This document shows, one piece after another, positions 1 to 64,000 of a stretch of DNA of 64,000 nt (the stretch's first letter is position 1; each line of letters opens with the position of its first letter). Source of the stretch: Ramlibacter pallidus (GTDB lineage: Bacteria > Pseudomonadota > Gammaproteobacteria > Burkholderiales > Burkholderiaceae_C); the NCBI RefSeq assembly GCF_015070875.1, contig NZ_JADDIV010000003.1:186001-250000 (forward strand), in the 5' to 3' direction. The notes under the pieces were generated by a model. The model saw nothing but the letters and a program-made list of their open reading frames with translations. It ran no database searches and was not told where the DNA came from. A program made the translations under genes and the position numbers.

Positions 1-1009
1 CCTGCCCAAGCCGCACGACCCCTTCGTCGACCTGGTGCCGGCCGCGGGCATCAAGCTCACGCCCAAGCACTACGCCTACCTGAAGATCAGCGAGGGCTGC
101 AACCACCGCTGCACCTTCTGCATCATCCCGTCGATGCGCGGCGACCTCGTGAGCCGCCCCGTCGGCGACGTTCTCAAGGAGGCGCGGGCGCTGTTCGAAA
201 GCGGCGTGAAGGAACTGCTGGTGGTCAGCCAGGACACCTCGGCCTACGGCGTCGACGTCAAGTACCGCACCGGCTTCTTCGACGGCCGGCCGGTGAAGAC
301 GCGCATGCTGGAACTGGTGCAGGCGCTCGGCGAACTGGCCGCGCCCTTCGGCGCCTGGGTCCGGCTGCACTACGTGTACCCGTACCCGCACGTCGACGAA
401 GTGGTGCCGCTGATGGCGCAGGGCCTGGTGCTGCCTTACCTGGACGTGCCTTTCCAGCACAGCCACCCCGACGTGCTCAGGCGCATGAAGCGGCCGGCCA
501 GCGGCGAGCGCAACCTGGAACGCATCGCGCGCTGGCGCGAGATGTGCCCGGAGCTCGTGGTGCGCAGCACCTTCATCGCCGGTTTCCCCGGCGAGACCGA
601 AGCCGAGTTCCAGCACCTGCTGGACTTCGTGCGCGGGGCGCAGATCGACCGCGCGGGTTGCTTCGCCTACAGCCCGGTGGAGGGCGCGGCGGCCAACGAC
701 ATCCCCGGCATGCTGCCGGCGGAGCTGCGCGAGGAGCGCCGCGCGCGTTTCATGGCGGTGGCCGAAGAGGTTTCGGCCGCCCGGCTGCAGCGGCGCGTGG
801 GCGCCACGATGCAGGTGCTGGTGGATTCGGCGCCGGCCCTGGGCAGGAAAGGTGGGGTCGGCCGCTCGTACGCGGATGCGCCGGAGATCGACGGCACCGT
901 GCGGCTGCTGCCGCCGCAGAAGTTGAGCAAGCGCCTGGCCGTCGGCGAGTTCACCCAGGCGCGGATCGTCGGTACCGACGGGCACGACCTCGTGGCGGAG
1001 CCGGTCTGA
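1..1009 (+). CDS. rimO: Ribosomal protein S12 methylthiotransferase RimO, 5' end cut off
   Basis: Radical-SAM enzyme that adds a methylthio group to an aspartate of ribosomal protein S12 in the cytoplasm. The reading frame is open from base 2, so the N-terminal UPF0004 domain lies outside the window. The visible part starts just before the cluster-binding motif CNHRCTFC (three Cys spaced CxxxCxxC), followed by the radical-SAM barrel with the [10 protein letters not shown] and [10 protein letters not shown] segments typical of RimO/MiaB. A C-terminal TRAM-like RNA-binding region ends in LVAEPV. RimO is preferred over MiaB because of the sequence around the Cys motif ([17 protein letters not shown]). 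A strong terminator follows at once. Confidence 0.93.
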
Positions 1010-1024
1010 GGCCGGTCCCCAACG

Positions 1025-1052
1025 AAAAAGCCGCCTTCGAGGGCGGCTTTTT
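1025..1052 (+). terminator. Rho-independent terminator after rimO
   Basis: GCCGCC and GGCGGC form a stem around a six-base loop, flanked by five A on the left and five T on the right. It starts 16 bases after the rimO stop. Because of the A and T tracts it could work in both directions. Confidence 0.85.
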
Positions 1053-1070
1053 ATCTGCAACACAAACAAC

Positions 1071-1091
1071 AAAGCCGGCGGTGCCGGCTTT
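1071..1091 (-). terminator. Terminator of the tRNA-Leu gene
   Basis: Perfect 9-bp inverted repeat AAAGCCGGC / GCCGGCTTT with a 3-base loop, 25 bases past the tRNA 3' end. Read on the minus strand it is followed by a T-rich stretch (GTTGTTTGTG). Confidence 0.75.
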
Positions 1092-1115
1092 ATCATCGCT
1101 CTCGGATTCGAGAGT

Positions 1116-1200
<85 letters not shown>

Positions 1201-1217
1201 ATTTCAGGAAAAACAAG

Positions 1218-1247
1218 ATTGTATAGCAAAAACATCGAACGAAACAA
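1218..1247 (-). promoter_or_regulatory. Sigma-70 promoter of tRNA-Leu
   Basis: On the minus strand, TTGTTT (1247-1242) and TACAAT (1223-1218) are 18 bp apart; an alternative -10, TATACA (1225-1220), gives 16 bp. Initiation would fall near 1211, leaving an 11-base leader before the mature tRNA. The stretch is clearly A/T-richer than its surroundings. It overlaps the proposed start codon of rnr on the other strand. Confidence 0.65.
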
Positions 1248-3489
1248 CGGCTCCGGCCTCCTCGACGAGATCGAGGGCGTGATCCAGGGCCACCGCGACG
1301 GCCACGGCTACGTGGTGCGCGACGACGGCGAGTCCGACATCTACCTGCCTCCCAACGAGATGCGCGCGGTGCTGCACCGCGACCGCGTGCGTGCACGCAT
1401 CGTGCGGCAGGACAGGCGGGGCCGCCCCGAAGGCCGCGTGCTCGAGATCATCGAGCGGCCGCCGCATCCCATCATCGGGCGGCTGCTGCACGAGAGCGGC
1501 GTCTGGCTGGTCGCGCCGGAAGACAAGCGCTACGGCCAGGACGTGCTGATCCCGAAGGGAGCGACCGGCCTCGCCAAGGCGGGGCAGGTCGTCGTGGTCG
1601 AACTCACCGAGCCGCCGAGCCTCTACGGCCAGCCGGTCGGCCGCGTCAAGGAAGTGCTGGGCGAGGTCGACGACCCCGGCATGGAGATCGAGATCGCCGT
1701 GCGCAAGTACAGCGTGCCGCACGAGTTCTCCGACGCCTGCATCGCGCAGGCCCGCTCGCTGCCGGACAAGGTGCGCCCGCAGGACAAGAAGGGCCGCGTC
1801 GACCTGACCGACGTGCCGCTGGTGACCATCGACGGCGAGGACGCGCGCGACTTCGACGACGCGGTGTACTGCGAACCGGCCAAGGTCGGCCGCGGCAAGG
1901 GCTGGCGCCTGCTGGTCGCCATCGCGGACGTGAGCCAGTACGTGGAGACCGGCAGCGCGATCGACGTCGACGCCTACGAGCGCGCCACCTCGGTCTACTT
2001 CCCGCGCCGCGTCATCCCGATGCTGCCGGAGAAGCTGTCCAACGGCCTGTGCTCGCTGAACCCCGAGGTCGACCGCCTCTGCATGGTGTGCGACATGCTG
2101 GTGACGGCCACCGGCGACGTGCACGCCTACCAGTTCTATCCGGCGGTGATGCACAGCCACGCGCGCATGACCTATACCGAGGTCGCCGCCATCCTGGCGA
2201 ACACGCGCGGTCCGGAAGCCGCGCGCCGCAAGGACCTGGTGCCGCACTTCCTGAACCTGCACGACGTCTACCGCGCGCTGCTGAAGGCGCGCAACGTGCG
2301 CGGGGCGGTCGACTTCGAGACCACCGAGACGCAGATCATCTGCGACGAGAACGGCCGCATCGAGCAGATCGTGCCGCGCGTGCGCAACGACGCGCACAAG
2401 CTGATCGAGGAGGCCATGCTGGCCGCCAACGTCTGCTCCGCCGACTTCATCCTGCAGGCGCAGCACCCCGGCCTGTTCCGGGTGCACGAAGGCCCGACGC
2501 CCGAGAAGAAGGAGATCCTCAAGACCTACCTGAAGGCGATGGCCGTGGGCCTGACGATCTCCGACGACCCCACGCCGGGCGAGTTCCAGAAGATCGCGCT
2601 GGCCACCAAGGAGCGGCCGGACGCCCAGCAGATCAGCACGATGCTGCTGCGCTCCATGCAGCAGGCGATCTACTCGCCGCACAACAGCGGCCACTTCGGC
2701 CTGGCCTACGAGGCCTACACGCACTTCACCAGCCCGATCCGCCGCTACCCGGACCTGCTGGTCCACCGCGTGATCAAGGCGATCCTGTCGAAGGAACGCT
2801 ACCAGCTGCCGGTGCTGCCGACGCCGGGCGAGGCCCACGAGAAACTGGCGCGCCGCCTGGCGGCGCGCGTGGCGCCGCCGTCCCAGAAGCCGAAGGCCAA
2901 GGTCATCGCCACCCCGCGCGAGATGCAGGCCTGGGAGGCCGCCGGCCTGCACTGCAGCGCCAACGAACGGCGGGCCGACGAGGCCAGCCGCGACGTCGAG
3001 GCCTGGCTCAAGTGCAAGTACATGCGCGACCACCTGGGCGAGGAGTACTCCGGCGTGGTCACGGCGGCCACCAGCTTCGGCATCTTCGTCACGCTGGACG
3101 CGATGTACGTCGAGGGCCTGGTGCACATCACCGAACTGGGGGGCGAGTACTTCAAGTTCGACGAGGCGCGGCAGGAACTGCGCGGCGAGCGCACCGGCAT
3201 CCGTTACGCCATCGGCACGCGCCTGCGCGTGCAGGTAAGCCGCGTCGACCTGGACGGCCGCAAGATCGACTTCCGCCTGGTACGCGAGGGCGAGGAATTG
3301 CTGGCGCGGGCGATGAAGGACAAGGGCGTGGCCGCCGGCCGCACCGAAGGCGTGCCGACGAAGGCATCGGCCAAGCGCGCCGCCAAGAAGGTGGCCGGCA
3401 AGGCGGCGAAGTCGCCGCTGGAGGCGGTCAAGGGCGCCGCCAAGAAGGTCGCCGCCAAGACGCGCGCCGCGCGCAAGAGCCGCCGCTGA
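1219..3489 (+). CDS. rnr: Ribonuclease R
   Basis: 3'-5' exoribonuclease that degrades structured RNA and acts in rRNA and mRNA quality control. Domain order seen: N-terminal cold-shock OB fold ([21 protein letters not shown]), the RNB catalytic domain with the acidic metal site [14 protein letters not shown], the segment [14 protein letters not shown], then a C-terminal S1 domain ([16 protein letters not shown]) and a Lys/Ala-rich basic tail from about residue 700. Length 756 residues; the extra N-terminal helix-turn-helix region of E. coli RNase R (813) is absent. The TTG start at 1219 has AGGAAA 8 bases upstream but lies inside the opposite-strand tRNA promoter. The only later early choice is GTG 1279, so the start is uncertain. 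Confidence 0.93.
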
Positions 3490-3523
3490 CGCGGCGCAGC
3501 CCACACACGAACGAGGGGACGAC

Positions 3524-4285
3524 ATGGCGAACACACAAGGGGCGGCCGGGCAGGTCGCGATCGTCACGGGCGGCGGCACCGGCATCGGCCGCGCCGCGGC
3601 GCTGGCACTGCTGGGCGGCGGCTGGCGCGTGGTGGTGGCGGGCCGCCGGCCCGAGCCGCTGCAGGAAGTCGTGGCGAAGGGCGAAGGCCGCGCGCTGGCG
3701 GTGCCGACCGACATGACCGACCCCGACGCGGTGCGCAAGCTGTTCGACGAGACGGTGCGCGCCTTCGGCCGGGTCGACCTGCTGTTCAACAACGCCGGCC
3801 GCGGCCTGCCGGCGGCGCCGCTGGAGGACATGTCGGTCGCCGACTGGAAGTCGGTGGTCGACACCAACCTGAACGGCATGTTCTACGGCATCCAGAACGC
3901 CTTTCGCGTGATGAAGGCGCAGCAGCCCAGGGGCGGCCGCATCATCAACAACGGCTCGATCTCCGCCCACGCGCCGCGCCCCCATTCGATCGCCTACACG
4001 GCAACCAAGCACGCGGTGACCGGGCTGACCAAGACGGCATCGCTCGACGGCCGCCGCTACGACATCGCCGTGGGGCAGATCGACATCGGCAATGCGATGA
4101 CGGACCTGGCCGCGCGCATGGCCAAGGGCGTGCCGCAGGCCAACGGCGAGATCGCGGTGGAGCCGCTGATGGATGTCGAGATCGTCGGCAAGTCCATCCT
4201 GTACATGGCCAGCCTGCCGCTGGAGGCCAACATCCTGTACCACACGGTGATGGCCACCAAGATGCCCTTCGTGGGCCGCGGCTAG
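3524..4285 (+). CDS. SDR family oxidoreductase
   Basis: NAD(P)-dependent short-chain dehydrogenase/reductase of 253 residues, substrate unknown. Visible signatures are the nucleotide-binding TGGGTGIG near residues 15-22, the NNAG motif at 89-92, and a catalytic set Ser145, Tyr158, Lys162 (YTATK). A GGGGACG ribosome site lies upstream of ATG. It follows rnr by 34 bp, so it may be cotranscribed. Its stop codon overlaps the stop of the convergent nnr gene by two bases. Nothing nearby fixes the substrate. Confidence 0.88.
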
Positions 4286-5712
4286 GCGCTGGCCAGGGCG
4301 CTGGCCGTCAGCGGACGGCCGGCCGGCCAGCGGTCGGCGGCGAGTCCGTGCAGGTAGACGGCGGCGGTGGCCGCCGTTGCCGCTTCTTCCCCGGCTGCCA
4401 GGCGCGCGGCGATCATGCCGGCGAGGACGTCCCCGGTGCCCGCAATGGCCAGGCGCGCATTTCCGGTCGGATTGATCCATGTGCGGCCGTCCGGCGCCGC
4501 GATCACCGATCCCGAACCCTTGAGGACCACGACGCTGCCGAAGCGCTGCGCGAGGTCGCGGGCGGCCACGAGCCGGTCGCCCTGCACGCAGGCCGTGGTC
4601 GAACCCAGCAGCCGTGCCGCTTCCAGCGGATGCGGCGTCAGCACGGTGGGCGAGCCGCGCCGGCCGCGTGCCTCGAGCTGTGCCTGCAGCTGCGCATCCG
4701 CCGCGATGGCATTGAGCGCGTCGGCGTCCAGCACCAGCGCCCGCGCACGCAGCGCGCGCGGCAGCACCGCCGCGACGGCATCGCCGCCGCCGCATCCGCA
4801 GGCGAGCGCCATGTCCCGGAAGTCGAGCGTGTCCAGCGGACGCACCATCAGGTCCGGTTGCGACGCGTCGAAGGCAGGCGCCGAGGGATCGAGGAAGCCG
4901 ACGAAGACCCGTCCCGCGCCGTGGTGCAGGGCGGCGCGTGCCGCGAGCACCGCCGCTCCCGCCATGCCGGGCGCGCCGCCGACCACGGCGACGTCGCCGT
5001 AGCTGCCCTTGTGGCTGGCATGGGGCCGCGGCCACGGGACGGGCGGCCCCACGAGCTGCGCCACTGGCCTTTCCCCCTCGATGTCCTCGTGGCCGAGATC
5101 GTCGAACCACACCTGGCCGCAAGCATCGCGCCCCTGCGCCGTGAACAGTCCCGGCTTCAAGGTGAGCAGGCTGAGCGTGTGCGTGGCGAGGACCGTCGCG
5201 GCCCGGCTGCCGGTATCCGCGTCCAGTCCGGACGGCACGTCGACCGAGAGCACGGCCCGGGCCCGCGCCGTCATCTGCACCATGAGATCGCGTAGCCGCC
5301 CCTCGGGCGGGCGCGTGCTGCCGATGCCCAGCAGGGCGTCGATCGCCAACTCGCATTGCGCGGGTGCTTCGCCGGCGAACTGGACCCCCGCGGCGCGTGC
5401 GCGCTGCAAAGCGTCGCGCGCGTCCAGGGGCATCCGTGCCTCGTCGCCCACCTGGGTGACGAGGGGCTCCTTGCCCCACGCTTTCAGGTGCAGTGCGGCC
5501 TCGAAGCCGTCGCCGCCGTTGTTGCCCGGACCGCAGGCCACCCAGACCGTCCGCGCGTGCGGCGCGACGGCCAGCGCGAGCCGCGCCACCGCGAGCCCGG
5601 CACGCCGCATCAGCGCATGGGGGGGCAGGGCGGCCGCGGCGCGCTGTTCGATGCGCCGCGTGGCCGCGATGTCGTGGACAGACCAGTACCGCTCCGGGGT
5701 GACGCGCTGCAT
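4282..5712 (-). CDS. nnr: Bifunctional NAD(P)H-hydrate epimerase / ADP-dependent dehydratase
   Basis: Repairs hydrated NAD(P)H: the N-terminal YjeF_N domain epimerises R- and S-NADHX, and the C-terminal kinase-like domain dehydrates S-NADHX using ADP. The first half carries [17 protein letters not shown]. The second half carries [14 protein letters not shown], the nucleotide-site motif of the ribokinase-like fold. Length 476 residues, usual for the fused enzyme. ATG at 5712 (MQRVTPERY) is preferred because longer in-frame extensions run into the upstream dadA gene. It lies 23 bp after dadA, likely in one transcript with dadA and the amidase gene. Confidence 0.92.
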
Positions 5713-5735
5713 GGCGGGATCGTACCCGCCGCGCG

Positions 5736-7010
5736 TCAGCCCGCCAGCCGCTCGACGCCGAGGCCTTCCAGGTCGACGTCGGGGGCGCGCGCGGACATCA
5801 GGTCGGCCACCACCCGCGCGCTGCCGCACGACAGGGCCCAGCCGCTGGAGCCGTGGCCGATGTTGATCCACACGCCGGGGATGCCGGTGGCGCCCAGCAC
5901 GGGCGGCCCGTCCGGCAGCATGGGACGCGCGCCCTTCCACTCCTGCACCGCCGCGCCCGTGTTGGCGAGCTGCGCGGCGCCGGGAAACCAGTCGTGCAGC
6001 ACTTTGTACAGCGTCTGGATCGCGCCGGGACGCTTGACGCTCGGCTGGCCGCCGATCTCGGCGCTGCCGGAGACGCGCACCCGGTTGCCCAGGCGCGAGA
6101 TCGCGACCTTGTAGCGCTCGTCCATCACGCCGCTGCGCGGGGCGTTCAGCGGCTCGCGGATCGGCGCGCTGATGGAGTAGCCGTGCACCGCCGCCAGGGG
6201 GACCTTGAGGCCGACCGGACGCAGCAGCGCCGCCGAGGCCACGCCGCTGCAGACGACGACCGCGTCGAAGCGCACCGTCTCCGGCGCGGCATTGTTGTCG
6301 CGCGTCACGCGCAGCAGGGTCGGCTGCGACGGGTCCAGCGGCGCCACGGCGCAATTGAACTCGAAGCGCGCGCCCAGCCCCTGCGCCTCGTTCTTCAGCA
6401 ACAGCGCGAACTGGCGGCAGTTGCCGACCTCGTCGTCGGGCAGGTGCACGGCGCCCAGGAACTCGGTGTCGGCGTTGATCGCGGGTTCGATCTTGCGCGT
6501 CTGCTCCGCGTCGATCTCCTGGAAGCGCACGCCCGCATCGCGCAGCACCTGCAGACCGGGCTGCACCATGCGGCGGTCCTTCTCCGAACGCAGCAGCACC
6601 GTGTAGCCCTGGCTGCGGTCGTATTCCAGCTGCAGTTCCTCGGTGAGGTAGTGCAGCCGGCTGCGGCTGTAGAAGGCCAGGCGCTGCAGGCGCGCGCGGT
6701 TGGCGAGGTAGGTCTCGAGCTCGCAGGCGCTGCGCCAGCGCAGCATCCACCGCACCTCGTGGGCGGCGAGCGGCCAGCACACGCGCACGGGCGCATGCCG
6801 GCTGAAGAGGTAGCGGGCGACCTTGGACGCCATGCCGGGCGCGGCCCAGGGCGTGACGTAGCCGGGCGCGACCACGCCCGCGTTGGCAAAGCTGGTTTCG
6901 AGCGCGGCGGCGCCGTGCCGCTCGAACACGGTGACTTCATGGCCGTCGGCGGCCAGCTCGTACGCTGTGGTCACGCCGATGATGCCGGCGCCCACGATGG
7001 CGATTCTCAT
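5736..7010 (-). CDS. dadA: D-amino acid dehydrogenase small subunit
   Basis: FAD-dependent membrane-associated enzyme that oxidises D-amino acids (mainly D-alanine) to 2-oxo acids and passes electrons to the respiratory chain. The N-terminus MRIAIVGAGIIG is the FAD-binding Rossmann motif, and the protein keeps the DAO-fold segments SFANAGVVAPGYVTPWAAPG and a C-terminal INIGHGSSGWALSCGSA. Length 424 residues against about 432 in E. coli DadA. The start overlaps the stop of the upstream amidase gene (ATGA), which suggests translational coupling. No dadX racemase is seen next to it. Confidence 0.9.
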   Translation of the reverse strand: MRIAIVGAGIIGVTTAYELAADGHEVTVFERHGAAALETSFANAGVVAPGYVTPWAAPGMASKVARYLFSRHAPVRVCWPLAAHEVRWMLRWRSACELETYLANRARLQRLAFYSRSRLHYLTEELQLEYDRSQGYTVLLRSEKDRRMVQPGLQVLRDAGVRFQEIDAEQTRKIEPAINADTEFLGAVHLPDDEVGNCRQFALLLKNEAQGLGARFEFNCAVAPLDPSQPTLLRVTRDNNAAPETVRFDAVVVCSGVASAALLRPVGLKVPLAAVHGYSISAPIREPLNAPRSGVMDERYKVAISRLGNRVRVSGSAEIGGQPSVKRPGAIQTLYKVLHDWFPGAAQLANTGAAVQEWKGARPMLPDGPPVLGATGIPGVWINIGHGSSGWALSCGSARVVADLMSARAPDVDLEGLGVERLAG

Positions 7011-8305
7011 TCGTCGGGGGAATTGGGGGACAGCAGGCGCTCGACCTGCAGCGCGCAGTTCAGGATCGTATCGTCCCGCAGCGCGCCGTGCCAGAGCATC
7101 AGGCCGACCGGAAGCTCGCCATTCTCGTGGCACGGGAGCGAAAGCGCACAGCCATCGAGCATGTTGACGACGCTGGTGTTGCGCAGGAGCAGCGCATTGA
7201 CCCGGAAGAAGGCCTCGTCGCGGGCCGCGCCGGGCGCGACTTCCTCGATGGGGGGCGCCACCATGGGGACGGTGGGCGAGAGCACCGCGTCGTAGCCCGA
7301 AAGTCCCTGTTCCACCTCGGCGATCCAGGCCTTGCGGGCATGGCACAGCTCGACGTATTCCCAGGCCTTCATGTTCAGGCCGCGCTCGATGCGGGTGCGC
7401 ACGCGCGGGTCGTAGCCGTCCGCATGCTGCGCCAGCAGGTGGCGGTGGATCCAGTAGCTCTCCGCCGCCGCGAAGCCGCCCGTGGCCTGCAGGGTGCCGA
7501 GCTCGCGCACCTGGGCCAGCGGGATCTCGTCGATGCGGGCGCCGGCGGCTCGCAGCCGCGCCAGCGTGCGTTCGAAAGCCCGTGCGACCGTCGCATCGGT
7601 ACCGTCGAGCATCTGCGTCGTGGCCACGGCGAAGCGGCAGGCCGCCAGCGGACGGTCATCGCGCGCCACCCGGCGGGCGGCCAGCACCTCGTGGGCGGCG
7701 ATCGCGTCGGCCACCGTGCGCGTCATCGCGCAGACCGTGTCCAGCGTGGTGGAAAGAGGGAAGGCGCCGTCGGTGGGGACCAGCCGCGCCGTGTTCTTGA
7801 AGCCGACGATGCCGCACAGCGCGGCCGGGATGCGGATCGAGCCGCCGGTGTCCGAGCCGAGGCCCAGCCGCGCCGCGCCGGCCGCCACCGACACCGCGGC
7901 CCCCGACGAGGAGCCGCCGGGGATGCGCGCCACCGCGCCGTCCGCCGGGTTGGCCGGGGTGCCGTGGTGCGGGTTGACGCCGACGCCCGAAAAGGCGAAC
8001 TCGGTCATGTTGGTGCGGCCTACCACGACGGCGCCGGCCGCCTTCAGCCGCGCGACGGCGGTGGCGTCTTGCGTCGCGGGCGGCGCACCGGCCAGCACCA
8101 CCGAGCCGGCGGTGGTGACCACGCCCTGCATGTCGAAGAGGTCCTTGACCGACACCGGCCAGCCGGCCAGGGGGCCGGGCCGCGCCGGCTCGCGCGCCGC
8201 CTCGTCGAAGCGGGTGGAGAGGAACGCGTGCCGGCAGGCGGCCGACGCTGCGGCGGCACGCGCCGCGTCAAGGGTGGGCACGGGGGGAACGGCAGGCGAT
8301 GGCAT
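7007..8305 (-). CDS. Amidase signature family hydrolase
   Basis: Amidase of the Ser-cisSer-Lys class, 432 residues. The catalytic triad can be placed as Lys54 (PVSVKDLFD), cis-Ser132 in IPGGSSSG, and nucleophile Ser156 in GSDTGGS. These families hydrolyse small amides or, as GatA, act in tRNA amidation. This is not GatA of a GatCAB complex, since no gatB or gatC adjoins. Coupling to dadA suggests a role in amino-acid amide or peptide-derived nitrogen use (inference). It opens a three-gene minus-strand cluster divergent from rpsB. Confidence 0.85.
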   Translation of the reverse strand: MPSPAVPPVPTLDAARAAAASAACRHAFLSTRFDEAAREPARPGPLAGWPVSVKDLFDMQGVVTTAGSVVLAGAPPATQDATAVARLKAAGAVVVGRTNMTEFAFSGVGVNPHHGTPANPADGAVARIPGGSSSGAAVSVAAGAARLGLGSDTGGSIRIPAALCGIVGFKNTARLVPTDGAFPLSTTLDTVCAMTRTVADAIAAHEVLAARRVARDDRPLAACRFAVATTQMLDGTDATVARAFERTLARLRAAGARIDEIPLAQVRELGTLQATGGFAAAESYWIHRHLLAQHADGYDPRVRTRIERGLNMKAWEYVELCHARKAWIAEVEQGLSGYDAVLSPTVPMVAPPIEEVAPGAARDEAFFRVNALLLRNTSVVNMLDGCALSLPCHENGELPVGLMLWHGALRDDTILNCALQVERLLSPNSPDE

Positions 8306-8314
8306 GGGGGCCTA

Positions 8315-8323
8315 TGCTAGAAT
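8315..8323 (+). promoter_or_regulatory. Extended -10 promoter candidate for rpsB
   Basis: TG-C-TAGAAT is an extended -10 element 145 bp upstream of the rpsB start. I see no convincing -35. This leaves a long rpsB leader. Confidence 0.45.
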
Positions 8324-8405
8324 CCGCGGGTTTTGCCGGGTGGCACGCACGTCGCGCGCCGCCGAAGACGGCAAGGCAAATCGCGAGTTCGGCCCCTCAA
8401 AGGTG

Positions 8406-8430
8406 CCGCAACGAAAACTTCACGTTGCGG
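8406..8430 (+). promoter_or_regulatory. Hairpin in the rpsB leader, possible S2 autoregulation site
   Basis: Perfect 8-bp inverted repeat CCGCAACG / CGTTGCGG around a 9-base A-rich loop, 38 bases before the rpsB start. rpsB-tsf operons in proteobacteria are repressed by free S2 binding a structured leader. Whether this hairpin is that site is inference. Confidence 0.45.
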
Positions 8431-8467
8431 TTCGCGCCGGATTCTAGACCCAACCTTCGGAGCACCC

Positions 8468-9220
8468 ATGACCGTATCCATGCGCGAAATGCTGGAAGCC
8501 GGTGTCCATTTCGGACACCAGACCCGCTTCTGGAACCCCAAGATGGCCCCCTTCATCTTCGGGCACCGCAACAAGATCCACATCATCAACCTGGAAAAGA
8601 CGCTGCCCATGTTCCAGGAGGCGACCAAGTTCGCCCGGCAGCTGGCCGCCAACCGCGGCACGATCCTGATGGTGGGCACCAAGCGCCAGGCGCGCGAGCT
8701 GGTCGCCACCGAGGCCGCCCGCGCCGGCATGCCCTTCGTGAACCAGCGCTGGCTGGGCGGCATGCTGACCAACTTCAAGACCGTCAAGACGTCGCTCAAG
8801 CGCCTGAAGGACATGAAGGCGCAGCAGGAAGGCGGCCTGGAAGCCATGTCCAAGAAGGAACAGCTGATGTTCCAGCGCGAGCTGGACAAGCTGGAGAAGG
8901 ACATCGGCGGCATCCAGGACATGAACACCCTGCCGGACGCCCTGTTCATCGTCGACGTCGGCTACCACAAGATCGCCGTCGCCGAGGCGCAGAAGCTGGG
9001 CATCCCGATCATCGCGGTGGTGGACTCCAACCACTCCCCCGAAGGCATCGACTACGTGATCCCGGGCAACGACGACTCGGCCAAGGCCGTGACGCTGTAC
9101 GTCCGCGCGATGGCCGACGCCATCCTCGAGGGCAAGAGCAACCCGGCCGGTGACGCGCAGCGCGCCGTCACGGAAGGCGGCGACGAGTTCGTCGAAGTCA
9201 AGGAAGGCGCCGCCGCGTAA
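8468..9220 (+). CDS. rpsB: 30S ribosomal protein S2
   Basis: Small-subunit ribosomal protein that binds late in 30S assembly near the head-platform junction and helps dock S1. The 250-residue product begins [20 protein letters not shown], the S2 N-terminal signature, and contains [11 protein letters not shown] and [21 protein letters not shown] 8468 fits homologues; in-frame codons further upstream belong to the leader. It is the first gene of the rpsB-tsf-pyrH-frr cluster and is followed by a terminator-like hairpin before tsf. Confidence 0.98.
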
Positions 9221-9241
9221 AGCCGGGCCCGACCTGCGACG

Positions 9242-9264
9242 AAGGGGGCTCTTGAGCCCCCTTT
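9242..9264 (+). terminator. Terminator-like hairpin between rpsB and tsf
   Basis: Perfect 10-bp inverted repeat AAGGGGGCTC / GAGCCCCCTT with a two-base centre, ending in TTT. Such a hairpin usually gives partial termination, so that more S2 than EF-Ts is made (inference). Confidence 0.7.
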
Positions 9265-9304
9265 GCACACCCAGAATCAACTGAACAAGACACGAGGACC
9301 CCAA

Positions 9305-10228
9305 ATGGCTGCAATCACCGCAAGCATGGTCGCCGAACTGCGCGCCAAGACCGACGCCCCCATGATGGAATGCAAGAAGGCCCTGACCGAGGCCGAAGGC
9401 AACATGGACAAGGCCGAGGAGCTGCTGCGCGTCAAGCTGGGCAACAAGGCCGGCAAGGCCGCCTCGCGCGTGACGGCCGAGGGCGTGGTCGCCGCGTCCA
9501 TCCAGGGCACCACCGGCGCGCTGCTGGAAGTGAACTGCGAAACCGACTTCGTCACCAAGAACGACAGCTTCCTGGCGCTGGCCCGTGCCGCCGCCGACCT
9601 GATCGCCAAGAACAAGCCGGCCGACGTGGCCGCGCTGGGCACGCTGCCCTACAGCCAGGACGGCTTCGGCCCGACCCTGGAGGACGTGCGCAAGGGCCTG
9701 GTCGGCAAGATCGGCGAGAACATGAGCTTCCGCCGCTTCAAGCGCTTCGAAGGCTCCAGCAAACTGGTGAGCTACCTGCACGGCACGCGCATCGGCGTGG
9801 TCGTGGAGTACGAGGGTGACGAGGTCGCCGCCAAGGACGTCGCCATGCACGTGGCCGCGATGAAGCCCGTCGCGCTGTCCAGCGCCGACGTGCCGGAAGA
9901 ACTGATCGCCAAGGAGCGCGCCGTCGCCACCGGAAAGGCCGAGGAAGACCGCAAGGCCGCCGAAGCCGCCGGCAAGCCGGTGCAGTCCGCCGACATCGTC
10001 GCCAAGCGCATCGAAGGCGGCGTGCAGAAGTTCCTGAAGGAAGTCTCGCTGCTGAACCAGCCGTTCGTGAAGAACGACAAGCAGACCGTGGAGCAGATGC
10101 TCAAGGCCGCCAACACCACGGTCAAGGGCTTCACCCTCTACGTGGTCGGCGAAGGCATCGAGAAGCGCGCCGACGACTTCGCCGCCGAAGTGGCGGCGCA
10201 GGTCGCCGCCGCCAAGAAGGCGGACTGA
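9305..10228 (+). CDS. tsf: Elongation factor Ts
   Basis: Guanine-nucleotide exchange factor for EF-Tu in the cytoplasm. The product of 307 residues starts [21 protein letters not shown] and contains the UBA-like N-domain and the conserved [12 protein letters not shown] segment that contacts EF-Tu. Length is usual for betaproteobacteria (E. coli 283). The ATG at 9305 has the ribosome site GAGGACC upstream. It lies 84 bp after rpsB. Confidence 0.98.
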
Positions 10229-10237
10229 CGCCGGCCC

Positions 10238-10257
10238 GGCCTCCGCACGCGGAGGCC
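10238..10257 (+). other. Hairpin between tsf and pyrH
   Basis: Perfect 8-bp inverted repeat GGCCTCCG / CGGAGGCC with a 4-base loop, nine bases after the tsf stop. There is no T run, so a role as an RNA stabiliser or weak terminator is equally possible. Confidence 0.45.
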
Positions 10258-10303
10258 ACCCCGGTACACTCAAACCACAAAAGCAAACCAGGAGATCCCC
10301 GTC

Positions 10304-11026
10304 ATGCCCGCCGCCCAGCCAGCCCACAAGCGCATCCTGCTCAAGCTGTCGGGCGAGGCCCTGATGGGGGATGACGCCTTCGGGATCAACCGCGCGACCA
10401 TCGTGCGCATGGTGCAGGAGGTCGCCGAGGTCGTCGGCCTGGGCGTGCAGGTGGCGGTGGTCATCGGCGGCGGCAACATCTTCCGCGGCGTGGCCGGCGG
10501 CTCGGTCGGCATGGACCGCGCCACCGCCGACTACATGGGCATGCTGGCCACGGTGATGAACGCGCTGGCGCTGTCCGACGCGATGCAGAAGCAGGGCCTC
10601 GTGTCGCGCGTGATGTCCGCCATCGCGATCGAGCAGGTGGTCGAGCCCTACGTGCGGCCCAAGGCGCTGCAGTACCTGGAAGAGGGCAAGGTCGTGATCT
10701 TCGCGGCCGGCACCGGCAACCCCTTCTTCACCACCGACACCGCTGCCGCCCTCCGCGGCGCCGAGATCGGCGCCGAGGTGGTGCTCAAGGCCACCAAGGT
10801 CGACGGCGTGTACTCCGCCGACCCGCAGAAGGACCCTTCCGCCGAGCGTTATTCGCGCATCAGCTTCGACGAGGCGATGTCGAGGAACCTCGGCATCATG
10901 GACGCCACGGCCTTCGCGCTGTGCCGCGACCAGAAACTGCCGATCAAGGTGTTCTCGATCTTCAAGCACGGCGCGCTCAAGCGCGTCGTCCTCGGCGAGG
11001 ACGAGGGCACCCTGGTTTACGCGTGA
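10304..11026 (+). CDS. pyrH: UMP kinase
   Basis: Hexameric bacterial UMP kinase: phosphorylates UMP to UDP with ATP in pyrimidine nucleotide synthesis. The amino-acid-kinase fold is evident: [14 protein letters not shown] at the N-terminus, [11 protein letters not shown], and the C-terminal [15 protein letters not shown]. Length 240 residues, matching the family. ATG 10304 follows an AGGAG site by eight bases. The order tsf-pyrH-frr is conserved in most bacteria. Confidence 0.97.
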
Positions 11027-11035
11027 GATGAAGGT

Positions 11036-11113
11036 CCACCCCCGAAGCGCCTACGGCGCCTCCCCCTCGAGGGGGCGCCACCAGCGGCCCGGCAGAGCCG
11101 GATCCGCGGTGGC
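11036..11113. repeat. Dispersed intergenic repeat, copy 1 (pyrH-frr)
   Basis: A roughly 78-bp element beginning CCACCCCCGAAGCG and containing CCCCCTCGAGGGGG plus GCCCGGCAGAGCCGG, each self-complementary. It aligns almost base for base with 58295-58370. I recognise it as a type common between genes in Comamonadaceae genomes. It lies inside a cotranscribed gene pair. Confidence 0.75.
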
Positions 11114-11137
11114 AGCTTGAAAGAGAGGAGCTAGCAG

Positions 11138-11701
11138 ATGACGACGATCGCTGAAATCAAGCAGACGATGCAGGGCAAGATGGACCAGTCCATCGCCGCC
11201 TTCAAGAACACCCTGACCAAGATCCGCACCGGGCGCGCCAACCCCGGCCTGCTGGACACGGTGCAGGTCGACTACTACGGCTCCATGATGCCGATCAGCC
11301 AGGTGGCCAACGTGTCCCTGCTGGACGCGCGCACGATCAGCGTGCAGCCCTGGGAAAAGGGCATGGGCGCCAAGATCGAGAAGGCCATCCGCGAAAGCGA
11401 CCTGGGCCTGAACCCGGCGTCCATGGGCGACCTGATCCGCGTGCCGATGCCGCCGATGTCCGAAGAGCGCCGGCGCGACATGACCAAGCTGGTGCGCAGC
11501 GAGGCCGAGAACGCCAAGGTCGCCGTGCGCAACCTGCGCCGCGACGCGAACGAGCACGTGAAGAAGCTCGTGAAGGACAAGATCGCGACCGAGGACGACC
11601 AGAAGCGGGCCGAGGCCGAGGTGCAGAAGGTGACCGACAAGCACATCGCCGAGATCGACCAGCTGGTGGCTGCCAAGGAAAAGGAGATCATGGAGGTCTA
11701 G
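11138..11701 (+). CDS. frr: Ribosome recycling factor
   Basis: Splits post-termination ribosomes together with EF-G. The 187-residue product shows the RRF pattern: [26 protein letters not shown] at the N-terminal helix, [17 protein letters not shown] and the hinge-proximal [18 protein letters not shown]. Length matches E. coli (185). ATG 11138 is preceded by GAGAGGAG. It lies 111 bp after pyrH with a dispersed repeat between them. Confidence 0.97.
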
Positions 11702-11715
11702 GCCTCCATGCCCGA

Positions 11716-12450
<735 letters not shown>

Positions 12451-12490
12451 AGAACATGAGCCCCCACGCTCTGAACTTCGTGTCATCGCT

Positions 12491-12539
12491 GCCCCCCGAG
12501 GGGGCTTCAGCCTCCTTGAGGCGGCTCGGCGGAGGCTGA
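12491..12539. repeat. Double-hairpin intergenic repeat (uppS-cdsA)
   Basis: Two perfect inverted repeats in 49 bp: GCCCCC/GGGGGC with a 3-base loop (12491-12505), and TCAGCCTCC/GGAGGCTGA (12507-12515 with 12531-12539). The layout resembles small intergenic repeats seen across Comamonadaceae. It differs in sequence from the 11036 and 58295 copies. Confidence 0.6.
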
Positions 12540-12544
12540 CCGCG

Positions 12545-13399
12545 ATGCTGAAGCAGCGCGTCATCACCGCCATCGTCCTGCTGGCCATCCTGCTGCCGGC
12601 GCTGTTCTGGCGCACGCCCGAGCCCTTCCTCGTGATCACCCTCGTCCTGATCGCCGCCGGCGGCTGGGAGTGGGGCCGCCTGAACGGCTCGAGTTCCGTG
12701 GGAAGCATCGTGCTCGGACTCGGCACGCTGGCGTGGTGCCTGCTGTTCTGGGGCCTGGGCTGGATCCGCCAGCCGTCCGGCGTGTTCTGGACCATCGTCG
12801 GCGGCCTGTGGGTGCTGGCGGGCGCGGCCATGCTGCGCGCCGGCGTCGACGGCTGGCCACGCATCCCTCGCGCGCTGCGCGTCGTCGGCGGCGTGCTGGT
12901 GCTGGTCCTCGCCTGGCTGGCCATGGCGCAGGCGCGCGTGATCGGCGTCAACTTCCTCCTGTCCATCCTCGTGCTGGTCTGGGTGGCCGACGTGTTCGCC
13001 TATTTCGCCGGCCGCACCTTCGGCGGCAAGTTCACGCAGCGCAAGCTGGCCGCCACCATCAGCCCCAAGAAGAGCTGGGAAGGCGTGTGGGGTGGCATGG
13101 CCGGCGTGCTCGTCCTGGCCATCGCCTGGGTGCTGGCCGACAACGCCAGCCAGGCGCAGGTGCCCAGCCTGTACTCGCGGCTGGCCGGCATGGGCTGGCC
13201 GCTGCTGGTGATCGGCGCGGTCTTCCTCGCGGCCATGAGCGTGGTCGGCGACCTGACCGAGTCGCTGGTCAAGCGCAGCGCCGGTTTCAAGGATTCCAGC
13301 CAGCTGCTGCCGGGACACGGCGGCGTGCTCGACCGCGTCGACGCGCTGCTGCCCACGCTGCCCCTGGCCATGATGCTGGCGACGCTGGCGCAACGATGA
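12545..13399 (+). CDS. cdsA: Phosphatidate cytidylyltransferase
   Basis: Integral membrane enzyme making CDP-diacylglycerol from phosphatidate and CTP, the branch point of phospholipid synthesis. The 284-residue protein has about eight hydrophobic segments and the family signature near the C-terminus: SVVGDLTESLVKRSAGFKDS followed by LPGHGGVLDRVDAL. KLAATISPKKSWEGVWGG is the conserved mid-region. Its stop overlaps the dxr start (ATGA), so the two are coupled. Confidence 0.96.
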   Translation: MLKQRVITAIVLLAILLPALFWRTPEPFLVITLVLIAAGGWEWGRLNGSSSVGSIVLGLGTLAWCLLFWGLGWIRQPSGVFWTIVGGLWVLAGAAMLRAGVDGWPRIPRALRVVGGVLVLVLAWLAMAQARVIGVNFLLSILVLVWVADVFAYFAGRTFGGKFTQRKLAATISPKKSWEGVWGGMAGVLVLAIAWVLADNASQAQVPSLYSRLAGMGWPLLVIGAVFLAAMSVVGDLTESLVKRSAGFKDSSQLLPGHGGVLDRVDALLPTLPLAMMLATLAQR

Positions 13400-14586
13400 A
13401 GCAGAGAATCGCGGTCCTCGGCTCCACCGGCTCGGTGGGGGCGAACACGCTGGACGTCATGGCCCGCCACCCGGCGCGCTTCGAGGTGTTCGCGCTCAGC
13501 GCCTCCTCGCAGGTCGAAGCCATGCTGCGGCAATGCCTGCAGTTCCGCCCCGCCTTCGCCGTGATGGCGCAGGAGGAGGCCGGCCGCGCGCTGGCCGCCA
13601 GGCTCGAGGGCAGCGGCCTGCCCACCCGCGTGTTGTGGGGCGCCGGTGCCCTGGACCACGTCGCGTCGCACGAGTCCGTCGATGCGGTGATGGCCGCAAT
13701 CGTCGGTGCGGCGGGCCTCTCGTCGTGCATTGCCGCGGCGCGCGCCGGCAAGAAGCTGCTGTTGGCGAACAAGGAAGCCCTGGTGGTCGGCGGCGAGCTG
13801 TTCATGGACGCGGTGAAGCAGGGCGGGGCGCGCCTGCTGCCGATCGACAGCGAGCATTCGGCCATCTTCCAGTCGCTGCCCGAGGACCCGTCCACCTGGG
13901 ACGCGCGGGTGGAGAAGATCATCCTGACGGCGTCCGGCGGGCCGTTCCGCACGCGCGCCCCGGCGACGCTGCGCGACGTCACGCCCGAGGAGGCCTGCGC
14001 GCACCCGAACTGGGTGATGGGCCGCAAGATCTCGGTGGACTCGGCCACCATGATGAACAAGGCGCTGGAGGTGATCGAGGCACGCTGGCTGTTCGGGCTG
14101 CAGCCCGCGCGGCTGGAGGTGGTGATCCACCCGCAGAGCGTGATCCACTCGATGGTGCAGTATCGCGACACCTCCGTGGTCGCCCAGCTCGGCACGCCCG
14201 ACATGCGGGTGCCGATCGCCTACGGGCTGGCTTGGCCGGACCGCGCCGAGTCCGGGGCGCAGGCCCTCGATTTCGCGACCCTGGCGGACATGAGCTTCGA
14301 ATCGCTCGACAGCCGCGGCCACCGCGAGCGCTTCCCCGGCCTGCAGCTGGCCTGGGACAGCCTGGCCGCCGTGCCGGGCACCACGGCGGTGCTGAATGCC
14401 GCCAACGAATCCGCCGTGGCCGCCTTCCTGGCGCGCCGCATCCGCTTCGACGAGATCCACGCCGTCAACCTGGAAACTTTGGCTGGGCTGTCGCCCTCCA
14501 AGCCGGACACGCTGCAGGACCTGCTGGCGCTGGACGAGGAGGCCCGCCGCACCGCGGAACGGGCCATCGCCAGGCGCGCGGCGTGA
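13396..14586 (+). CDS. dxr: 1-deoxy-D-xylulose 5-phosphate reductoisomerase
   Basis: NADPH- and metal-dependent second enzyme of the MEP isoprenoid pathway, converting DXP to 2-C-methylerythritol 4-phosphate. The N-terminus has the NADPH motif LGSTGSVGANTLD. LLPIDSEHSAIFQSL and HPNWVMGRKISVDSATMMNKALEVIEA contain the metal and substrate residues. Length 396 residues (E. coli 398). Start ATG 13396 overlaps the cdsA stop. It shares the operon with uppS, another isoprenoid gene. Confidence 0.96.
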   Translation: MKQRIAVLGSTGSVGANTLDVMARHPARFEVFALSASSQVEAMLRQCLQFRPAFAVMAQEEAGRALAARLEGSGLPTRVLWGAGALDHVASHESVDAVMAAIVGAAGLSSCIAAARAGKKLLLANKEALVVGGELFMDAVKQGGARLLPIDSEHSAIFQSLPEDPSTWDARVEKIILTASGGPFRTRAPATLRDVTPEEACAHPNWVMGRKISVDSATMMNKALEVIEARWLFGLQPARLEVVIHPQSVIHSMVQYRDTSVVAQLGTPDMRVPIAYGLAWPDRAESGAQALDFATLADMSFESLDSRGHRERFPGLQLAWDSLAAVPGTTAVLNAANESAVAAFLARRIRFDEIHAVNLETLAGLSPSKPDTLQDLLALDEEARRTAERAIARRAA

Positions 14587-14599
14587 GGGGGACTTCGCC

Positions 14600-15961
14600 A
14601 TGCTGACCGTCATCGCCTTCATCGTCGCGCTGGGCCTGCTGATCGCCGTGCACGAGTACGGCCACTACCGCGTGGCCGTCGCCTGCGGCGTCAAGGTGCT
14701 GCGCTTCTCGGTGGGATTCGGCAACGTCCTTTACCGCTGGAAGCCGAAGCACCCGCGGCCCGGCCAGGACACCGAGTTCGTGATCGGCGCCTTCCCGCTC
14801 GGCGGCTACGTGAAGATGCTCGACGAGCGCGAGGGTCCCGTCGACGCCGCCGAGCGCCACCGGGCCTTCAACACGCAGCCGCTCAAGGCCCGCGCCGCCA
14901 TCGTGGCGGCCGGTCCCGCGGCCAACCTGCTGCTGGCGATCCTGCTGTACGCCGGCGTCAACTGGATCGGCGTGCAGGAGCCCGAGCCGGTGCTGGGCTC
15001 GCCCGTGGCGCAGTCGGTGGCGGCGCAGGCCGGCCTGCGCGGCGGCGAAAGGGTGGAGCGTGCCGCGCTGCAGGGCGACGAACTGGAGCCGGTGCGCTCG
15101 TTCGAGGACCTGCGCTGGATGCTCACCCGCGGCGCGCTCGACGGGCGCGACCTGCGGATGGAACTGGCCGGAGGGCGCGAGGTGCTGCTGCCGCTGTCGC
15201 AACTGGACGCGCGCGCCGCCGATGCCCAGTTGCTGCGCAAGGTCGGCGTGGTCGCGCCCTGGAGCCCCGCGGTGCTGGGCGACATCCAGGCCGGCGGCGC
15301 CGCCGAGAAGGCGGGCCTGCGCAAGGGCGACCTGGTGCGACGGGTCGGCGACCAGGCGATCACCGACGGGCAGCACCTGCGCGACACGATCCGCGCCCAG
15401 GTGCAGGGCGGCCGGCCGCTCACCGCCACCTGGGAGATCGAACGCGAGGGCCGCGGCCTGCAGGTGCCCGTGACGCCCGACGTCGTGAACCCCGAGGGCG
15501 GGGCCGCCATCGGCCGCATCTCCGCCTTCGTCGGCGCGCCGCCGGCCATGACGACGGTGCGCCACGGCCCGATCGAGGGCCTCTGGAAGGGCATGGTGCG
15601 CACCTGGGACGTTTCCGCGCTGACGCTGCGCATGATGGGCCGCATGGTGATCGGCGAGGCCTCGCTCAAGAACCTGAGCGGCCCGCTGACCATCGCCGAC
15701 TACGCCGGCAAGTCGGCCAGCATGGGCCTCACGCAGTACCTGCTGTTCCTGGCGCTCATCTCCGTGAGCCTCGGCGTGCTGAACCTCCTCCCCCTGCCTG
15801 TCTTGGACGGCGGGCACCTGATGTATTATCTTTGGGAGGCCGTCACCGGCAGGAGCGTCTCCGACGCCTGGATGGAGCGCCTGCAGCGCGGTGGCGTGGC
15901 GGTGCTGCTGGTGATGATGTCGATTGCACTGTTCAACGACGTTGCCCGGCTCTTTGGTTAG
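14600..15961 (+). CDS. rseP: RIP metalloprotease RseP
   Basis: Site-2 zinc metalloprotease of the inner membrane that cuts the anti-sigma factor RseA after DegS, releasing sigma E, and also clears signal peptides. HEYGH at residues 18-22 supplies zinc ligands and the catalytic Glu. PDZ-like regions occupy the periplasmic middle part. The NLLPLPVLDGGHLMYY motif near the C-terminus carries the third ligand. Length 453 residues (E. coli 450). Four membrane segments are evident. It stands directly before bamA, the usual order in proteobacteria. Confidence 0.95.
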   Translation: MLTVIAFIVALGLLIAVHEYGHYRVAVACGVKVLRFSVGFGNVLYRWKPKHPRPGQDTEFVIGAFPLGGYVKMLDEREGPVDAAERHRAFNTQPLKARAAIVAAGPAANLLLAILLYAGVNWIGVQEPEPVLGSPVAQSVAAQAGLRGGERVERAALQGDELEPVRSFEDLRWMLTRGALDGRDLRMELAGGREVLLPLSQLDARAADAQLLRKVGVVAPWSPAVLGDIQAGGAAEKAGLRKGDLVRRVGDQAITDGQHLRDTIRAQVQGGRPLTATWEIEREGRGLQVPVTPDVVNPEGGAAIGRISAFVGAPPAMTTVRHGPIEGLWKGMVRTWDVSALTLRMMGRMVIGEASLKNLSGPLTIADYAGKSASMGLTQYLLFLALISVSLGVLNLLPLPVLDGGHLMYYLWEAVTGRSVSDAWMERLQRGGVAVLLVMMSIALFNDVARLFG

Positions 15962-16015
15962 AACAACGTTGCTGCTGCCGCCGTCGCGGGTCCCGCCGGC
16001 GCTTTCCTGATTTCA

Positions 16016-18310
16016 ATGAAACAACAATTCAAGCGCTTCCGCGTGCGTACCGTTACGGCCGTCGCCGCCCTCGCTTTCGCGGCGAACACCTGGGCGGTCG
16101 ACCCGTTCACCGTCCGCGACATCCGAATCGAGGGCCTGCAGCGCGTGGAGCCCGGCACGGTGTTCGGCTCGCTGCCGTTCCGCGTGGGCGACCAGTACAA
16201 CGACGAAAAGGGCTCGGCGGCGATCCGGGCCCTCTTCGCATTGGGCCTGTTCAAGGATGTCCGGCTGGAAGTCAACGGCGACGTGCTGATCGTGGTGGTG
16301 GAGGAGCGCCCCACGGTGGCCGACGTCTCCTTCTCCGGCACCCGCGAGTTCGACGCCGACACGCTGAAGAAGGCCCTGCGCGAAATCGGCCTGACGGAAG
16401 GCCGCCCGTACGACCAGGCGCTGGCCGACCGCGCCGAACAGGAGCTCAAGCGCCAGTACATCAACCGCAGCCTGTACGGCGCGGAGGTGGTGACCACGGT
16501 CACCCCGATCGAGCGCAACCGCGTGAACCTGACCTTCAGCGTCACCGAAGGCGAGCCCACCCGCATCCGCGAGATGAACATCGTGGGCAACCGCACCTTC
16601 AGCGAAGGCACGCTGAAGGACCTGATGGAGCTGGACACCGGCGGCTGGCTTTCCTGGTACACGAAGAGCGACCGCTATTCGCGCACCAAGCTCAACGCCG
16701 ACCTGGAGGCGCTGCGTTCCTACTACCTCCAGCGCGGCTTCCTCGAGTTCCGCATCGATTCGACACAGGTCGCGATCTCGCCGAACAAGCAGGACATCAG
16801 CATCACCGTGAACATCACGGAAGGCGAGCGCTACGTCGTCTCCGGCGTGAAGCTGGAAGGCGACTACCTGGGCAAGGACGACGAGTTCAAGTCCCTCGTC
16901 AAGATCAAGCCGGGCGAGCCGTACAACGCCGACCAGGTGACGGAGACCACCAAGGCCTTCACCGACTACTTCGGCAACTTCGGCTACGCGTTCGCGCAGG
17001 TCGAGGCCCGCCCCGAGATCGACCGCGCCAACAACCGCGTGGCCTTCGTGCTGGCGGCCGAACCGTCGCGCCGCGCCTACGTGCGCCGCATCAACATCTC
17101 CGGCAACAACCGCACCCGCGACGAAGTGATCCGCCGCGAGTTCCGCCAGTTCGAGTCGAGCTGGTACGACGCCGCCAAGATCAAGCTGTCGCGCGACCGG
17201 ACCGACCGCCTGGGCTTCTTCACCGAGGTGAACGTCGAGACGAGCGACGTCCCCGGCGCCCCCGACCAGGTCGACCTGAACGTCTCCGTCAAGGAAAGGC
17301 CCACCGGCAGCCTGCAGCTGGGCGCCGGCTTCTCCAGCGCCGAGCGCCTGGCGCTGTCGTTCTCCATCAAGCAGGAGAACGCCTTCGGCACCGGCAACTA
17401 CCTGGGCGTCGAGGTCAACACCAGCAAGTACAACCGCACCTTCGCGTTCAACTCCGTCGACCCGTACTTCACGGCCGACGGCATCTCGCGCAGCTTCGAC
17501 GTGTACCACCGCACCTCGCAGCCGTACGACGAGCAGGGCGGCAACTACCAGCTGGTCACCTCCGGCGTGGGCCTGCGCTTCGGCGTGCCGTTCAGCGAGA
17601 CGGACACCGTGTTCTTCGGCGGCAGCCTGGAGCGCACGCAGATCAAGCCGGGCACCTCCATCCCCGCGGCCTATCTGGCCTACGCCGAACGCTTCGGCGA
17701 CACCAGCACCGCGATCCCGCTGTCGATCGGCTGGTCGCGCGACGACCGCGACAGCACGCTGCTGCCGACCAAGGGCCGCTTCCAGCGGCTGGCGGCCGAG
17801 CTGTCGCCCGGCGGCGATGCCCGCTACGTCCGCGCCAACTACCAGTACCAGCAGTACGTGCCGCTGTCGCGCCAGTACACGCTGGCCCTGAACGGCGAAC
17901 TCGGCTGGGGCAAGGGCCTGGGCGACCGGCCGTTCCCGGTGTTCAAGAACTTCTATTCGGGCGGCCTCGGTTCCGTGCGCGGCTTCGAGCAGGGCACGCT
18001 CGGCCCGCGCGACATCACCGGCGCTTCCATCGGCGGCCCGCGCAAGATCACGCTGAACGCCGAGGTCATCGCGCCGTTCCCGGGCGCGGGCAACGACCGC
18101 AGCCTGCGCTGGTTCGGCTTCGTCGACGTCGGCAACGTCTTCGGCGAGAGCCAGAAGATCACGGCTTCCGACCTGCGCGCCTCGGTCGGCGTCGGCCTGT
18201 CCTGGCTGTCGCCCATCGGCCCGCTGCGCATCGCCGCGGCCCAGCCGGTGCGCAAGAAGGCTGGGGATAGAATCCAGCGATTCCAATTCCAGATCGGAAC
18301 CTCCTTCTGA
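16016..18310 (+). CDS. bamA: Outer membrane protein assembly factor BamA
   Basis: Central component of the BAM complex that inserts beta-barrel proteins into the outer membrane. A signal peptide ends near residue 28 (AANTWA). Five POTRA repeats follow to roughly residue 420, then the 16-strand barrel. The barrel contains the VRGF motif (GGLGSVRGFEQGTLGPRD) and ends in the C-terminal Phe expected of an outer membrane protein. Length 764 residues. The stop overlaps the start of skp (TGATG). Confidence 0.97.
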   Translation: MKQQFKRFRVRTVTAVAALAFAANTWAVDPFTVRDIRIEGLQRVEPGTVFGSLPFRVGDQYNDEKGSAAIRALFALGLFKDVRLEVNGDVLIVVVEERPTVADVSFSGTREFDADTLKKALREIGLTEGRPYDQALADRAEQELKRQYINRSLYGAEVVTTVTPIERNRVNLTFSVTEGEPTRIREMNIVGNRTFSEGTLKDLMELDTGGWLSWYTKSDRYSRTKLNADLEALRSYYLQRGFLEFRIDSTQVAISPNKQDISITVNITEGERYVVSGVKLEGDYLGKDDEFKSLVKIKPGEPYNADQVTETTKAFTDYFGNFGYAFAQVEARPEIDRANNRVAFVLAAEPSRRAYVRRINISGNNRTRDEVIRREFRQFESSWYDAAKIKLSRDRTDRLGFFTEVNVETSDVPGAPDQVDLNVSVKERPTGSLQLGAGFSSAERLALSFSIKQENAFGTGNYLGVEVNTSKYNRTFAFNSVDPYFTADGISRSFDVYHRTSQPYDEQGGNYQLVTSGVGLRFGVPFSETDTVFFGGSLERTQIKPGTSIPAAYLAYAERFGDTSTAIPLSIGWSRDDRDSTLLPTKGRFQRLAAELSPGGDARYVRANYQYQQYVPLSRQYTLALNGELGWGKGLGDRPFPVFKNFYSGGLGSVRGFEQGTLGPRDITGASIGGPRKITLNAEVIAPFPGAGNDRSLRWFGFVDVGNVFGESQKITASDLRASVGVGLSWLSPIGPLRIAAAQPVRKKAGDRIQRFQFQIGTSF

Positions 18311-18822
18311 TGAAGCCGTCCCCGTCCCGTTACGGCCTCGCGTTCCTGCTGGCTGCCCTGGCGTTCGTCGGCCAGGCGCAGGCGCAGGACTTCCGCGTGG
18401 GCTTCGTCAACACGGACCGCATCTTCCGCGAAGCCAACTCCGCCAAGGCGGCGCAGGCCAAGCTGGAACAGGAGTTCTCGCGCCGCGAGAAGGAACTGAA
18501 CGACCTCGGCGCCTCGCTCAAGTCGGCTTCGGAACGGTTCGAGCGCGAGGCGCCGACCCTGCCGGAGACGCAGCGCGGCCAGCGCCAGCGCCAGCTGATC
18601 GAACAGGACCGCGAGTTCCAGCGCAAGCGCCGCGAGTTCCAGGAGGACCTGAACGCGCGCAAGAGCGAGGAACTGCAGGCGGTGCTGGACCGCGCCAACC
18701 GCGTGGTGCGCCAGGTGGCGGAGCAGGAGAAGTACGACCTGATCCTGCAGGAAGCCGTCTACATCAATCCCAAGCACGACATCACCGAGAAGGTGATCCG
18801 GGCGCTGAACGCGGCGCGCTGA
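18310..18822 (+). CDS. skp: OmpH/Skp family periplasmic chaperone
   Basis: Periplasmic trimeric chaperone that holds unfolded outer-membrane proteins on the way to BAM. A signal peptide covers about the first 25 residues (cleavage after GQAQA). The rest is mostly charged coiled coil, as in Skp tentacles, with [19 protein letters not shown] at the start of the mature body. Length 170 residues, close to E. coli Skp (161). It sits between bamA and lpxD in the conserved order. Confidence 0.93.
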
Positions 18823-18835
18823 CCGGCGCTGTCCC

Positions 18836-19804
18836 GTGGCCCTGCAACTCGGCGAGATCGTCGCGGCGCTCGGGGGCGACCTGCACGGCGACGCCGCGCT
18901 GCGCATCGAGGGGCTGGCCCCGCTCGAATCCGCGCAGCCCGGGCACCTGAGCTTCCTGAGCAACCCCAAGTACCGGCAGCAGCTGGACGCCTCGCGCGCC
19001 GGCTGCGTGATCGTCGGGCCCGCTTTGCGCGAGCAGGCGCTGGCGCGCGGTGCCGCCATCGTCGCCGACGACCCCTACCTCTACTTCGCGCGGGCCACGC
19101 AGCTGTGGAAGCGCGTCCATGCCCGGCCGACGGGTCCCGCGATCCACCCGAGCGCCGTGGTGGACCCCGAGGCGGTGATCGGTGAGGGCGTGCGCATCGG
19201 GCCGCAGTGCGTGGTGGAGCGCGGCGCGCGCATCGGCGCCGGCACCGTGCTGAAGGCGCGCGTCTACGTCGGCGAGGACTGCGTGGTCGGCGAACGCTGC
19301 ACGCTGCACCCCGGCGCCGTGATCGGTGCCGACGGCTTCGGCTTCGCGCCGCAGGCGGGCGCGTGGGAGAAGATCGAGCAGCTGGGCGCGGTGCGCATCG
19401 GCGACGACGTGGACGTCGGCGCCAACACCTGCATCGACCGCGGCGCCCTGGCCGACACGGTGATCGAGGACGGCGTGAAGCTGGACAACCTGATCCAGGT
19501 CGGCCACAACTGCCGCATCGGCAGGCACACGGCCATCGCCGGCTGCGTCGGCATCGCCGGCAGCGCCAACATCGGCGCGCACTGCACGATCGGGGGCGCC
19601 GCGATGATCCTCGGCCACCTGACCATCGCCGACCGGGTGAACATCTCGTCCGGCTCCTTCGTTTCGCGCTCCATCCTCAAGCCCGGCCTGTACACCGGCA
19701 TCTTCCCCATCGACGACAATGCCGCCTGGGAGAAAAACGCCGCCACGCTGAAGCAGTTGCACACGCTGCGCGACCGCATCAAGGCGCTGGAAAAGAAACT
19801 ATGA
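18836..19804 (+). CDS. lpxD: UDP-3-O-(3-hydroxyacyl)glucosamine N-acyltransferase
   Basis: Third acylation-pathway enzyme of lipid A synthesis: transfers a 3-hydroxyacyl chain from ACP to the glucosamine nitrogen. The N-terminal uridine-binding domain ([15 protein letters not shown]) is followed by left-handed beta-helix hexapeptide repeats ([19 protein letters not shown] and later) and a C-terminal helix. Length 322 residues, slightly shorter than E. coli (341). The GTG start at 18836 fits the N-terminal alignment. Its stop overlaps fabZ. Confidence 0.95.
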
Positions 19805-20250
19805 ACGTCGCGATGGACATCCACCAGATCCTGAAGAAGCTGCCGCACCGCTACCCGATCCTGCTGGTCGACCGCGTGCTGGCCGTGGAGCCGGGCAAGG
19901 CGATCAAGGCGCTGAAGAACGTCACGATCAACGAGCCCTTCTTCGTCGGGCACTTCCCGCACCGGCCGGTGATGCCGGGCGTGCTGATGCTGGAGGCGAT
20001 GGCGCAGACGGCGGCGCTGCTCGCCTTCGCCGAGGACGCGGCGGCACCCGGATCGGACAAGGTCATCTACTTCGCCGGCATCGACGGCGCCCGCTTCAAG
20101 CGCCCGGTGGAACCCGGCGACCAGCTGGTGATGGACGTCGAGCTGATCCGCCACAAGGCGGGCATCTACAAGTTCAAGGGCACGGCCCGGGTCGGCGAGG
20201 ACATCGCCTGCGAGGCCGAGCTGATGTGCACGATGCGCAGCATCGCGTAG
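19801..20250 (+). CDS. fabZ: 3-hydroxyacyl-ACP dehydratase FabZ
   Basis: Hot-dog-fold dehydratase of type II fatty acid synthesis, also balancing the 3-hydroxyacyl-ACP pool used by LpxA and LpxD. The active-site pair His51 and Glu65 lies in [20 protein letters not shown], fourteen residues apart as in the family. Length 149 residues. The ATG overlaps the lpxD stop (ATGA), so the two are probably coupled. Confidence 0.96.
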
Positions 20251-20266
20251 CGTACCGGGCAAGCGC

Positions 20267-21061
20267 ATGGCGAACATCCACCCGACCGCCATCGTCGATC
20301 CCGGCGCGGAGATCGACGCGAGCGTCACCGTCGGGCCGTACACCCTGATCGGCCCGCACGTGAAGATCGGCGCCGGCACCACGGTGGCGGGCCATGTGGT
20401 GATCGAGGGCCGCACCACCATCGGCCGCGACAACCGCATCTTCCAGTTCGCCTCGCTGGGCGCGGCCAACCAGGACAAGAAGTACAAGGGCGAGCCGACC
20501 GAGCTGGTGATCGGCGACCGCAACGTCATCCGCGAGTTCACCACCTTCAACGTGGGCACCGTGCAGGGCGGCGGCATCACCCGCCTGGGCAACGACAACT
20601 GGATGATGGCCTACACCCACCTGGCGCACGACTGCCTGGTGGGGAACCACACGACCTTCGCCAACAACGCGCAGCTCGCCGGCCATGTCGAGGTCGGCGA
20701 CTGGGTGATCCTGGGCGGGTTCACCACGGTGCACCAGTTCGTGCGCATCGGCGCGCACGGCATGACGGGGCTGGGCTCGTCGCTGCTGGCGCACCAGCCG
20801 CCCTTCGTCATGAGCGAAGGCCAGCCCGCCCGCGCGCGCTCCATGAACTTCGAGGGCCTGCGCCGGCGCGGCTTCTCGCCCGAGCGCATCTCCGCCGTGA
20901 AGGCGATGCACAAGGCCTTGTACCGCGACGGCCTGACGCTGGAGCAGGCGAAGGCGCAGATCGCCACGCTCACGCAGACGATTCCCGATGCGCAGGCGGA
21001 GGTCCAGCTGATGCTGGATTTCCTCGGCCGTGTGGGGCCCGACCGCGGCATTGTGAGATGA
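20267..21061 (+). CDS. lpxA: UDP-N-acetylglucosamine acyltransferase
   Basis: First step of lipid A synthesis: 3-O-acylation of UDP-GlcNAc by 3-hydroxyacyl-ACP. The product has beta-helix hexapeptide repeats from residue 2 ([13 protein letters not shown]). The catalytic His is His121 in [11 protein letters not shown]. The C-terminal helical part begins after GFSPERI. Length 264 residues (E. coli 262). The stop overlaps the lpxB start. Confidence 0.96.
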
Positions 21062-22197
21062 GCGGCCCGCGCGCGGCGCTGGTCGCCGGCGAGGCTTCCG
21101 GCGACCTGCTGGCCGGCCTGCTGCTGCAGGGCATGCGCCAGCGCTGGCCCGGGCTTCAGTCCACCGGGATCGGCGGGCCGCAGATGGCGCGCCAGGGCTT
21201 CCAGCCGCAATGGCCCTACGAGAAGCTGGCGGTGCGCGGCTACGTGGAGGTGCTGCGCCAGTACCGCGAGATCGTCGGCATCCGCGACCAGCTGCGCGAC
21301 CGCCTGCTGAGGGAGCGGCCCGACGTCTTCATCGGCGTCGACGCCCCCGACTTCAACCTCGGCCTGGAGGAGCAGCTGCGCAAGTCGGGCATCCCGACCG
21401 TGCATTTCGTCTGCCCTTCAATCTGGGCCTGGCGCATGAAGCGGGTGGAGAAGCTACAGCGCAGCTGCGACCACGTGCTGTGCGTCTTCCCGTTCGAGCC
21501 CGAGCTGCTGGCCAGGCACGGCGTGGCCGCCACCTACGTCGGCCATCCGCTGGCCAGCGTGATCCCGATGGAGCCCGACAAGGCCGCGGCGCGGACGGCC
21601 CTGGGCGTCCCGGCGACGGGCGAGGTCATCGCGCTCCTTCCCGGCAGCCGCGCCTCCGAGGTGGAGGCCATGGCCCCGCGTTTCCTGGCCGCGGCCGCGG
21701 TCCTGCAGCAGCAGCGGCCGGGCGCGTGGTTCGTGCTGCCCGCCCTGCCGGCGCTGCAGTCCCGCATCAGCCAGCTGGCGCGCTCCGGCCCTTCGCCCCG
21801 GCACCTGAACATCGTCACCGGCCAGTCGCACGCGGCGCTGGCGGCCTGCGACGTGGCGCTGGTCGCCAGCGGCACGGCGACGCTGGAAGCGGCCCTGTTC
21901 AAGCGGCCGATGGTGATCTCGTACCACACGCACTGGCTCACGTACCTGCTGATGAAGCCGCGGCACCTGCAGCCCTGGGTCGGGCTGCCCAACATCCTGT
22001 GCGGGGATTTCGTCGTGCCGGAGTTGCTGCAGTCCAACGCCAAACCCCGGTTGCTCGCGGGCGCTCTGCGCGATTGGCTGGACAGTCCTGCCAGAATGCG
22101 GGCGGTGCGCGAGAAGTTCGTCTCGCTGCACCACACGCTGAAGCGCGACACCGCCCAACTCGCCACCGATGCCATCGAAAAAGTCCTCGCTGCCTGA
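21058..22197 (+). CDS. lpxB: Lipid-A-disaccharide synthase
   Basis: GT19 glycosyltransferase that joins lipid X and UDP-diacylglucosamine into the lipid A disaccharide at the inner membrane surface. [14 protein letters not shown] at the N-terminus, [10 protein letters not shown] in the middle and [14 protein letters not shown] in the C-terminal nucleotide domain are diagnostic. Length 379 residues (E. coli 382). ATG overlaps lpxA stop. The 3' end overlaps rnhB by 29 bases. Confidence 0.96.
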
Positions 22198-22879
22198 GAC
22201 GGACAGGACCATCCGGACGACCACGATCCGGACGCGCGTGGCCCGGCCGCGCCAGGTGCCGCTCGTGTTCCCCGAACCCGTCGGCCTGCATGCGGGGGTC
22301 GACGAAGCGGGCCGCGGCCCGCTCGCGGGGCCCGTGGTCGCCGCCGCCGTCATCCTGGACGACAAGAAGCGCATCCTCGGCCTGGCCGACTCCAAGGTGC
22401 TCACGCCGCTGCAGCGCGAAAAGCTGTACGACAAGATCCGCGAACGGGCGCTGTGCTGCTCGGTCGGCCTGGCGACCGTCGACGAGATCGACACGCTCAA
22501 CATCTTCCACGCCACGATGCTGGCGATGAAGCGCGCGGTGGAAGGCCTGCGCCTGAAGCCCGTCAAGGTGCTGGTCGACGGCAACCGGCTGCCGCAGCTG
22601 GGCATCCTGTCCGAGGCCATCGTGGACGGCGACGCCAAGGTCAAGTCGATCTCCGCGGCCTCCATCCTGGCGAAGGTCACGCGCGACCGCATGCTGGTGG
22701 AACTGCACGAGCAGTTCCCGCAGTACGGCTTCGCGGCGCACAAGGGGTACAGCACGCCGGAGCACCTCGAGGCCTTGCGCGTGCATGGTCCCTGCGTCCA
22801 TCACCGTCGGCATTTCGCGCCGGTGGCGGCGCAGTTCCCCGTCGCGGGCGGCGGAATGGTTGCCGTGCAGGTCCAGTGA
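22169..22879 (+). CDS. rnhB: Ribonuclease HII
   Basis: Cleaves RNA in RNA-DNA hybrids and removes single ribonucleotides from [18 protein letters not shown] gives the metal-binding Asp45 and Glu46. [16 protein letters not shown] and the later [18 protein letters not shown] are conserved. Length 236 residues, with about 35 extra basic N-terminal residues. The ATG lies 29 bases inside lpxB. A start nearer the domain is possible, but no better one with a ribosome site is seen. Confidence 0.93.
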
Positions 22880-23664
22880 CCTCCGCGGAACCGCAGTTCA
22901 TCACCTCGCGCGACAACGCGCTGCTGAAGGACCTGCGCCGGCTGGCGCAGGACAGCGGCGCCTATCGCAAGCAGGGACGCGCCTGGCTCGAAGGAGACCA
23001 CCTGTGCCGCGCCGCCATGCAGCGCGGCCAGCGCCCGAGCCATGCGGTGTTCCAGGCCAGCTTTTGGGATGCCTCGGGGCACGACTGGCAGGACGCCGGC
23101 GGCAAGGCGGTGGTCGTCGAGGACACGCTGTTCGCGTCGATCAGCGGGCTGGAGTCGCCGGCGCGCATGGGTTTCGTGCTGCCGCTGCCGGCGGCCGCGG
23201 TGCTCCAGCCGGACGCGCCGACGGTGGTGCTGGACGGCCTGCAGGACGCCGGCAACGTGGGCACCATCCTGCGCAGCGCCGCCGCCTTCGGCTTCCGCCA
23301 GGTCGTCGCCATCAAGGGCACCGCGGCGCTCTGGAGCCCCAAGGTCCTGCGCGCCGGCATGGGTGCGCATTTCGGGCTGGCCTTGCTGGAAGGCCTGGCG
23401 CCCGACGCGCTCGCCGCCCTTCAGGTCCCCCTGCTCGCCACCAGTTCGCACCAGGGCGATTTCCTGCACCAGGCGCAGCTGCCCTGGCCGTGCGCCTGGG
23501 TGTTCGGCCACGAGGGGCAGGGCGTCAGTGCAGCCCTGTCGGCGCGGGCGGCACGGCACCTGCGGATCGCGCAGCCCGGCGGGGAGGAATCGCTGAACGT
23601 GGCAGCGGCGGCAGCGATCTGCCTGCACGCCAGCGCGGTTGCAGGCGCCGCGCGCGCGGGCTAG
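22876..23664 (+). CDS. SpoU/TrmH family RNA methyltransferase
   Basis: S-adenosylmethionine-dependent 2'-O-ribose methyltransferase of the SPOUT class. Motif 1 is [13 protein letters not shown], motif 2 is FGHEGQGVS and motif 3 is [11 protein letters not shown], together forming the C-terminal trefoil knot. An N-terminal substrate-binding domain ([12 protein letters not shown]-like region) precedes it. Length 262 residues. The GTG start overlaps the rnhB stop (GTGA). The target, rRNA or tRNA, cannot be read from sequence alone. Confidence 0.9.
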
Positions 23665-24887
23665 GCAGGCTGCGCACGGGGCAGGGCCACGGTGAAGGTG
23701 GTGCCGTCGGCCGGGCTGGAGTCGACCTCCAGCCGGCCGCCGTGCGCGAGGACGATCTCGCGGCAGATGTACAGGCCCAGGCCCAGGCCGGTGGGCTCCC
23801 GCCGCTCGAGGCCGAAGGTGTTCTGCACACCCCGCTCCAGGGGCTGGAAGATGCGCTCGCGGTCCTGCGGCGGGATGGCCGCGCCGTGGTTGTGCACGGA
23901 GAAGCACACCTCGTCCGCGGTGGCCCACATCTTGACCGTGACGGCCGTCTCGCGCGAGCCGTAGAGGAATGCGTTGCCCAGGAGGTTGGACAGCAGCTGC
24001 CCGATGCGCCCCTCGTCCCAGCAGCCGTCGAACTGGCCCGAGCTCTGGAAGTCGAGCGTGCGCGCGGGAAAGCGCACCTGCGTCTCCTGCACGACCTTCG
24101 CCACCTGGGCGGCGAGGTTGCCCGGGACCCGCGTCACCGGCATGGCGCCCTGCGTCTGGGCACGCGTGAAGTCCACGGTCTGCTCGATGATGGACTTGAT
24201 GCGCGCGGCGGCGTTGGCGATGGGCGTGGCGGCTTCGCGGGTCAGCTGGCCGGAGCGCACCAGCGCTTCGGTGCTCAGCACGATGGTCCCCAGCGGGTTG
24301 CGGATGTCGTGGCCGAGGATGCCGATGAACAGTTCGGTCGACGATCGCGTGTGGCGCGTGTAGCGGCCCACGGACTCGGCGATCGACTGGTCGACGGCTT
24401 CGTTGAAGCGCGTGAGGTCCTCCAGGTCCTGCGGCGTGCTGCCTCCGCCTTCCTTGGCCCAGATCTTCAGCACGCTGGCGCGCAGCGCGCGGTACTCGGT
24501 GATCATCGCGTCGACGGCGAACCCCGCCGCCCGGCGGAAATCGGCATGCGTTTCGGCGGGCGTGCGATGGCTGTCCGCAGGCGCCTTGCCCTTGCCCTTG
24601 GCGTCCTGCTGGGCGGCCGACTGCGGTTGCCCCAGGTCGGTGGCGATGGTGCTCAGGATCTCGGCGGCGTGGTCGCGCAGGGACGCGGCGTCCAGCGCCG
24701 GGCCCTGGTGGCGCACGGTGGCCGCGAATTCGTCCCATTGGGCCAGGATCTCGGCGGCGTGGCTGCGGAGGAAATCGCCCAGGCGCGGACGCGGAGGTGG
24801 GTCGCCGGGGCCCGCATTGGCGGCCGGGAAGGCGGCGAGGCGGCGCCGGGCGGAAGACCAGGCGAGTCGCAGGGGAGGGAGTTGCAT
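23661..24887 (-). CDS. Orphan sensor histidine kinase
   Basis: Soluble histidine kinase of 408 residues; no membrane segment is visible. Residues 35-180 form a helical input domain that looks like the RsbRD N-terminal type (tentative). The dimerisation/phosphoacceptor box is GHDIRNPLG with His193. The ATPase domain has LLSNLLGNAFLYGSRE (N box) and TGLGLGLYICREIV (G box). ATG 24887 is chosen because GAGGT sits 7 bases upstream; longer in-frame starts lack one. No response regulator adjoins. It is followed by a convergent methyltransferase gene. Confidence 0.85.
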   Translation of the reverse strand: MQLPPLRLAWSSARRRLAAFPAANAGPGDPPPRPRLGDFLRSHAAEILAQWDEFAATVRHQGPALDAASLRDHAAEILSTIATDLGQPQSAAQQDAKGKGKAPADSHRTPAETHADFRRAAGFAVDAMITEYRALRASVLKIWAKEGGGSTPQDLEDLTRFNEAVDQSIAESVGRYTRHTRSSTELFIGILGHDIRNPLGTIVLSTEALVRSGQLTREAATPIANAAARIKSIIEQTVDFTRAQTQGAMPVTRVPGNLAAQVAKVVQETQVRFPARTLDFQSSGQFDGCWDEGRIGQLLSNLLGNAFLYGSRETAVTVKMWATADEVCFSVHNHGAAIPPQDRERIFQPLERGVQNTFGLERREPTGLGLGLYICREIVLAHGGRLEVDSSPADGTTFTVALPRAQPA

Positions 24888-24995
24888 GGGGGGCACCTCG
24901 CTGGCGGTGCGGATGCAGGTTGACGCGGGCTGGCGCCCATCGGCTTGAGGCACTAGGGAAGCCGAGTCAGTGGAGGCGCGAGTGTAGGCCTTTCG

Positions 24996-25018
24996 GCGGC
25001 ACCGCAGGGCGGTGCCGC
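24996..25018 (-). terminator. GC hairpin downstream of the Crp-type regulator gene
   Basis: Perfect 10-bp inverted repeat GCGGCACCGC / GCGGTGCCGC with a 3-base loop, between the regulator gene and the kinase gene. There is no T run on either strand, so termination is only a possibility. Confidence 0.4.
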
Positions 25019-25041
25019 GTGAAGCCGCGGCAAAGGCGGAC

Positions 25042-25761
25042 TCAGGTGGCCTCGATGTCCGGCAGCAGCCGGTCGTACTCCTTCTTCACGACGGCGTAGC
25101 ACTCGCAGGAGCGGCGTTCCAGCGCGGGACGGTCGAGCACGGAGATGCGGCCGCGTTCGTAGCGCACCACGCCGTCGCGCTGCAGCTGCCCGGCCGCGTC
25201 GCTGATGCTGGCGCGGCGCACGCCCAGGATGGTGGACAGCAGGTCCTGCGTCATCACCACCTCGGTGGACCGCAGGCGGTCGAGCGTCAGCAGCAGCCAG
25301 CGGCACAGCTGCTGGTCGAGCGCGTGGTGGCGGTTGCAGACGGACGTCTGCGCCATCTGCGTGATCAGCGCCTGCGTGTACCGCAGCAGCAGGTGCAGCA
25401 CGGCCCCGCCGCGGTTGAACTCTTCCATCAGCATGGCGGCGGGCAGCCGGAAGCCTTCTCCTGCCGCCTGCACCACGGCCTGGCTCGAGGTGGAGTGGCC
25501 GCCCATGAACAGCGAGATGCCCACCAGGCCCTCGTTCCCGACCACGGCGATCTCGGCCGAGGCGCCGTTCTCCATCACGTAGAGCAGCGAGACGATCGCC
25601 GTGCTGGGGAAGACCACGTGCGACGGCGTGGTGCCGGGGTCGTAGAGCACCTGGCCCAAAGCGAGCATCACCGGCTGCAGGTGCGGCGCCAGGCGTGCCC
25701 ATTCGGCGTCGCCCAGCGCGGCCAGGAGCCAGTTCTGTCGGGGGTCGGGAAGTGGCGCCAT
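25042..25761 (-). CDS. Crp/Fnr family transcriptional regulator
   Basis: 239-residue DNA-binding regulator. The N-terminal cyclic-nucleotide-binding-like beta roll runs from about residue 25 to 140 (PSHVVFPSTAIVSLLYVMENG). The C-terminal winged helix contains MTQDLLSTILGVRRASISDAAGQL, where the recognition helix is VRRASISDAA. This subfamily lacks the Fnr iron-sulfur cysteines at the N-terminus, so an oxygen-sensing role is not supported. ATG 25761 fits the fold; the frame upstream runs through the promoter region. It is divergent from the crystallin-fold gene. Confidence 0.85.
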   Translation of the reverse strand: MAPLPDPRQNWLLAALGDAEWARLAPHLQPVMLALGQVLYDPGTTPSHVVFPSTAIVSLLYVMENGASAEIAVVGNEGLVGISLFMGGHSTSSQAVVQAAGEGFRLPAAMLMEEFNRGGAVLHLLLRYTQALITQMAQTSVCNRHHALDQQLCRWLLLTLDRLRSTEVVMTQDLLSTILGVRRASISDAAGQLQRDGVVRYERGRISVLDRPALERRSCECYAVVKKEYDRLLPDIEAT

Positions 25762-25778
25762 GCGTTCGGGTGCATTCG

Positions 25779-25784
25779 AGTATA
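25779..25784 (-). promoter_or_regulatory. Candidate -10 of the Crp-type regulator gene
   Basis: TATACT on the minus strand, 18 bases before the start codon, so the leader would be about ten bases. No good -35 is visible. Confidence 0.35.
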
Positions 25785-25855
25785 GGAGTGCGTACGGTGG
25801 CGGACAGACAGCGGGCCGGGACGCGCTTACTCTGCGGCCTGAAATGAGGTCCCCC

Positions 25856-26674
25856 ATGAAAACAGCCATCGCCCTTGTCCTCGCCACCACCGCGCTTGCC
25901 TTCGGCACGCAGGCGGCCGCGCAGGTGACCTTCTACGAGAAGGACGGCTTCCAGGGCCGCAGCTACAGCACGCCGCAGCGCGTCGGCAGCCTCGAGCGTT
26001 CCGGCTTCGACAACCGCGCATCCTCCGTCGTCGTCGTCGGGCAGCGCTGGGAGGCCTGCGAGAACGACCGCTTCCAGGGCCGCTGCACCGTGCTGCGCCC
26101 CGGCCAGTACCCTTCGCTGACCGCGATGGGCCTGAACGACCGCATCTCTTCGGTCCGTCCCTTGCCCGCGAGCCGCCAGGTGGCGGAGGCGGACTACGCG
26201 CCGATGCCCGTGGTGACGCAGGATTTCCGCCGGCGCCGTGACGAGCGCCTGTTCCAGGCCGACGTGACCTCGGCCCGCGCCGTGGTCGGCACGCCGGAAC
26301 AGCGTTGCTGGATCGAGCGCGAGCAGGTCTCGCAGCAGCCCTCGTCCCAGGGCAGCCTCAACCTTCCCGGAGCGGCGGTCGGCGCCATCCTCGGCGGCAT
26401 CCTCGGCCACCAGGTCGGCGGCGGCAGCGGCCAGCAGATCGCCACGGTGGGCGGCGCCGTCGGTGGCGCGGCGCTCGGCGCGCAGGTCGGGCGCCACAAC
26501 GCACCGGCGACCGTGGCGCAGGACGTGCGCCGCTGCGACGGCAACCCCGCCCAGGCCACGCCCGGCTACTGGGACGTGACCTACCAGTTCCGCGGCCAGC
26601 AGCACCGCGTGCAGATGGCGTCCGCGCCCGGCCGCACGGTGACCGTCAACCGCAACGGCGAACCCCGCGTCTGA
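25856..26674 (+). CDS. Exported beta/gamma-crystallin and glycine-zipper protein
   Basis: Envelope protein of 272 residues, function unknown. A signal peptide ends at QAAAQ (about residue 23). Two beta/gamma-crystallin Greek-key repeats follow: VTFYEKDGFQGRSYSTP and RWEACENDRFQGRCTVLRPGQYPSL. After a linker, residues about 175-220 form a glycine-zipper two-helix segment (AAVGAILGGILGHQVGGGSGQQ), as in 17-kDa surface antigens, then a C-terminal beta part. ATG 25856 follows TGAGGT by five to six bases. It probably heads a short envelope operon with the BON lipoprotein. Confidence 0.75.
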   Translation: MKTAIALVLATTALAFGTQAAAQVTFYEKDGFQGRSYSTPQRVGSLERSGFDNRASSVVVVGQRWEACENDRFQGRCTVLRPGQYPSLTAMGLNDRISSVRPLPASRQVAEADYAPMPVVTQDFRRRRDERLFQADVTSARAVVGTPEQRCWIEREQVSQQPSSQGSLNLPGAAVGAILGGILGHQVGGGSGQQIATVGGAVGGAALGAQVGRHNAPATVAQDVRRCDGNPAQATPGYWDVTYQFRGQQHRVQMASAPGRTVTVNRNGEPRV

Positions 26675-26720
26675 ACGGGCGCGCCGCATCTTTTCTTCCA
26701 TCGACTTCGAAAGACATCCC

Positions 26721-27032
26721 ATGATCCATCGCCAACTCGCCGCCGCAGCCCTCGCTGCCTCCTTCCTGGTCCTTTCCGGCTGCGCCGTCACGCGCGGCCA
26801 GGAATCGGTCGGCGCCTATGTCGACGACACCGTCATCAGCTCCACCGTGAAGGCGCGCTTCGTCGACAACCGCGATGTCGACGCCTCCAGCATCAAGGTG
26901 GAGACACTCAATGGCGCCGTGATGCTGTCGGGCTTTGCCAAGAACAACACCGAGCGCTCCACGGCCGAAAGCATCGCCCGCAACGTCTCGGGCGTCCGCT
27001 CGGTGCGCAACGAGATCCTGGTGCGGCCGTGA
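26721..27032 (+). CDS. BON domain lipoprotein
   Basis: Small outer-envelope lipoprotein of 103 residues. The signal peptide ends in the lipobox LSGC with Cys21 as the lipidation site. Residues about 35-103 form one BON domain (DDTVISSTVKARFVDN ... VRNEILVRP), a phospholipid-binding fold also found in OsmY and DolP. It lies 46 bp after the crystallin-fold gene and overlaps the next gene by four bases (GTGA). Confidence 0.85.
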   Translation: MIHRQLAAAALAASFLVLSGCAVTRGQESVGAYVDDTVISSTVKARFVDNRDVDASSIKVETLNGAVMLSGFAKNNTERSTAESIARNVSGVRSVRNEILVRP

Positions 27033-27412
27033 ACGCGGGCCTCCAGCGCCGCTGCGGCGGCGCCCTGCTGGCCCTGGCCGCCGGGCTCTCTCCTGCCTGG
27101 GCGGCCGACCCGGGCCTGTCCCAGCCGCAGGCCACCTACGAACAGGAACGCGCGCGCTGCCTGCGCGGGCAGACGCAGCAGGACAGGGCGACTTGCCTGA
27201 AGGAAGCGGGAGCGTCCCGTGACGAAGCGCGGCGCGGCGGCCTGGCCGCCCCGCCTGGCACGGACCTCCTGCGCAACGCCACGCAGCGTTGCGAGGCGCA
27301 GCCGCCCGCCGACCGCGAGGCCTGCGTGCAGCGCATCCACGGCGCCGGCTCCACCAGCGGCAGCGTCGAGGGCGGCGGACAGATCCGGCAGACGGAAACC
27401 CCGGTCCGCTGA
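27029..27412 (+). CDS. Small exported protein of unknown function
   Basis: 127-residue protein with a signal peptide (cleavage probably after AWA, residue 25). The mature part is polar with four Cys in two CxxxxxxxxxxxC-type pairs (ARCLRGQTQQDRATCL and QRCEAQPPADREAC), which suggests two disulfide-linked helical hairpins. I do not know its function. The GTG start overlaps the stop of the BON lipoprotein gene, so the two are likely coupled and part of one envelope operon. Confidence 0.7.
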   Translation: MNAGLQRRCGGALLALAAGLSPAWAADPGLSQPQATYEQERARCLRGQTQQDRATCLKEAGASRDEARRGGLAAPPGTDLLRNATQRCEAQPPADREACVQRIHGAGSTSGSVEGGGQIRQTETPVR

Positions 27413-27431
27413 GCGCGGCCGGCACCGCCAT

Positions 27432-27452
27432 CCTCTCCCCCGCGGGGAGAGG
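27432..27452. other. GC hairpin before the carA promoter
   Basis: Perfect 9-bp inverted repeat CCTCTCCCC / GGGGAGAGG with a 3-base loop, 19 bases after the preceding gene. There is no T run. It occupies the place where the -35 of the carA promoter would lie. Confidence 0.5.
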
Positions 27453-27470
27453 GTGAATGCCTGCCCGGGC

Positions 27471-27476
27471 TATAAT
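27471..27476 (+). promoter_or_regulatory. Consensus -10 of the carAB promoter
   Basis: A perfect TATAAT lies 122 bp before the carA start. No good -35 is seen 16-18 bp upstream, which suggests that an activator or a second element is needed. The leader of about 115 bases contains no obvious terminator hairpin. Confidence 0.6.
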
Positions 27477-27597
27477 CAGCGGCTTTCCCGCAAACCCCAC
27501 GCCCGTAGCGCATCACAGCCTCTCCCCCGACAAAAGCAACATCGAGAGCTCGCTTTCGATCGCGTTCTGGGCGTGCCGTCACCATCCGGAGAACCCA

Positions 27598-28767
27598 GTG
27601 CTTTCGTCGCTTCAGGGAGCCTTCCCGCCCGCCATCCTGGCGCTCGCAGACGGCACGGTCTTTATCGGCAACTCGATCGGCGCCGCAGGCTCCACCACCG
27701 GCGAAGTCGTGTTCAACACGGCGCTCACCGGCTACCAGGAAATCCTGACCGACCCGAGCTACCGCCAGCAGATCGTCACGCTGACCTACCCCCACATCGG
27801 CAACTACGGGGTCAATGCCGAAGACGTCGAGGCGACGCAGGTCCATGCCGCCGGCCTGATCATCCGCGACCTGCCGCTAATCGCCTCCAGCTTCCGCGCC
27901 GACATGACGCTGCAGCAGTACCTGGAGCGCGAAAAGACGGTCGGCATCGCCAACATCGACACCCGCAAGCTCACCCGCATCCTGCGCAGCAAGGGGGCGC
28001 AGAACGGCTGCATCCTGGCGTTGCAGCCGGGGCAGGAGGCGACGCCGGCGATGGTCGACGAAGCCGTGGCCAAGGCGCGCGCCGTCGCTTCGATGGCGGG
28101 GCTCGACCTGGCCAAGGTCGTCTCGGTCACGCAGCCGTACGAATGGGACCAGACCGAGTGGCAGCTCGGCACCGGCTACGGCCACCTGGAGAACCCCAAG
28201 TACCACGTGGTCGCCTTCGACTACGGCGTGAAGAAGAACATCCTGCGCATGCTGGCCGAGCGCGGCTGCAAGGTCACCGTCGTGCCGGCGAAGACGCCCG
28301 CCGCCGAAGTGAGGAAGCTCCAGCCCGATGGGGTGTTCCTGTCCAACGGCCCCGGTGACCCTGAGCCCTGCGACTACGCGATCGAGGCGACCAAGGAGCT
28401 GATCGAGGCGGGCTACCCCACCTTCGGCATCTGCCTGGGCCACCAGATCATGGCGCTGGCCTCCGGCGCGAAGACCTACAAGATGCCCTTCGGCCACCAC
28501 GGCGCGAACCATCCGGTGAAGGACCTCGACTCCGGCCGCGTGAGCATCACCAGCCAGAACCACGGCTTCGCGGTGGACGAAAAGACGCTGCCCGCCAACC
28601 TGCGCGCGACCCACGTGAGCCTGTTCGACGGCACGCTGCAAGGCCTGGCCCGCACCGACAAGCCCGCGTTCTGCTTCCAGGGACATCCCGAGGCCTCTCC
28701 CGGGCCCCACGACATTGGTTATCTGTTCGACCGCTTCACGGGTCTGATGGACGAGAAGAAGAAGTAA
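27598..28767 (+). CDS. carA: Carbamoyl-phosphate synthase small (glutaminase) chain
   Basis: Hydrolyses glutamine and delivers ammonia to CarB for carbamoyl phosphate, used in pyrimidine and arginine synthesis. The C-terminal class I glutamine amidotransferase domain has the nucleophile Cys in GICLGHQ and the His in [12 protein letters not shown]. The N-terminal CPSase small domain contains [15 protein letters not shown]. Length 389 residues (E. coli 382). The GTG start at 27598 has GGAGA six bases upstream. It lies 2 bp before carB. Confidence 0.96.
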
Positions 28768-28769
28768 TC

Positions 28770-32036
<3,267 letters not shown>

Positions 32037-32045
32037 GGCCGGTTT

Positions 32046-32051
32046 TATAAT
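32046..32051 (+). promoter_or_regulatory. Consensus -10 upstream of greA
   Basis: A perfect TATAAT lies ten bases past the carB stop. The -35 is poor. A transcript starting here would run through the hairpin at 32065-32100 before reaching greA. Confidence 0.5.
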
Positions 32052-32064
32052 CGGGGCAACCCAC

Positions 32065-32100
32065 AACCGCCGGGCGGCAACGTTCGGCGGTTTGCTTTTT
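32065..32100 (+). terminator. Terminator in the carB-greA gap (greA leader)
   Basis: AACCGCCG / CGGCGGTT form an 8-bp stem with a 12-base loop, followed by TTTGCTTTTT. It can end carAB transcription. As it also lies between the greA -10 and its start codon, it may attenuate greA. Confidence 0.7.
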
Positions 32101-32117
32101 GCAGGAGACGCTTTCCC

Positions 32118-32594
32118 ATGGCCACCATCCCCATCACCACCCGCGGCGCCGAGAAGCTCAAGGCCGAACTGCACCGCCTGAAGACGGTGGACCGCCCGGG
32201 CGTGATCCAGGCGATCGCCGAGGCCCGCGCGCAGGGCGACCTGTCCGAGAACGCCGAGTACGACGCCGCCAAGGACCGCCAGGGCTTCATCGAAGGCCGC
32301 ATCCAGGAGATCGAGGGCAAGCTGGCGGCGGCGCAGATCATCGATCCGGCGAACGTCGACGCCGGTGGGCGGGTGGTCTTCGGCGCCACGGTCGAACTGG
32401 AAGAGGAAACCAGCGGCGAGAAGGTGAAGTACCAGATCGTCGGCGAGGACGAGGCCGACCTGAAGCAGGGCCTGATCAACGTTTCCAGCCCGATCGGCCG
32501 CGCGCTGATCGGCAAGGAAGAGGGCGACGTCGCGGTGGTGGAAGCGCCCGGCGGCACCAAGCGCTACGAAATCGTCGCCGTCCACTACATTTGA
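32118..32594 (+). CDS. greA: Transcription elongation factor GreA
   Basis: Binds the RNA polymerase secondary channel and stimulates cleavage of backtracked RNA. The 158-residue product has the N-terminal coiled coil with the acidic tip ([16 protein letters not shown]) and the C-terminal FKBP-like domain ([20 protein letters not shown]). Length equals E. coli GreA. ATG 32118 follows GCAGGAGA. Confidence 0.97.
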
Positions 32595-32595
32595 C

Positions 32596-33024
32596 GTGGA
32601 CTGGAAGGCCCGGCTCCCGCTGCTCGCCTCCGCCCTGTGGTGGGGGAGCCTGACGGCGACCGGCTTCCTGGCCGTTCCCTTGCTGTTCGCCCACGCGGAT
32701 TCGCCCCGCATCGCCGGCAGCCTGGCCGCCCGGCTCTTCGAGGGGCAGTCGTGGCTCAGCCTGGCCTGCGCCGGCCTGCTGCTCCTGGGCGCGCGCCAGG
32801 ACGGCACCCCGCGCATGGATTGGGCGCAGGGCGCGCTGGTCTACGTGCTGCTCGGCATGCTGGGCGCCTTCCTGCAGCAGTTCGCCGTGGCGCCGCGGAT
32901 CGAGGCGCGCGAGAACCTGCAGCTGTGGCACAGCGCCGGCACGGCCCTCTATGCCGTGCAGTGGCTGTGCGCGCTGGTGGTGCTGTGGCGGGTGGGCGGG
33001 CTCAGTCGGTCCGCGTCTTCTTGA
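32596..33024 (+). CDS. DUF4149-type inner membrane protein
   Basis: 142-residue membrane protein with about four hydrophobic helices (residues 8-28, 53-64, 80-98 and 118-134). It resembles the DUF4149 family, whose role is not known. The GTG start lies directly after the greA stop, so it is probably cotranscribed with greA, as in related Burkholderiales. Its 3' end overlaps the convergent yhbY gene by 23 bases. Confidence 0.7.
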   Translation: MDWKARLPLLASALWWGSLTATGFLAVPLLFAHADSPRIAGSLAARLFEGQSWLSLACAGLLLLGARQDGTPRMDWAQGALVYVLLGMLGAFLQQFAVAPRIEARENLQLWHSAGTALYAVQWLCALVVLWRVGGLSRSASS

Positions 33025-33475
33025 CCGACTTCTGCTTGGGCTTGGACTTCTTGACCATGCCCCCCGTCGTCAGCCGCTGGTTGCCCAGCACCCGCACCCG
33101 CTTCACCTCGGGCCGCTGGCCACCGCGGCTGGAGTTCTTGACCACCTTGAACTCGCGCGGGCCCGGCTTGCGGTCCTCGTCCTCGGCCTTCACCTTCTTC
33201 GGCTTCGGCCGCCACAGGACCAGCAGTTTGCCGATGTGCTGGATCGGGGCCGCGCTCACCTTGTCGGCCAGCTCCTGGTACATGGCCTCGCGGGCCTCCC
33301 GGTCGTCGCCGAGGACGCGCACCTTGATCAGGCCGTGGGCGTTCAGGGCGGCGTCGGTTTCCTTGACGACGGCGGGCGTGAGGCCGTCGTTGCCGATCAT
33401 CACCACGGGGTCGAGGTGATGGGCTTCGGCCCGATGCGCCTTGCGCTCGGCCACACTCAATTGGATTGCTGGCAT
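33002..33475 (-). CDS. yhbY: YhbY/CRS1 family RNA-binding protein
   Basis: CRM-domain RNA-binding protein linked to 50S ribosome assembly. Residues 1-98 carry the CRM fold with [27 protein letters not shown] and the GxxG-like loop; the rest is a basic, disordered-looking tail rich in Lys and Arg. Length 157 residues, against 97 in E. coli YhbY, so the tail is an extension. It is divergent from rlmE, which is also a ribosome maturation gene. Confidence 0.9.
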
Positions 33476-33507
33476 CCCCGTATTATCGGTTGCCGGCGCA
33501 CAGGAAC

Positions 33508-34170
33508 ATGAAAGTCAAGACGAAGAGCAAGAAGGTCAACAAGGCGTGGTTGAACGACCATGTCAACGACCCCTATGTGAAGCTTGCGCAGAAGGAGGGC
33601 TACCGCGCCCGCGCCGCGTACAAGCTCAAGGAGATCGACGAGGCGCTCGGGCTGATCAAGCCCGGCCACCTGGTGGTCGACCTCGGTTCCGCGCCCGGCG
33701 CCTGGAGCCAGTACGTGCGGCGCCGGCTGGCGCCGGAAGGCGCGGCCGCCGGGGTGCTGGAGGGGCAGATCTTCGCCCTCGACATCCTCCCCATGGAGCC
33801 GGTGGAAGGCGTCACCTTCATCCAGGGCGACTTCCGGGAGCCGGGGCCGGCCGCGGAACTGGGCGCCGCCCTGGGCGGCCGCAAGGTGGACGCCGTGGTT
33901 TCGGACATGGCGCCCAACCTGTCGGGCATCCCGTCCTCCGATGCCGCCCGGATCGAACACCTCGTGGAACTCGCCATCGAGTTCGCCCATGCCCACCTGA
34001 AGCCCGAGGGCGCGCTCGTCTGCAAAGTATTTCACGGCAGCGGCTACAGCCAGCTGGTGAAGCTGTTCAAGCAAGAATTCCGCATCGTGAAGCCGGTCAA
34101 ACCCAAGGCTTCGCGCGACAAGTCGTCGGAAACCTTCCTGGTCGGCATCGGCCCCAAGCCCAGGGCGTGA
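33508..34170 (+). CDS. rlmE: 23S rRNA (uridine-2'-O-) methyltransferase RlmE (FtsJ)
   Basis: Methylates U2552 of 23S rRNA on the 50S particle using S-adenosylmethionine. The Rossmann motif [15 protein letters not shown] binds the cofactor. The K-D-K-E catalytic tetrad is readable, with Asp in [11 protein letters not shown], Lys in [10 protein letters not shown] and Glu in SSETFLVG. Length 220 residues (E. coli 209). ATG 33508 follows CAGGAA. It precedes ftsH, the classical ftsJ-ftsH order. Confidence 0.96.
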
Positions 34171-34197
34171 CAAAAGCCCCGCGGCGTGGGGGTTTGT
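34170..34197 (+). terminator. Hairpin after rlmE
   Basis: Imperfect inverted repeat ACAAAAGCCCC / GGGGGTTTGT around a 7-base loop, beginning at the rlmE stop. The T tract is short, so termination is likely partial. Confidence 0.5.
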
Positions 34198-34268
34198 CCG
34201 GCATCAAGGTGGCTCGTCCGCCTATGGAGCGCGTAGTAAATTTAGATCGTTCCACCCGTTGAAACCCA

Positions 34269-34274
34269 TAGAAT
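34269..34274 (+). promoter_or_regulatory. Weak -10 candidate for ftsH
   Basis: TAGAAT lies 51 bp before the ftsH start in an A/T-richer stretch. No convincing -35 and no sigma-32 pattern with correct spacing were found. Confidence 0.3.
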
Positions 34275-34325
34275 GGGCGGCACTTGTGCCCAGTAAGGGC
34301 CCTTCGTCCGTCCCGGAGATTCAGT

Positions 34326-36230
34326 TTGAACAATCAGTGGTTTTCCAAGATCGCCGTCTGGCTGGTGATCGCACTGGTGTTATTCACCGTCTTCAAGCAG
34401 TTCGACACCCGCGGCGCGGCCGGAGCCTCCGTCGTCGGCTACTCGGACTTCCTGGAGCAGGTGCGCAACAAGCAGATCAAGAACGCGGTCATCCAGGAGG
34501 GCCAGGGCGGCACCGAGATCGTGGCGATCACGACGGACGACCGCAAGGTGCGCACCACCGCCACCTACCTCGACCGCGGCCTGGTCGGTGACCTCATCAC
34601 CAACGGCGTCAAGTTCGACGTCAAGCCGCGCGAAGAAGGCTCCCTGCTCATGACCCTGCTGGTTAGCTGGGGCCCGATGCTGCTGCTGATCGGGGTGTGG
34701 ATCTACTTCATGCGCCAGATGCAGGGCGGCGGCAAGGGCGGCGCCTTCAGCTTCGGCAAGAGCAAGGCGCGCATGCTCGACGAGAGCAGCAACCAGATCA
34801 CCTTCGCCGACGTCGCCGGTTGCGACGAGGCCAAGGAAGAGGTCAAGGAGGTCGTCGACTTCCTGAAGGACCCGCAGAAATTCCAGAAGCTCGGTGGCCG
34901 CATCCCGCGCGGCCTGCTGCTGGTCGGCCCCCCGGGCACCGGCAAGACGCTGCTGGCCAAGGGCATCGCCGGCGAAGCCAAGGTGCCGTTCTTCTCGATC
35001 TCCGGCTCCGACTTCGTCGAGATGTTCGTCGGTGTGGGCGCGGCCCGCGTGCGCGACATGTTCGAGAACGCGAAGAAGAACGCCCCCTGCATCATCTTCA
35101 TCGACGAGATCGACGCGGTCGGCCGCCAGCGCGGCGCCGGCCTGGGCGGCGGCAACGACGAGCGCGAGCAGACCCTCAACCAGATGCTGGTCGAGATGGA
35201 CGGCTTCGAGACCAACCTGGGCGTGATCGTGGTCGCCGCGACCAACCGCCCGGACATCCTCGACGCCGCGCTGCTGCGCCCCGGCCGCTTCGACCGCCAG
35301 GTCTACGTGACGCTGCCGGACATCCGCGGCCGCGAGCAGATCCTGAACGTGCACATGCGCAAGATCCCGATCGGGCAGGACGTCGCCCCCGCGATCATCG
35401 CGCGCGGCACGCCGGGCATGTCCGGCGCCGACCTGGCCAACCTGTGCAACGAAGCCGCCCTGATGGCCGCCCGCCGCAACGCGCGCGTGGTGGAGATGCA
35501 GGACTTCGAGAAGGCCAAGGACAAGATCATCATGGGCCCCGAGCGCAAGTCCATGGTCATGCCCGAGGAAGAGCGCCGCAACACCGCGTACCACGAGGCC
35601 GGCCACGCCATCATCGGCAAGCTGCTGCCCAAGTGCGACCCGGTGCACAAGGTCACCATCATCCCGCGCGGCCGCGCGCTGGGGGTGACGATGAGCCTGC
35701 CCGAGAAGGACCGCTACAGCTACGACCGCGAGTACATGCTGAACCAGATCAGCATGCTGTTCGGCGGCCGCATCGCGGAAGAGGTGTTCATGAACCAGAT
35801 GACCACCGGCGCTTCCAACGACTTCGAGCGCGCGACCCACCTGGCGCGCGACATGGTCATGCGCTACGGCATGACCGACGCGCTGGGCCCGATGGTGTAC
35901 GCGGAGAACGAGGGCGAAGTCTTCCTGGGCCGCTCGGTCACCAAGACCACCAGCATCTCCGAGCAGACCATGCAGAAGGTCGACGCCGAGGTGCGCCGCA
36001 TCATCGACGAGCAGTACGCCCTGGCGCGCAAGCTCATCGAGGACAACAGCGACAAGATGCACCGCATGGCCAAGGCGCTGCTCGAGTGGGAGACCATCGA
36101 CGCCGAGCAGATCGACGACATCATGGCCGGCAAGGAGCCGCGTCCGCCCAAGGACTTCACGCCCCGCACGCCGCCGGCTGGCGGCTCCGGCCCGGCCGTG
36201 GGTGCCGACCCGGCACCGAACGCCGCGTAA
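34326..36230 (+). CDS. ftsH: ATP-dependent zinc metalloprotease FtsH
   Basis: Hexameric inner-membrane AAA+ protease that degrades misfolded membrane proteins and short-lived regulators such as LpxC and sigma 32. Two N-terminal membrane segments (about residues 5-22 and 100-120) flank a periplasmic part. Walker A is GPPGTGKT and Walker B is [12 protein letters not shown], followed by the SRH region. The zinc site is HEAGH in [15 protein letters not shown]. Length 634 residues. The start is TTG 34326 (LNNQWFSK) with GGAG upstream; no ATG in frame fits the conserved N-terminus. Confidence 0.97.
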
Positions 36231-36248
36231 ATCCCGCCGGAACCGTGC

Positions 36249-36273
36249 CGAAGGGGCCCTCGTGGCCCCTTCG
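36249..36273 (+). terminator. Terminator-like hairpin after ftsH
   Basis: Perfect 10-bp inverted repeat CGAAGGGGCC / GGCCCCTTCG with a 5-base loop, 18 bases after the ftsH stop. Only three T follow, at a distance, so it may be leaky. Confidence 0.6.
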
Positions 36274-36303
36274 CGCATTTCCGGCTGGCGCACAATCGCG
36301 ACC

Positions 36304-37151
36304 ATGCGCTGGCAGACCTCCCGCTTCACCCTGGACCTCGATCGTCCGCTGGTGATGGGCATCGTCAACGTCACGCCCGACTCCTTCTCGGACGGCGGGC
36401 ATTTCGCCAGCACGCGGGCGGCGCTCGCGCATTGCGAGCAGCTGCTGCGCGAGGGTGCGGACATCCTCGACGTGGGCGGCGAGTCGACGCGCCCGGGCAT
36501 CGCGCCGGTGTCGATGGAGGACGAGCTCGCGCGCGTGCTGCCGGTGGTGCGCGAGGCCGTGAAGCTGGGCGTGCCGGTCTCGGTGGACACCTACAAGGCG
36601 CAGGTCATGCGGCAGGTGCTGGACCTCGGCGCCGACATCGTCAACGACGTCTGCGCGCTGCGCCAGCCCGGCGCGCTGGACGTCGTCGCCGCGCATCCCG
36701 CCTGCGCCATCTGCCTGATGCACATGCACGGCGAACCGCGGACGATGCAGCGTGCGCCGATGGAGGGCGATGCGGTGCCGCAAGTGCTGGCGTTCCTGCG
36801 CGAGCGCAGCGCGGTGCTGCGGGAACGCGGCGTGGCGCAGGACCGCATCTGCTGGGACCCGGGCATCGGCTTCGGCAAGACGGTGGCACAGAACTTCGCC
36901 CTGCTGGCGCGCCAGCGGGAGTTGCTGGCCGACGGCCACGTGCTGCTGGCGGGCTGGTCGCGCAAGTCCTCGCTGGGGACGGTGACCGGCGCACCGGTGC
37001 ACGAGCGCGTGCCGGCGAGCGTGGCCGCGGCCTTGCTGGCCGCGGACCGGGGGGCGCGCGTGGTGCGGGTGCACGACGTGCGGGAGACAGTGGCGGCGCT
37101 CAAGGTTTGGGGCGCCATGCAATCGGCGGCAGGGCCGCAGGAAAGATCGAC

Positions 37152-37155
<4 letters not shown>
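36304..37155 (+). CDS. folP: Dihydropteroate synthase
   Basis: Condenses hydroxymethyl-dihydropterin diphosphate with p-aminobenzoate in folate synthesis; the sulfonamide target. The TIM-barrel signatures are [37 protein letters not shown] and [12 protein letters not shown]. Length 283 residues (E. coli 282). It overlaps glmM by four bases (ATGA), the common folP-glmM pair. Confidence 0.96.
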
Positions 37156-38482
<1,327 letters not shown>

Positions 38483-38486
<4 letters not shown>

Positions 38487-39025
38487 CCGGCAGCGTGCTC
38501 GCGGTGCATCGCAGCAGCGGGCACGAATTCAGCAAGTACGCCGAAGAAGCGATCACCCTGGTCGAGGGCGTGGGCGTGGAAGGCGACGCGCATGCAGGCG
38601 CCACCGTGAAGCACCGTTCGCGCGTGAAACGCGATCCCTCGGCCCCCAACCTGCGGCAGGTCCACCTGCTGCACGCGGAACTGTTCGACGAGCTGGTGGA
38701 ACGCGGCTTCACCGTGTTCCCCGGCGACCTCGGGGAGAACGTCACCACGCGCGGCGTCGACCTGCTGGCACTGCCCGCCGGCACCGTGCTGCGCCTGGGC
38801 GACGCAGCGGAGGTGGAACTGACCGGCCTGCGCAATCCCTGCAGCCAGATCGACCGCTTCCAGCCCGGGCTGGCGTCCGCCGTGCTCGATCGGGACGCCG
38901 CCGGCGCCCTGGTGCGCAAGGCGGGCGTCATGGCGGTGGTCCGGCGGGGCGGGGTGGTGCGGGCCGGGGACACCATCGTGGTGCAGTTGCCGCAGGGCCC
39001 GCGCCACAGCCTGGCGCCCGTCTAG
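38483..39025 (+). CDS. MOSC domain-containing protein
   Basis: 180-residue protein made of one MOSC (molybdenum cofactor sulfurase C-terminal) domain. [11 protein letters not shown] and [15 protein letters not shown] with [16 protein letters not shown] are the domain hallmarks, and [14 protein letters not shown] holds the single conserved Cys expected to bind a metal-sulfur group. Related proteins include YiiM-type molybdoenzymes that reduce N-hydroxylated compounds. The substrate is unknown. It is translationally coupled to glmM. Confidence 0.85.
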
Positions 39026-39112
39026 CACCGTTCGGCGGCCGGCCGTCGCGAGCGGGCCACATAGGAAATCCATCACTGGGCAGGAGCGCGGCCGCAGGTC
39101 TACATTGATTTC

Positions 39113-39595
39113 ATGGCCTCCGCCCCGCGTCGCACCCTCCGTTGCCTGCCCTGGCTGCTGGCGGGCGTCGCTGTCGCGGGCGGCGTGCAGGCGCAGGCGC
39201 TGTCCCCCAACTACGCGCTGACGGTGCCTTCGCTGCTGCTGGAGCCGGAGCTCGCCACCCATGAACCGCTGCTGGCCTGGGGCCCGGTGCGGCTGGCCGC
39301 GGCGGGTGCCACCTACGGCAACGGCCTCTCGCTGGAAGCCGGGCACCGCTGGTTCGCACGCGTAGGCGTGGGCCGCAGCCTGGACACCGACCTCCTGAGT
39401 GTCGGCGGCGGCTACCGCTTCGCCGGCGGCGGCGCGCTTTCGATGCACGTCACGCGCCAGCTCGGGCAGGAACGGCTCGGCCTGGCCGTGCGCTACGACC
39501 TCCAGGACGCCTACCTGCGGCTGGCGTACGAGTCGCCGATGCGTGCGCTGGGCGCGCCGGACAGCCTGCGCTTTTCCGCCGGCGTGCGCTTCTAG
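39113..39595 (+). CDS. Small exported protein, possible outer-membrane barrel
   Basis: 160 residues with a signal peptide (cleavage after VQAQA, about residue 28). The mature part has alternating hydrophobic strands (VRLAAAGATYGNGLSLEAGHRWF, LGLAVRYDLQDAYLRLAYE) and ends in Phe (GVRF), as outer-membrane beta-barrel proteins do. No family is recognised with certainty. The ATG follows an intergenic gap of 87 bp. The function is unknown. Confidence 0.65.
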   Translation: MASAPRRTLRCLPWLLAGVAVAGGVQAQALSPNYALTVPSLLLEPELATHEPLLAWGPVRLAAAGATYGNGLSLEAGHRWFARVGVGRSLDTDLLSVGGGYRFAGGGALSMHVTRQLGQERLGLAVRYDLQDAYLRLAYESPMRALGAPDSLRFSAGVRF

Positions 39596-39677
39596 GCCGC
39601 CGCGGCCCGCGCCGGATGCGGCGCAGCGGCGCTGCATGGCACTTTCATGACAGCCGCATCGTCTAAGCTGCCGCGCT

Positions 39678-40679
39678 GTGCGAAGCAAGGTGCTGCCCGA
39701 ACTCGAGGAGCTGGAGCGCGTGATCGCCCTCGGTGGCGCGCACCTGCGCAGCGAGGTCGCCTGCGACAGCGCAGGCCTGCCGGTGCACGCGGTCACGCTC
39801 GGCAACCCGGATCCCGCGGTCCCGGCCGTGGGCTATTTCGGCGGCGTGCACGGACTGGAGCGGATCGGCGCCCGCGTGGTGACCGCCTTCCTGCTCCATC
39901 TCGTCACGCGACTGGCTTGGGACGCATCGCTGCACCAGCTTCTGCGGCAGGTGCGCGTGCTGTTCATGCCGCTCGTGAATCCCGGCGGGATGCTGCGGGG
40001 GACGCGGTCCAACCCGAGGGGCGTCGACCTGATGCGCAATGCGCCGCTCGATGCGTTGGACGGCGCGCCCTGGCCGGTCGGCGGCCAGCGGCTGTCGCGA
40101 CGCCTTCCGTGGTACCGCGGCCGCGCAGGGGAGGGCATGGAAGCGGAAAGCGCCGCGGTGTGCACCTGGGTCGAGCGGGAGCTGCAGGGCCGTCCCTTCA
40201 GCCTCGCGCTGGACTGCCATTCCGGGTTCGGCGTGCGGGACCGGCTCTGGTTCCCGTTCGCGCACCGCCGGGCGCCCATGCGCCACCTGGCCGAACTGCA
40301 TGCGCTGCACGAGATCTTCGTCCGCAGCCACTCGCACCATCCGTACGTGGTGGAGCCGCAAAGCCGGCAGTACCTGGCGCATGGCGACCTCTGGGACCAC
40401 CTGCTGCTGCGCTCGCAGGCCGGCGTGTTCCTGCCGCTCACGCTGGAGATGGGCTCCTGGCTCTGGGTGAAGAAGAACCCGCGCCAGCTGTTCTCGCGCG
40501 CCGGCATCTTCAACCCGCTGATCGCGCACCGCGAGCAGCGCGTGCTGCGCCGGCACCTGCCGCTGCTGGATTTCGCGTTGCGCGCCGCCGCGGGATATGC
40601 CTTGTGGCTGCCGGACGCGGAAGCACGCGCCACCCATCACCGCCGCGCGCTGGCGCTCTGGTATTCGGCGGTCGCATGA
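39678..40679 (+). CDS. M14-type zinc carboxypeptidase
   Basis: Cytoplasmic-looking 333-residue protein of the M14 (carboxypeptidase A/succinylglutamate desuccinylase) fold. Zinc ligands fit His58 and Glu61 in GGVHGLE and His181 in LALDCHSGFG. The catalytic Glu fits Glu257 in PLTLEMGSW. NPRGVDLMRNAP corresponds to the substrate-binding NPDGxDxNRNF segment. No signal peptide is seen. The GTG start at 39678 is the best available. It overlaps the hydrolase gene by four bases (ATGA). The peptide substrate is unknown. Confidence 0.8.
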   Translation: MRSKVLPELEELERVIALGGAHLRSEVACDSAGLPVHAVTLGNPDPAVPAVGYFGGVHGLERIGARVVTAFLLHLVTRLAWDASLHQLLRQVRVLFMPLVNPGGMLRGTRSNPRGVDLMRNAPLDALDGAPWPVGGQRLSRRLPWYRGRAGEGMEAESAAVCTWVERELQGRPFSLALDCHSGFGVRDRLWFPFAHRRAPMRHLAELHALHEIFVRSHSHHPYVVEPQSRQYLAHGDLWDHLLLRSQAGVFLPLTLEMGSWLWVKKNPRQLFSRAGIFNPLIAHREQRVLRRHLPLLDFALRAAAGYALWLPDAEARATHHRRALALWYSAVA

Positions 40680-41464
40680 CGACGTGGGTCCTGCTGCGCG
40701 GACTGGCGCGGGAAGCGCGGCACTGGGGAGCGTTCCGCGGGCTGCTCGCCGCCAGCGTGCCGGCGGGCGACGAGGTCGTGGCGGTGGACCTCGCGGGCAA
40801 TGGCAGCCGCCGGCACCTGCGGACGCCGTCGACCTTGCACGGGATCGCGCAGGACGTGCGCCGGGCCGTGGCGGCCTCGCATCCGCCGCCGTACGTCCTG
40901 GTCGCCGTCTCGCTCGGCGGGATGGTGGCCACGGAATGGGCATTGCGCCATCCCGGGGAAGTGCAGGGATGCGTTCTCGTCAACAGCAGCCTGGGCCGCT
41001 TCTCGCCGCCGTGGCACCGCATGCGGCCGCGGGCCCTGCTGGAACTTGCCGCCTTGTCCCTCCTGCGCGATGCGCAGGCGCGCGAGCGCCGCGTCCTGCG
41101 CCTGACCAGCAACCTGCCGGTGGACGCCGACACGGCCGCCGCGTGGGCACGGTATGCACGGGAGTCGCCGGTGGCGCGCCTGAACGTATGGCGGCAGCTG
41201 TGGGCCGCGGCCGGCTACCGGCCGCCTCGCCGCCGTCCCGGTGTTCCACTGCTGCTGCTGGCGTCGACGCACGACCGGCTGGTGGACGTGCGTTGCTCGC
41301 GCGCCCTGGCGCAGGCCTGGGCCTGCCCCCTGCACGAGCATCCGCGTGCGGGCCACGACCTGCCGCTGGACGACCCGCGCTGGATCATCGCGCAGCTGCG
41401 CGACTGGCCCCCGCCTCGTACCAGCCCTGGCTGCGGTTCACCACCGCCACCACCGCCAGCATGA
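40676..41464 (+). CDS. Alpha/beta hydrolase
   Basis: 262-residue alpha/beta-fold hydrolase. The nucleophile is Ser79 in VAVSLGG, a variant of GxSxG with Ala at the first position. The acid fits Asp in LASTHDRLVD and the base His in PRAGHDLP. No cap domain of known type is evident, so the substrate is unknown. It is coupled to the M14 peptidase gene. The last 27 codons (a Pro-rich tail ending PPPPPPA) overlap the 3' end of the convergent acr3 gene by 80 bp. Confidence 0.8.
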   Translation: MTTWVLLRGLAREARHWGAFRGLLAASVPAGDEVVAVDLAGNGSRRHLRTPSTLHGIAQDVRRAVAASHPPPYVLVAVSLGGMVATEWALRHPGEVQGCVLVNSSLGRFSPPWHRMRPRALLELAALSLLRDAQARERRVLRLTSNLPVDADTAAAWARYARESPVARLNVWRQLWAAAGYRPPRRRPGVPLLLLASTHDRLVDVRCSRALAQAWACPLHEHPRAGHDLPLDDPRWIIAQLRDWPPPRTSPGCGSPPPPPPA

Positions 41465-42470
41465 GGGGGACCTCGATCAGCACGCCCACCACGGTGGCGA
41501 GGGCAGCGCCGGACTGGAAGCCGAACAGGCTGATCGCCGTGGCGACCGCGAGTTCGAAGAAGTTGCTGGCACCGATCAGGGCCGAGGGGCCGGCCACGCA
41601 GTGCTGCACGCCCATGCGGCGATTCAGCCAGTAGGCCAGGCCCGAGTTCAGCACCACCTGCACGAGGATCGGCACGGCGAGCACGGCGATCACCAGCGGC
41701 TGGCGCAGGATCGCCTCGCCCTGGAAGGCGAACAGCAGGACGAGCGTGAGCAACAGCGCCGCGATGGAAAGCGGGCCCAGCCGTGCGACCACGCGCTCGA
41801 AGTGCTTCACGCCGCGCTTCAGCAACGCGCGGCGCCAGGCCTGCGCGATGAGCACCGGCACCACGATGTACAGCCCCACGGAGGCCAGCAGCGTGTCCCA
41901 GGGCACGGTGATCGACGACAGGCCCAGGAGCAGGGCCACGATGGGCGCGAACGCGACGACCATGATGGCGTCGTTCAGCGCCACCTGCGACAGCGTGAAG
42001 TACGGGTCGCCCCGGCACAGCTGGCTCCAGACGAACACCATCGCCGTGCAGGGCGCGGCCGCCAGCAGGATCAGGCCCGCGATGTAGCTGTCGATCTGTT
42101 CGGCGGGCAGCCACGGCGCGAAGACGTGGCGGATGAAGATCCAGCCCAGCAGCGCCATCGAGAAGGGCTTGACCGCCCAGTTGATGAAGAGCGTGACGCC
42201 GATGCCGCGAGCGTGCGCCTTCACCTGCCCGAGCGCCGCGAAGTCGATCTTCAACAGCATCGGGACGATCATCACCCAGATGAGGATGCCGACCGGGATG
42301 TTCACGCGCGCCACTTCCATCGCGGCCACGGCGCGCGCCAGCCCCGGCGCGAGTTGGCCGAGCAGGATGCCCGCGGCGATGCACAGCCCGACCCAGACGG
42401 ACAGGTAGCGTTCGAAAAAGCCGATGCGCGGCGGCGGCGCCGCGTCCGCGGCGATGGTGGAGGCAGTCAT
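41385..42470 (-). CDS. acr3: Arsenite efflux transporter Acr3
   Basis: Exports arsenite across the inner membrane by ion-coupled transport. The 361-residue protein has about ten membrane helices (BART fold). AAPCTAMVFVWSQLCRGDP contains the conserved Cys thought to contact arsenite in Acr3, which separates it from ArsB. The GVQHCVAGPSALIGASNFFELAVATA segment is also typical. ATG 42470 overlaps the arsC stop by four bases. It is the last gene of the ars cluster. Confidence 0.93.
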   Translation of the reverse strand: MTASTIAADAAPPPRIGFFERYLSVWVGLCIAAGILLGQLAPGLARAVAAMEVARVNIPVGILIWVMIVPMLLKIDFAALGQVKAHARGIGVTLFINWAVKPFSMALLGWIFIRHVFAPWLPAEQIDSYIAGLILLAAAPCTAMVFVWSQLCRGDPYFTLSQVALNDAIMVVAFAPIVALLLGLSSITVPWDTLLASVGLYIVVPVLIAQAWRRALLKRGVKHFERVVARLGPLSIAALLLTLVLLFAFQGEAILRQPLVIAVLAVPILVQVVLNSGLAYWLNRRMGVQHCVAGPSALIGASNFFELAVATAISLFGFQSGAALATVVGVLIEVPLMLAVVAVVNRSQGWYEAGASRAAAR

Positions 42471-42970
42471 GACCCGGCGATGGCTTCGAGCGCCTGCTGC
42501 AGCTGCGGGCGCTCCATGGTGGAGAGGGGCAGGGCAAGCAGCTGCAGCATGCGGTAGCCGAGCGCCTGGCGCGTGAGCTCGAAGGCACGCCGCCGGCCTT
42601 CCTCGCCGCCTTCGGCGTTGGAGGGATCGGGGTAACCCCAGTGGACCTTCACGGGCTGGCCGTTGCCGCCGAAGAAGACAGGGCAGGTCTCGGCCGCCGC
42701 GCTGTCGCACACGGTGATCACGATGGACAGTGGCGGCGCGTCGGACGTCGTGAACTCGTCCCAGCTCTTGCTGCGGAAGCCGTCGGCCGCGACGCCGGCG
42801 TTGCGCAGCGCTTCGAGCGCGAAGGGGTTGATGCGGCCGCCGGGCGCGCTGCCGGCGCTGTGCGCGCGCACGTCGCGGCCCAGGCGGGCCGCGAGGTGGT
42901 TCAGCATGCCCTCGGCGAGGACGCTGCGCGCGGAGTTGTGCGTGCAGAGGATGAGGACGTGGGTGGTCAT
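42467..42970 (-). CDS. arsC: Arsenate reductase, low-molecular-weight phosphatase type
   Basis: Reduces arsenate to arsenite for export. The N-terminal CX5R loop is Cys9 to Arg15 in LCTHNSARS, the P-loop of low-molecular-weight tyrosine phosphatases. The redox cysteines fit VCDSAAAETCPVF (two Cys eight apart), and the Asp of the DPS motif is in GYPDPSN. Length 167 residues. This class normally uses thioredoxin or glutaredoxin as electron donor. The start is 79 bp after the arsI stop. Confidence 0.92.
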   Translation of the reverse strand: MTTHVLILCTHNSARSVLAEGMLNHLAARLGRDVRAHSAGSAPGGRINPFALEALRNAGVAADGFRSKSWDEFTTSDAPPLSIVITVCDSAAAETCPVFFGGNGQPVKVHWGYPDPSNAEGGEEGRRRAFELTRQALGYRMLQLLALPLSTMERPQLQQALEAIAGS

Positions 42971-43049
42971 GGACGGGCGATGGCACGCACCTGTTTCTGG
43001 ACGGCGAGGCGGTCGAGGCTCTCGAGCGGAGAGGCGCAGGCAAGGCCTT

Positions 43050-43526
43050 TCAGCAGCAGGCGGAGCCGGCGTTCACCGGGATGCCCACGGGCTTGCCGCG
43101 CGGAGCGCAGCAGGCGGATGCGTCCGCGGCTTGCGGCGGGGCCGCCTTGCGCGATTCGCCGAACACCGGGATGTCGCCCAGGGTCTGGAAGTGCTCCCAG
43201 GCGATGCCCTGCGGATCGGTGACCCAGTGCTTGTCGCTCTTCGCATAGCAGCAGGTGGTGGCGCCCTCGTCGAGGACGGGCGCATCGGCCGCCTGCGCGC
43301 GTGCCTTCAGCTCCGCCAGTTCCTGTGGCGTATCGGCCTGGAAGCCGAGATGGTCGACGCCCGGTGCCGAGCCGCGCGTGCTGATGGCGAAGTTCAGGCG
43401 CGGGTTCTCCAGGTGCCACTTCGCGTAGTCGGTCTCGGTGCGCACCGGCGCCGCGCCGAACATGCGGGAGTAGAAGGCGATGCTCGCCTGGAGGTCTTCG
43501 ACGTGGCCGTGGACGTGGAATCGCAT
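43050..43526 (-). CDS. arsI: ArsI-type C-As lyase (ArsI/CadI family)
   Basis: Non-heme iron dioxygenase of the glyoxalase/vicinal-oxygen-chelate fold that cleaves the carbon-arsenic bond of trivalent methyl- and aromatic arsenicals. The arsenic-binding vicinal pair Cys92-Cys93 is in GATTCCYAKSDKHW. Iron ligands fit an N-terminal His (His4 or His6 in FHVHGH), His59 in GVDHLGF and Glu111 in GIAWEHF. Two more Cys pairs lie in the C-terminal tail (SACC near residue 138 and at the end). Length 158 residues. It sits between arsR and arsC. Confidence 0.9.
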   Translation of the reverse strand: MRFHVHGHVEDLQASIAFYSRMFGAAPVRTETDYAKWHLENPRLNFAISTRGSAPGVDHLGFQADTPQELAELKARAQAADAPVLDEGATTCCYAKSDKHWVTDPQGIAWEHFQTLGDIPVFGESRKAAPPQAADASACCAPRGKPVGIPVNAGSACC

Positions 43527-43550
43527 GTCAGCTCCTTGGGGGGGTGGGAT

Positions 43551-43874
43551 TCAGCAGCCGCAGGCGGCGGCCGGGTCGACGGCGCATGCGGCGCCTTCGC
43601 AGCAGTTCTCGGTGAGGTATCCGAGCAACGCGTTCATGCGATCGAAGGCGGCGCGGTAGATCAGGTTGCGGCTGGCCCGTTCCTGCGTCACCAGGCCCGC
43701 GTTGGCGAGTTCCTTGAGGTGGAAGGACAGCGAGCTGGCGGCGATGCCCAGCCCCTCCGCCATGGTGGAGGGCGTCATGCCGCGGGGCCCGGCGATGACG
43801 AGGGCGCGGAACACCTGCAGCCGCACGGGCTGGGCCAGCGCGGCGAGCGACTTGACGACGTCGGATTCGGTCAT
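43551..43874 (-). CDS. arsR: ArsR family arsenic-responsive repressor
   Basis: Homodimeric winged-helix repressor of the ars cluster, released from DNA by trivalent arsenic. The helix-turn-helix is STMAEGLGIAASSLSFHLKELANAGLV. The sensing cysteines are not in the recognition helix (no CVCDL) but at the C-terminus: Cys91, Cys92, Cys97, Cys105 and Cys107. That arrangement resembles the C-terminal Cys type known from Acidithiobacillus ArsR. Length 107 residues. It is the first gene of the cluster. Confidence 0.93.
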   Translation of the reverse strand: MTESDVVKSLAALAQPVRLQVFRALVIAGPRGMTPSTMAEGLGIAASSLSFHLKELANAGLVTQERASRNLIYRAAFDRMNALLGYLTENCCEGAACAVDPAAACGC

Positions 43875-43880
43875 GTGCCG

Positions 43881-43908
43881 ATGATACTGTATTTCGGGAA
43901 AAGTGGAA
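43881..43908 (-). promoter_or_regulatory. Candidate arsR promoter
   Basis: On the minus strand TTCCAC (43908-43903) and TATCAT (43886-43881) are 16 bp apart. Initiation would fall close to the ATG, giving an almost leaderless mRNA. TACAGT, overlapping the same stretch, is an alternative -10. Confidence 0.4.
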
Positions 43909-43922
43909 TCGTCGTCCGCACG

Positions 43923-43978
43923 ACGTCATGAAGCTGCCACGGAACTGCCATGCGGCGGTCATTGCGGGGCAGCAGACT
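43923..43978 (+). promoter_or_regulatory. Double Pho box and -10 of the lipid-remodelling operon
   Basis: Four heptamers lie exactly 11 bp apart: ACGTCAT (43923), CTGCCAC (43934), CTGCCAT (43945) and CGGTCAT (43956), that is two tandem PhoB sites. CAGACT (43973-43978) stands 10 bp after the last heptamer as the -10. The OlsB-like gene starts 26 bp further on. The pattern matches the PhoB consensus CTGTCAT repeated with 4-bp spacers. Confidence 0.75.
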
Positions 43979-44003
43979 CCTTCACATCCACGCAGGAGCC
44001 GTC

Positions 44004-44831
44004 ATGAACGATCTGCCCCAGCCCACGCTGCCCTTCTCGCCGCAAGCCCTGCCCCGGGGGTCGCTTCACCGTCCTGAGACTGCTCCGGCGGCTGCGGCGC
44101 GCACTGGCGGCCTCGCCGTCACCTGGGCGCGCCACCTGGACGAAGTGAGGGAGGCGCAGCGGCTGCGCTTCCGCGTGTTCTCCGAAGAGATGGGCGCGCG
44201 GCTGGACACGGCGGTCGCCGGCCACGACGTGGACCTGTTCGACGAATACTGCGAGCACCTGCTGGTGCGCGACGAGGCCAGCGGCGAAGTGATCGGCACC
44301 TACCGGGTGCTCACTCCCGCGCAGGCGCGCCGCGTCGGCAGCTTCTACTCGGACGGCGAGTTCGACCTGTGGCGGCTGCGGCAGCTGCGCGAACGCATGG
44401 TGGAACTCGGGCGCAGCTGCGTCGACGCGCGGCATCGGCAGGGCGGGGTGATCCTGGCGCTGTGGGGCGCGCTCGGCAGCTTCATGCAGCGCAACGCCCT
44501 GGACACCATGATCGGCTGCGCCAGCATCCCGATGCTGCACAACGGCGTCGTCAGCGGCGACACCGCGGCCAGCGTCTGGCAGCAGCTGCGGCAGACGCAC
44601 CTGGCGCCGATCGAGCACCAGGTCACGCCCCGCCTGCCGCTGCCGGTGGAGCAACTGGACGGCAGCCTGCCGGTGGAGCCGCCCGCGCTGATCAAGGGTT
44701 ACCTGCGCCTGGGCGCCAAGGTGCTGGGCCCGCCGGCCTGGGACCCGGACTTCAACACGGCGGACCTGCCGATGCTGATGCGCATCCAGGACCTGGCGCC
44801 CCGGTACCGCAAGCACTTCCTGGGGACCTGA
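44004..44831 (+). CDS. olsB: OlsB-like ornithine/N-acyl amino acid acyltransferase
   Basis: GNAT-fold N-acyltransferase of 275 residues. OlsB enzymes transfer a 3-hydroxyacyl chain from ACP to ornithine, giving lyso-ornithine lipid. Family features seen: LRFRVFSEEMGAR near residue 55, DLFDEYCEHLLVRD, GTYRVLTP, GSFYSDGEFDLW, and MVELGRSCVDARHR followed by IGCASIPML. The first 40 residues are Pro-rich and poorly conserved. The partner OlsA is not in this window. It heads an operon behind a double Pho box, one base before the phosphoesterase gene. It could also acylate another amine. Confidence 0.75.
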   Translation: MNDLPQPTLPFSPQALPRGSLHRPETAPAAAARTGGLAVTWARHLDEVREAQRLRFRVFSEEMGARLDTAVAGHDVDLFDEYCEHLLVRDEASGEVIGTYRVLTPAQARRVGSFYSDGEFDLWRLRQLRERMVELGRSCVDARHRQGGVILALWGALGSFMQRNALDTMIGCASIPMLHNGVVSGDTAASVWQQLRQTHLAPIEHQVTPRLPLPVEQLDGSLPVEPPALIKGYLRLGAKVLGPPAWDPDFNTADLPMLMRIQDLAPRYRKHFLGT

Positions 44832-44832
44832 C

Positions 44833-45693
44833 ATGCGTGCCGCCTTCGACGCCTCGGGGTTCCTGGTCGACGCTTTCCGACCCTCCGCGGCGGACGAGGG
44901 CGATGACGCGCCGGGGGCCTTGCGCTACCGCGCCATCTTCATCTCCGACATCCACCTGGGGACGGCCGGCTGCCAGGCCGGGCCGCTGCTCGACTTCCTG
45001 AAGGCGCATCCCAGCGACACGCTCTACCTCGTCGGCGACATCGTCGACGGCTGGCAGCTGCGCAAGCGCTGGTACTGGCCGCAGTCGCACAACGACGTGG
45101 TGCAGAAGCTCCTGCGGCGGGCGCGCAAGGGCTGCCGCGTCGTCTATGTGCCGGGTAACCACGATGAGTTCGCCCGCCAGTTCGACGGCCACCATTTCGG
45201 CGGCATCGAGGTCCGCGAGGAGGCGGTGCACGTCACGGCCACCGGGCAGCGGCTGTGGGTCGTGCACGGCGACCGCTTCGACGGCGTCATCCAGTGCGCG
45301 AAGTGGCTGGCCTTCGTGGGCGATGCCATGTACGAGTGGACGCTGCGCATGAACCGGCACGTCAACCGCGCGCGGCAGTGGTTCGGGCTGCCGTACTGGT
45401 CGCTCTCCGCCTACCTGAAGCACAAGGTGAAGAAGGCGCTGAACTACGTGACCGACTTCGAACGCGCGGTGGCGCACGAGGCCCGGCGGCTCGGCCACGA
45501 CGGCGTGGTCTGCGGCCACATCCATCGCGCCGAGATGCGCGAGATCGACGGCGTCCTCTACTGCAACGACGGCGACTGGGTCGAAAGCCGCACCGCGCTG
45601 GTCGAACACTTCGACGGCCGGCTGGAACTGGTGCTGTGGCAGCCCGCCGAATCCCAACCCGTGGGGCACCGCGCCCTGGTGGAGGCCGCATGA
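44833..45693 (+). CDS. plcP: PlcP-like calcineurin-type phosphoesterase (LpxH-related)
   Basis: Metallophosphoesterase of 286 residues. Metal ligands are readable: Asp39 and His41 (SDIHLG), Asp69 (GDIVDGW), Asn109-His110 (GNHD), then VHGD and GHIH. It is automatically close to LpxH (UDP-diacylglucosamine diphosphatase). The stretches SHNDVVQKLLRRARKG, HFGGIEV, GLPYWSLSAYLKHKVK and NDGDWVESRTALVEH match, from memory, the PlcP family of phosphate-starvation phospholipases C better. PlcP cuts the head group from phospholipids to leave diacylglycerol. Coupling to the GT4 gene (ATGA overlap) supports this. Confidence 0.72.
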   Translation: MRAAFDASGFLVDAFRPSAADEGDDAPGALRYRAIFISDIHLGTAGCQAGPLLDFLKAHPSDTLYLVGDIVDGWQLRKRWYWPQSHNDVVQKLLRRARKGCRVVYVPGNHDEFARQFDGHHFGGIEVREEAVHVTATGQRLWVVHGDRFDGVIQCAKWLAFVGDAMYEWTLRMNRHVNRARQWFGLPYWSLSAYLKHKVKKALNYVTDFERAVAHEARRLGHDGVVCGHIHRAEMREIDGVLYCNDGDWVESRTALVEHFDGRLELVLWQPAESQPVGHRALVEAA

Positions 45694-46772
45694 AGATCGC
45701 ATTGGTCACCGACGCCTGGACGCCCCAGGTGAACGGCGTCGTCACGACGCTGCTGGAACTGGTGCGCCACCTGCGCGCGGGCGGGCACCAGGTGCAGGTG
45801 ATCGACCCCGGGCAGTTCCCGACCCGTCCGTGCCCCGGCTACCCCGGCATCGACCTCGCGGTGTCGCCGGGCCGGCCGGTGGCCGACAAGCTGGATGCCT
45901 TCCAGCCGGATGCCATCCACATCGCGACCGAAGGACCGCTCGGCTGGGCCGCGCGGCGCTACTGCCTGCGCCGCGGCCTGGCCTTCACGACCGCCTTCCA
46001 CACCAAGTTCCCCGAGATCGCGAACGCGGCCGTGAAGCTGCCGCTCGCCTGGGGCTATGCCTTGTTCCGCCACTTCCACGCGCCTTCGTCCGGCGTGATG
46101 GTGCCGACGCGCAGCGTGCTGGAAGGACTGCAGGCGCGCGGCTTCCGCAACCTGCGCGCCTGGACCCACGGCGTCGACACCGACCTGTTCGCGTTCCGGC
46201 CCGAACCCGGCACCTTCCCCGGCCTGGAGAACGCCTCGCGCCCGGTCGCGCTGTTCGTGGGCCGCGTCTCGTACGAGAAGAACATCTCCGCCTTCCTGGA
46301 GATGAACTTTCCCGGGACCAAGGTCGTGTGCGGCGTCGGGCCGGTGGAGGCGGCGCTCAAGCAGAAGTACCCGCACGTGCATTGGGTGGGCCTGCTGCCC
46401 CGGCCCGAACTCGCGAAGCTGTATGCGGCCGCCGACGTGTTCGTCTTTCCCAGCCGGGCCGACACTTTCGGCCTGGTCATGGTGGAGGCCATGTCCTGCG
46501 GGACGCCCGTGGCCGCCTATCCCGTCGACGGCCCCCTGACCGTGCTGGAGCAGCCCGACGAGGACGGCACCGGCCGCCTCGGCGGCGCCATGCACGAGGA
46601 CCTGCGGCGCGCCACCGGCACCGCCTTGTCGGTGTCGCGCCACGACGCGCGCCTGCGGGCGCTGGACTTCAGCTGGGGCGAGGCGTCGGCGCTGTTCGCG
46701 AGCTTCCTCGTCCCCGCACGGCGGGCCGCGCCCAGCGGCGGGACGCCGGCGGCCGTCACGGGACTGTCATGA
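45690..46772 (+). CDS. agt: Agt-like GT4 glycosyltransferase
   Basis: Glycosyltransferase family 4 protein of 360 residues with GT-B fold. The N-terminus MKIALVTDAWTPQVNGVV is the GT4 acceptor-domain start. ALFVGRVSYEKNISAFLEM and VFVFPSRADTFGLVMVEAMSCG hold the donor-site basic residues and the EX7E motif. Together with the PlcP-like gene it fits Agt, which glycosylates diacylglycerol to glycolipid under phosphate limitation; the sugar is unknown. The stop falls within the Pho boxes of ppk. A mannosyltransferase role is the alternative. Confidence 0.7.
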   Translation: MKIALVTDAWTPQVNGVVTTLLELVRHLRAGGHQVQVIDPGQFPTRPCPGYPGIDLAVSPGRPVADKLDAFQPDAIHIATEGPLGWAARRYCLRRGLAFTTAFHTKFPEIANAAVKLPLAWGYALFRHFHAPSSGVMVPTRSVLEGLQARGFRNLRAWTHGVDTDLFAFRPEPGTFPGLENASRPVALFVGRVSYEKNISAFLEMNFPGTKVVCGVGPVEAALKQKYPHVHWVGLLPRPELAKLYAAADVFVFPSRADTFGLVMVEAMSCGTPVAAYPVDGPLTVLEQPDEDGTGRLGGAMHEDLRRATGTALSVSRHDARLRALDFSWGEASALFASFLVPARRAAPSGGTPAAVTGLS

Positions 46773-46813
46773 GGCCGTCATAACCGGGCTCGAAACTGCC
46801 ACGAAACCGTCAT
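46753..46813 (+). promoter_or_regulatory. Pho boxes and -10 of ppk
   Basis: CCGTCAC (46753), CTGTCAT (46764) and CCGTCAT (46775) have an 11-bp period. GAAACT (46792-46797) is 10 bp after the third as the -10. A second pair, CTGCCAC (46796) and CCGTCAT (46807), follows with the same internal period. The first repeats lie inside the 3' end of the GT4 gene. Confidence 0.72.
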
Positions 46814-46825
46814 CCATCCGCCGCC

Positions 46826-48916
46826 ATGTGCGACGCCGCGCCCAAGCACGTTCCCTTCCTCGACCGCGACCATAGCATCCTGGCCTTCAATGAGCGGGTG
46901 CTCGACTGGGCGTTGCGGGACGACGTGCCGCTGCTCGAGCGGCTGCGGTTCCTGACCATCGTCTCCTCCAACCTCGACGAGTTCTTCGAGGTGCGCGCGG
47001 CCGACCACCTTTCCGCCGCCCAGGCCGGCGAGCTCAAGGGCCCGTACACCGTGCGCAGCTTCCAGAAGCTGGCGGCAGCCGCCCACGCACTGGTCGAGCG
47101 CCAGTACGCCGTCTACAACGAGCAGCTGATGCCGGCGTTCGCGCGCCACGGGATCGCGATCGTTTCGCACGGCGAGCGCGATGCGAAGCAGAAGGCCTGG
47201 GTGCACGACCACTTCGAGAAGCAGGTGCGGCCACTGCTGATCCCGGTCGGCCTCGACCCCGCGCACCCGTTCCCGCAGGTCGCCAACAAGTCGCTCAACT
47301 TCATCGTGCGGCTGTCCGGCAAGGATGCCTTCGGCCGCGAGAACGAGATCGCCATCGTCAAGGTGCCGCGCGTGCTGCCCCGGCTGATCCCCATGCCCGC
47401 CGCCGTGTCCGGCAAGCGCAGGCTGCTGGTGTCGCTGTCGAGCGTGATCCGCGCGCACCTGGACCTGCTGTTCCCGGGCCGCGAGGTCGGGCAGTTCTCG
47501 CAGTTCCGGCTGACGCGCCACTCCGACGTCGCGGTCGGCGAGGAAGAGGTGCGCAACCTGCGCACGGCGCTCCGGCTGGGCCTGCAGCAGAGGCACTACG
47601 GCCAGGCGGTGCGGCTGGAGGTTTCGGCCGGCTGCTCGGAACACCTCTCCGACTTCCTGCTGCGGCAGTTCGGCCTGCCGGAGGACGCGCTGTACCGCGT
47701 GCACGGTCCGGTGAACCTGGTGCGCCTGCAGCAGATGATCGACCTGGTCGACGCGCCGAAACTGCTCTTTCCCGTCCACACGCCGGGCTTCCCGCGCGGG
47801 CTGGTGCCCGGCCGGCCGATCTTCGAGCAGCTGAAGAAGCGCGACGTCCTGATCCACCAGCCGTACGAGAGTTTCGACGGCGTGCTGGCCTTCCTGCGCG
47901 AGGCGGTGAACGACCCGCAGGTGCTCGCGATCAAGCAGACCATCTACCGCACCGGCAACGACTCGCAGATGATGGAGCTGCTGCGGGAGGCCGTGCGCCT
48001 GGGCAAGGAAGTGACGGTCGTGGTGGAGCTCAAGGCCCGCTTCGACGAGGAAGCGAACATCAACTGGGCCGAGGCCCTGGAGAAGGTGGGGGCGCAGGTG
48101 GTCTACGGCGTCGTCGGCCTCAAGACGCACGCCAAGATGCTGCTGGTGACCCGGCGTGAAGGACAGAAGCTGGTGCGCTACGCCCACCTCTCGACCGGCA
48201 ACTACAACCCGCGCTCCGCGCGGCTCTACACCGACCTGAGCCACCTCACCGCCGACCCGCAACTCACCGCCGACGTGGAGCAGGTGTTCGTGCACCTGGC
48301 CAGCCAAAGCCGGCTGCCGAAGCTTCACCAGGTCTGGATCGCGCCCTTCCACCTGCAGCGGCGGATGATGGAGATGGTGGATCTCGTCGGCGCCGCGGCC
48401 GCCGAGGGCCTGGACGGGCGCATCGTGCTCAAGATGAACGCGCTGACCGACGAGCCGCTGATGGAGGCGCTGGTGCGCGCCAACCGGCAGGGCGCGAAGA
48501 TCGACCTGATCGTGCGCGGGGCCTGCATGCTGCCGGCCGGCGTGCCGGGGCTGTCGGAGAACATCCGCGTGCGCTCCGTCATCGGCCGGTTCCTGGAGCA
48601 TTCGCGGGTCTTCTACTTCCGGGCCGGCAAGCAGGAACACCTTTACCTTTCCAGCGCCGACTGGATGAACCGCAACATGCTGCGCCGGGTCGAACTGGCC
48701 TGGCCGGTGACCGACCCGCAGCTGCGCCAGCGCATCGTCGACGAGTGCCTGCTGGCCTACCTGCACGACAACCGCGACGCCTGGGACCTGCAGCCGGACG
48801 GCAGCTACAAGCGCGTCAAGGGCGCCGAGGAGCCGCGCGGACATGGCGCGCAGGCCGCGCTGATGGACCGCTACGCCGCCCCGCCGGGCGAGGAGGAGCC
48901 GCCGACATGGACCTGA
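46826..48916 (+). CDS. ppk1: Polyphosphate kinase 1
   Basis: Reversibly polymerises the ATP gamma-phosphate into polyphosphate at the membrane. The 696-residue product begins with the helical N-domain (DRDHSILAFNERVLDWA). The phosphorylated His lies in YGVVGLKTHAKMLLVTRREG, followed by HLSTGNYNPRSARLYTDLSHL. The second active-site His is in FLEHSRVFYFRAGKQEHLYLSSADWMNRN. Length matches E. coli Ppk (688). Pho boxes stand directly upstream. It overlaps sixA by ten bases. Confidence 0.97.
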   Translation: MCDAAPKHVPFLDRDHSILAFNERVLDWALRDDVPLLERLRFLTIVSSNLDEFFEVRAADHLSAAQAGELKGPYTVRSFQKLAAAAHALVERQYAVYNEQLMPAFARHGIAIVSHGERDAKQKAWVHDHFEKQVRPLLIPVGLDPAHPFPQVANKSLNFIVRLSGKDAFGRENEIAIVKVPRVLPRLIPMPAAVSGKRRLLVSLSSVIRAHLDLLFPGREVGQFSQFRLTRHSDVAVGEEEVRNLRTALRLGLQQRHYGQAVRLEVSAGCSEHLSDFLLRQFGLPEDALYRVHGPVNLVRLQQMIDLVDAPKLLFPVHTPGFPRGLVPGRPIFEQLKKRDVLIHQPYESFDGVLAFLREAVNDPQVLAIKQTIYRTGNDSQMMELLREAVRLGKEVTVVVELKARFDEEANINWAEALEKVGAQVVYGVVGLKTHAKMLLVTRREGQKLVRYAHLSTGNYNPRSARLYTDLSHLTADPQLTADVEQVFVHLASQSRLPKLHQVWIAPFHLQRRMMEMVDLVGAAAAEGLDGRIVLKMNALTDEPLMEALVRANRQGAKIDLIVRGACMLPAGVPGLSENIRVRSVIGRFLEHSRVFYFRAGKQEHLYLSSADWMNRNMLRRVELAWPVTDPQLRQRIVDECLLAYLHDNRDAWDLQPDGSYKRVKGAEEPRGHGAQAALMDRYAAPPGEEEPPTWT

Positions 48917-49368
48917 TCTTCTGGCGCCACGCCGAAGCCGAGGACGAGCGCGAAGGCCTGTCCGACCTGGAACGCGCGCTCACGGCGCGCGGCGAGAAGC
49001 AGGCCGCAAGGGTCGCCGCCTGGCTGGACCGGCACCTGCCCGACGGGGCGCGCATCCAGAGCAGCCCCGCGGTGCGCTGCGAGCAGACCGTGAGCGCGCT
49101 GGGGCGCAAGTACAAGCTGCGGGACCAGCTGCAGCCGGGCGCGACGCCGGCCGACCTGCTGGAGGCCGCGCAGTGGCCGCATGCCAAGCAGGCGGTGATG
49201 GTCGTCGGCCACCAGCCGGCGCTGGGCCAGGCGCTCGCGCAGCTGCTGCGCATCGAAGGCGGCCACTGCGCGATCCGCAAGGGGGCGGTCTGGTGGCTGC
49301 GCACGCGCGAGCGCGACGGCCAGGAGCAGACGCTGCTCTGGGCGGTGGTGAACCCCGAGACGGTCTGA
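48907..49368 (+). CDS. sixA: SixA-type phosphohistidine phosphatase
   Basis: Histidine phosphatase superfamily protein of 153 residues that removes phosphate from phosphohistidine in phosphorelay or PTS proteins. The catalytic motif is WRHAEAED with His8 (RHA in place of RHG), and the second His is in VVGHQPALGQALAQL. SSPAVRCEQT supplies the conserved Arg. Length is close to E. coli SixA (161). Overlap with ppk suggests joint expression under PhoB. Confidence 0.88.
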   Translation: MDLIFWRHAEAEDEREGLSDLERALTARGEKQAARVAAWLDRHLPDGARIQSSPAVRCEQTVSALGRKYKLRDQLQPGATPADLLEAAQWPHAKQAVMVVGHQPALGQALAQLLRIEGGHCAIRKGAVWWLRTRERDGQEQTLLWAVVNPETV

Positions 49369-49384
49369 GCCGCGGCGTCGCGCG

Positions 49385-49783
49385 TCAGGCCTTGGCCGGG
49401 CGGCCGGTCTTGACCGCGGGGACGGCGCCGACGCTCGCCAGGAAGGCGGCATCGCCCATCGCTTCCAGGGCCTTCACGCCGGCGCGCAGCACTTCGCTCT
49501 TCTTGGTGGGACGGCCCAGGCGCGCGGCACGGTCCTTGAGCGCCTCGATCACGGCGTACTCCGCCTTCGGGATGGTGAAGCTGTCGCGCACCATCTTCGG
49601 CTTGCGCGGCTTCTCGGCTTTCTCCGCCTTCGGGGCCTTCGGTGCCTTTTCCGCCTTGGCCTTCACCTTCGCGGTGGCCGCCTTGGCCGTGGCCTTGGGC
49701 GCGGGGCCGGGCGGCACGGCGGTGGTGCTGCGCCTGGCGCGGCTGGGGGTGGTCTTGGAAGCGGTCTTCTTGGCGGTGGCCAT
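49385..49783 (-). CDS. Lys/Ala-rich protein with ribbon-helix-helix-like domain
   Basis: 132-residue basic protein in two parts. Residues 1-63 are a histone-H1-like, disordered tail of Lys, Ala and Pro. Residues about 66-108 fit a ribbon-helix-helix unit: strand DSFTIP, helix EYAVIEALKDRAARLG, and helix KKSEVLRAGVKAL. Such domains bind palindromic DNA as dimers. A 27-bp palindrome lies 24 bp upstream of its start. I know no assigned function. It is convergent with sixA (16 bp gap). Confidence 0.65.
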   Translation of the reverse strand: MATAKKTASKTTPSRARRSTTAVPPGPAPKATAKAATAKVKAKAEKAPKAPKAEKAEKPRKPKMVRDSFTIPKAEYAVIEALKDRAARLGRPTKKSEVLRAGVKALEAMGDAAFLASVGAVPAVKTGRPAKA

Positions 49784-49806
49784 CGGGTGAGTCCTCTCGA
49801 TCTGGG

Positions 49807-49833
49807 AAACGATATAAACAGTTTATACCGTTT
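49807..49833. promoter_or_regulatory. 27-bp palindromic operator candidate
   Basis: AAACG-a-TATAAAC, one central A, then GTTTATA-c-CGTTT: a two-arm palindrome with one non-matching pair, in an otherwise GC-rich gap. It covers the likely -10 of the ribbon-helix-helix gene on the minus strand. Confidence 0.65.
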
Positions 49834-49859
49834 CGGCCCGCGGACTCAAGAGGCGGTCT

Positions 49860-51344
49860 TCAGGACAGGGCCAGGCTCCAGGGCGTCTTCTGCCAGGCGG
49901 TGGCTTCCTCGTGCAGCAGGTGCGCGGATTGCGGGAAGCGCCGCGCCCACGCGGCGGGCACGTGCAGCGTGAACACCGTTCCCGCCTGCTGCAGCCGCAG
50001 GCCGGACACGTCCGGATCGCGGCGCGCGTGGCACAGGATCACGGCCAGCCGCAGGCACAGCAGCTGCCGCACCAGCGGCAGGTCGCCGAAGTCCGCCTCC
50101 AGCTTGCGCAGCTTGCCGCGGTGCCCGAGCACCAGCAGGCCCAGCCGGTGCAGCTCGTGCTGCGCGAAGCCCGCCGCGTCGGCGTTCTCCAGGATGTAGG
50201 CGCCGTGCTTGTGATAGTCGCTGTGCGACACCAGCGTGCCGATCTCGTGCAGGCGGGCAGCCCAGCGCAGGTCGCGTTCATCGCGCTGCAGTTGCGCCCC
50301 CGGCTCGCCGGCGCGCAGCTGGCGCAGCAGCCTGCAGGCGAGGGTGCCCACGCGCTGCGCCTGCGTCTCGTCGGCGCCGAAGGTCGCGGCGAGCCGCTGC
50401 ACCGTCGCCGTGCGCACGTCGGTGTCCGCATGTTCGCGGTCCAGCAGGTCATAGAGCGCGCCGTGCCGAAGCGCGCCCTGCGCCGCCTGCATGCGCTCGA
50501 TGCCGAGCAGCTCGAACACGGCGCGCAGGACGCTGAGCCCGCCGCCGATGACCGGTCGCCGGTCTTCCTTCAGCCCCGCCAGCCGCACGCGGTCCGCGCT
50601 CTTCGCCTGCAGCAGTTCCTGCAGCAGCCAGTCCAGGCCCGCCCGCGTCACTTCGCCCGGTGGGTGGCCGCTCGCGGCCAGGATGTCGGCGACGGCGCCG
50701 ATGGTGCCCGAGGATCCGTAGGCGACGTCCCAGCGATCGCGGGCGAACAGCGACAGGGCCTCGTCCAGCACGGCCTGCGCCGCGATCTCGGCTCGCTCGA
50801 AACCGGCGGCGGCGAAGGTGCCGTCAGGGAAATAGCGCATCGACCAGGCGACGCTGCCCACGCGGTAGCTCTCCATCGCCTCGGCGGTGTAGCGGGTGCC
50901 GACGATCAGTTCGGTGGACCGTCCGCCGATGTCGACCACCAGCCGGCGCTCCGGCGCGTCGGGCAGCAGGTGCGCCACGCCCTGGTAGATCAGGCGGGCT
51001 TCCTCGCGGCCGGAGATCACGTCGATGGGGAAGCCGAGGATGCGATCGGCCTCGGCGATGAACACGTCGCGGTTGCGCGCCTCGCGCAGGGTCTGCGTCG
51101 CGACCGCGCGCACGCGCGACGGCTCGAAACCGGCCAGGCGCTCCGCGAAGCGGGCCAGGCAGGCCCAGCCGCGCTCCATGGCTTCGGCCGAGAGGTTGCG
51201 GGCTTCGTCCAGGCCGTTGCCCTGGCGCACCGTCTCCTTCAGGTATTCGACGCGCTGGATCTGGCCGCCGGCGAGGCGGCCGATCTCGAGGCGGAAACTG
51301 TTGGAGCCGAGGTCGACCGCGGCGACGAGGGAACCGTTCTGCAT
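49860..51344 (-). CDS. ppx: Exopolyphosphatase (Ppx/GppA family)
   Basis: Releases terminal phosphate from polyphosphate; GppA relatives hydrolyse pppGpp. The actin-like ASKHA fold starts AAVDLGSNSFRLEIGRL. Phosphate loops are VVDIGGRSTELIVGTRY and YGSSGTIGAVADIL. The C-terminal half is the HD-like helical region (WAARLHEIGTLVSHSDYHKHGAYILENAD). Length 494 residues (E. coli Ppx 513). It lies on the opposite strand to ppk, without a visible Pho box, which would separate polyphosphate breakdown from PhoB-driven synthesis. Confidence 0.93.
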   Translation of the reverse strand: MQNGSLVAAVDLGSNSFRLEIGRLAGGQIQRVEYLKETVRQGNGLDEARNLSAEAMERGWACLARFAERLAGFEPSRVRAVATQTLREARNRDVFIAEADRILGFPIDVISGREEARLIYQGVAHLLPDAPERRLVVDIGGRSTELIVGTRYTAEAMESYRVGSVAWSMRYFPDGTFAAAGFERAEIAAQAVLDEALSLFARDRWDVAYGSSGTIGAVADILAASGHPPGEVTRAGLDWLLQELLQAKSADRVRLAGLKEDRRPVIGGGLSVLRAVFELLGIERMQAAQGALRHGALYDLLDREHADTDVRTATVQRLAATFGADETQAQRVGTLACRLLRQLRAGEPGAQLQRDERDLRWAARLHEIGTLVSHSDYHKHGAYILENADAAGFAQHELHRLGLLVLGHRGKLRKLEADFGDLPLVRQLLCLRLAVILCHARRDPDVSGLRLQQAGTVFTLHVPAAWARRFPQSAHLLHEEATAWQKTPWSLALS

Positions 51345-51401
51345 GGGGACTTCGGGTGGCGGGCCAGCATAGCACCGGGCCGCGCGTCCATGGCGCGTTC
51401 G

Positions 51402-52538
51402 CTAGCCGACCACGCGGCCGTCGATGGTCAGCATGCTCTGCGTGACGAAGCCCGCGCTGCGGCGCGCCTCGTCGAAGCTCACGCGAAAGCCGCCGATGTC
51501 GACGTCGGCGCGCCGCTGGAAGGCGGCCAGGGCCGAGGCACGCGTCAGCGGCACGTCGATGGCGGCCAGCACTTCGAAGGCATAGCGCGCGGCGAGGAAG
51601 CCGGCGAGGCTCAGGGCCACGGGCGGTTCGTCGAAGAAGCGCGCGAGGCATTCGCGGTAGTGGCGCACCACGGGCAGCGGCGAAGCCGCGAGCGGCACCG
51701 GCTGCGCGGCCACCACGGGCGTGCTGCGGCCGGGCGCCATCTGCTGCACGGTCTGCAGGTTCACCTCGCCCAGTCCGATCACGTAGCGCTGCCGCGCCTG
51801 CCGGCCCAGGCCGCGGGTGAACTGGACCAGTTCCGGCGTGCCGCCCAGGAACAGCAGCAGCGCGGGCGTGTTCGCGCCGAGGCGCTGCCCCAGGGCATCG
51901 AGGTCGCCGTCGGCGCGGAAGGTGGAGAGCTTCAGCTTCAACGCGGCGGCACTGCGGGTGACGTCGCGCTGGTAGAGCTCGAGCTCCCGGGCCGATGCGA
52001 ACACCGCGCCGACTTCCTGCACGCCCACCAAGGACAGGGCCTTCAGCGCGTGCGCGATCTGCTCCTGCCGTCCCGCGAAGATGGGGAAGGTGCGTTCGTC
52101 GATCTCCAGCCCCGAGTTCTGTAGCCACGGTGCCACGTGCGCCAGAGCCGGGGCGAGCTGCGGCAGCAGTCCGGCCACCTGCACCGCCACGGGGTCGCTG
52201 ACGGTGCCGCAGAGGGCCACGCAGGCGGGGTTGTCGGCCAGCTGCTGCAGCGCCGCGCGCGTGCCCGCCGCGGTGCCGTCCACTTCCAGCGCGAAGTGCT
52301 GCACGGGGCGGCCGCGCAGGCCGCCCCGGCTGTTGACGTCCTGCCAGGCGGCGCGGCTGCCGACCAGGAAGTCCTTGGCCACGTCCTGTTCCGCCAAGGA
52401 GGTATCGAACAGCTGGCCGACGACGAGCGGACGCGCGGCGCCGCGGGGCGCCTGCGCCGCCACGGGGCCGGCGACGGCCGAGGCCAGGCCGAGGGCGAGC
52501 ACGCCGCGGCGGCGCAGCGGCAGGGAAGACCAGCGCAT
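51402..52538 (-). CDS. Orphan ABC-type substrate-binding protein (type I fold)
   Basis: Periplasmic binding protein of the LivK/Peripla_BP_6 type, 378 residues. An N-terminal signal with a twin Arg (LRRRGVLALGLASAVAG) ends near residue 28. PLVVGQLFDTSLAEQDVAKDF and LCGTVSDPVAVQVAGLL match the ligand-binding lobes. No permease or ATPase gene adjoins, so it may serve a transporter elsewhere or act as a sensor. It is 33 bp after the fasciclin gene on the same strand and so may be read from the same Pho promoter (inference). Confidence 0.75.
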   Translation of the reverse strand: MRWSSLPLRRRGVLALGLASAVAGPVAAQAPRGAARPLVVGQLFDTSLAEQDVAKDFLVGSRAAWQDVNSRGGLRGRPVQHFALEVDGTAAGTRAALQQLADNPACVALCGTVSDPVAVQVAGLLPQLAPALAHVAPWLQNSGLEIDERTFPIFAGRQEQIAHALKALSLVGVQEVGAVFASARELELYQRDVTRSAAALKLKLSTFRADGDLDALGQRLGANTPALLLFLGGTPELVQFTRGLGRQARQRYVIGLGEVNLQTVQQMAPGRSTPVVAAQPVPLAASPLPVVRHYRECLARFFDEPPVALSLAGFLAARYAFEVLAAIDVPLTRASALAAFQRRADVDIGGFRVSFDEARRSAGFVTQSMLTIDGRVVG

Positions 52539-52571
52539 GGTTTTTCTCGTGGTGTCCTGGCGGGTCCGCGT

Positions 52572-53051
52572 TCAGCGGCGCGGCGGCATCAGGACGCGGT
52601 CTACCTTGTGCACGACGCCGTTGGTGGCGGCGATGTCGGCCGTTTCCACCATCGCTTCCTCCACGGTGATGAACTCGCCGGCGCGGGACAGGGCGACGTT
52701 CGCGCCTTGGGCCGTCTTGGCGTTGCCCGGCTTCACGGCCGATGCATTCAGCTTCGCGGGCACCACGTGGTAGTTCAGGACTTCCTTCAGCTTCGCCGGG
52801 TCGGCGGAAAGCTCCTGCATCGTCTTGGCCGGCACCGCCTGGAACGCGGCGTTGGTGGGCGCGAACACGGTGTAGGGGCCGGCGGCCTTCAGGGTGTCGG
52901 CCAGGCCGGCGCGGGCGACGAGGGAGTTCAGCGTGCTCAGTTGCGGGTCGCGGGCGATCGTCTCGGCGACGCTGGCGGGGGCCTGCTGCTGCGTCGAGGC
53001 GCAGGCGGCGAGCAGGAGCAGGGCGGGGGCGAGGGCGAGCAGGCGGTTCAT
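52572..53051 (-). CDS. Fasciclin domain lipoprotein
   Basis: 159-residue secreted protein with one FAS1 domain. The signal peptide ends in the lipobox LAAC, so it is probably membrane-anchored at Cys17. FAS1 motifs are GPYTVFAPTNAAFQAVP (H1-like) and LNYHVVPAKLNAS, with a C-terminal IAATNGVVHKVDRVLMP. FAS1 proteins act in adhesion and carbohydrate binding. ATG 53051 has CGGAGGA upstream. A four-heptamer Pho array points towards it. Confidence 0.88.
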   Translation of the reverse strand: MNRLLALAPALLLLAACASTQQQAPASVAETIARDPQLSTLNSLVARAGLADTLKAAGPYTVFAPTNAAFQAVPAKTMQELSADPAKLKEVLNYHVVPAKLNASAVKPGNAKTAQGANVALSRAGEFITVEEAMVETADIAATNGVVHKVDRVLMPPRR

Positions 53052-53086
53052 GGCAATCCTCCGGTTGTTGTCGATGGGCGCGGCGG

Positions 53087-53178
53087 AGCTTAGGCAGGGC
53101 GCGTGACAAGCCCGTGACCGGCGCATGACAGCGGCATGACAGGCGTGTCACGCAGCTGTCACGGGCGCTGCCTAGAGT
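53087..53178. promoter_or_regulatory. Divergent Pho-box array (fasciclin gene and pstS)
   Basis: Minus strand: CTGTCAT (53142-53136), CTGTCAT (53131-53125), CGGTCAC (53120-53114) and TTGTCAC (53109-53103), 11 bp apart, with TAAGCT (53092-53087) as the -10 ten bp downstream. Plus strand: GTGTCAC (53145) and CTGTCAC (53156), then TAGAGT (53173-53178) ten bp downstream. The two arrays are back to back with two bases between. Confidence 0.8.
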
Positions 53179-53217
53179 CCGCGGCATCGATTCCTTCCAC
53201 AACCAGAGGTGAACTCC

Positions 53218-54255
53218 ATGACCAACCGCTTCCGCATCACCGCCGCCGGCATCGCCGCGCTCGCCTTCAGCGGCCTCGCCGCCGCCCAGGACGTGACCGG
53301 CGCCGGCGCGAGCTTCCCCGCGCCCCTGTACTCCAAGTGGGCCGCCGACTACAACAAGGCCACCGGCACCCGCATCAACTACCAGTCGGTCGGCTCCGGT
53401 GCCGGCCTGCGCCAGATCGAGGCGAAGACCGTGGACTTCGGCGCCTCCGACGCGCCGCTGAAGGACGAGGAGCTCGCGAAGAAGGGCCTGGTGCAGTTCC
53501 CCACCGTCATCGGCGGCGTGATCCCGGTGGTGAACATCAAGGGCATCGCCCCGGGCCAGCTGCGCCTGAACGGCCAGGTGCTGGGCGACATCTACCTGGG
53601 CAAGATCACCAAGTGGAACGACGCCGCCATCAAGGCGCTGAACCCGAGCCTGGCGCTGCCCGATGCGGCCATCGCCCCGGTGCGCCGCGCCGACGGTTCC
53701 GGCACCAGCTTCATCTTCACCAACTACCTGTCGAAGGTGAACGCGGACTGGAAGGCGAAGGTCGGTGAAGGCACCGCCGTCAACTGGCCCACCGGTGCCG
53801 GCGGCAAGGGCAACGAGGGCGTCGCCGCCTTCGTGGGCCGCCTGCCCAACTCGATCGGCTACGTCGAGTACGCCTACGTCAAGCAGAACAAGATGACCTA
53901 CGCGCTGATGCAGAACGCCGCCGGCCAGTTCGTGTCGCCCGACGACACGGCTTTCAAGGCCGCCGCCGCCGGTGCCGACTGGTCCAAGTCCTTCTACCAG
54001 ATCCTCACCCAGCAGCCCGGCGCGCAGTCCTGGCCCATCACCGGCGCTACCTTCATCCTGATGCAGAAGGCGCAGGACAAGCCGGCCCAGGCCGCCGCCA
54101 CCCTGAAGTTCTTCGACTGGGCCTACAAGAACGGCGACAAGACCGCGGAAGACCTGGACTACGTGCCGATGCCCAGCGCGGTGAAGGCGCAGATCGAGAA
54201 GCTGTGGGCGGCCGAGATCAAGGACGCCTCCGGCAAGAACGTGGCCTTCCGCTGA
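53218..54255 (+). CDS. pstS: Phosphate-binding protein PstS, soluble form
   Basis: Periplasmic receptor of the high-affinity phosphate transporter. The signal peptide is cleaved after GLAAA (residue 23), with no lipobox. Phosphate-contact segments are [34 protein letters not shown] and [12 protein letters not shown]. Length 345 residues. ATG 53218 is preferred over a GTG three codons upstream because GAGGT is well spaced to it. A Pho box stands upstream and a second pstS follows 108 bp later. Confidence 0.96.
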
Positions 54256-54261
54256 ACGGCT

Positions 54262-54278
54262 GGCGGCCTGGCGCCGCC
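54262..54278 (+). other. Hairpin between the two pstS genes
   Basis: GGCGGC / GCCGCC form a 6-bp stem with a 5-base loop, seven bases after the first pstS stop. There is no T run. It could stabilise the pstS mRNA 3' end, which would favour more PstS than transporter. Confidence 0.35.
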
Positions 54279-54297
54279 TCCCGGCGCGGCTCCGGAC

Positions 54298-54331
54298 CTG
54301 TCACGGAGCCGTCACAAAACCTTCATACAGT
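54298..54331 (+). promoter_or_regulatory. Pho box and -10 of the second pstS
   Basis: CTGTCAC (54298) and CCGTCAC (54309) are 11 bp apart; a weaker third heptamer, CCTTCAT, follows at 54320. TACAGT (54326-54331) lies ten bp after the second heptamer as the -10. The gene starts 32 bp later. Confidence 0.75.
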
Positions 54332-54363
54332 CGCTGCAACCCTGCACTCGAGGCTGTCCGCGC

Positions 54364-55464
54364 ATGAAGATCCCGTCCCTCCTGGCTGCCGTGCTGGCCG
54401 TCGCCGCGCTTGGCGGCTGCGGCCGGTCCGAGCCTTCCGCGCCCACGGCGGCCGCCCCCGCGGCGGCACCTGCGTCGGCGCCCGCCGGCGGCACTGGGGA
54501 CGTGACCGGCGCCGGCGCCAGCTTCCCCGCTCCCCTGTACGCCAAGTGGGCCGCCGACTACCACGCGGCCAGCGGCGTGCGCGTGAACTACCAGTCCGTG
54601 GGCTCGGGGGCCGGCGTCCGGCAGATCGAGGCGAAGACGATCGACTTCGGCGCATCCGATGCGCCGCTCAAGGACGAGGAGCTGCAGGCCAAGGGCCTCG
54701 TGCAGTTCCCCATGGTGATCGGCGGCGTGATCCCGGTCGTGAACCTCAAGGGCGTCGCGCCCGGCCAGCTGCGCCTGACCGGCCAGTTGCTGGGCGACAT
54801 CTACCTCGGCAAGGTGACGCGCTGGAGCGATCCGGCGATCAAGGACCTGAACCCGGGCCTGGCGCTGCCGGATGCGGCGATCGCCCCGGTGCGCCGGGCG
54901 GACGGGTCGGGCACCAGCTTCATCTTCACCAACTACCTCTCCAAGGTGAACGCGGAGTGGAAAGCCAAGGTCGGCGAAGGCACGGCGGTCAACTGGCCGG
55001 CGGGCACCGGCGGCAAGGGCAACGAGGGCGTGGCTGCCTTCGTCAGCCGGTTGCCGGGCTCCATCGGCTACGTCGAGTACGCCTACGTCAAGCAGAACAG
55101 GATGAACTACGCGCTGGTGCAGAACGCCGACGGCCAGTTCGTCGCGCCGGACGCGGCCAGCTTCCAGGCGGCTGCCGCCGGCGCGGACTGGGGCAAGAGC
55201 TTCTACCAGGTCCTCACGCAGCAACCCGGGGCGCAGGCGTGGCCGCTGACCGGCGCCACCTTCATCCTGATGCACAAGACGCAGGACCGGCCGGCGCAGG
55301 CCGCCGCCGCCCTGAAGTTCTTCGGCTGGGCCTACCGCAACGGCGACGGCACGGCGGACCAGCTGGCCTACGTGCCGATGCCGGACAGCGTGACGGCGCG
55401 GGTCGAGAAGCTGTGGGCGACCGAGATCAAGGACGCATCCGGCCAACCCGTGGCACTCCAATGA
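54364..55464 (+). CDS. pstS: Phosphate-binding protein PstS, lipoprotein form
   Basis: Close paralogue of the preceding PstS; most of the mature sequences are identical or nearly so by eye from [14 protein letters not shown] onwards. It differs at the N-terminus: a lipoprotein signal with lipobox ALGGC (Cys19), then a 25-residue Ala/Pro-rich linker. It would therefore be membrane-anchored. Length 366 residues. Phosphate-site motifs [12 protein letters not shown] and [12 protein letters not shown] are intact. It has its own Pho box and lies 43 bp before pstC. Confidence 0.95.
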
Positions 55465-55507
55465 AAAGCAGTTCCCTGCAACCGGGCAGCGGTTTCCGCC
55501 GCCGCCC

Positions 55508-56560
55508 ATGAACGACGAAGGCACCGACGTGTCCTCTACACTTTCGGCCGATGAGGCCAGCCTCTCCCCGGTCACCCGCGACCGCCCCGGCCGCATGAGC
55601 CTGCCGCCCTCGGCCGGCCGGGCGCGCGCGGGGGCAGTCATCGACCGGCTGTTCGGGTGGACGGCCCGCTTCGCGGCCCTGATCACGCTGGGCCTGCTGG
55701 CGGCCATCCTCGTCTCGCTCTTCATCGGCGCCGCGCCGGCCATCCAGAAGTACGGACTGGACTTCCTCACCAACAGCGTGTGGGACCCGGTGAGCGGCGA
55801 GTACGGCGGCCTCGTGATGATCTACGGCACGCTGGCCACTTCGATCATCGCCCTGGTCATCGCGGTGCCCGTGAGCTTCGGCATCGCGCTGTTCCTGACC
55901 GAGCTGTCGCCCTCCTGGCTGAAGCGCCCGCTGGGCACGGCGATCGAGCTGCTCGCCGCCGTCCCTTCGATCGTCTACGGCATGTGGGGCCTGCTGGTGT
56001 TCGGGCCCATCCTCGCCACCTACGTGCAGCAGCCGCTGCAGGGCCTGTTCGGCGACGTGCCCTATCTCGGCACGCTGTTCTCGGGACCGCCGGTGGGCAT
56101 CGGCATCCTGGCCGCCGGGATCATCCTGGCCATCATGATCATCCCCTTCATCGCGGCGGTGATGCGCGACGTCTTCGAGGTGACGCCCCCCATGCTGAAG
56201 GAAAGCGCCTATGCGCTCGGCTCCACCACCTGGGAGGTCGTCTACAAGGTGGTGCTGCCCTATACGAAAGGCGGCGTGATCGGCGGCATCATGCTGGGCC
56301 TCGGCCGCGCGCTTGGCGAGACCATGGCCGTGACCTTCGTCATCGGCAACTTCAACCAGCTCGATTCGCTGAGCCTGTTCACGCCGGCCAACAGCATCAC
56401 GTCGGCGCTGGCCAACGAGTTCGCCGAGGCGGCGGACGGGCTGCACCAGGCGGCGCTGATCTACCTGGGCCTGGTGCTGTTCTTCATCACCTTCGTGGTG
56501 CTGTCGTTGTCCAAACTGCTGCTGGCGCGCCTGCGCCGCAACGAGGGGGCTGTGGCATGA
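55508..56560 (+). CDS. pstC: Phosphate ABC transporter permease PstC
   Basis: One of two inner-membrane permeases of PstSCAB. 350 residues, with a 45-residue polar N-terminal extension and six hydrophobic segments. The EAA loop that contacts PstB is in [45 protein letters not shown] is typical of PstC. The stop lies at the edge of a hairpin repeat before pstA. Confidence 0.95.
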
Positions 56561-56585
56561 GCCGCCGGGCCGCCCCAAGGCTCAT
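56557..56585. repeat. Hairpin repeat between pstC and pstA
   Basis: ATGAGCC / GGCTCAT, a perfect 7-bp inverted repeat, encloses a GC-rich loop; the following CCGCAGCGCGTAGCGCGGAGG up to the pstA ribosome site belongs to the same pattern. I recognise this as a short element common between cotranscribed genes in Comamonadaceae. The left arm overlaps the pstC stop. Confidence 0.55.
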
Positions 56586-56618
56586 GGCCCCGCAGCGCGT
56601 AGCGCGGAGGGAAGTCCA

Positions 56619-57503
56619 ATGAGCACCGCCGAACGCCTGCTGCGCGCGGCTGCCGACAGCGAGCAGCGCGAGCGCATGTACCGCAAGCGCAAGCGCGTGA
56701 ACCAGGTGGCGTTGGTGCTGTCGCTCGGCGCGATGGCCTTCGGCGTCTTCTGGCTGATCTGGATCCTGTGGGAGACGGTGCGGCTCGGCTTCGCCGGGCT
56801 GACCTGGGCGACCGTGAGCCAGATGACGCCGCCGCCCAACGAGGCCGGGGGCATCCTCAACGCCATCTGGGGCTCGCTGCTGATGGTGGTGCTGGCGACC
56901 TTCGTCGGCACGCCGATCGGGATCATGGCCGGTATCTACCTGGCCGAGTACGACCCCAAGGGCTGGCTGGGCAACACGACCCGCTTCGTCAACGACATCC
57001 TGCTGTCGGCGCCTTCCATCGTGATCGGCCTGTTCGTCTACGCAGTGGTCGTGGCGCGCTACAAGCAGTTCTCCGGCTGGGCCGGGGCGATCGCGCTGGC
57101 GCTGATCGTGATCCCCGTGGTCATCCGCACCACGGAGAACATGCTGCTGCTGGTGCCCTCGGCGCTGCGCGAGGCCGCGTATGCGCTCGGGGCGCCGAAG
57201 TGGAAGGTGATCCTGAAGATCACGCTGCGCGCTTCGCGGGCGGGCGTGGTCACCGGCATCCTGCTGGCCGTGGCCCGGATCTCGGGCGAAACCGCGCCGC
57301 TGCTGTTCACGGCCCTGAACAACCAGTTCTTCACCTCCAACATGGGCGAGCCGATGGCCAGCCTGCCGGTCACCATCTTCAAGTTCGCGATGAGCCCCTA
57401 CGAGAACTGGCAGCAGCTGGCGTGGGCGGGCGTCTTCATCATCACCCTGGCCGTGCTGGGCCTGAACATCCTCGCGCGGCTGCTCACGCGCAGCAAGCTC
57501 TGA
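56619..57503 (+). CDS. pstA: Phosphate ABC transporter permease PstA
   Basis: Second permease of the Pst system, 294 residues, six membrane segments. The EAA loop is [27 protein letters not shown], followed by [21 protein letters not shown], a PstA signature. The first 30 residues are charged and cytoplasmic. It is 8 bp upstream of pstB. ATG 56619 follows GGAGGGAAG. Confidence 0.95.
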
Positions 57504-57511
57504 GAACACCC

Positions 57512-58294
57512 ATGGAAGCCACCCTCGCTCCCGACCGCGTGCGCGCCAAGATCGCCGTGCGCAACCTGAACTTCTACTACGGCAAGTTCCACGCCCTCAA
57601 GGGCATCAACCTGGACATCGCCGAGAACAAGGTGACGGCCTTCATCGGCCCGTCCGGCTGCGGCAAGTCGACGCTGCTGCGCACCTTCAACCGCATGTAC
57701 GAGCTGTACCCCGACCAGCGGGCCGAGGGCGAGATCGTGCTGGACGGCGAGAACCTGCTGACGTCGAAGAAGGACGTCGCCCTGATCCGCGCCCGCGTGG
57801 GCATGGTGTTCCAGAAGCCCACGCCGTTCCCCATGTCGATCTACGACAACATCGCCTTCGGCGTGCGGCTCTTCGACAACCTCGGCGAAGCCGACATGGA
57901 CGACCGCGTCGAATGGGCGTTGCGCAAGGCGGCGCTGTGGGACGAGGTCAAGGACAAGCTGACCCAGAGCGGCTCCGGCCTCTCCGGCGGCCAGCAGCAG
58001 CGCCTGTGCATCGCCCGCGGCATCGCGATCAAGCCGGACGTGCTGCTGCTCGACGAGCCGTGCTCGGCGCTCGACCCGATCTCCACCGGCAAGATCGAGG
58101 AGCTGATCATCGAGCTGAAGAAGGACTACACCGTCGTGATCGTCACGCACAACATGCAGCAGGCGGCGCGGGTGTCCGACTACACCGCCTACATGTACCT
58201 GGGCGACCTGGTGGAGGTGGGCGAGACGGAGCAGATCTTCTTCAAGCCCAAGCGCCAGGAGACCGAGGACTACATCACGGGGAGGTTTGGTTGA
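57512..58294 (+). CDS. pstB: Phosphate ABC transporter ATPase PstB
   Basis: ATPase driving phosphate import and, with PhoU and PhoR, phosphate sensing. Walker A is GPSGCGKST, the signature motif [14 protein letters not shown] and Walker [14 protein letters not shown]. The switch His is in [15 protein letters not shown]. Length 260 residues. A dispersed repeat separates it from phoU. Confidence 0.97.
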
Positions 58295-58370
58295 CCACCC
58301 CGAAGCGGCCCTTGGCCGCCTCCCCTCAAGGGGCGCCCCAGCGGCCCGGCGAAGCCGGTTCCGCGGGGCC
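58295..58370. repeat. Dispersed intergenic repeat, copy 2 (pstB-phoU)
   Basis: A 76-bp element beginning CCACCCCGAAGCGG that aligns with 11036-11113 through CCCCTCAAGGGG and GCCCGGCGAAGCCGG. Differences are mostly compensatory within stems, which suggests that the folded form is kept. Confidence 0.75.
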
Positions 58371-58402
58371 TCGGCGCGATGGACTAACAGGACGGAGTTG
58401 AT

Positions 58403-59107
58403 ATGCCCGACAAACACCTCTCGACGCAGTTCGACAGCGAACTCAACGCGCTGTCGTCCCGCGTCATGGAACTCGGCGGCCTCGTGGAGTCGCAGATCCG
58501 CTTCGCCATCCATGCGATCAGCGAGTTCAACGCCGACGTGGCCCGCCAGGTCATCGAGACCGAAGACCGCGTCAACCAGATGGAAGTCGAGATCGACCGC
58601 GACCTGTCGTCGGTGATCGCGCGGCGCCAGCCGACGGCACGCGACCTGCGCCTGCTGATGGCGATCTCCAAGACCACCGCGAACCTGGAGCGCGTGGGCG
58701 ACGAGGCCCGGCGCATCGCGCGCATGGTGCTGTCGATCGTGGAGAAGAACGGCCCCGTCCGCACGCTGCCGGCCGGCGAGCTGCGGGTGTCCGCCGACCT
58801 GGCCGCGCTCCAGCTGCGCAAGGTGCTGGACGCCTTCGCGCGGCTTGACACCGTCGCCGCGGTGGCGATCATGAAGGGCGACGACCTGCTGGACCGGGAG
58901 TTCGACGGGTTCGTGCGCAAGCTGATCACGTACATGATGGAGGACCCGCGCACGATCTCCAGCAGCCTGGACCTGCTGTTCGTCGCCAAGGCCATCGAAC
59001 GGATCGGCGACCATGCCAAGAACATCGCCGAGTTCATCATCTACGTCGTGAAGGGCGCCGACGTGCGCCACAGCTCGATGGAGAACATCGAGTCCGCCAT
59101 CAAGTAG
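58403..59107 (+). CDS. phoU: Phosphate signalling protein PhoU
   Basis: Peripheral negative regulator linking PstSCAB to PhoR. 234 residues forming two three-helix bundles; each repeat has the acidic metal-binding E/DxxxD pattern (RVGDEARRIARMVL and RIGDHAKNIAEFIIYVVKG). Length equals the family norm (E. coli 241). It is preceded by a 108-bp gap with a repeat and followed by phoB after four bases. Confidence 0.96.
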   Translation: MPDKHLSTQFDSELNALSSRVMELGGLVESQIRFAIHAISEFNADVARQVIETEDRVNQMEVEIDRDLSSVIARRQPTARDLRLLMAISKTTANLERVGDEARRIARMVLSIVEKNGPVRTLPAGELRVSADLAALQLRKVLDAFARLDTVAAVAIMKGDDLLDREFDGFVRKLITYMMEDPRTISSSLDLLFVAKAIERIGDHAKNIAEFIIYVVKGADVRHSSMENIESAIK

Positions 59108-59111
59108 GCCC

Positions 59112-59825
59112 ATGAAGCACCAGCCGCGCATCCTGATCGTCGAAGACGAGCCCGCCATCGCGGAGCTGATCGCCGTGAACCTGCGGCACAACGGCTTCTC
59201 CCCGGTGTGGGCCGAGGACGGCGACGCCGCCCAGCGCGAGATCGACGCCGTACTGCCCGACGCCATCCTGCTGGACTGGATGCTGCCGGGGCAGAGCGGC
59301 GTGGCACTGGCCCGCCGCTGGCGCGCGGACGCCCGCACCAAGACCATCCCCATCGTGATGCTGACGGCACGGGGCGACGAGACCGACAAGGTGAGCGGGC
59401 TCGACGCCGGCGCCGACGACTACGTCACCAAGCCGTTCTCCACGCACGAACTGCTCGCGCGCATCCGGGCGGTGCTGCGCCGCAGGCTGCCCGAGAAGGC
59501 GGAGGAGACCGTCACGCTGGGCGAGCTCACGCTGGACGGTGCCGCGCACCGCGTCAGCTGGAAGGGCCGGCCGCTGAAGATCGGCCCGACCGAGTTCAAG
59601 CTCCTGAACTTCCTGATGAAGCACCCGGAGCGCGTGCACAGCCGCCAGCAGCTGCTGGACAAGGTCTGGGGCGACCACGTCTTCATCGAGGAGCGCACGG
59701 TGGACGTGCACGTCAAGCGCCTGCGCGAGTCCCTCGGCCCCGGCGGTGCGCTGGTGGAGACGGTGCGCGGCGCCGGCTACCGCATCACGGCCCAACCCGT
59801 GGGCCGCCCGCAGGAAACCGCATGA
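59112..59825 (+). CDS. phoB: Phosphate regulon response regulator PhoB
   Basis: OmpR-family activator of the Pho regulon. The receiver domain has the acidic pair EDE near residue 11, phosphoacceptor Asp55 in LLDWMLPG and the switch Lys in YVTKPFSTHELLARI. The winged-helix DNA-binding domain holds SRQQLLDKVWGDHVFIEERTVDVHVKRLRE. Length 237 residues. It lies in one string with phoU and phoR; Pho boxes elsewhere in this window are its expected targets. Confidence 0.97.
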   Translation: MKHQPRILIVEDEPAIAELIAVNLRHNGFSPVWAEDGDAAQREIDAVLPDAILLDWMLPGQSGVALARRWRADARTKTIPIVMLTARGDETDKVSGLDAGADDYVTKPFSTHELLARIRAVLRRRLPEKAEETVTLGELTLDGAAHRVSWKGRPLKIGPTEFKLLNFLMKHPERVHSRQQLLDKVWGDHVFIEERTVDVHVKRLRESLGPGGALVETVRGAGYRITAQPVGRPQETA

Positions 59826-59835
59826 GCGTGGTTCC

Positions 59836-61197
59836 GTGACGCTGCGCGTCGTCCTGTTCCTCGCCTTCCTCGCCGTCGGCGGCATCGGCGGCTGGCTGCT
59901 CGCCGCCGACCGGGGTGCCGAAATGGGCCTGGCGACCGGGGCGCTGCTCTGGTTCATCGCCGATTCGGTGCGGGCGGCGCGCGCGCTGCGCTGGCTCAAG
60001 GGCGGGGATTTCCGCAATCTCCCGCGCCTGGGCGGGCTCTGGGGCGAGGCGCTCGACCGCGTCCGCCGCGCGGTGGCCGTGCGCGAACGGCAGCTGGCGG
60101 AGGCGGAGGATCGGCTGGAGGATTTCCTCGAGGCGATCCGCGGATCGCCGAACGGCGTGGTGCTGCTCGATGCGCGCGGGCGCATCGAGTGGTGCAACGA
60201 CACGGCGGCCGCGCACTACGAGCTGGACCCGCAACGCGACCTGCAGCAGCACATGGTGAACCTGCTGCGCGACCCGGACTTCAGCGCCTACTACCAGGGC
60301 CGCAACTACACCAACGATCTGGTGATCCCCGCGCCCGGCAGCACCTCGTCGCGCCCGCGCAAGCTGGCGTTGCGGCTGCACCCCTACGGCGAAGGGCGGC
60401 TGCTGGTGCTCTCCCGCGACGTGACGGCGGTGGAACAGGCCGAGGTCATGCGGCGCGATTTCGTCGCCAACGTCTCGCACGAGATCCGCACCCCGCTGAC
60501 GGTCCTGTCCGGCTTCGTCGAGACGCTGCAGTCGCTGGACCTGCCGAAGGAGGAGCGCACCCGCTACCTGCAGCTCATGGGCCAGCAGACGCAGCGGATG
60601 CAGACCCTCGTCAACGACCTGCTGACGCTGTCGCGGCTGGAAGGCAGCCCCTTGCCCGGCGCCGGCGACTGGACGCCGGTGGTGTCGCTGCTGGCGCAGT
60701 GCGAGCAGGAAGCGCGCGCGCTGCAGGGCACGCTCGGCAAGCAGCTGGAACTCACGTTCGCCGGTCCCGAAGGGGTCTCGGTGGGCGGTGTCGCCAGCGA
60801 GTTGCAGAGTGCCTTCTCCAACCTGGTGAGCAATGCGGTGCGCTACACGCCGTCGGGCGGGCAGGTGGTCGTCGTCGCGCGGCTCGCCGAGGACGCCAGG
60901 CTGGAATTCAGCGTCCGCGACACCGGCCCCGGCGTCGCCGCCGAGCACGTGCCGCGCCTGACCGAACGCTTCTACCGGGTGGACCGCAGCCGCTCGCGCG
61001 AAACGGGCGGGACCGGGCTGGGCCTGGCCATCGTCAAGCACGTGCTGCAGCGGCACGGCGCCGAACTGCGCATTGCCAGCGCGCCGGGCGCGGGCTCCAC
61101 CTTCACCATCGTGCTGCCCGCCACGCGCGTGCGCACGGAGCCCGTCAGGCCAGCCGGAAGCGCCGCACAGCCCGCCACAGAATCAGCGGCAGGATGA
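59836..61197 (+). CDS. phoR: Phosphate regulon sensor kinase PhoR
   Basis: Membrane histidine kinase that phosphorylates PhoB when phosphate is scarce. Two N-terminal membrane segments lie in residues 1-50, a PAS domain at about 95-200, the phosphoacceptor box FVANVSHEIRTPLTVLSGF near residue 215, and the ATPase domain with LQSAFSNLVSNAVRYTPSGG and TGGTGLGLAIVKHVLQRH. Length 453 residues. GTG 59836 is the only reasonable start. Its 3' end overlaps the convergent MATE gene by 53 bases. Confidence 0.95.
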   Translation: MTLRVVLFLAFLAVGGIGGWLLAADRGAEMGLATGALLWFIADSVRAARALRWLKGGDFRNLPRLGGLWGEALDRVRRAVAVRERQLAEAEDRLEDFLEAIRGSPNGVVLLDARGRIEWCNDTAAAHYELDPQRDLQQHMVNLLRDPDFSAYYQGRNYTNDLVIPAPGSTSSRPRKLALRLHPYGEGRLLVLSRDVTAVEQAEVMRRDFVANVSHEIRTPLTVLSGFVETLQSLDLPKEERTRYLQLMGQQTQRMQTLVNDLLTLSRLEGSPLPGAGDWTPVVSLLAQCEQEARALQGTLGKQLELTFAGPEGVSVGGVASELQSAFSNLVSNAVRYTPSGGQVVVVARLAEDARLEFSVRDTGPGVAAEHVPRLTERFYRVDRSRSRETGGTGLGLAIVKHVLQRHGAELRIASAPGAGSTFTIVLPATRVRTEPVRPAGSAAQPATESAAG

Positions 61198-62488
61198 GGG
61201 CGAGCAGGGCCAGCGCGAAGCTGCTCGCGATCCAGAAGGCGGCGGGGCTCTGCTGCGCGTCCCACGGTCCGAGCCCGCGGTAGGCGAGCTGGTAGCCGCC
61301 CACCACGCCGACACCCCAGAGCAGCACGCAGTAGGCCACCAGCGGCGCCACGGCCACGCGGTAGGACCGCAGCACGAACACGCACAGCGCCTGCACGGCG
61401 TCGCCGAAGTGGTACAGCGCCACGAACGCCAGCAGGCCGGCCGCCACGCCCGCGACCTGCGGGTCCGCCGAATAGAGCGCCGCGATCCCGTGGCGCGAGA
61501 CGAGCACCACGCACCCGAGCAGGACGGCCATGGCCAGCCCCATGCGGAAGCCGGTGCGGATCGCGCCGCGCGCCTTCTTCATGTCGCCCGCGCCCAGCCA
61601 GAAGCTGACGCGCGCGCTGGTCGCGATGGCCAGCGAGAGCGGCACCATGTACATCACCGCGGCGAGGTTGGAGGCGATCTGGTGCGCGGCCGCGGAGAGC
61701 GTGCCCTGCCGCGCGATGAAGAGCGACATCAGCGTGAAGGACGTGACCTCCACCATGATCGCCAGGCCGGCGGGGATGCCCAGGCGCGCGAACTGGCCGA
61801 TGGTGCGCCAGTGCGGCGGCTCCAGCGGACGCCAGATCGCGTAGGGCCGGTAGAGCGCGTCGGTGCGCACCAGCCACAGCGCCAGCCCGAGGAACAGGTA
61901 GTTCACGACGACGGTCGCCCACGCGCAGCCCACGGCGCCCATGGCGGGCACGCCGAGGCCGCCGAAGGCGAACCAGACGGTCAGCGGCACCTTCACCGCC
62001 AGCGAAGCGAGCTGCAGCCAGGTGACGAGCTGCGGCTTGCCCAGGCTCTGGTTCAGCGTGCTGTACATGCGGAACAGCAGCGCGGGCGGCAGCGCGAGCG
62101 CCAGCACGCCGAGGTACTGGCGCACGTCTTCCTGCAAGGCCGCGGGCACTCCGGTGCCCTGGAGGAGCGCGTTGGGGAACAGCAGGCCGAACACGCCGGC
62201 GACGGCGGCGAGCACGGCGAGGTACAGCGCCTGCCGCACCGAGCGGCCGACGTCGGCGTTGCGGCCGGCGCCGTGCAGCTCCGCCCAGGTGGGCAGCAGC
62301 GCCTGCAGCACGCCCATCAGCGCGACGAACACGGTGATGTAGACGGCGGCGCCGACCGACAGCGCGGCCAGGGCTTCCTGCGAATAGCGGCCGGCCACCA
62401 CCGTGTCCGTGACGCCGAAGGCCATGGTGGCCAGCTGCCCGGCCAGTACCGTGCCGGCGTGGCGCGCGATGATCCCGCGTTCGCTCAA
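61145..62488 (-). CDS. MATE family efflux transporter
   Basis: Multidrug and toxin extrusion transporter of 447 residues with about twelve membrane helices in two similar halves. IIARHAGTVLAGQLATMAFGVTDTVVAGRYS matches helix 1 of the NorM/DinF-like group, and GRSVRQALYLAVLAAVAGVFGLLFP and LAAVMYMVPLSLAIATSARVSFWLG are typical. The TTG start at 62488 overlaps the stop of the upstream glycosyltransferase gene (TTGA). No ATG near the N-terminus keeps helix 1. The substrate is unknown. Confidence 0.88.
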   Translation of the reverse strand: MSERGIIARHAGTVLAGQLATMAFGVTDTVVAGRYSQEALAALSVGAAVYITVFVALMGVLQALLPTWAELHGAGRNADVGRSVRQALYLAVLAAVAGVFGLLFPNALLQGTGVPAALQEDVRQYLGVLALALPPALLFRMYSTLNQSLGKPQLVTWLQLASLAVKVPLTVWFAFGGLGVPAMGAVGCAWATVVVNYLFLGLALWLVRTDALYRPYAIWRPLEPPHWRTIGQFARLGIPAGLAIMVEVTSFTLMSLFIARQGTLSAAAHQIASNLAAVMYMVPLSLAIATSARVSFWLGAGDMKKARGAIRTGFRMGLAMAVLLGCVVLVSRHGIAALYSADPQVAGVAAGLLAFVALYHFGDAVQALCVFVLRSYRVAVAPLVAYCVLLWGVGVVGGYQLAYRGLGPWDAQQSPAAFWIASSFALALLALILPLILWRAVRRFRLA

Positions 62489-64000
62489 GGCTTCTTCTTG
62501 TACAGGACCAGGTTCTCGCGGCGGTCGGTCGGGCGCCGGACCTCGGCCACCAGCTGCCAGCGCCGGAGGTCGAGGGCCATCGTCAGCGAGGGCTGGACCT
62601 CCTGCGAGACGACCAGCCAGGGGCATTCGCCGGGCTGTTCGGCGCTCTGCAGGTCCAGCCCGCCGTGGTAGCGCAAGGCCGCGATCTGCGGACGCGTGAG
62701 TCCCATCACTTCGACGCAGCCGCGCGCGTCCATCCGGCTGGTGATGCCCTGGACGACGGGCGCGTAGCTGCGGGCGTAATCCAGCACCGGCAGCCACAGC
62801 GTCATCACGAGCAACCAGCCGAGGGCGGCGCCGCTGGCGGGCAGCACCAGGCTCTTCCAGATCGCCTCGCGGCTGCGGCTGGTGCGCCAGCGCACCAGCC
62901 AGATCCAGGCGAGCGTGGCCGCGACGGCCGCGGCGAAGGCGACGAGGCCGAAGCTCGGGACGAAGCCGGGCGCCAGCCGCGCCACGTTGGCGGCGGGCTT
63001 GGCCGGGATGCCGGTCTGCAGCGAGATCCAGATCACCCAGATGATCAGCGCGCAGGTGCTGAAGAACAGCAGCGTGAACCAGTCGATCAGTGCCGAGACG
63101 CTGCGCGAGAAGGTCGGCAGCGCGAACGCCGCCAGCGCGGCCAGCGCCGGCAACCCGAGCAGCAGTGCGCGGTCGGGGTGCGGTGCGAGCGCGGTGGTGA
63201 CCAGCGAGACGCCAGCGAACCACAGCGGCAGGGCGACGTGGCGGCGGCGCAGCTGGCGGCGCCAGCGCCAGACCGTCCACAGCGCGAGCGGCCAGGCCGG
63301 CCAGGCGAACCAGGCGACCAGGCGGGCGATGGATTCCCACTCGCGACCGGGGCCCGCGCCCGGTTCCAGGCGCCAGTGCCAGGTGCCGAAGGCAGCGGCG
63401 ACGGCCGCGGCGGCCAGCGCCAGCACGACGACCAGCACGGCCCCGCGGATGCGCTGCCCCGGGCTGGCGCCGTCCTCCGGGGCGTGCACCCAGTAGTTGA
63501 GGGCGCCACCGGCCGCGAACACCACGCCCATCGCCGGGGCGCCGCTGAGGGCCAGGCCGGGCAGGGCGATCGCCAGGCAGAGCGCGGGCAGTGCGGTGCG
63601 GTATGGCAGGGCGGCGAGGGCGTAGAACGCCATCGCGGTGAAGCCCAGCTGGGCAAGGGAAGGCGTGGTCTCGTGCGAGAGCTGCGCCAGGCCGAGGCAC
63701 GCGATCAGCGCCAGCAGGCCGGCATCGGCGATCGCCCGCGCATAGTCCTTCGGTGCCGCTTCACCGCCGAAGGCGAAGGGCACCGGTTGCGCGCCGGGGG
63801 TGCGCGCGAGGTAATAGACCGCCTGCCAGGTCGCCCACAAGGTGACCACCAGCAGCGCCGCGAAAGGCAGCCGGACGACGAAATCGGCGGGGACCCAGTC
63901 GGGCGTGAGCTGGATCGCCCAGGCGCCCAGCCAGTACGGCAGCAGGGCGTCGAAGTCCGGCGGCTGGCCGAGCAGCGCGGGGTCGAGCCACGAGGTGCGG
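62485..64000 (-). CDS. GT39-type (ArnT-like) membrane glycosyltransferase, 5' end cut off
   Basis: The reading frame is open to the right edge, so only the C-terminal ~504 residues are seen. The visible N-terminal part reads LDPALLGQPPDFDALLPYWLG and then VVRLPFAALLVVTLWATWQAVYYLAR, as in polytopic glycosyltransferases that use polyprenyl-phosphate sugars (PMT/ArnT fold). About ten membrane segments follow, then a soluble end with a ENLVLYKKKP tail. The acceptor may be lipid A or a protein; nothing here decides. It is coupled to the MATE gene. Confidence 0.75.
   Translation of the reverse strand, partial: RTSWLDPALLGQPPDFDALLPYWLGAWAIQLTPDWVPADFVVRLPFAALLVVTLWATWQAVYYLARTPGAQPVPFAFGGEAAPKDYARAIADAGLLALIACLGLAQLSHETTPSLAQLGFTAMAFYALAALPYRTALPALCLAIALPGLALSGAPAMGVVFAAGGALNYWVHAPEDGASPGQRIRGAVLVVVLALAAAAVAAAFGTWHWRLEPGAGPGREWESIARLVAWFAWPAWPLALWTVWRWRRQLRRRHVALPLWFAGVSLVTTALAPHPDRALLLGLPALAALAAFALPTFSRSVSALIDWFTLLFFSTCALIIWVIWISLQTGIPAKPAANVARLAPGFVPSFGLVAFAAAVAATLAWIWLVRWRTSRSREAIWKSLVLPASGAALGWLLVMTLWLPVLDYARSYAPVVQGITSRMDARGCVEVMGLTRPQIAALRYHGGLDLQSAEQPGECPWLVVSQEVQPSLTMALDLRRWQLVAEVRRPTDRRENLVLYKKKP

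Follow-up and report, generated by a model that had tools for sequence, protein, structure and literature searches.

A predicted Pho-controlled operon joining olsB, plcP and a glycosyltransferase gene beside ppk in Ramlibacter pallidus

The locus described here raises the question of whether two routes for the replacement of phospholipids, one leading to sugar lipids and the other to amino-acid lipids, can be driven by PhoB from one operon. It is located at positions 43934-46772 of a 64-kb stretch of the Ramlibacter pallidus genome (the window) and consists of tandem Pho boxes (43934-43962) followed by three genes on the same forward strand. These genes code for an OlsB-like N-acyltransferase of the PF13444 family, likely the first product of the operon (44004-44831), a PlcP-like metallophosphoesterase (44833-45693), and a GT4 glycosyltransferase related to Agt (45690-46772). 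The Pho boxes include three 7-mers with 11-bp spacing, CTGCCAC-GGAA-CTGCCAT-GCGG-CGGTCAT. The olsB ORF opens at position 43950 and the Pho sites overlap this upstream ATG; therefore the olsB start is probably the ATG at 44004, which is preceded by AGGAG and from which many relatives align. The ORF coordinates agree with the compact arrangement described in the original prediction, a 1-bp gap between olsB and plcP and an ATGA overlap between plcP and the glycosyltransferase gene. The polyphosphate kinase gene ppk1, recognized by profile scans and conserved gene order as the usual downstream neighbor, adjoins the trio (46826-48916, forward strand). It is preceded by a second Pho-box cluster (46753-46813, forward strand; matches of 12/14, 13/14, and 11/14), the probable ppk promoter, which overlaps the 3' end of the glycosyltransferase gene. 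Downstream of ppk are a ppx/gppA-type gene at 49860 and, between 53209 and 61197 on the forward strand, two pstS-like genes, a permease gene (56619), phoU, and genes of the phoB and phoR types, i.e. a transporter and a regulator of the same regulon, so that the neighborhood claimed for the trio, beside ppk and pst, was found. The remaining pst genes may correspond to the ORF at 55508 and the stretch 57500-58400, as judged by position.

A consensus scan of both strands of the window, in which sites with at least 11 matches out of 14 were retained, revealed ten sites. Two of them stand before olsB (43934 and 43945, with 11/14 and 12/14 matches), three before ppk (46753, 46764, and 46796), and four before the two pstS-like genes (53114, 53125, 53145, and 54298); one site (39636) is away from these promoters. 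Shuffling of region 43875-44003 gave a p value of 0.002 (1/500). A matrix was then trained on ppk promoters and tested before olsB, i.e. on different promoters of the same loci, using the regions upstream of OlsB matches at ≥60% identity (97 distinct ones, loci lacking plcP included). Sites were found before olsB in 73 of the 97 loci (4.9 expected) and in 3/59 within-operon controls, while the other 24 loci had no Pho box passing p 0.05. The olsB promoter of the window scored 12.8 (p 0.016, the minimum reachable with 60 shuffles). The plain consensus scan was weaker in relatives, with 18/70 regions including a site of at least 11/14 matches when 1.5% were expected. The double Pho box that had been claimed is thus present and conserved before olsB in relatives; together with the PhoB/PhoR-type genes of the window it points to membership in the Pho regulon and supports PhoB-type control of the operon, which is apparently induced by phosphate starvation.

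The gene order is conserved across many genera beyond chance, as the original prediction of a three-gene operon would have it. Among the best 80 named loci, olsB, plcP, and the glycosyltransferase gene are contiguous (gaps of at most 186 bp) in 47, and ppk is next to the contiguous trio in 39. Genera with the trio include Limnohabitans, Polaromonas, Rhodoferax, Acidovorax, and Ramlibacter, among others, and within Ramlibacter it is present in 15 of the 19 best loci from congeners. These results support the view of the trio as a conserved unit beside ppk. Furthermore, in 100 sampled genomes of the family, a group of water and soil bacteria, a glycosyltransferase match (E ≤1e-40) was found only alongside a PlcP match (40/40) and in none of the 28 genomes lacking PlcP (Fisher p 2.7e-8, kinship ignored). 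In two relatives with small genomes one gene intervenes between the glycosyltransferase gene and olsB; in one of them it codes for a diacylglycerol kinase (PF01219, 103 bits). The intervening gene of the second small-genome relative reads like a diacylglycerol kinase too.

The same surveys bear on a simpler explanation, namely that three independent members of the Pho regulon merely share a promoter and that the lipid swap is no more coordinated than it would be from scattered loci. In Pseudomonas, PlcP and OlsAB are already known to be under Pho control together at the regulon level and from separate loci (PMC5082522, PMC9804370), and the parts of the operon are separable in relatives. All three genes are adjacent in 25 of the 100 family genomes; PlcP and the glycosyltransferase are adjacent with OlsB elsewhere in 10, OlsB and PlcP are apart with no glycosyltransferase in 25, OlsB is alone in 13, and none of the three was found in 15. 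The order olsB-plcP-ppk, with no glycosyltransferase gene in between, occurs in 11 of the best 80 named loci, olsB is directly before ppk in 4 of the 19 best congener loci, and an OlsB match is absent from 24/59 congeners. On the other hand, OlsB and PlcP genes lie no more than 10 kb apart in at least 22 of 148 PlcP-bearing genomes of the order, representing nine families and several arrangements, and this repeated clustering (kinship ignored) argues for selection on joint expression. Mere sharing of a promoter is rather unlikely in our judgment, and we consider it probable that the locus is one PhoB-driven operon serving both lipid-replacement routes.

The product of the middle gene belongs to the calcineurin-like metallophosphoesterase family (Metallophos_2, 50 bits; Metallophos, 46 bits), which it has in common with LpxH, and the possibility that it takes part in lipid A synthesis as a second or the real LpxH had to be considered. 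Its best NCBIfam matches are LpxH models, and a PDB sequence search up to E 0.1 returned LpxH structures alone. This would bear out the expectation that routine annotation would call the gene lpxH; however, it does so weakly, as the scores (43.5 and 38.4 bits) are far below the respective cut-offs of 134 and 190. The motif of the window protein is GNHD, while that of LpxH is GNRD, and a phylogenetic tree places 18 LpxH rows, each with GNRD, in a clade of their own (100/98) to which none of the 38 PlcP rows belongs. The branch that sets off PlcP has a support of only 72/60 in this tree, which includes very distant, unreliable outgroup rows and from which two PlcP rows (L161 and L165) were left out for poor overlap. 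A canonical LpxH is encoded elsewhere in the genome (G000:C6; 231.8 and 199 bits), so that the phosphoesterase is not the sole LpxH candidate, and LpxH above the cut-off was found in 18 of the 21 relatives searched, including R. pallidus itself. An LpxH identity was thus rejected as highly improbable. Homologs of the PlcP-like protein outside the order share 39-64% identity, and the gene is linked to a GT4 glycosyltransferase gene and Pho boxes; this context and the tree support assignment to the PlcP type, as originally predicted.

The OlsB-like protein includes an Acetyltransf_5 domain (PF13444, 119 bits). The two NCBIfam OlsB models are its best matches by far (151 bits), below their equivalog cut-offs of 320 and 350. 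Both models seem to be built around alphaproteobacterial proteins, judging by short names. The predicted structure (pLDDT 86.5) has a GNAT/AHL-synthase-like fold with LasI as the best PDB match (E 6.9e-8); a PDB search with the sequence gave no match. No second PF13444 gene was found across the genome. The amino acid used by this enzyme may be other than ornithine. The PF13444 family comprises the N-acyltransferases that synthesize aminolipids, among them OlsB, GluB, and GlsB (PMC11631085), lysine, glutamine, or glycine lipids are possible products of OlsB homologs (PMC11828411, PMC11631085), and OlsB from Acinetobacter baumannii gives rise to both ornithine and lysine lipids (PMC11828411). 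If the window protein, with its score below the equivalog cut-offs, behaved in this way, its product would be one or more of the lysine, glutamine, and glycine lipids, and the operon would combine sugar lipids with an aminolipid not derived from ornithine. We regard this as a minority possibility, against which stand the lead of the OlsB models over all other NCBIfam matches and the OlsB homologs and ornithine lipids reported in Burkholderia sensu lato (PMC7814305).

The original prediction noted that OlsA is missing, which is correct for the window but was not upheld for the genome as a whole, since an OlsA/PlsC-type acyltransferase (PF01553) candidate is encoded at G000:C1:713920-714621. It scored 145.6 bits with the OlsA model, whose cut-off is 300. 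This candidate family is not specific for OlsB: it was matched in 76 of 79 OlsB-positive and 16 of 21 OlsB-negative family genomes (p 0.0096), or in 73/79 of the OlsB-positive ones (p 0.05) when three genomes whose only OlsA match is of a 36-39% type beside or near olsB are subtracted. OlsA/PlsC-like genes adjoin olsB or plcP in 6 of the best 80 named loci. Because an acyltransferase of this type is in the genome, nothing forces the different use of the OlsB product that had been suggested. A comparable situation has been demonstrated in A. baumannii, in which olsB is Pho-regulated and olsA is elsewhere and not regulated by phosphate (PMC11828411).

The glycosyltransferase proved to be less conventional than the Agt-like enzyme originally proposed. 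It is a GT4 protein (Glyco_transf_4, 75 bits; Glycos_transf_1, 68 bits), its predicted fold matches those of MshA, PimA, and BshA (GT4/GT-B), and it is related to Agt; however, it is not a plain Agt, belonging to a separate clade (100/100) that differs at residues shown to be essential in the Agt-clade enzyme GTcp, whose R163 mutant is inactive (PMC8231724). At the site of the diacylglycerol-binding Arg163 of GTcp the clade has His in 60/62 rows, and at the site of the catalytic Asp256 it has Glu in 53/62. As placed by motif, the window protein has His160, within WTHGVD, at the first of these sites and Asp258 at the second, and it keeps GTcp His104. The Agt motifs GRVAXEKN and FPSXTDTFG (PMC8231724) each differ by a single letter from their counterparts in the window protein, GRVSYEKN and FPSRADTFG. 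Because of the His at the Arg163 site and the Glu mostly found at the Asp256 site, diacylglycerol is not a safe assignment as acceptor, and the enzyme could instead use another acceptor or another sugar or carry out a second glycosylation step. In four genomes (G333, G358, G364, and G378) the His-type enzyme and a canonical Arg-type one are found together, as read from both copies, which suggests that they have different jobs; a further genome, G314, has a second copy that is canonical by its place in the tree. The two odd clade rows, Pro in L018 and Gln in L152, are both from olsB-glycosyltransferase-ppk loci without plcP. Nevertheless, the enzyme co-occurs with PlcP, the presumed maker of diacylglycerol, keeps the catalytic His and the Trp, and still shares 44-53% identity with canonical plcP-linked glycosyltransferases. 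Moreover, the Arg163 site is not frozen, because Lys occupies it in the plcP-linked glycosyltransferases of two genomes from a different family within the class. We think that a function other than glycosylation of diacylglycerol is possible but not the likelier case. In a more far-reaching and equally tentative reading, the His-type enzymes make up a family with a function of its own, His in place of Arg and Glu in place of Asp are signs of another acceptor or sugar, and the Comamonadaceae make an undescribed phosphorus-free lipid in step with the OlsB aminolipid.

According to the preferred reading of one PhoB-driven operon, at low phosphate PhoR-PhoB, encoded about 12 kb downstream, would bind the tandem Pho boxes and lead to transcription of olsB, plcP, and the glycosyltransferase gene, while ppk would be transcribed from its own Pho boxes. 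PlcP would remove the phosphate head group of phosphatidylethanolamine (PE) and phosphatidylglycerol (PG), producing diacylglycerol and reusable phosphorus, and the glycosyltransferase would add a sugar to the diacylglycerol. OlsB would attach a 3-hydroxyacyl group to the nitrogen of an amino acid, for which ornithine is the most likely choice. The aminolipid would be finished by an O-acyltransferase from another locus, for which the OlsA/PlsC-type protein is a candidate.

The components of this system are known singly. In the PlcP-Agt operon of Pelagibacter, Pseudomonas aeruginosa (PA3219-PA3218), and Methylosinus trichosporium, plcP is likewise immediately upstream of a GT4 gene, with Pho boxes in several cases; in contrast, the Ramlibacter unit starts with olsB, is followed by ppk, and includes a glycosyltransferase whose clade is separate and whose active-site letters are changed. 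In the available text of PMC4796936, olsB is not mentioned among six types of plcP neighborhood. The OlsB-OlsA pathway, found in A. baumannii and as olsBA in P. aeruginosa and predicted in Burkholderia sensu lato, likewise includes a PF13444 N-acyltransferase with a Pho box, but in Ramlibacter olsB heads a plcP-glycosyltransferase operon. A functional parallel is Desulfovibrio alaskensis G20, in which glycolipids and ornithine lipids together replace phospholipids and mutants of both agt and olsF have been characterized; there the genes have separate locus tags (Dde_3613 and Dde_3661) and OlsF takes the place of OlsB (PMC5193443). The novelty lies in the single operon, and no description of a joint olsB-plcP-glycosyltransferase operon or of its unusual glycosyltransferase was found in the literature searched.

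For annotation, these results indicate that the middle gene should not carry the name LpxH. The natural His and Glu changes in the glycosyltransferase provide a test of acceptor choice in diacylglycerol glycosyltransferases, and the single promoter makes the coordination directly testable. While the plcP literature examined concerns marine bacteria, methanotrophs, and Pseudomonas, the organization described here predicts that in Comamonadaceae, including Limnohabitans and Polaromonas strains, phospholipids would be replaced in a coordinated manner by two kinds of phosphorus-free lipids.

The three genes lie in immediate succession on the plus strand: an olsB-like N-acyltransferase gene (44004-44831; Acetyltransf_5, 119 bits), a plcP-like phosphoesterase gene (44833-45693; Metallophos_2, 50 bits) and a GT4 glycosyltransferase gene (45690-46772; Glyco_transf_4, 75 bits, and Glycos_transf_1, 68 bits). 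The first two are separated by 1 bp and the last two overlap by ATGA, which confirms the placement made in the original prediction. After the glycosyltransferase gene comes ppk, which starts at nucleotide 46826. Further on, between 53209 and 61194, are two pstS-like genes together with phoU, a permease gene and genes of the phoB and phoR types. The open reading frame of the first gene opens at 43950, inside the Pho boxes. The ATG at 44004 is the more likely start, since AGGAG is found just before it, the alignment of many relatives begins there, and 43950 overlaps the Pho boxes. Next to these Pho genes the minus strand carries an arsenic-resistance-like group (41385-43874) that includes an ArsR-type regulator, a low-molecular-weight-phosphatase-type ArsC and a glyoxalase-fold protein with Cys pairs close to its end, which we take to be possibly ArsI-like; a further member is presumably an arsenite exporter.

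The operon is real and conserved. The order olsB-plcP-glycosyltransferase, on the same strand and with no gap exceeding 186 bp, was found in 47 of the best 80 PlcP loci in named genomes, a set in which some of the loci lacking the trio are broken by contig ends; ppk continues the trio in 39 of the 47. The genera, as named in the records, include Limnohabitans, Polaromonas, Rhodoferax, Curvibacter, Acidovorax, Hydrogenophaga, Ottowia and Ramlibacter. Within the genus, OlsB matches (E <= 1e-20) were present in 35 of 59 genomes, and the best 19 loci besides that of the window showed the trio in 15 cases and olsB immediately before ppk in 4. A sample of 100 genomes of the family (E <= 1e-40) yielded matches to OlsB in 79, PlcP in 72 and the glycosyltransferase in 40, the latter always accompanied by PlcP (40/40); low identity suggests that the glycosyltransferase matches of G304 and G370 (36-37%) and the PlcP match of G339 (39%) may be non-orthologues. 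Measured by start distance, the three genes are adjacent in 25 of these genomes, including G314, where plcP and the glycosyltransferase gene are 0.8 kb apart. PlcP and the glycosyltransferase are adjacent with OlsB elsewhere in 10, OlsB and PlcP are apart and the glycosyltransferase is absent in 25, OlsB is alone in 13, and 15 have none of the three. Across the order, 215 of 300 genomes had an OlsB match (E <= 1e-10) and 148 of 300 a PlcP match (E <= 1e-40); among the latter, at least 22, from nine families and in several arrangements, have the two genes within 10 kb of each other. At the level of the phylum, PlcP matches were present in 102 of 299 genomes, and outside the order a glycosyltransferase gene adjoins plcP in 9 of 11 loci examined.

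Other arrangements were also observed. Eleven loci (L062, L084, L087, L090, L099, L102, L108, L109, L111, L113 and L123) have olsB-plcP-ppk with no intervening glycosyltransferase gene, Limnohabitans and Hydrogenophaga being among the relatives with this organization. Two small-genome relatives (L155, 1741-5018; L156, 1911-5121) carry, in this order, plcP, a glycosyltransferase gene, an apparent diacylglycerol (DAG) kinase gene and olsB, together with a divergent OlsA/PlsC-like gene; the kinase, encoded in the cluster itself, would recycle DAG.

The window was scanned on both strands with the Pho-box consensus CTGTCATNNNNCTGTCAT, taken as given in PMC8528852, at a cut-off of at least 11 of 14 matches. 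Nine of the ten sites in the 64 kb are upstream of olsB, ppk or the two pstS-like genes, and only 1 of 500 dinucleotide shuffles equalled the olsB upstream region. A matrix trained on 39 sites upstream of ppk in relatives was then applied to 97 distinct regions preceding olsB, restricted to OlsB matches of >= 60% identity: 73 reached p <= 0.05 (4.9 expected) and 24 were missed. The control, the region before the glycosyltransferase gene inside the operon, was positive in 3 of 59 cases (3.0 expected). Independently, Pho boxes had been predicted with a first matrix upstream of olsB in 21 of 43 genomes of Burkholderia sensu lato (PMC7814305). We infer that the operon responds to phosphate. The two pstS-like genes stand in tandem (53209-55464), with a Pho-box match before each. 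Pho boxes in opposite orientations (53114-53162) lie between a plus-strand pstS-like gene and a minus-strand fasciclin-domain gene (52572-53126), which may also be under Pho control. A strong match (12/14) at 39636-39653 on the minus strand lies just before an ORF (39678) for an M14 zinc carboxypeptidase, followed by what we assume to be an alpha/beta hydrolase gene; together these may constitute an additional Pho-regulon unit.

The possibility that the middle gene is lpxH was rejected. Its product scored 43.5 and 38.4 bits with the LpxH models (cut-offs 134 and 190), while a different protein of the same genome reached 231.8 and 199 bits. In a tree, 18 LpxH proteins, all with GNRD, formed one clade (100/98) separate from 38 PlcP-type rows, two others having been excluded for poor overlap; GNHD was found in 38 of the 40 PlcP-type sequences prepared, with no match in two. 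The phosphoesterase is therefore neither grouped with true LpxH nor the only LpxH candidate of the genome.

The glycosyltransferase had been described as Agt-like, and the relationship stands. GTcp, a characterised Agt-clade enzyme that uses DAG as acceptor, cannot do without His104, Asp256, Arg163 or Trp320, and its Asp256Glu variant retains less than 10% of the activity (PMC8231724). When these sites were located by motif, the window enzyme showed the same His, Asp and Trp but His in place of the DAG-binding Arg (WTHGVD). In a tree of 88 glycosyltransferases the operon-type enzymes formed a clade (100/100) of 62 rows. Wider patterns, applied to 62 clade rows that exclude the window and retain one duplicate, found His at the Arg site in 60, Gln in one and Pro in one, and the catalytic-Asp site is Glu in 53, Asp in 8 and unmatched in one. 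In the 21 neighbouring rows Asp is invariant, and the Arg site is Arg in 15, Lys in 2 and unmatched in 4. Both types coexist, with both copies read, in four genomes (G333, G358, G364 and G378). In the tree the window enzyme forms a pair with the Ramlibacter albus enzyme (99/96), which suggests that the window probably comes from a Ramlibacter. Its predicted fold is nearest to MshA. Because of the His at the Arg site and the separate clade, and although His, Asp and Trp are kept, its sequence identifies it as a relative of Agt rather than a plain member. The operon-type enzymes with Pro or Gln at the DAG-site position belong to loci L018 and L152, organized as olsB-glycosyltransferase-ppk with no plcP.

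OlsA had originally been noted as missing at this locus. One of the four PF01553 acyltransferases in the genome is OlsA/PlsC-like (145.6 bits to the OlsA model, cut-off 300), its gene being preceded by what we take to be pyrB and pyrC. A candidate is thus present, but it is not tied to OlsB, since matches (E <= 1e-30) are also common in OlsB-negative genomes of the family (16/21, versus 76/79 OlsB-positive). In three of the 76 (G322, G325 and G359) the sole match is a 36-39% relative next to or near olsB, and without them the difference has a p of 0.05. OlsA/PlsC-like genes occur in 14 of 115 examined loci with olsB or plcP, six of these among the best 80 named; four of the others, L134-L137, had been chosen for such a match, L051 and L134 encode an identical protein, and L137 has its OlsA/PlsC-like gene 6.5 kb away from olsB. 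OlsA of Rhodobacter capsulatus is reported to have two functions, and in Acinetobacter baumannii olsB is Pho-controlled while olsA is elsewhere and not Pho-controlled (PMC11828411). Bifunctionality as in R. capsulatus would fit a candidate not tied to OlsB.

No description of an olsB-plcP-glycosyltransferase operon, or of such a lipid swap in Comamonadaceae, came up in searches of the open-licence PMC literature, which mostly excludes subscription papers. Operons of plcP and agt are known (PMC8528852, PMC9239053), six plcP neighbourhood types have been described, with olsB named in none of them (PMC4796936), PlcP and OlsAB proteins are Pho-dependent in a Pseudomonas strain (PMC5082522), and agt and olsF are used jointly in Desulfovibrio alaskensis (PMC5193443). 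The parts were already known; new, within the literature searched, are their union in a single operon and the diverged glycosyltransferase. The locus is well explained as a predicted joint lipid-replacement operon.
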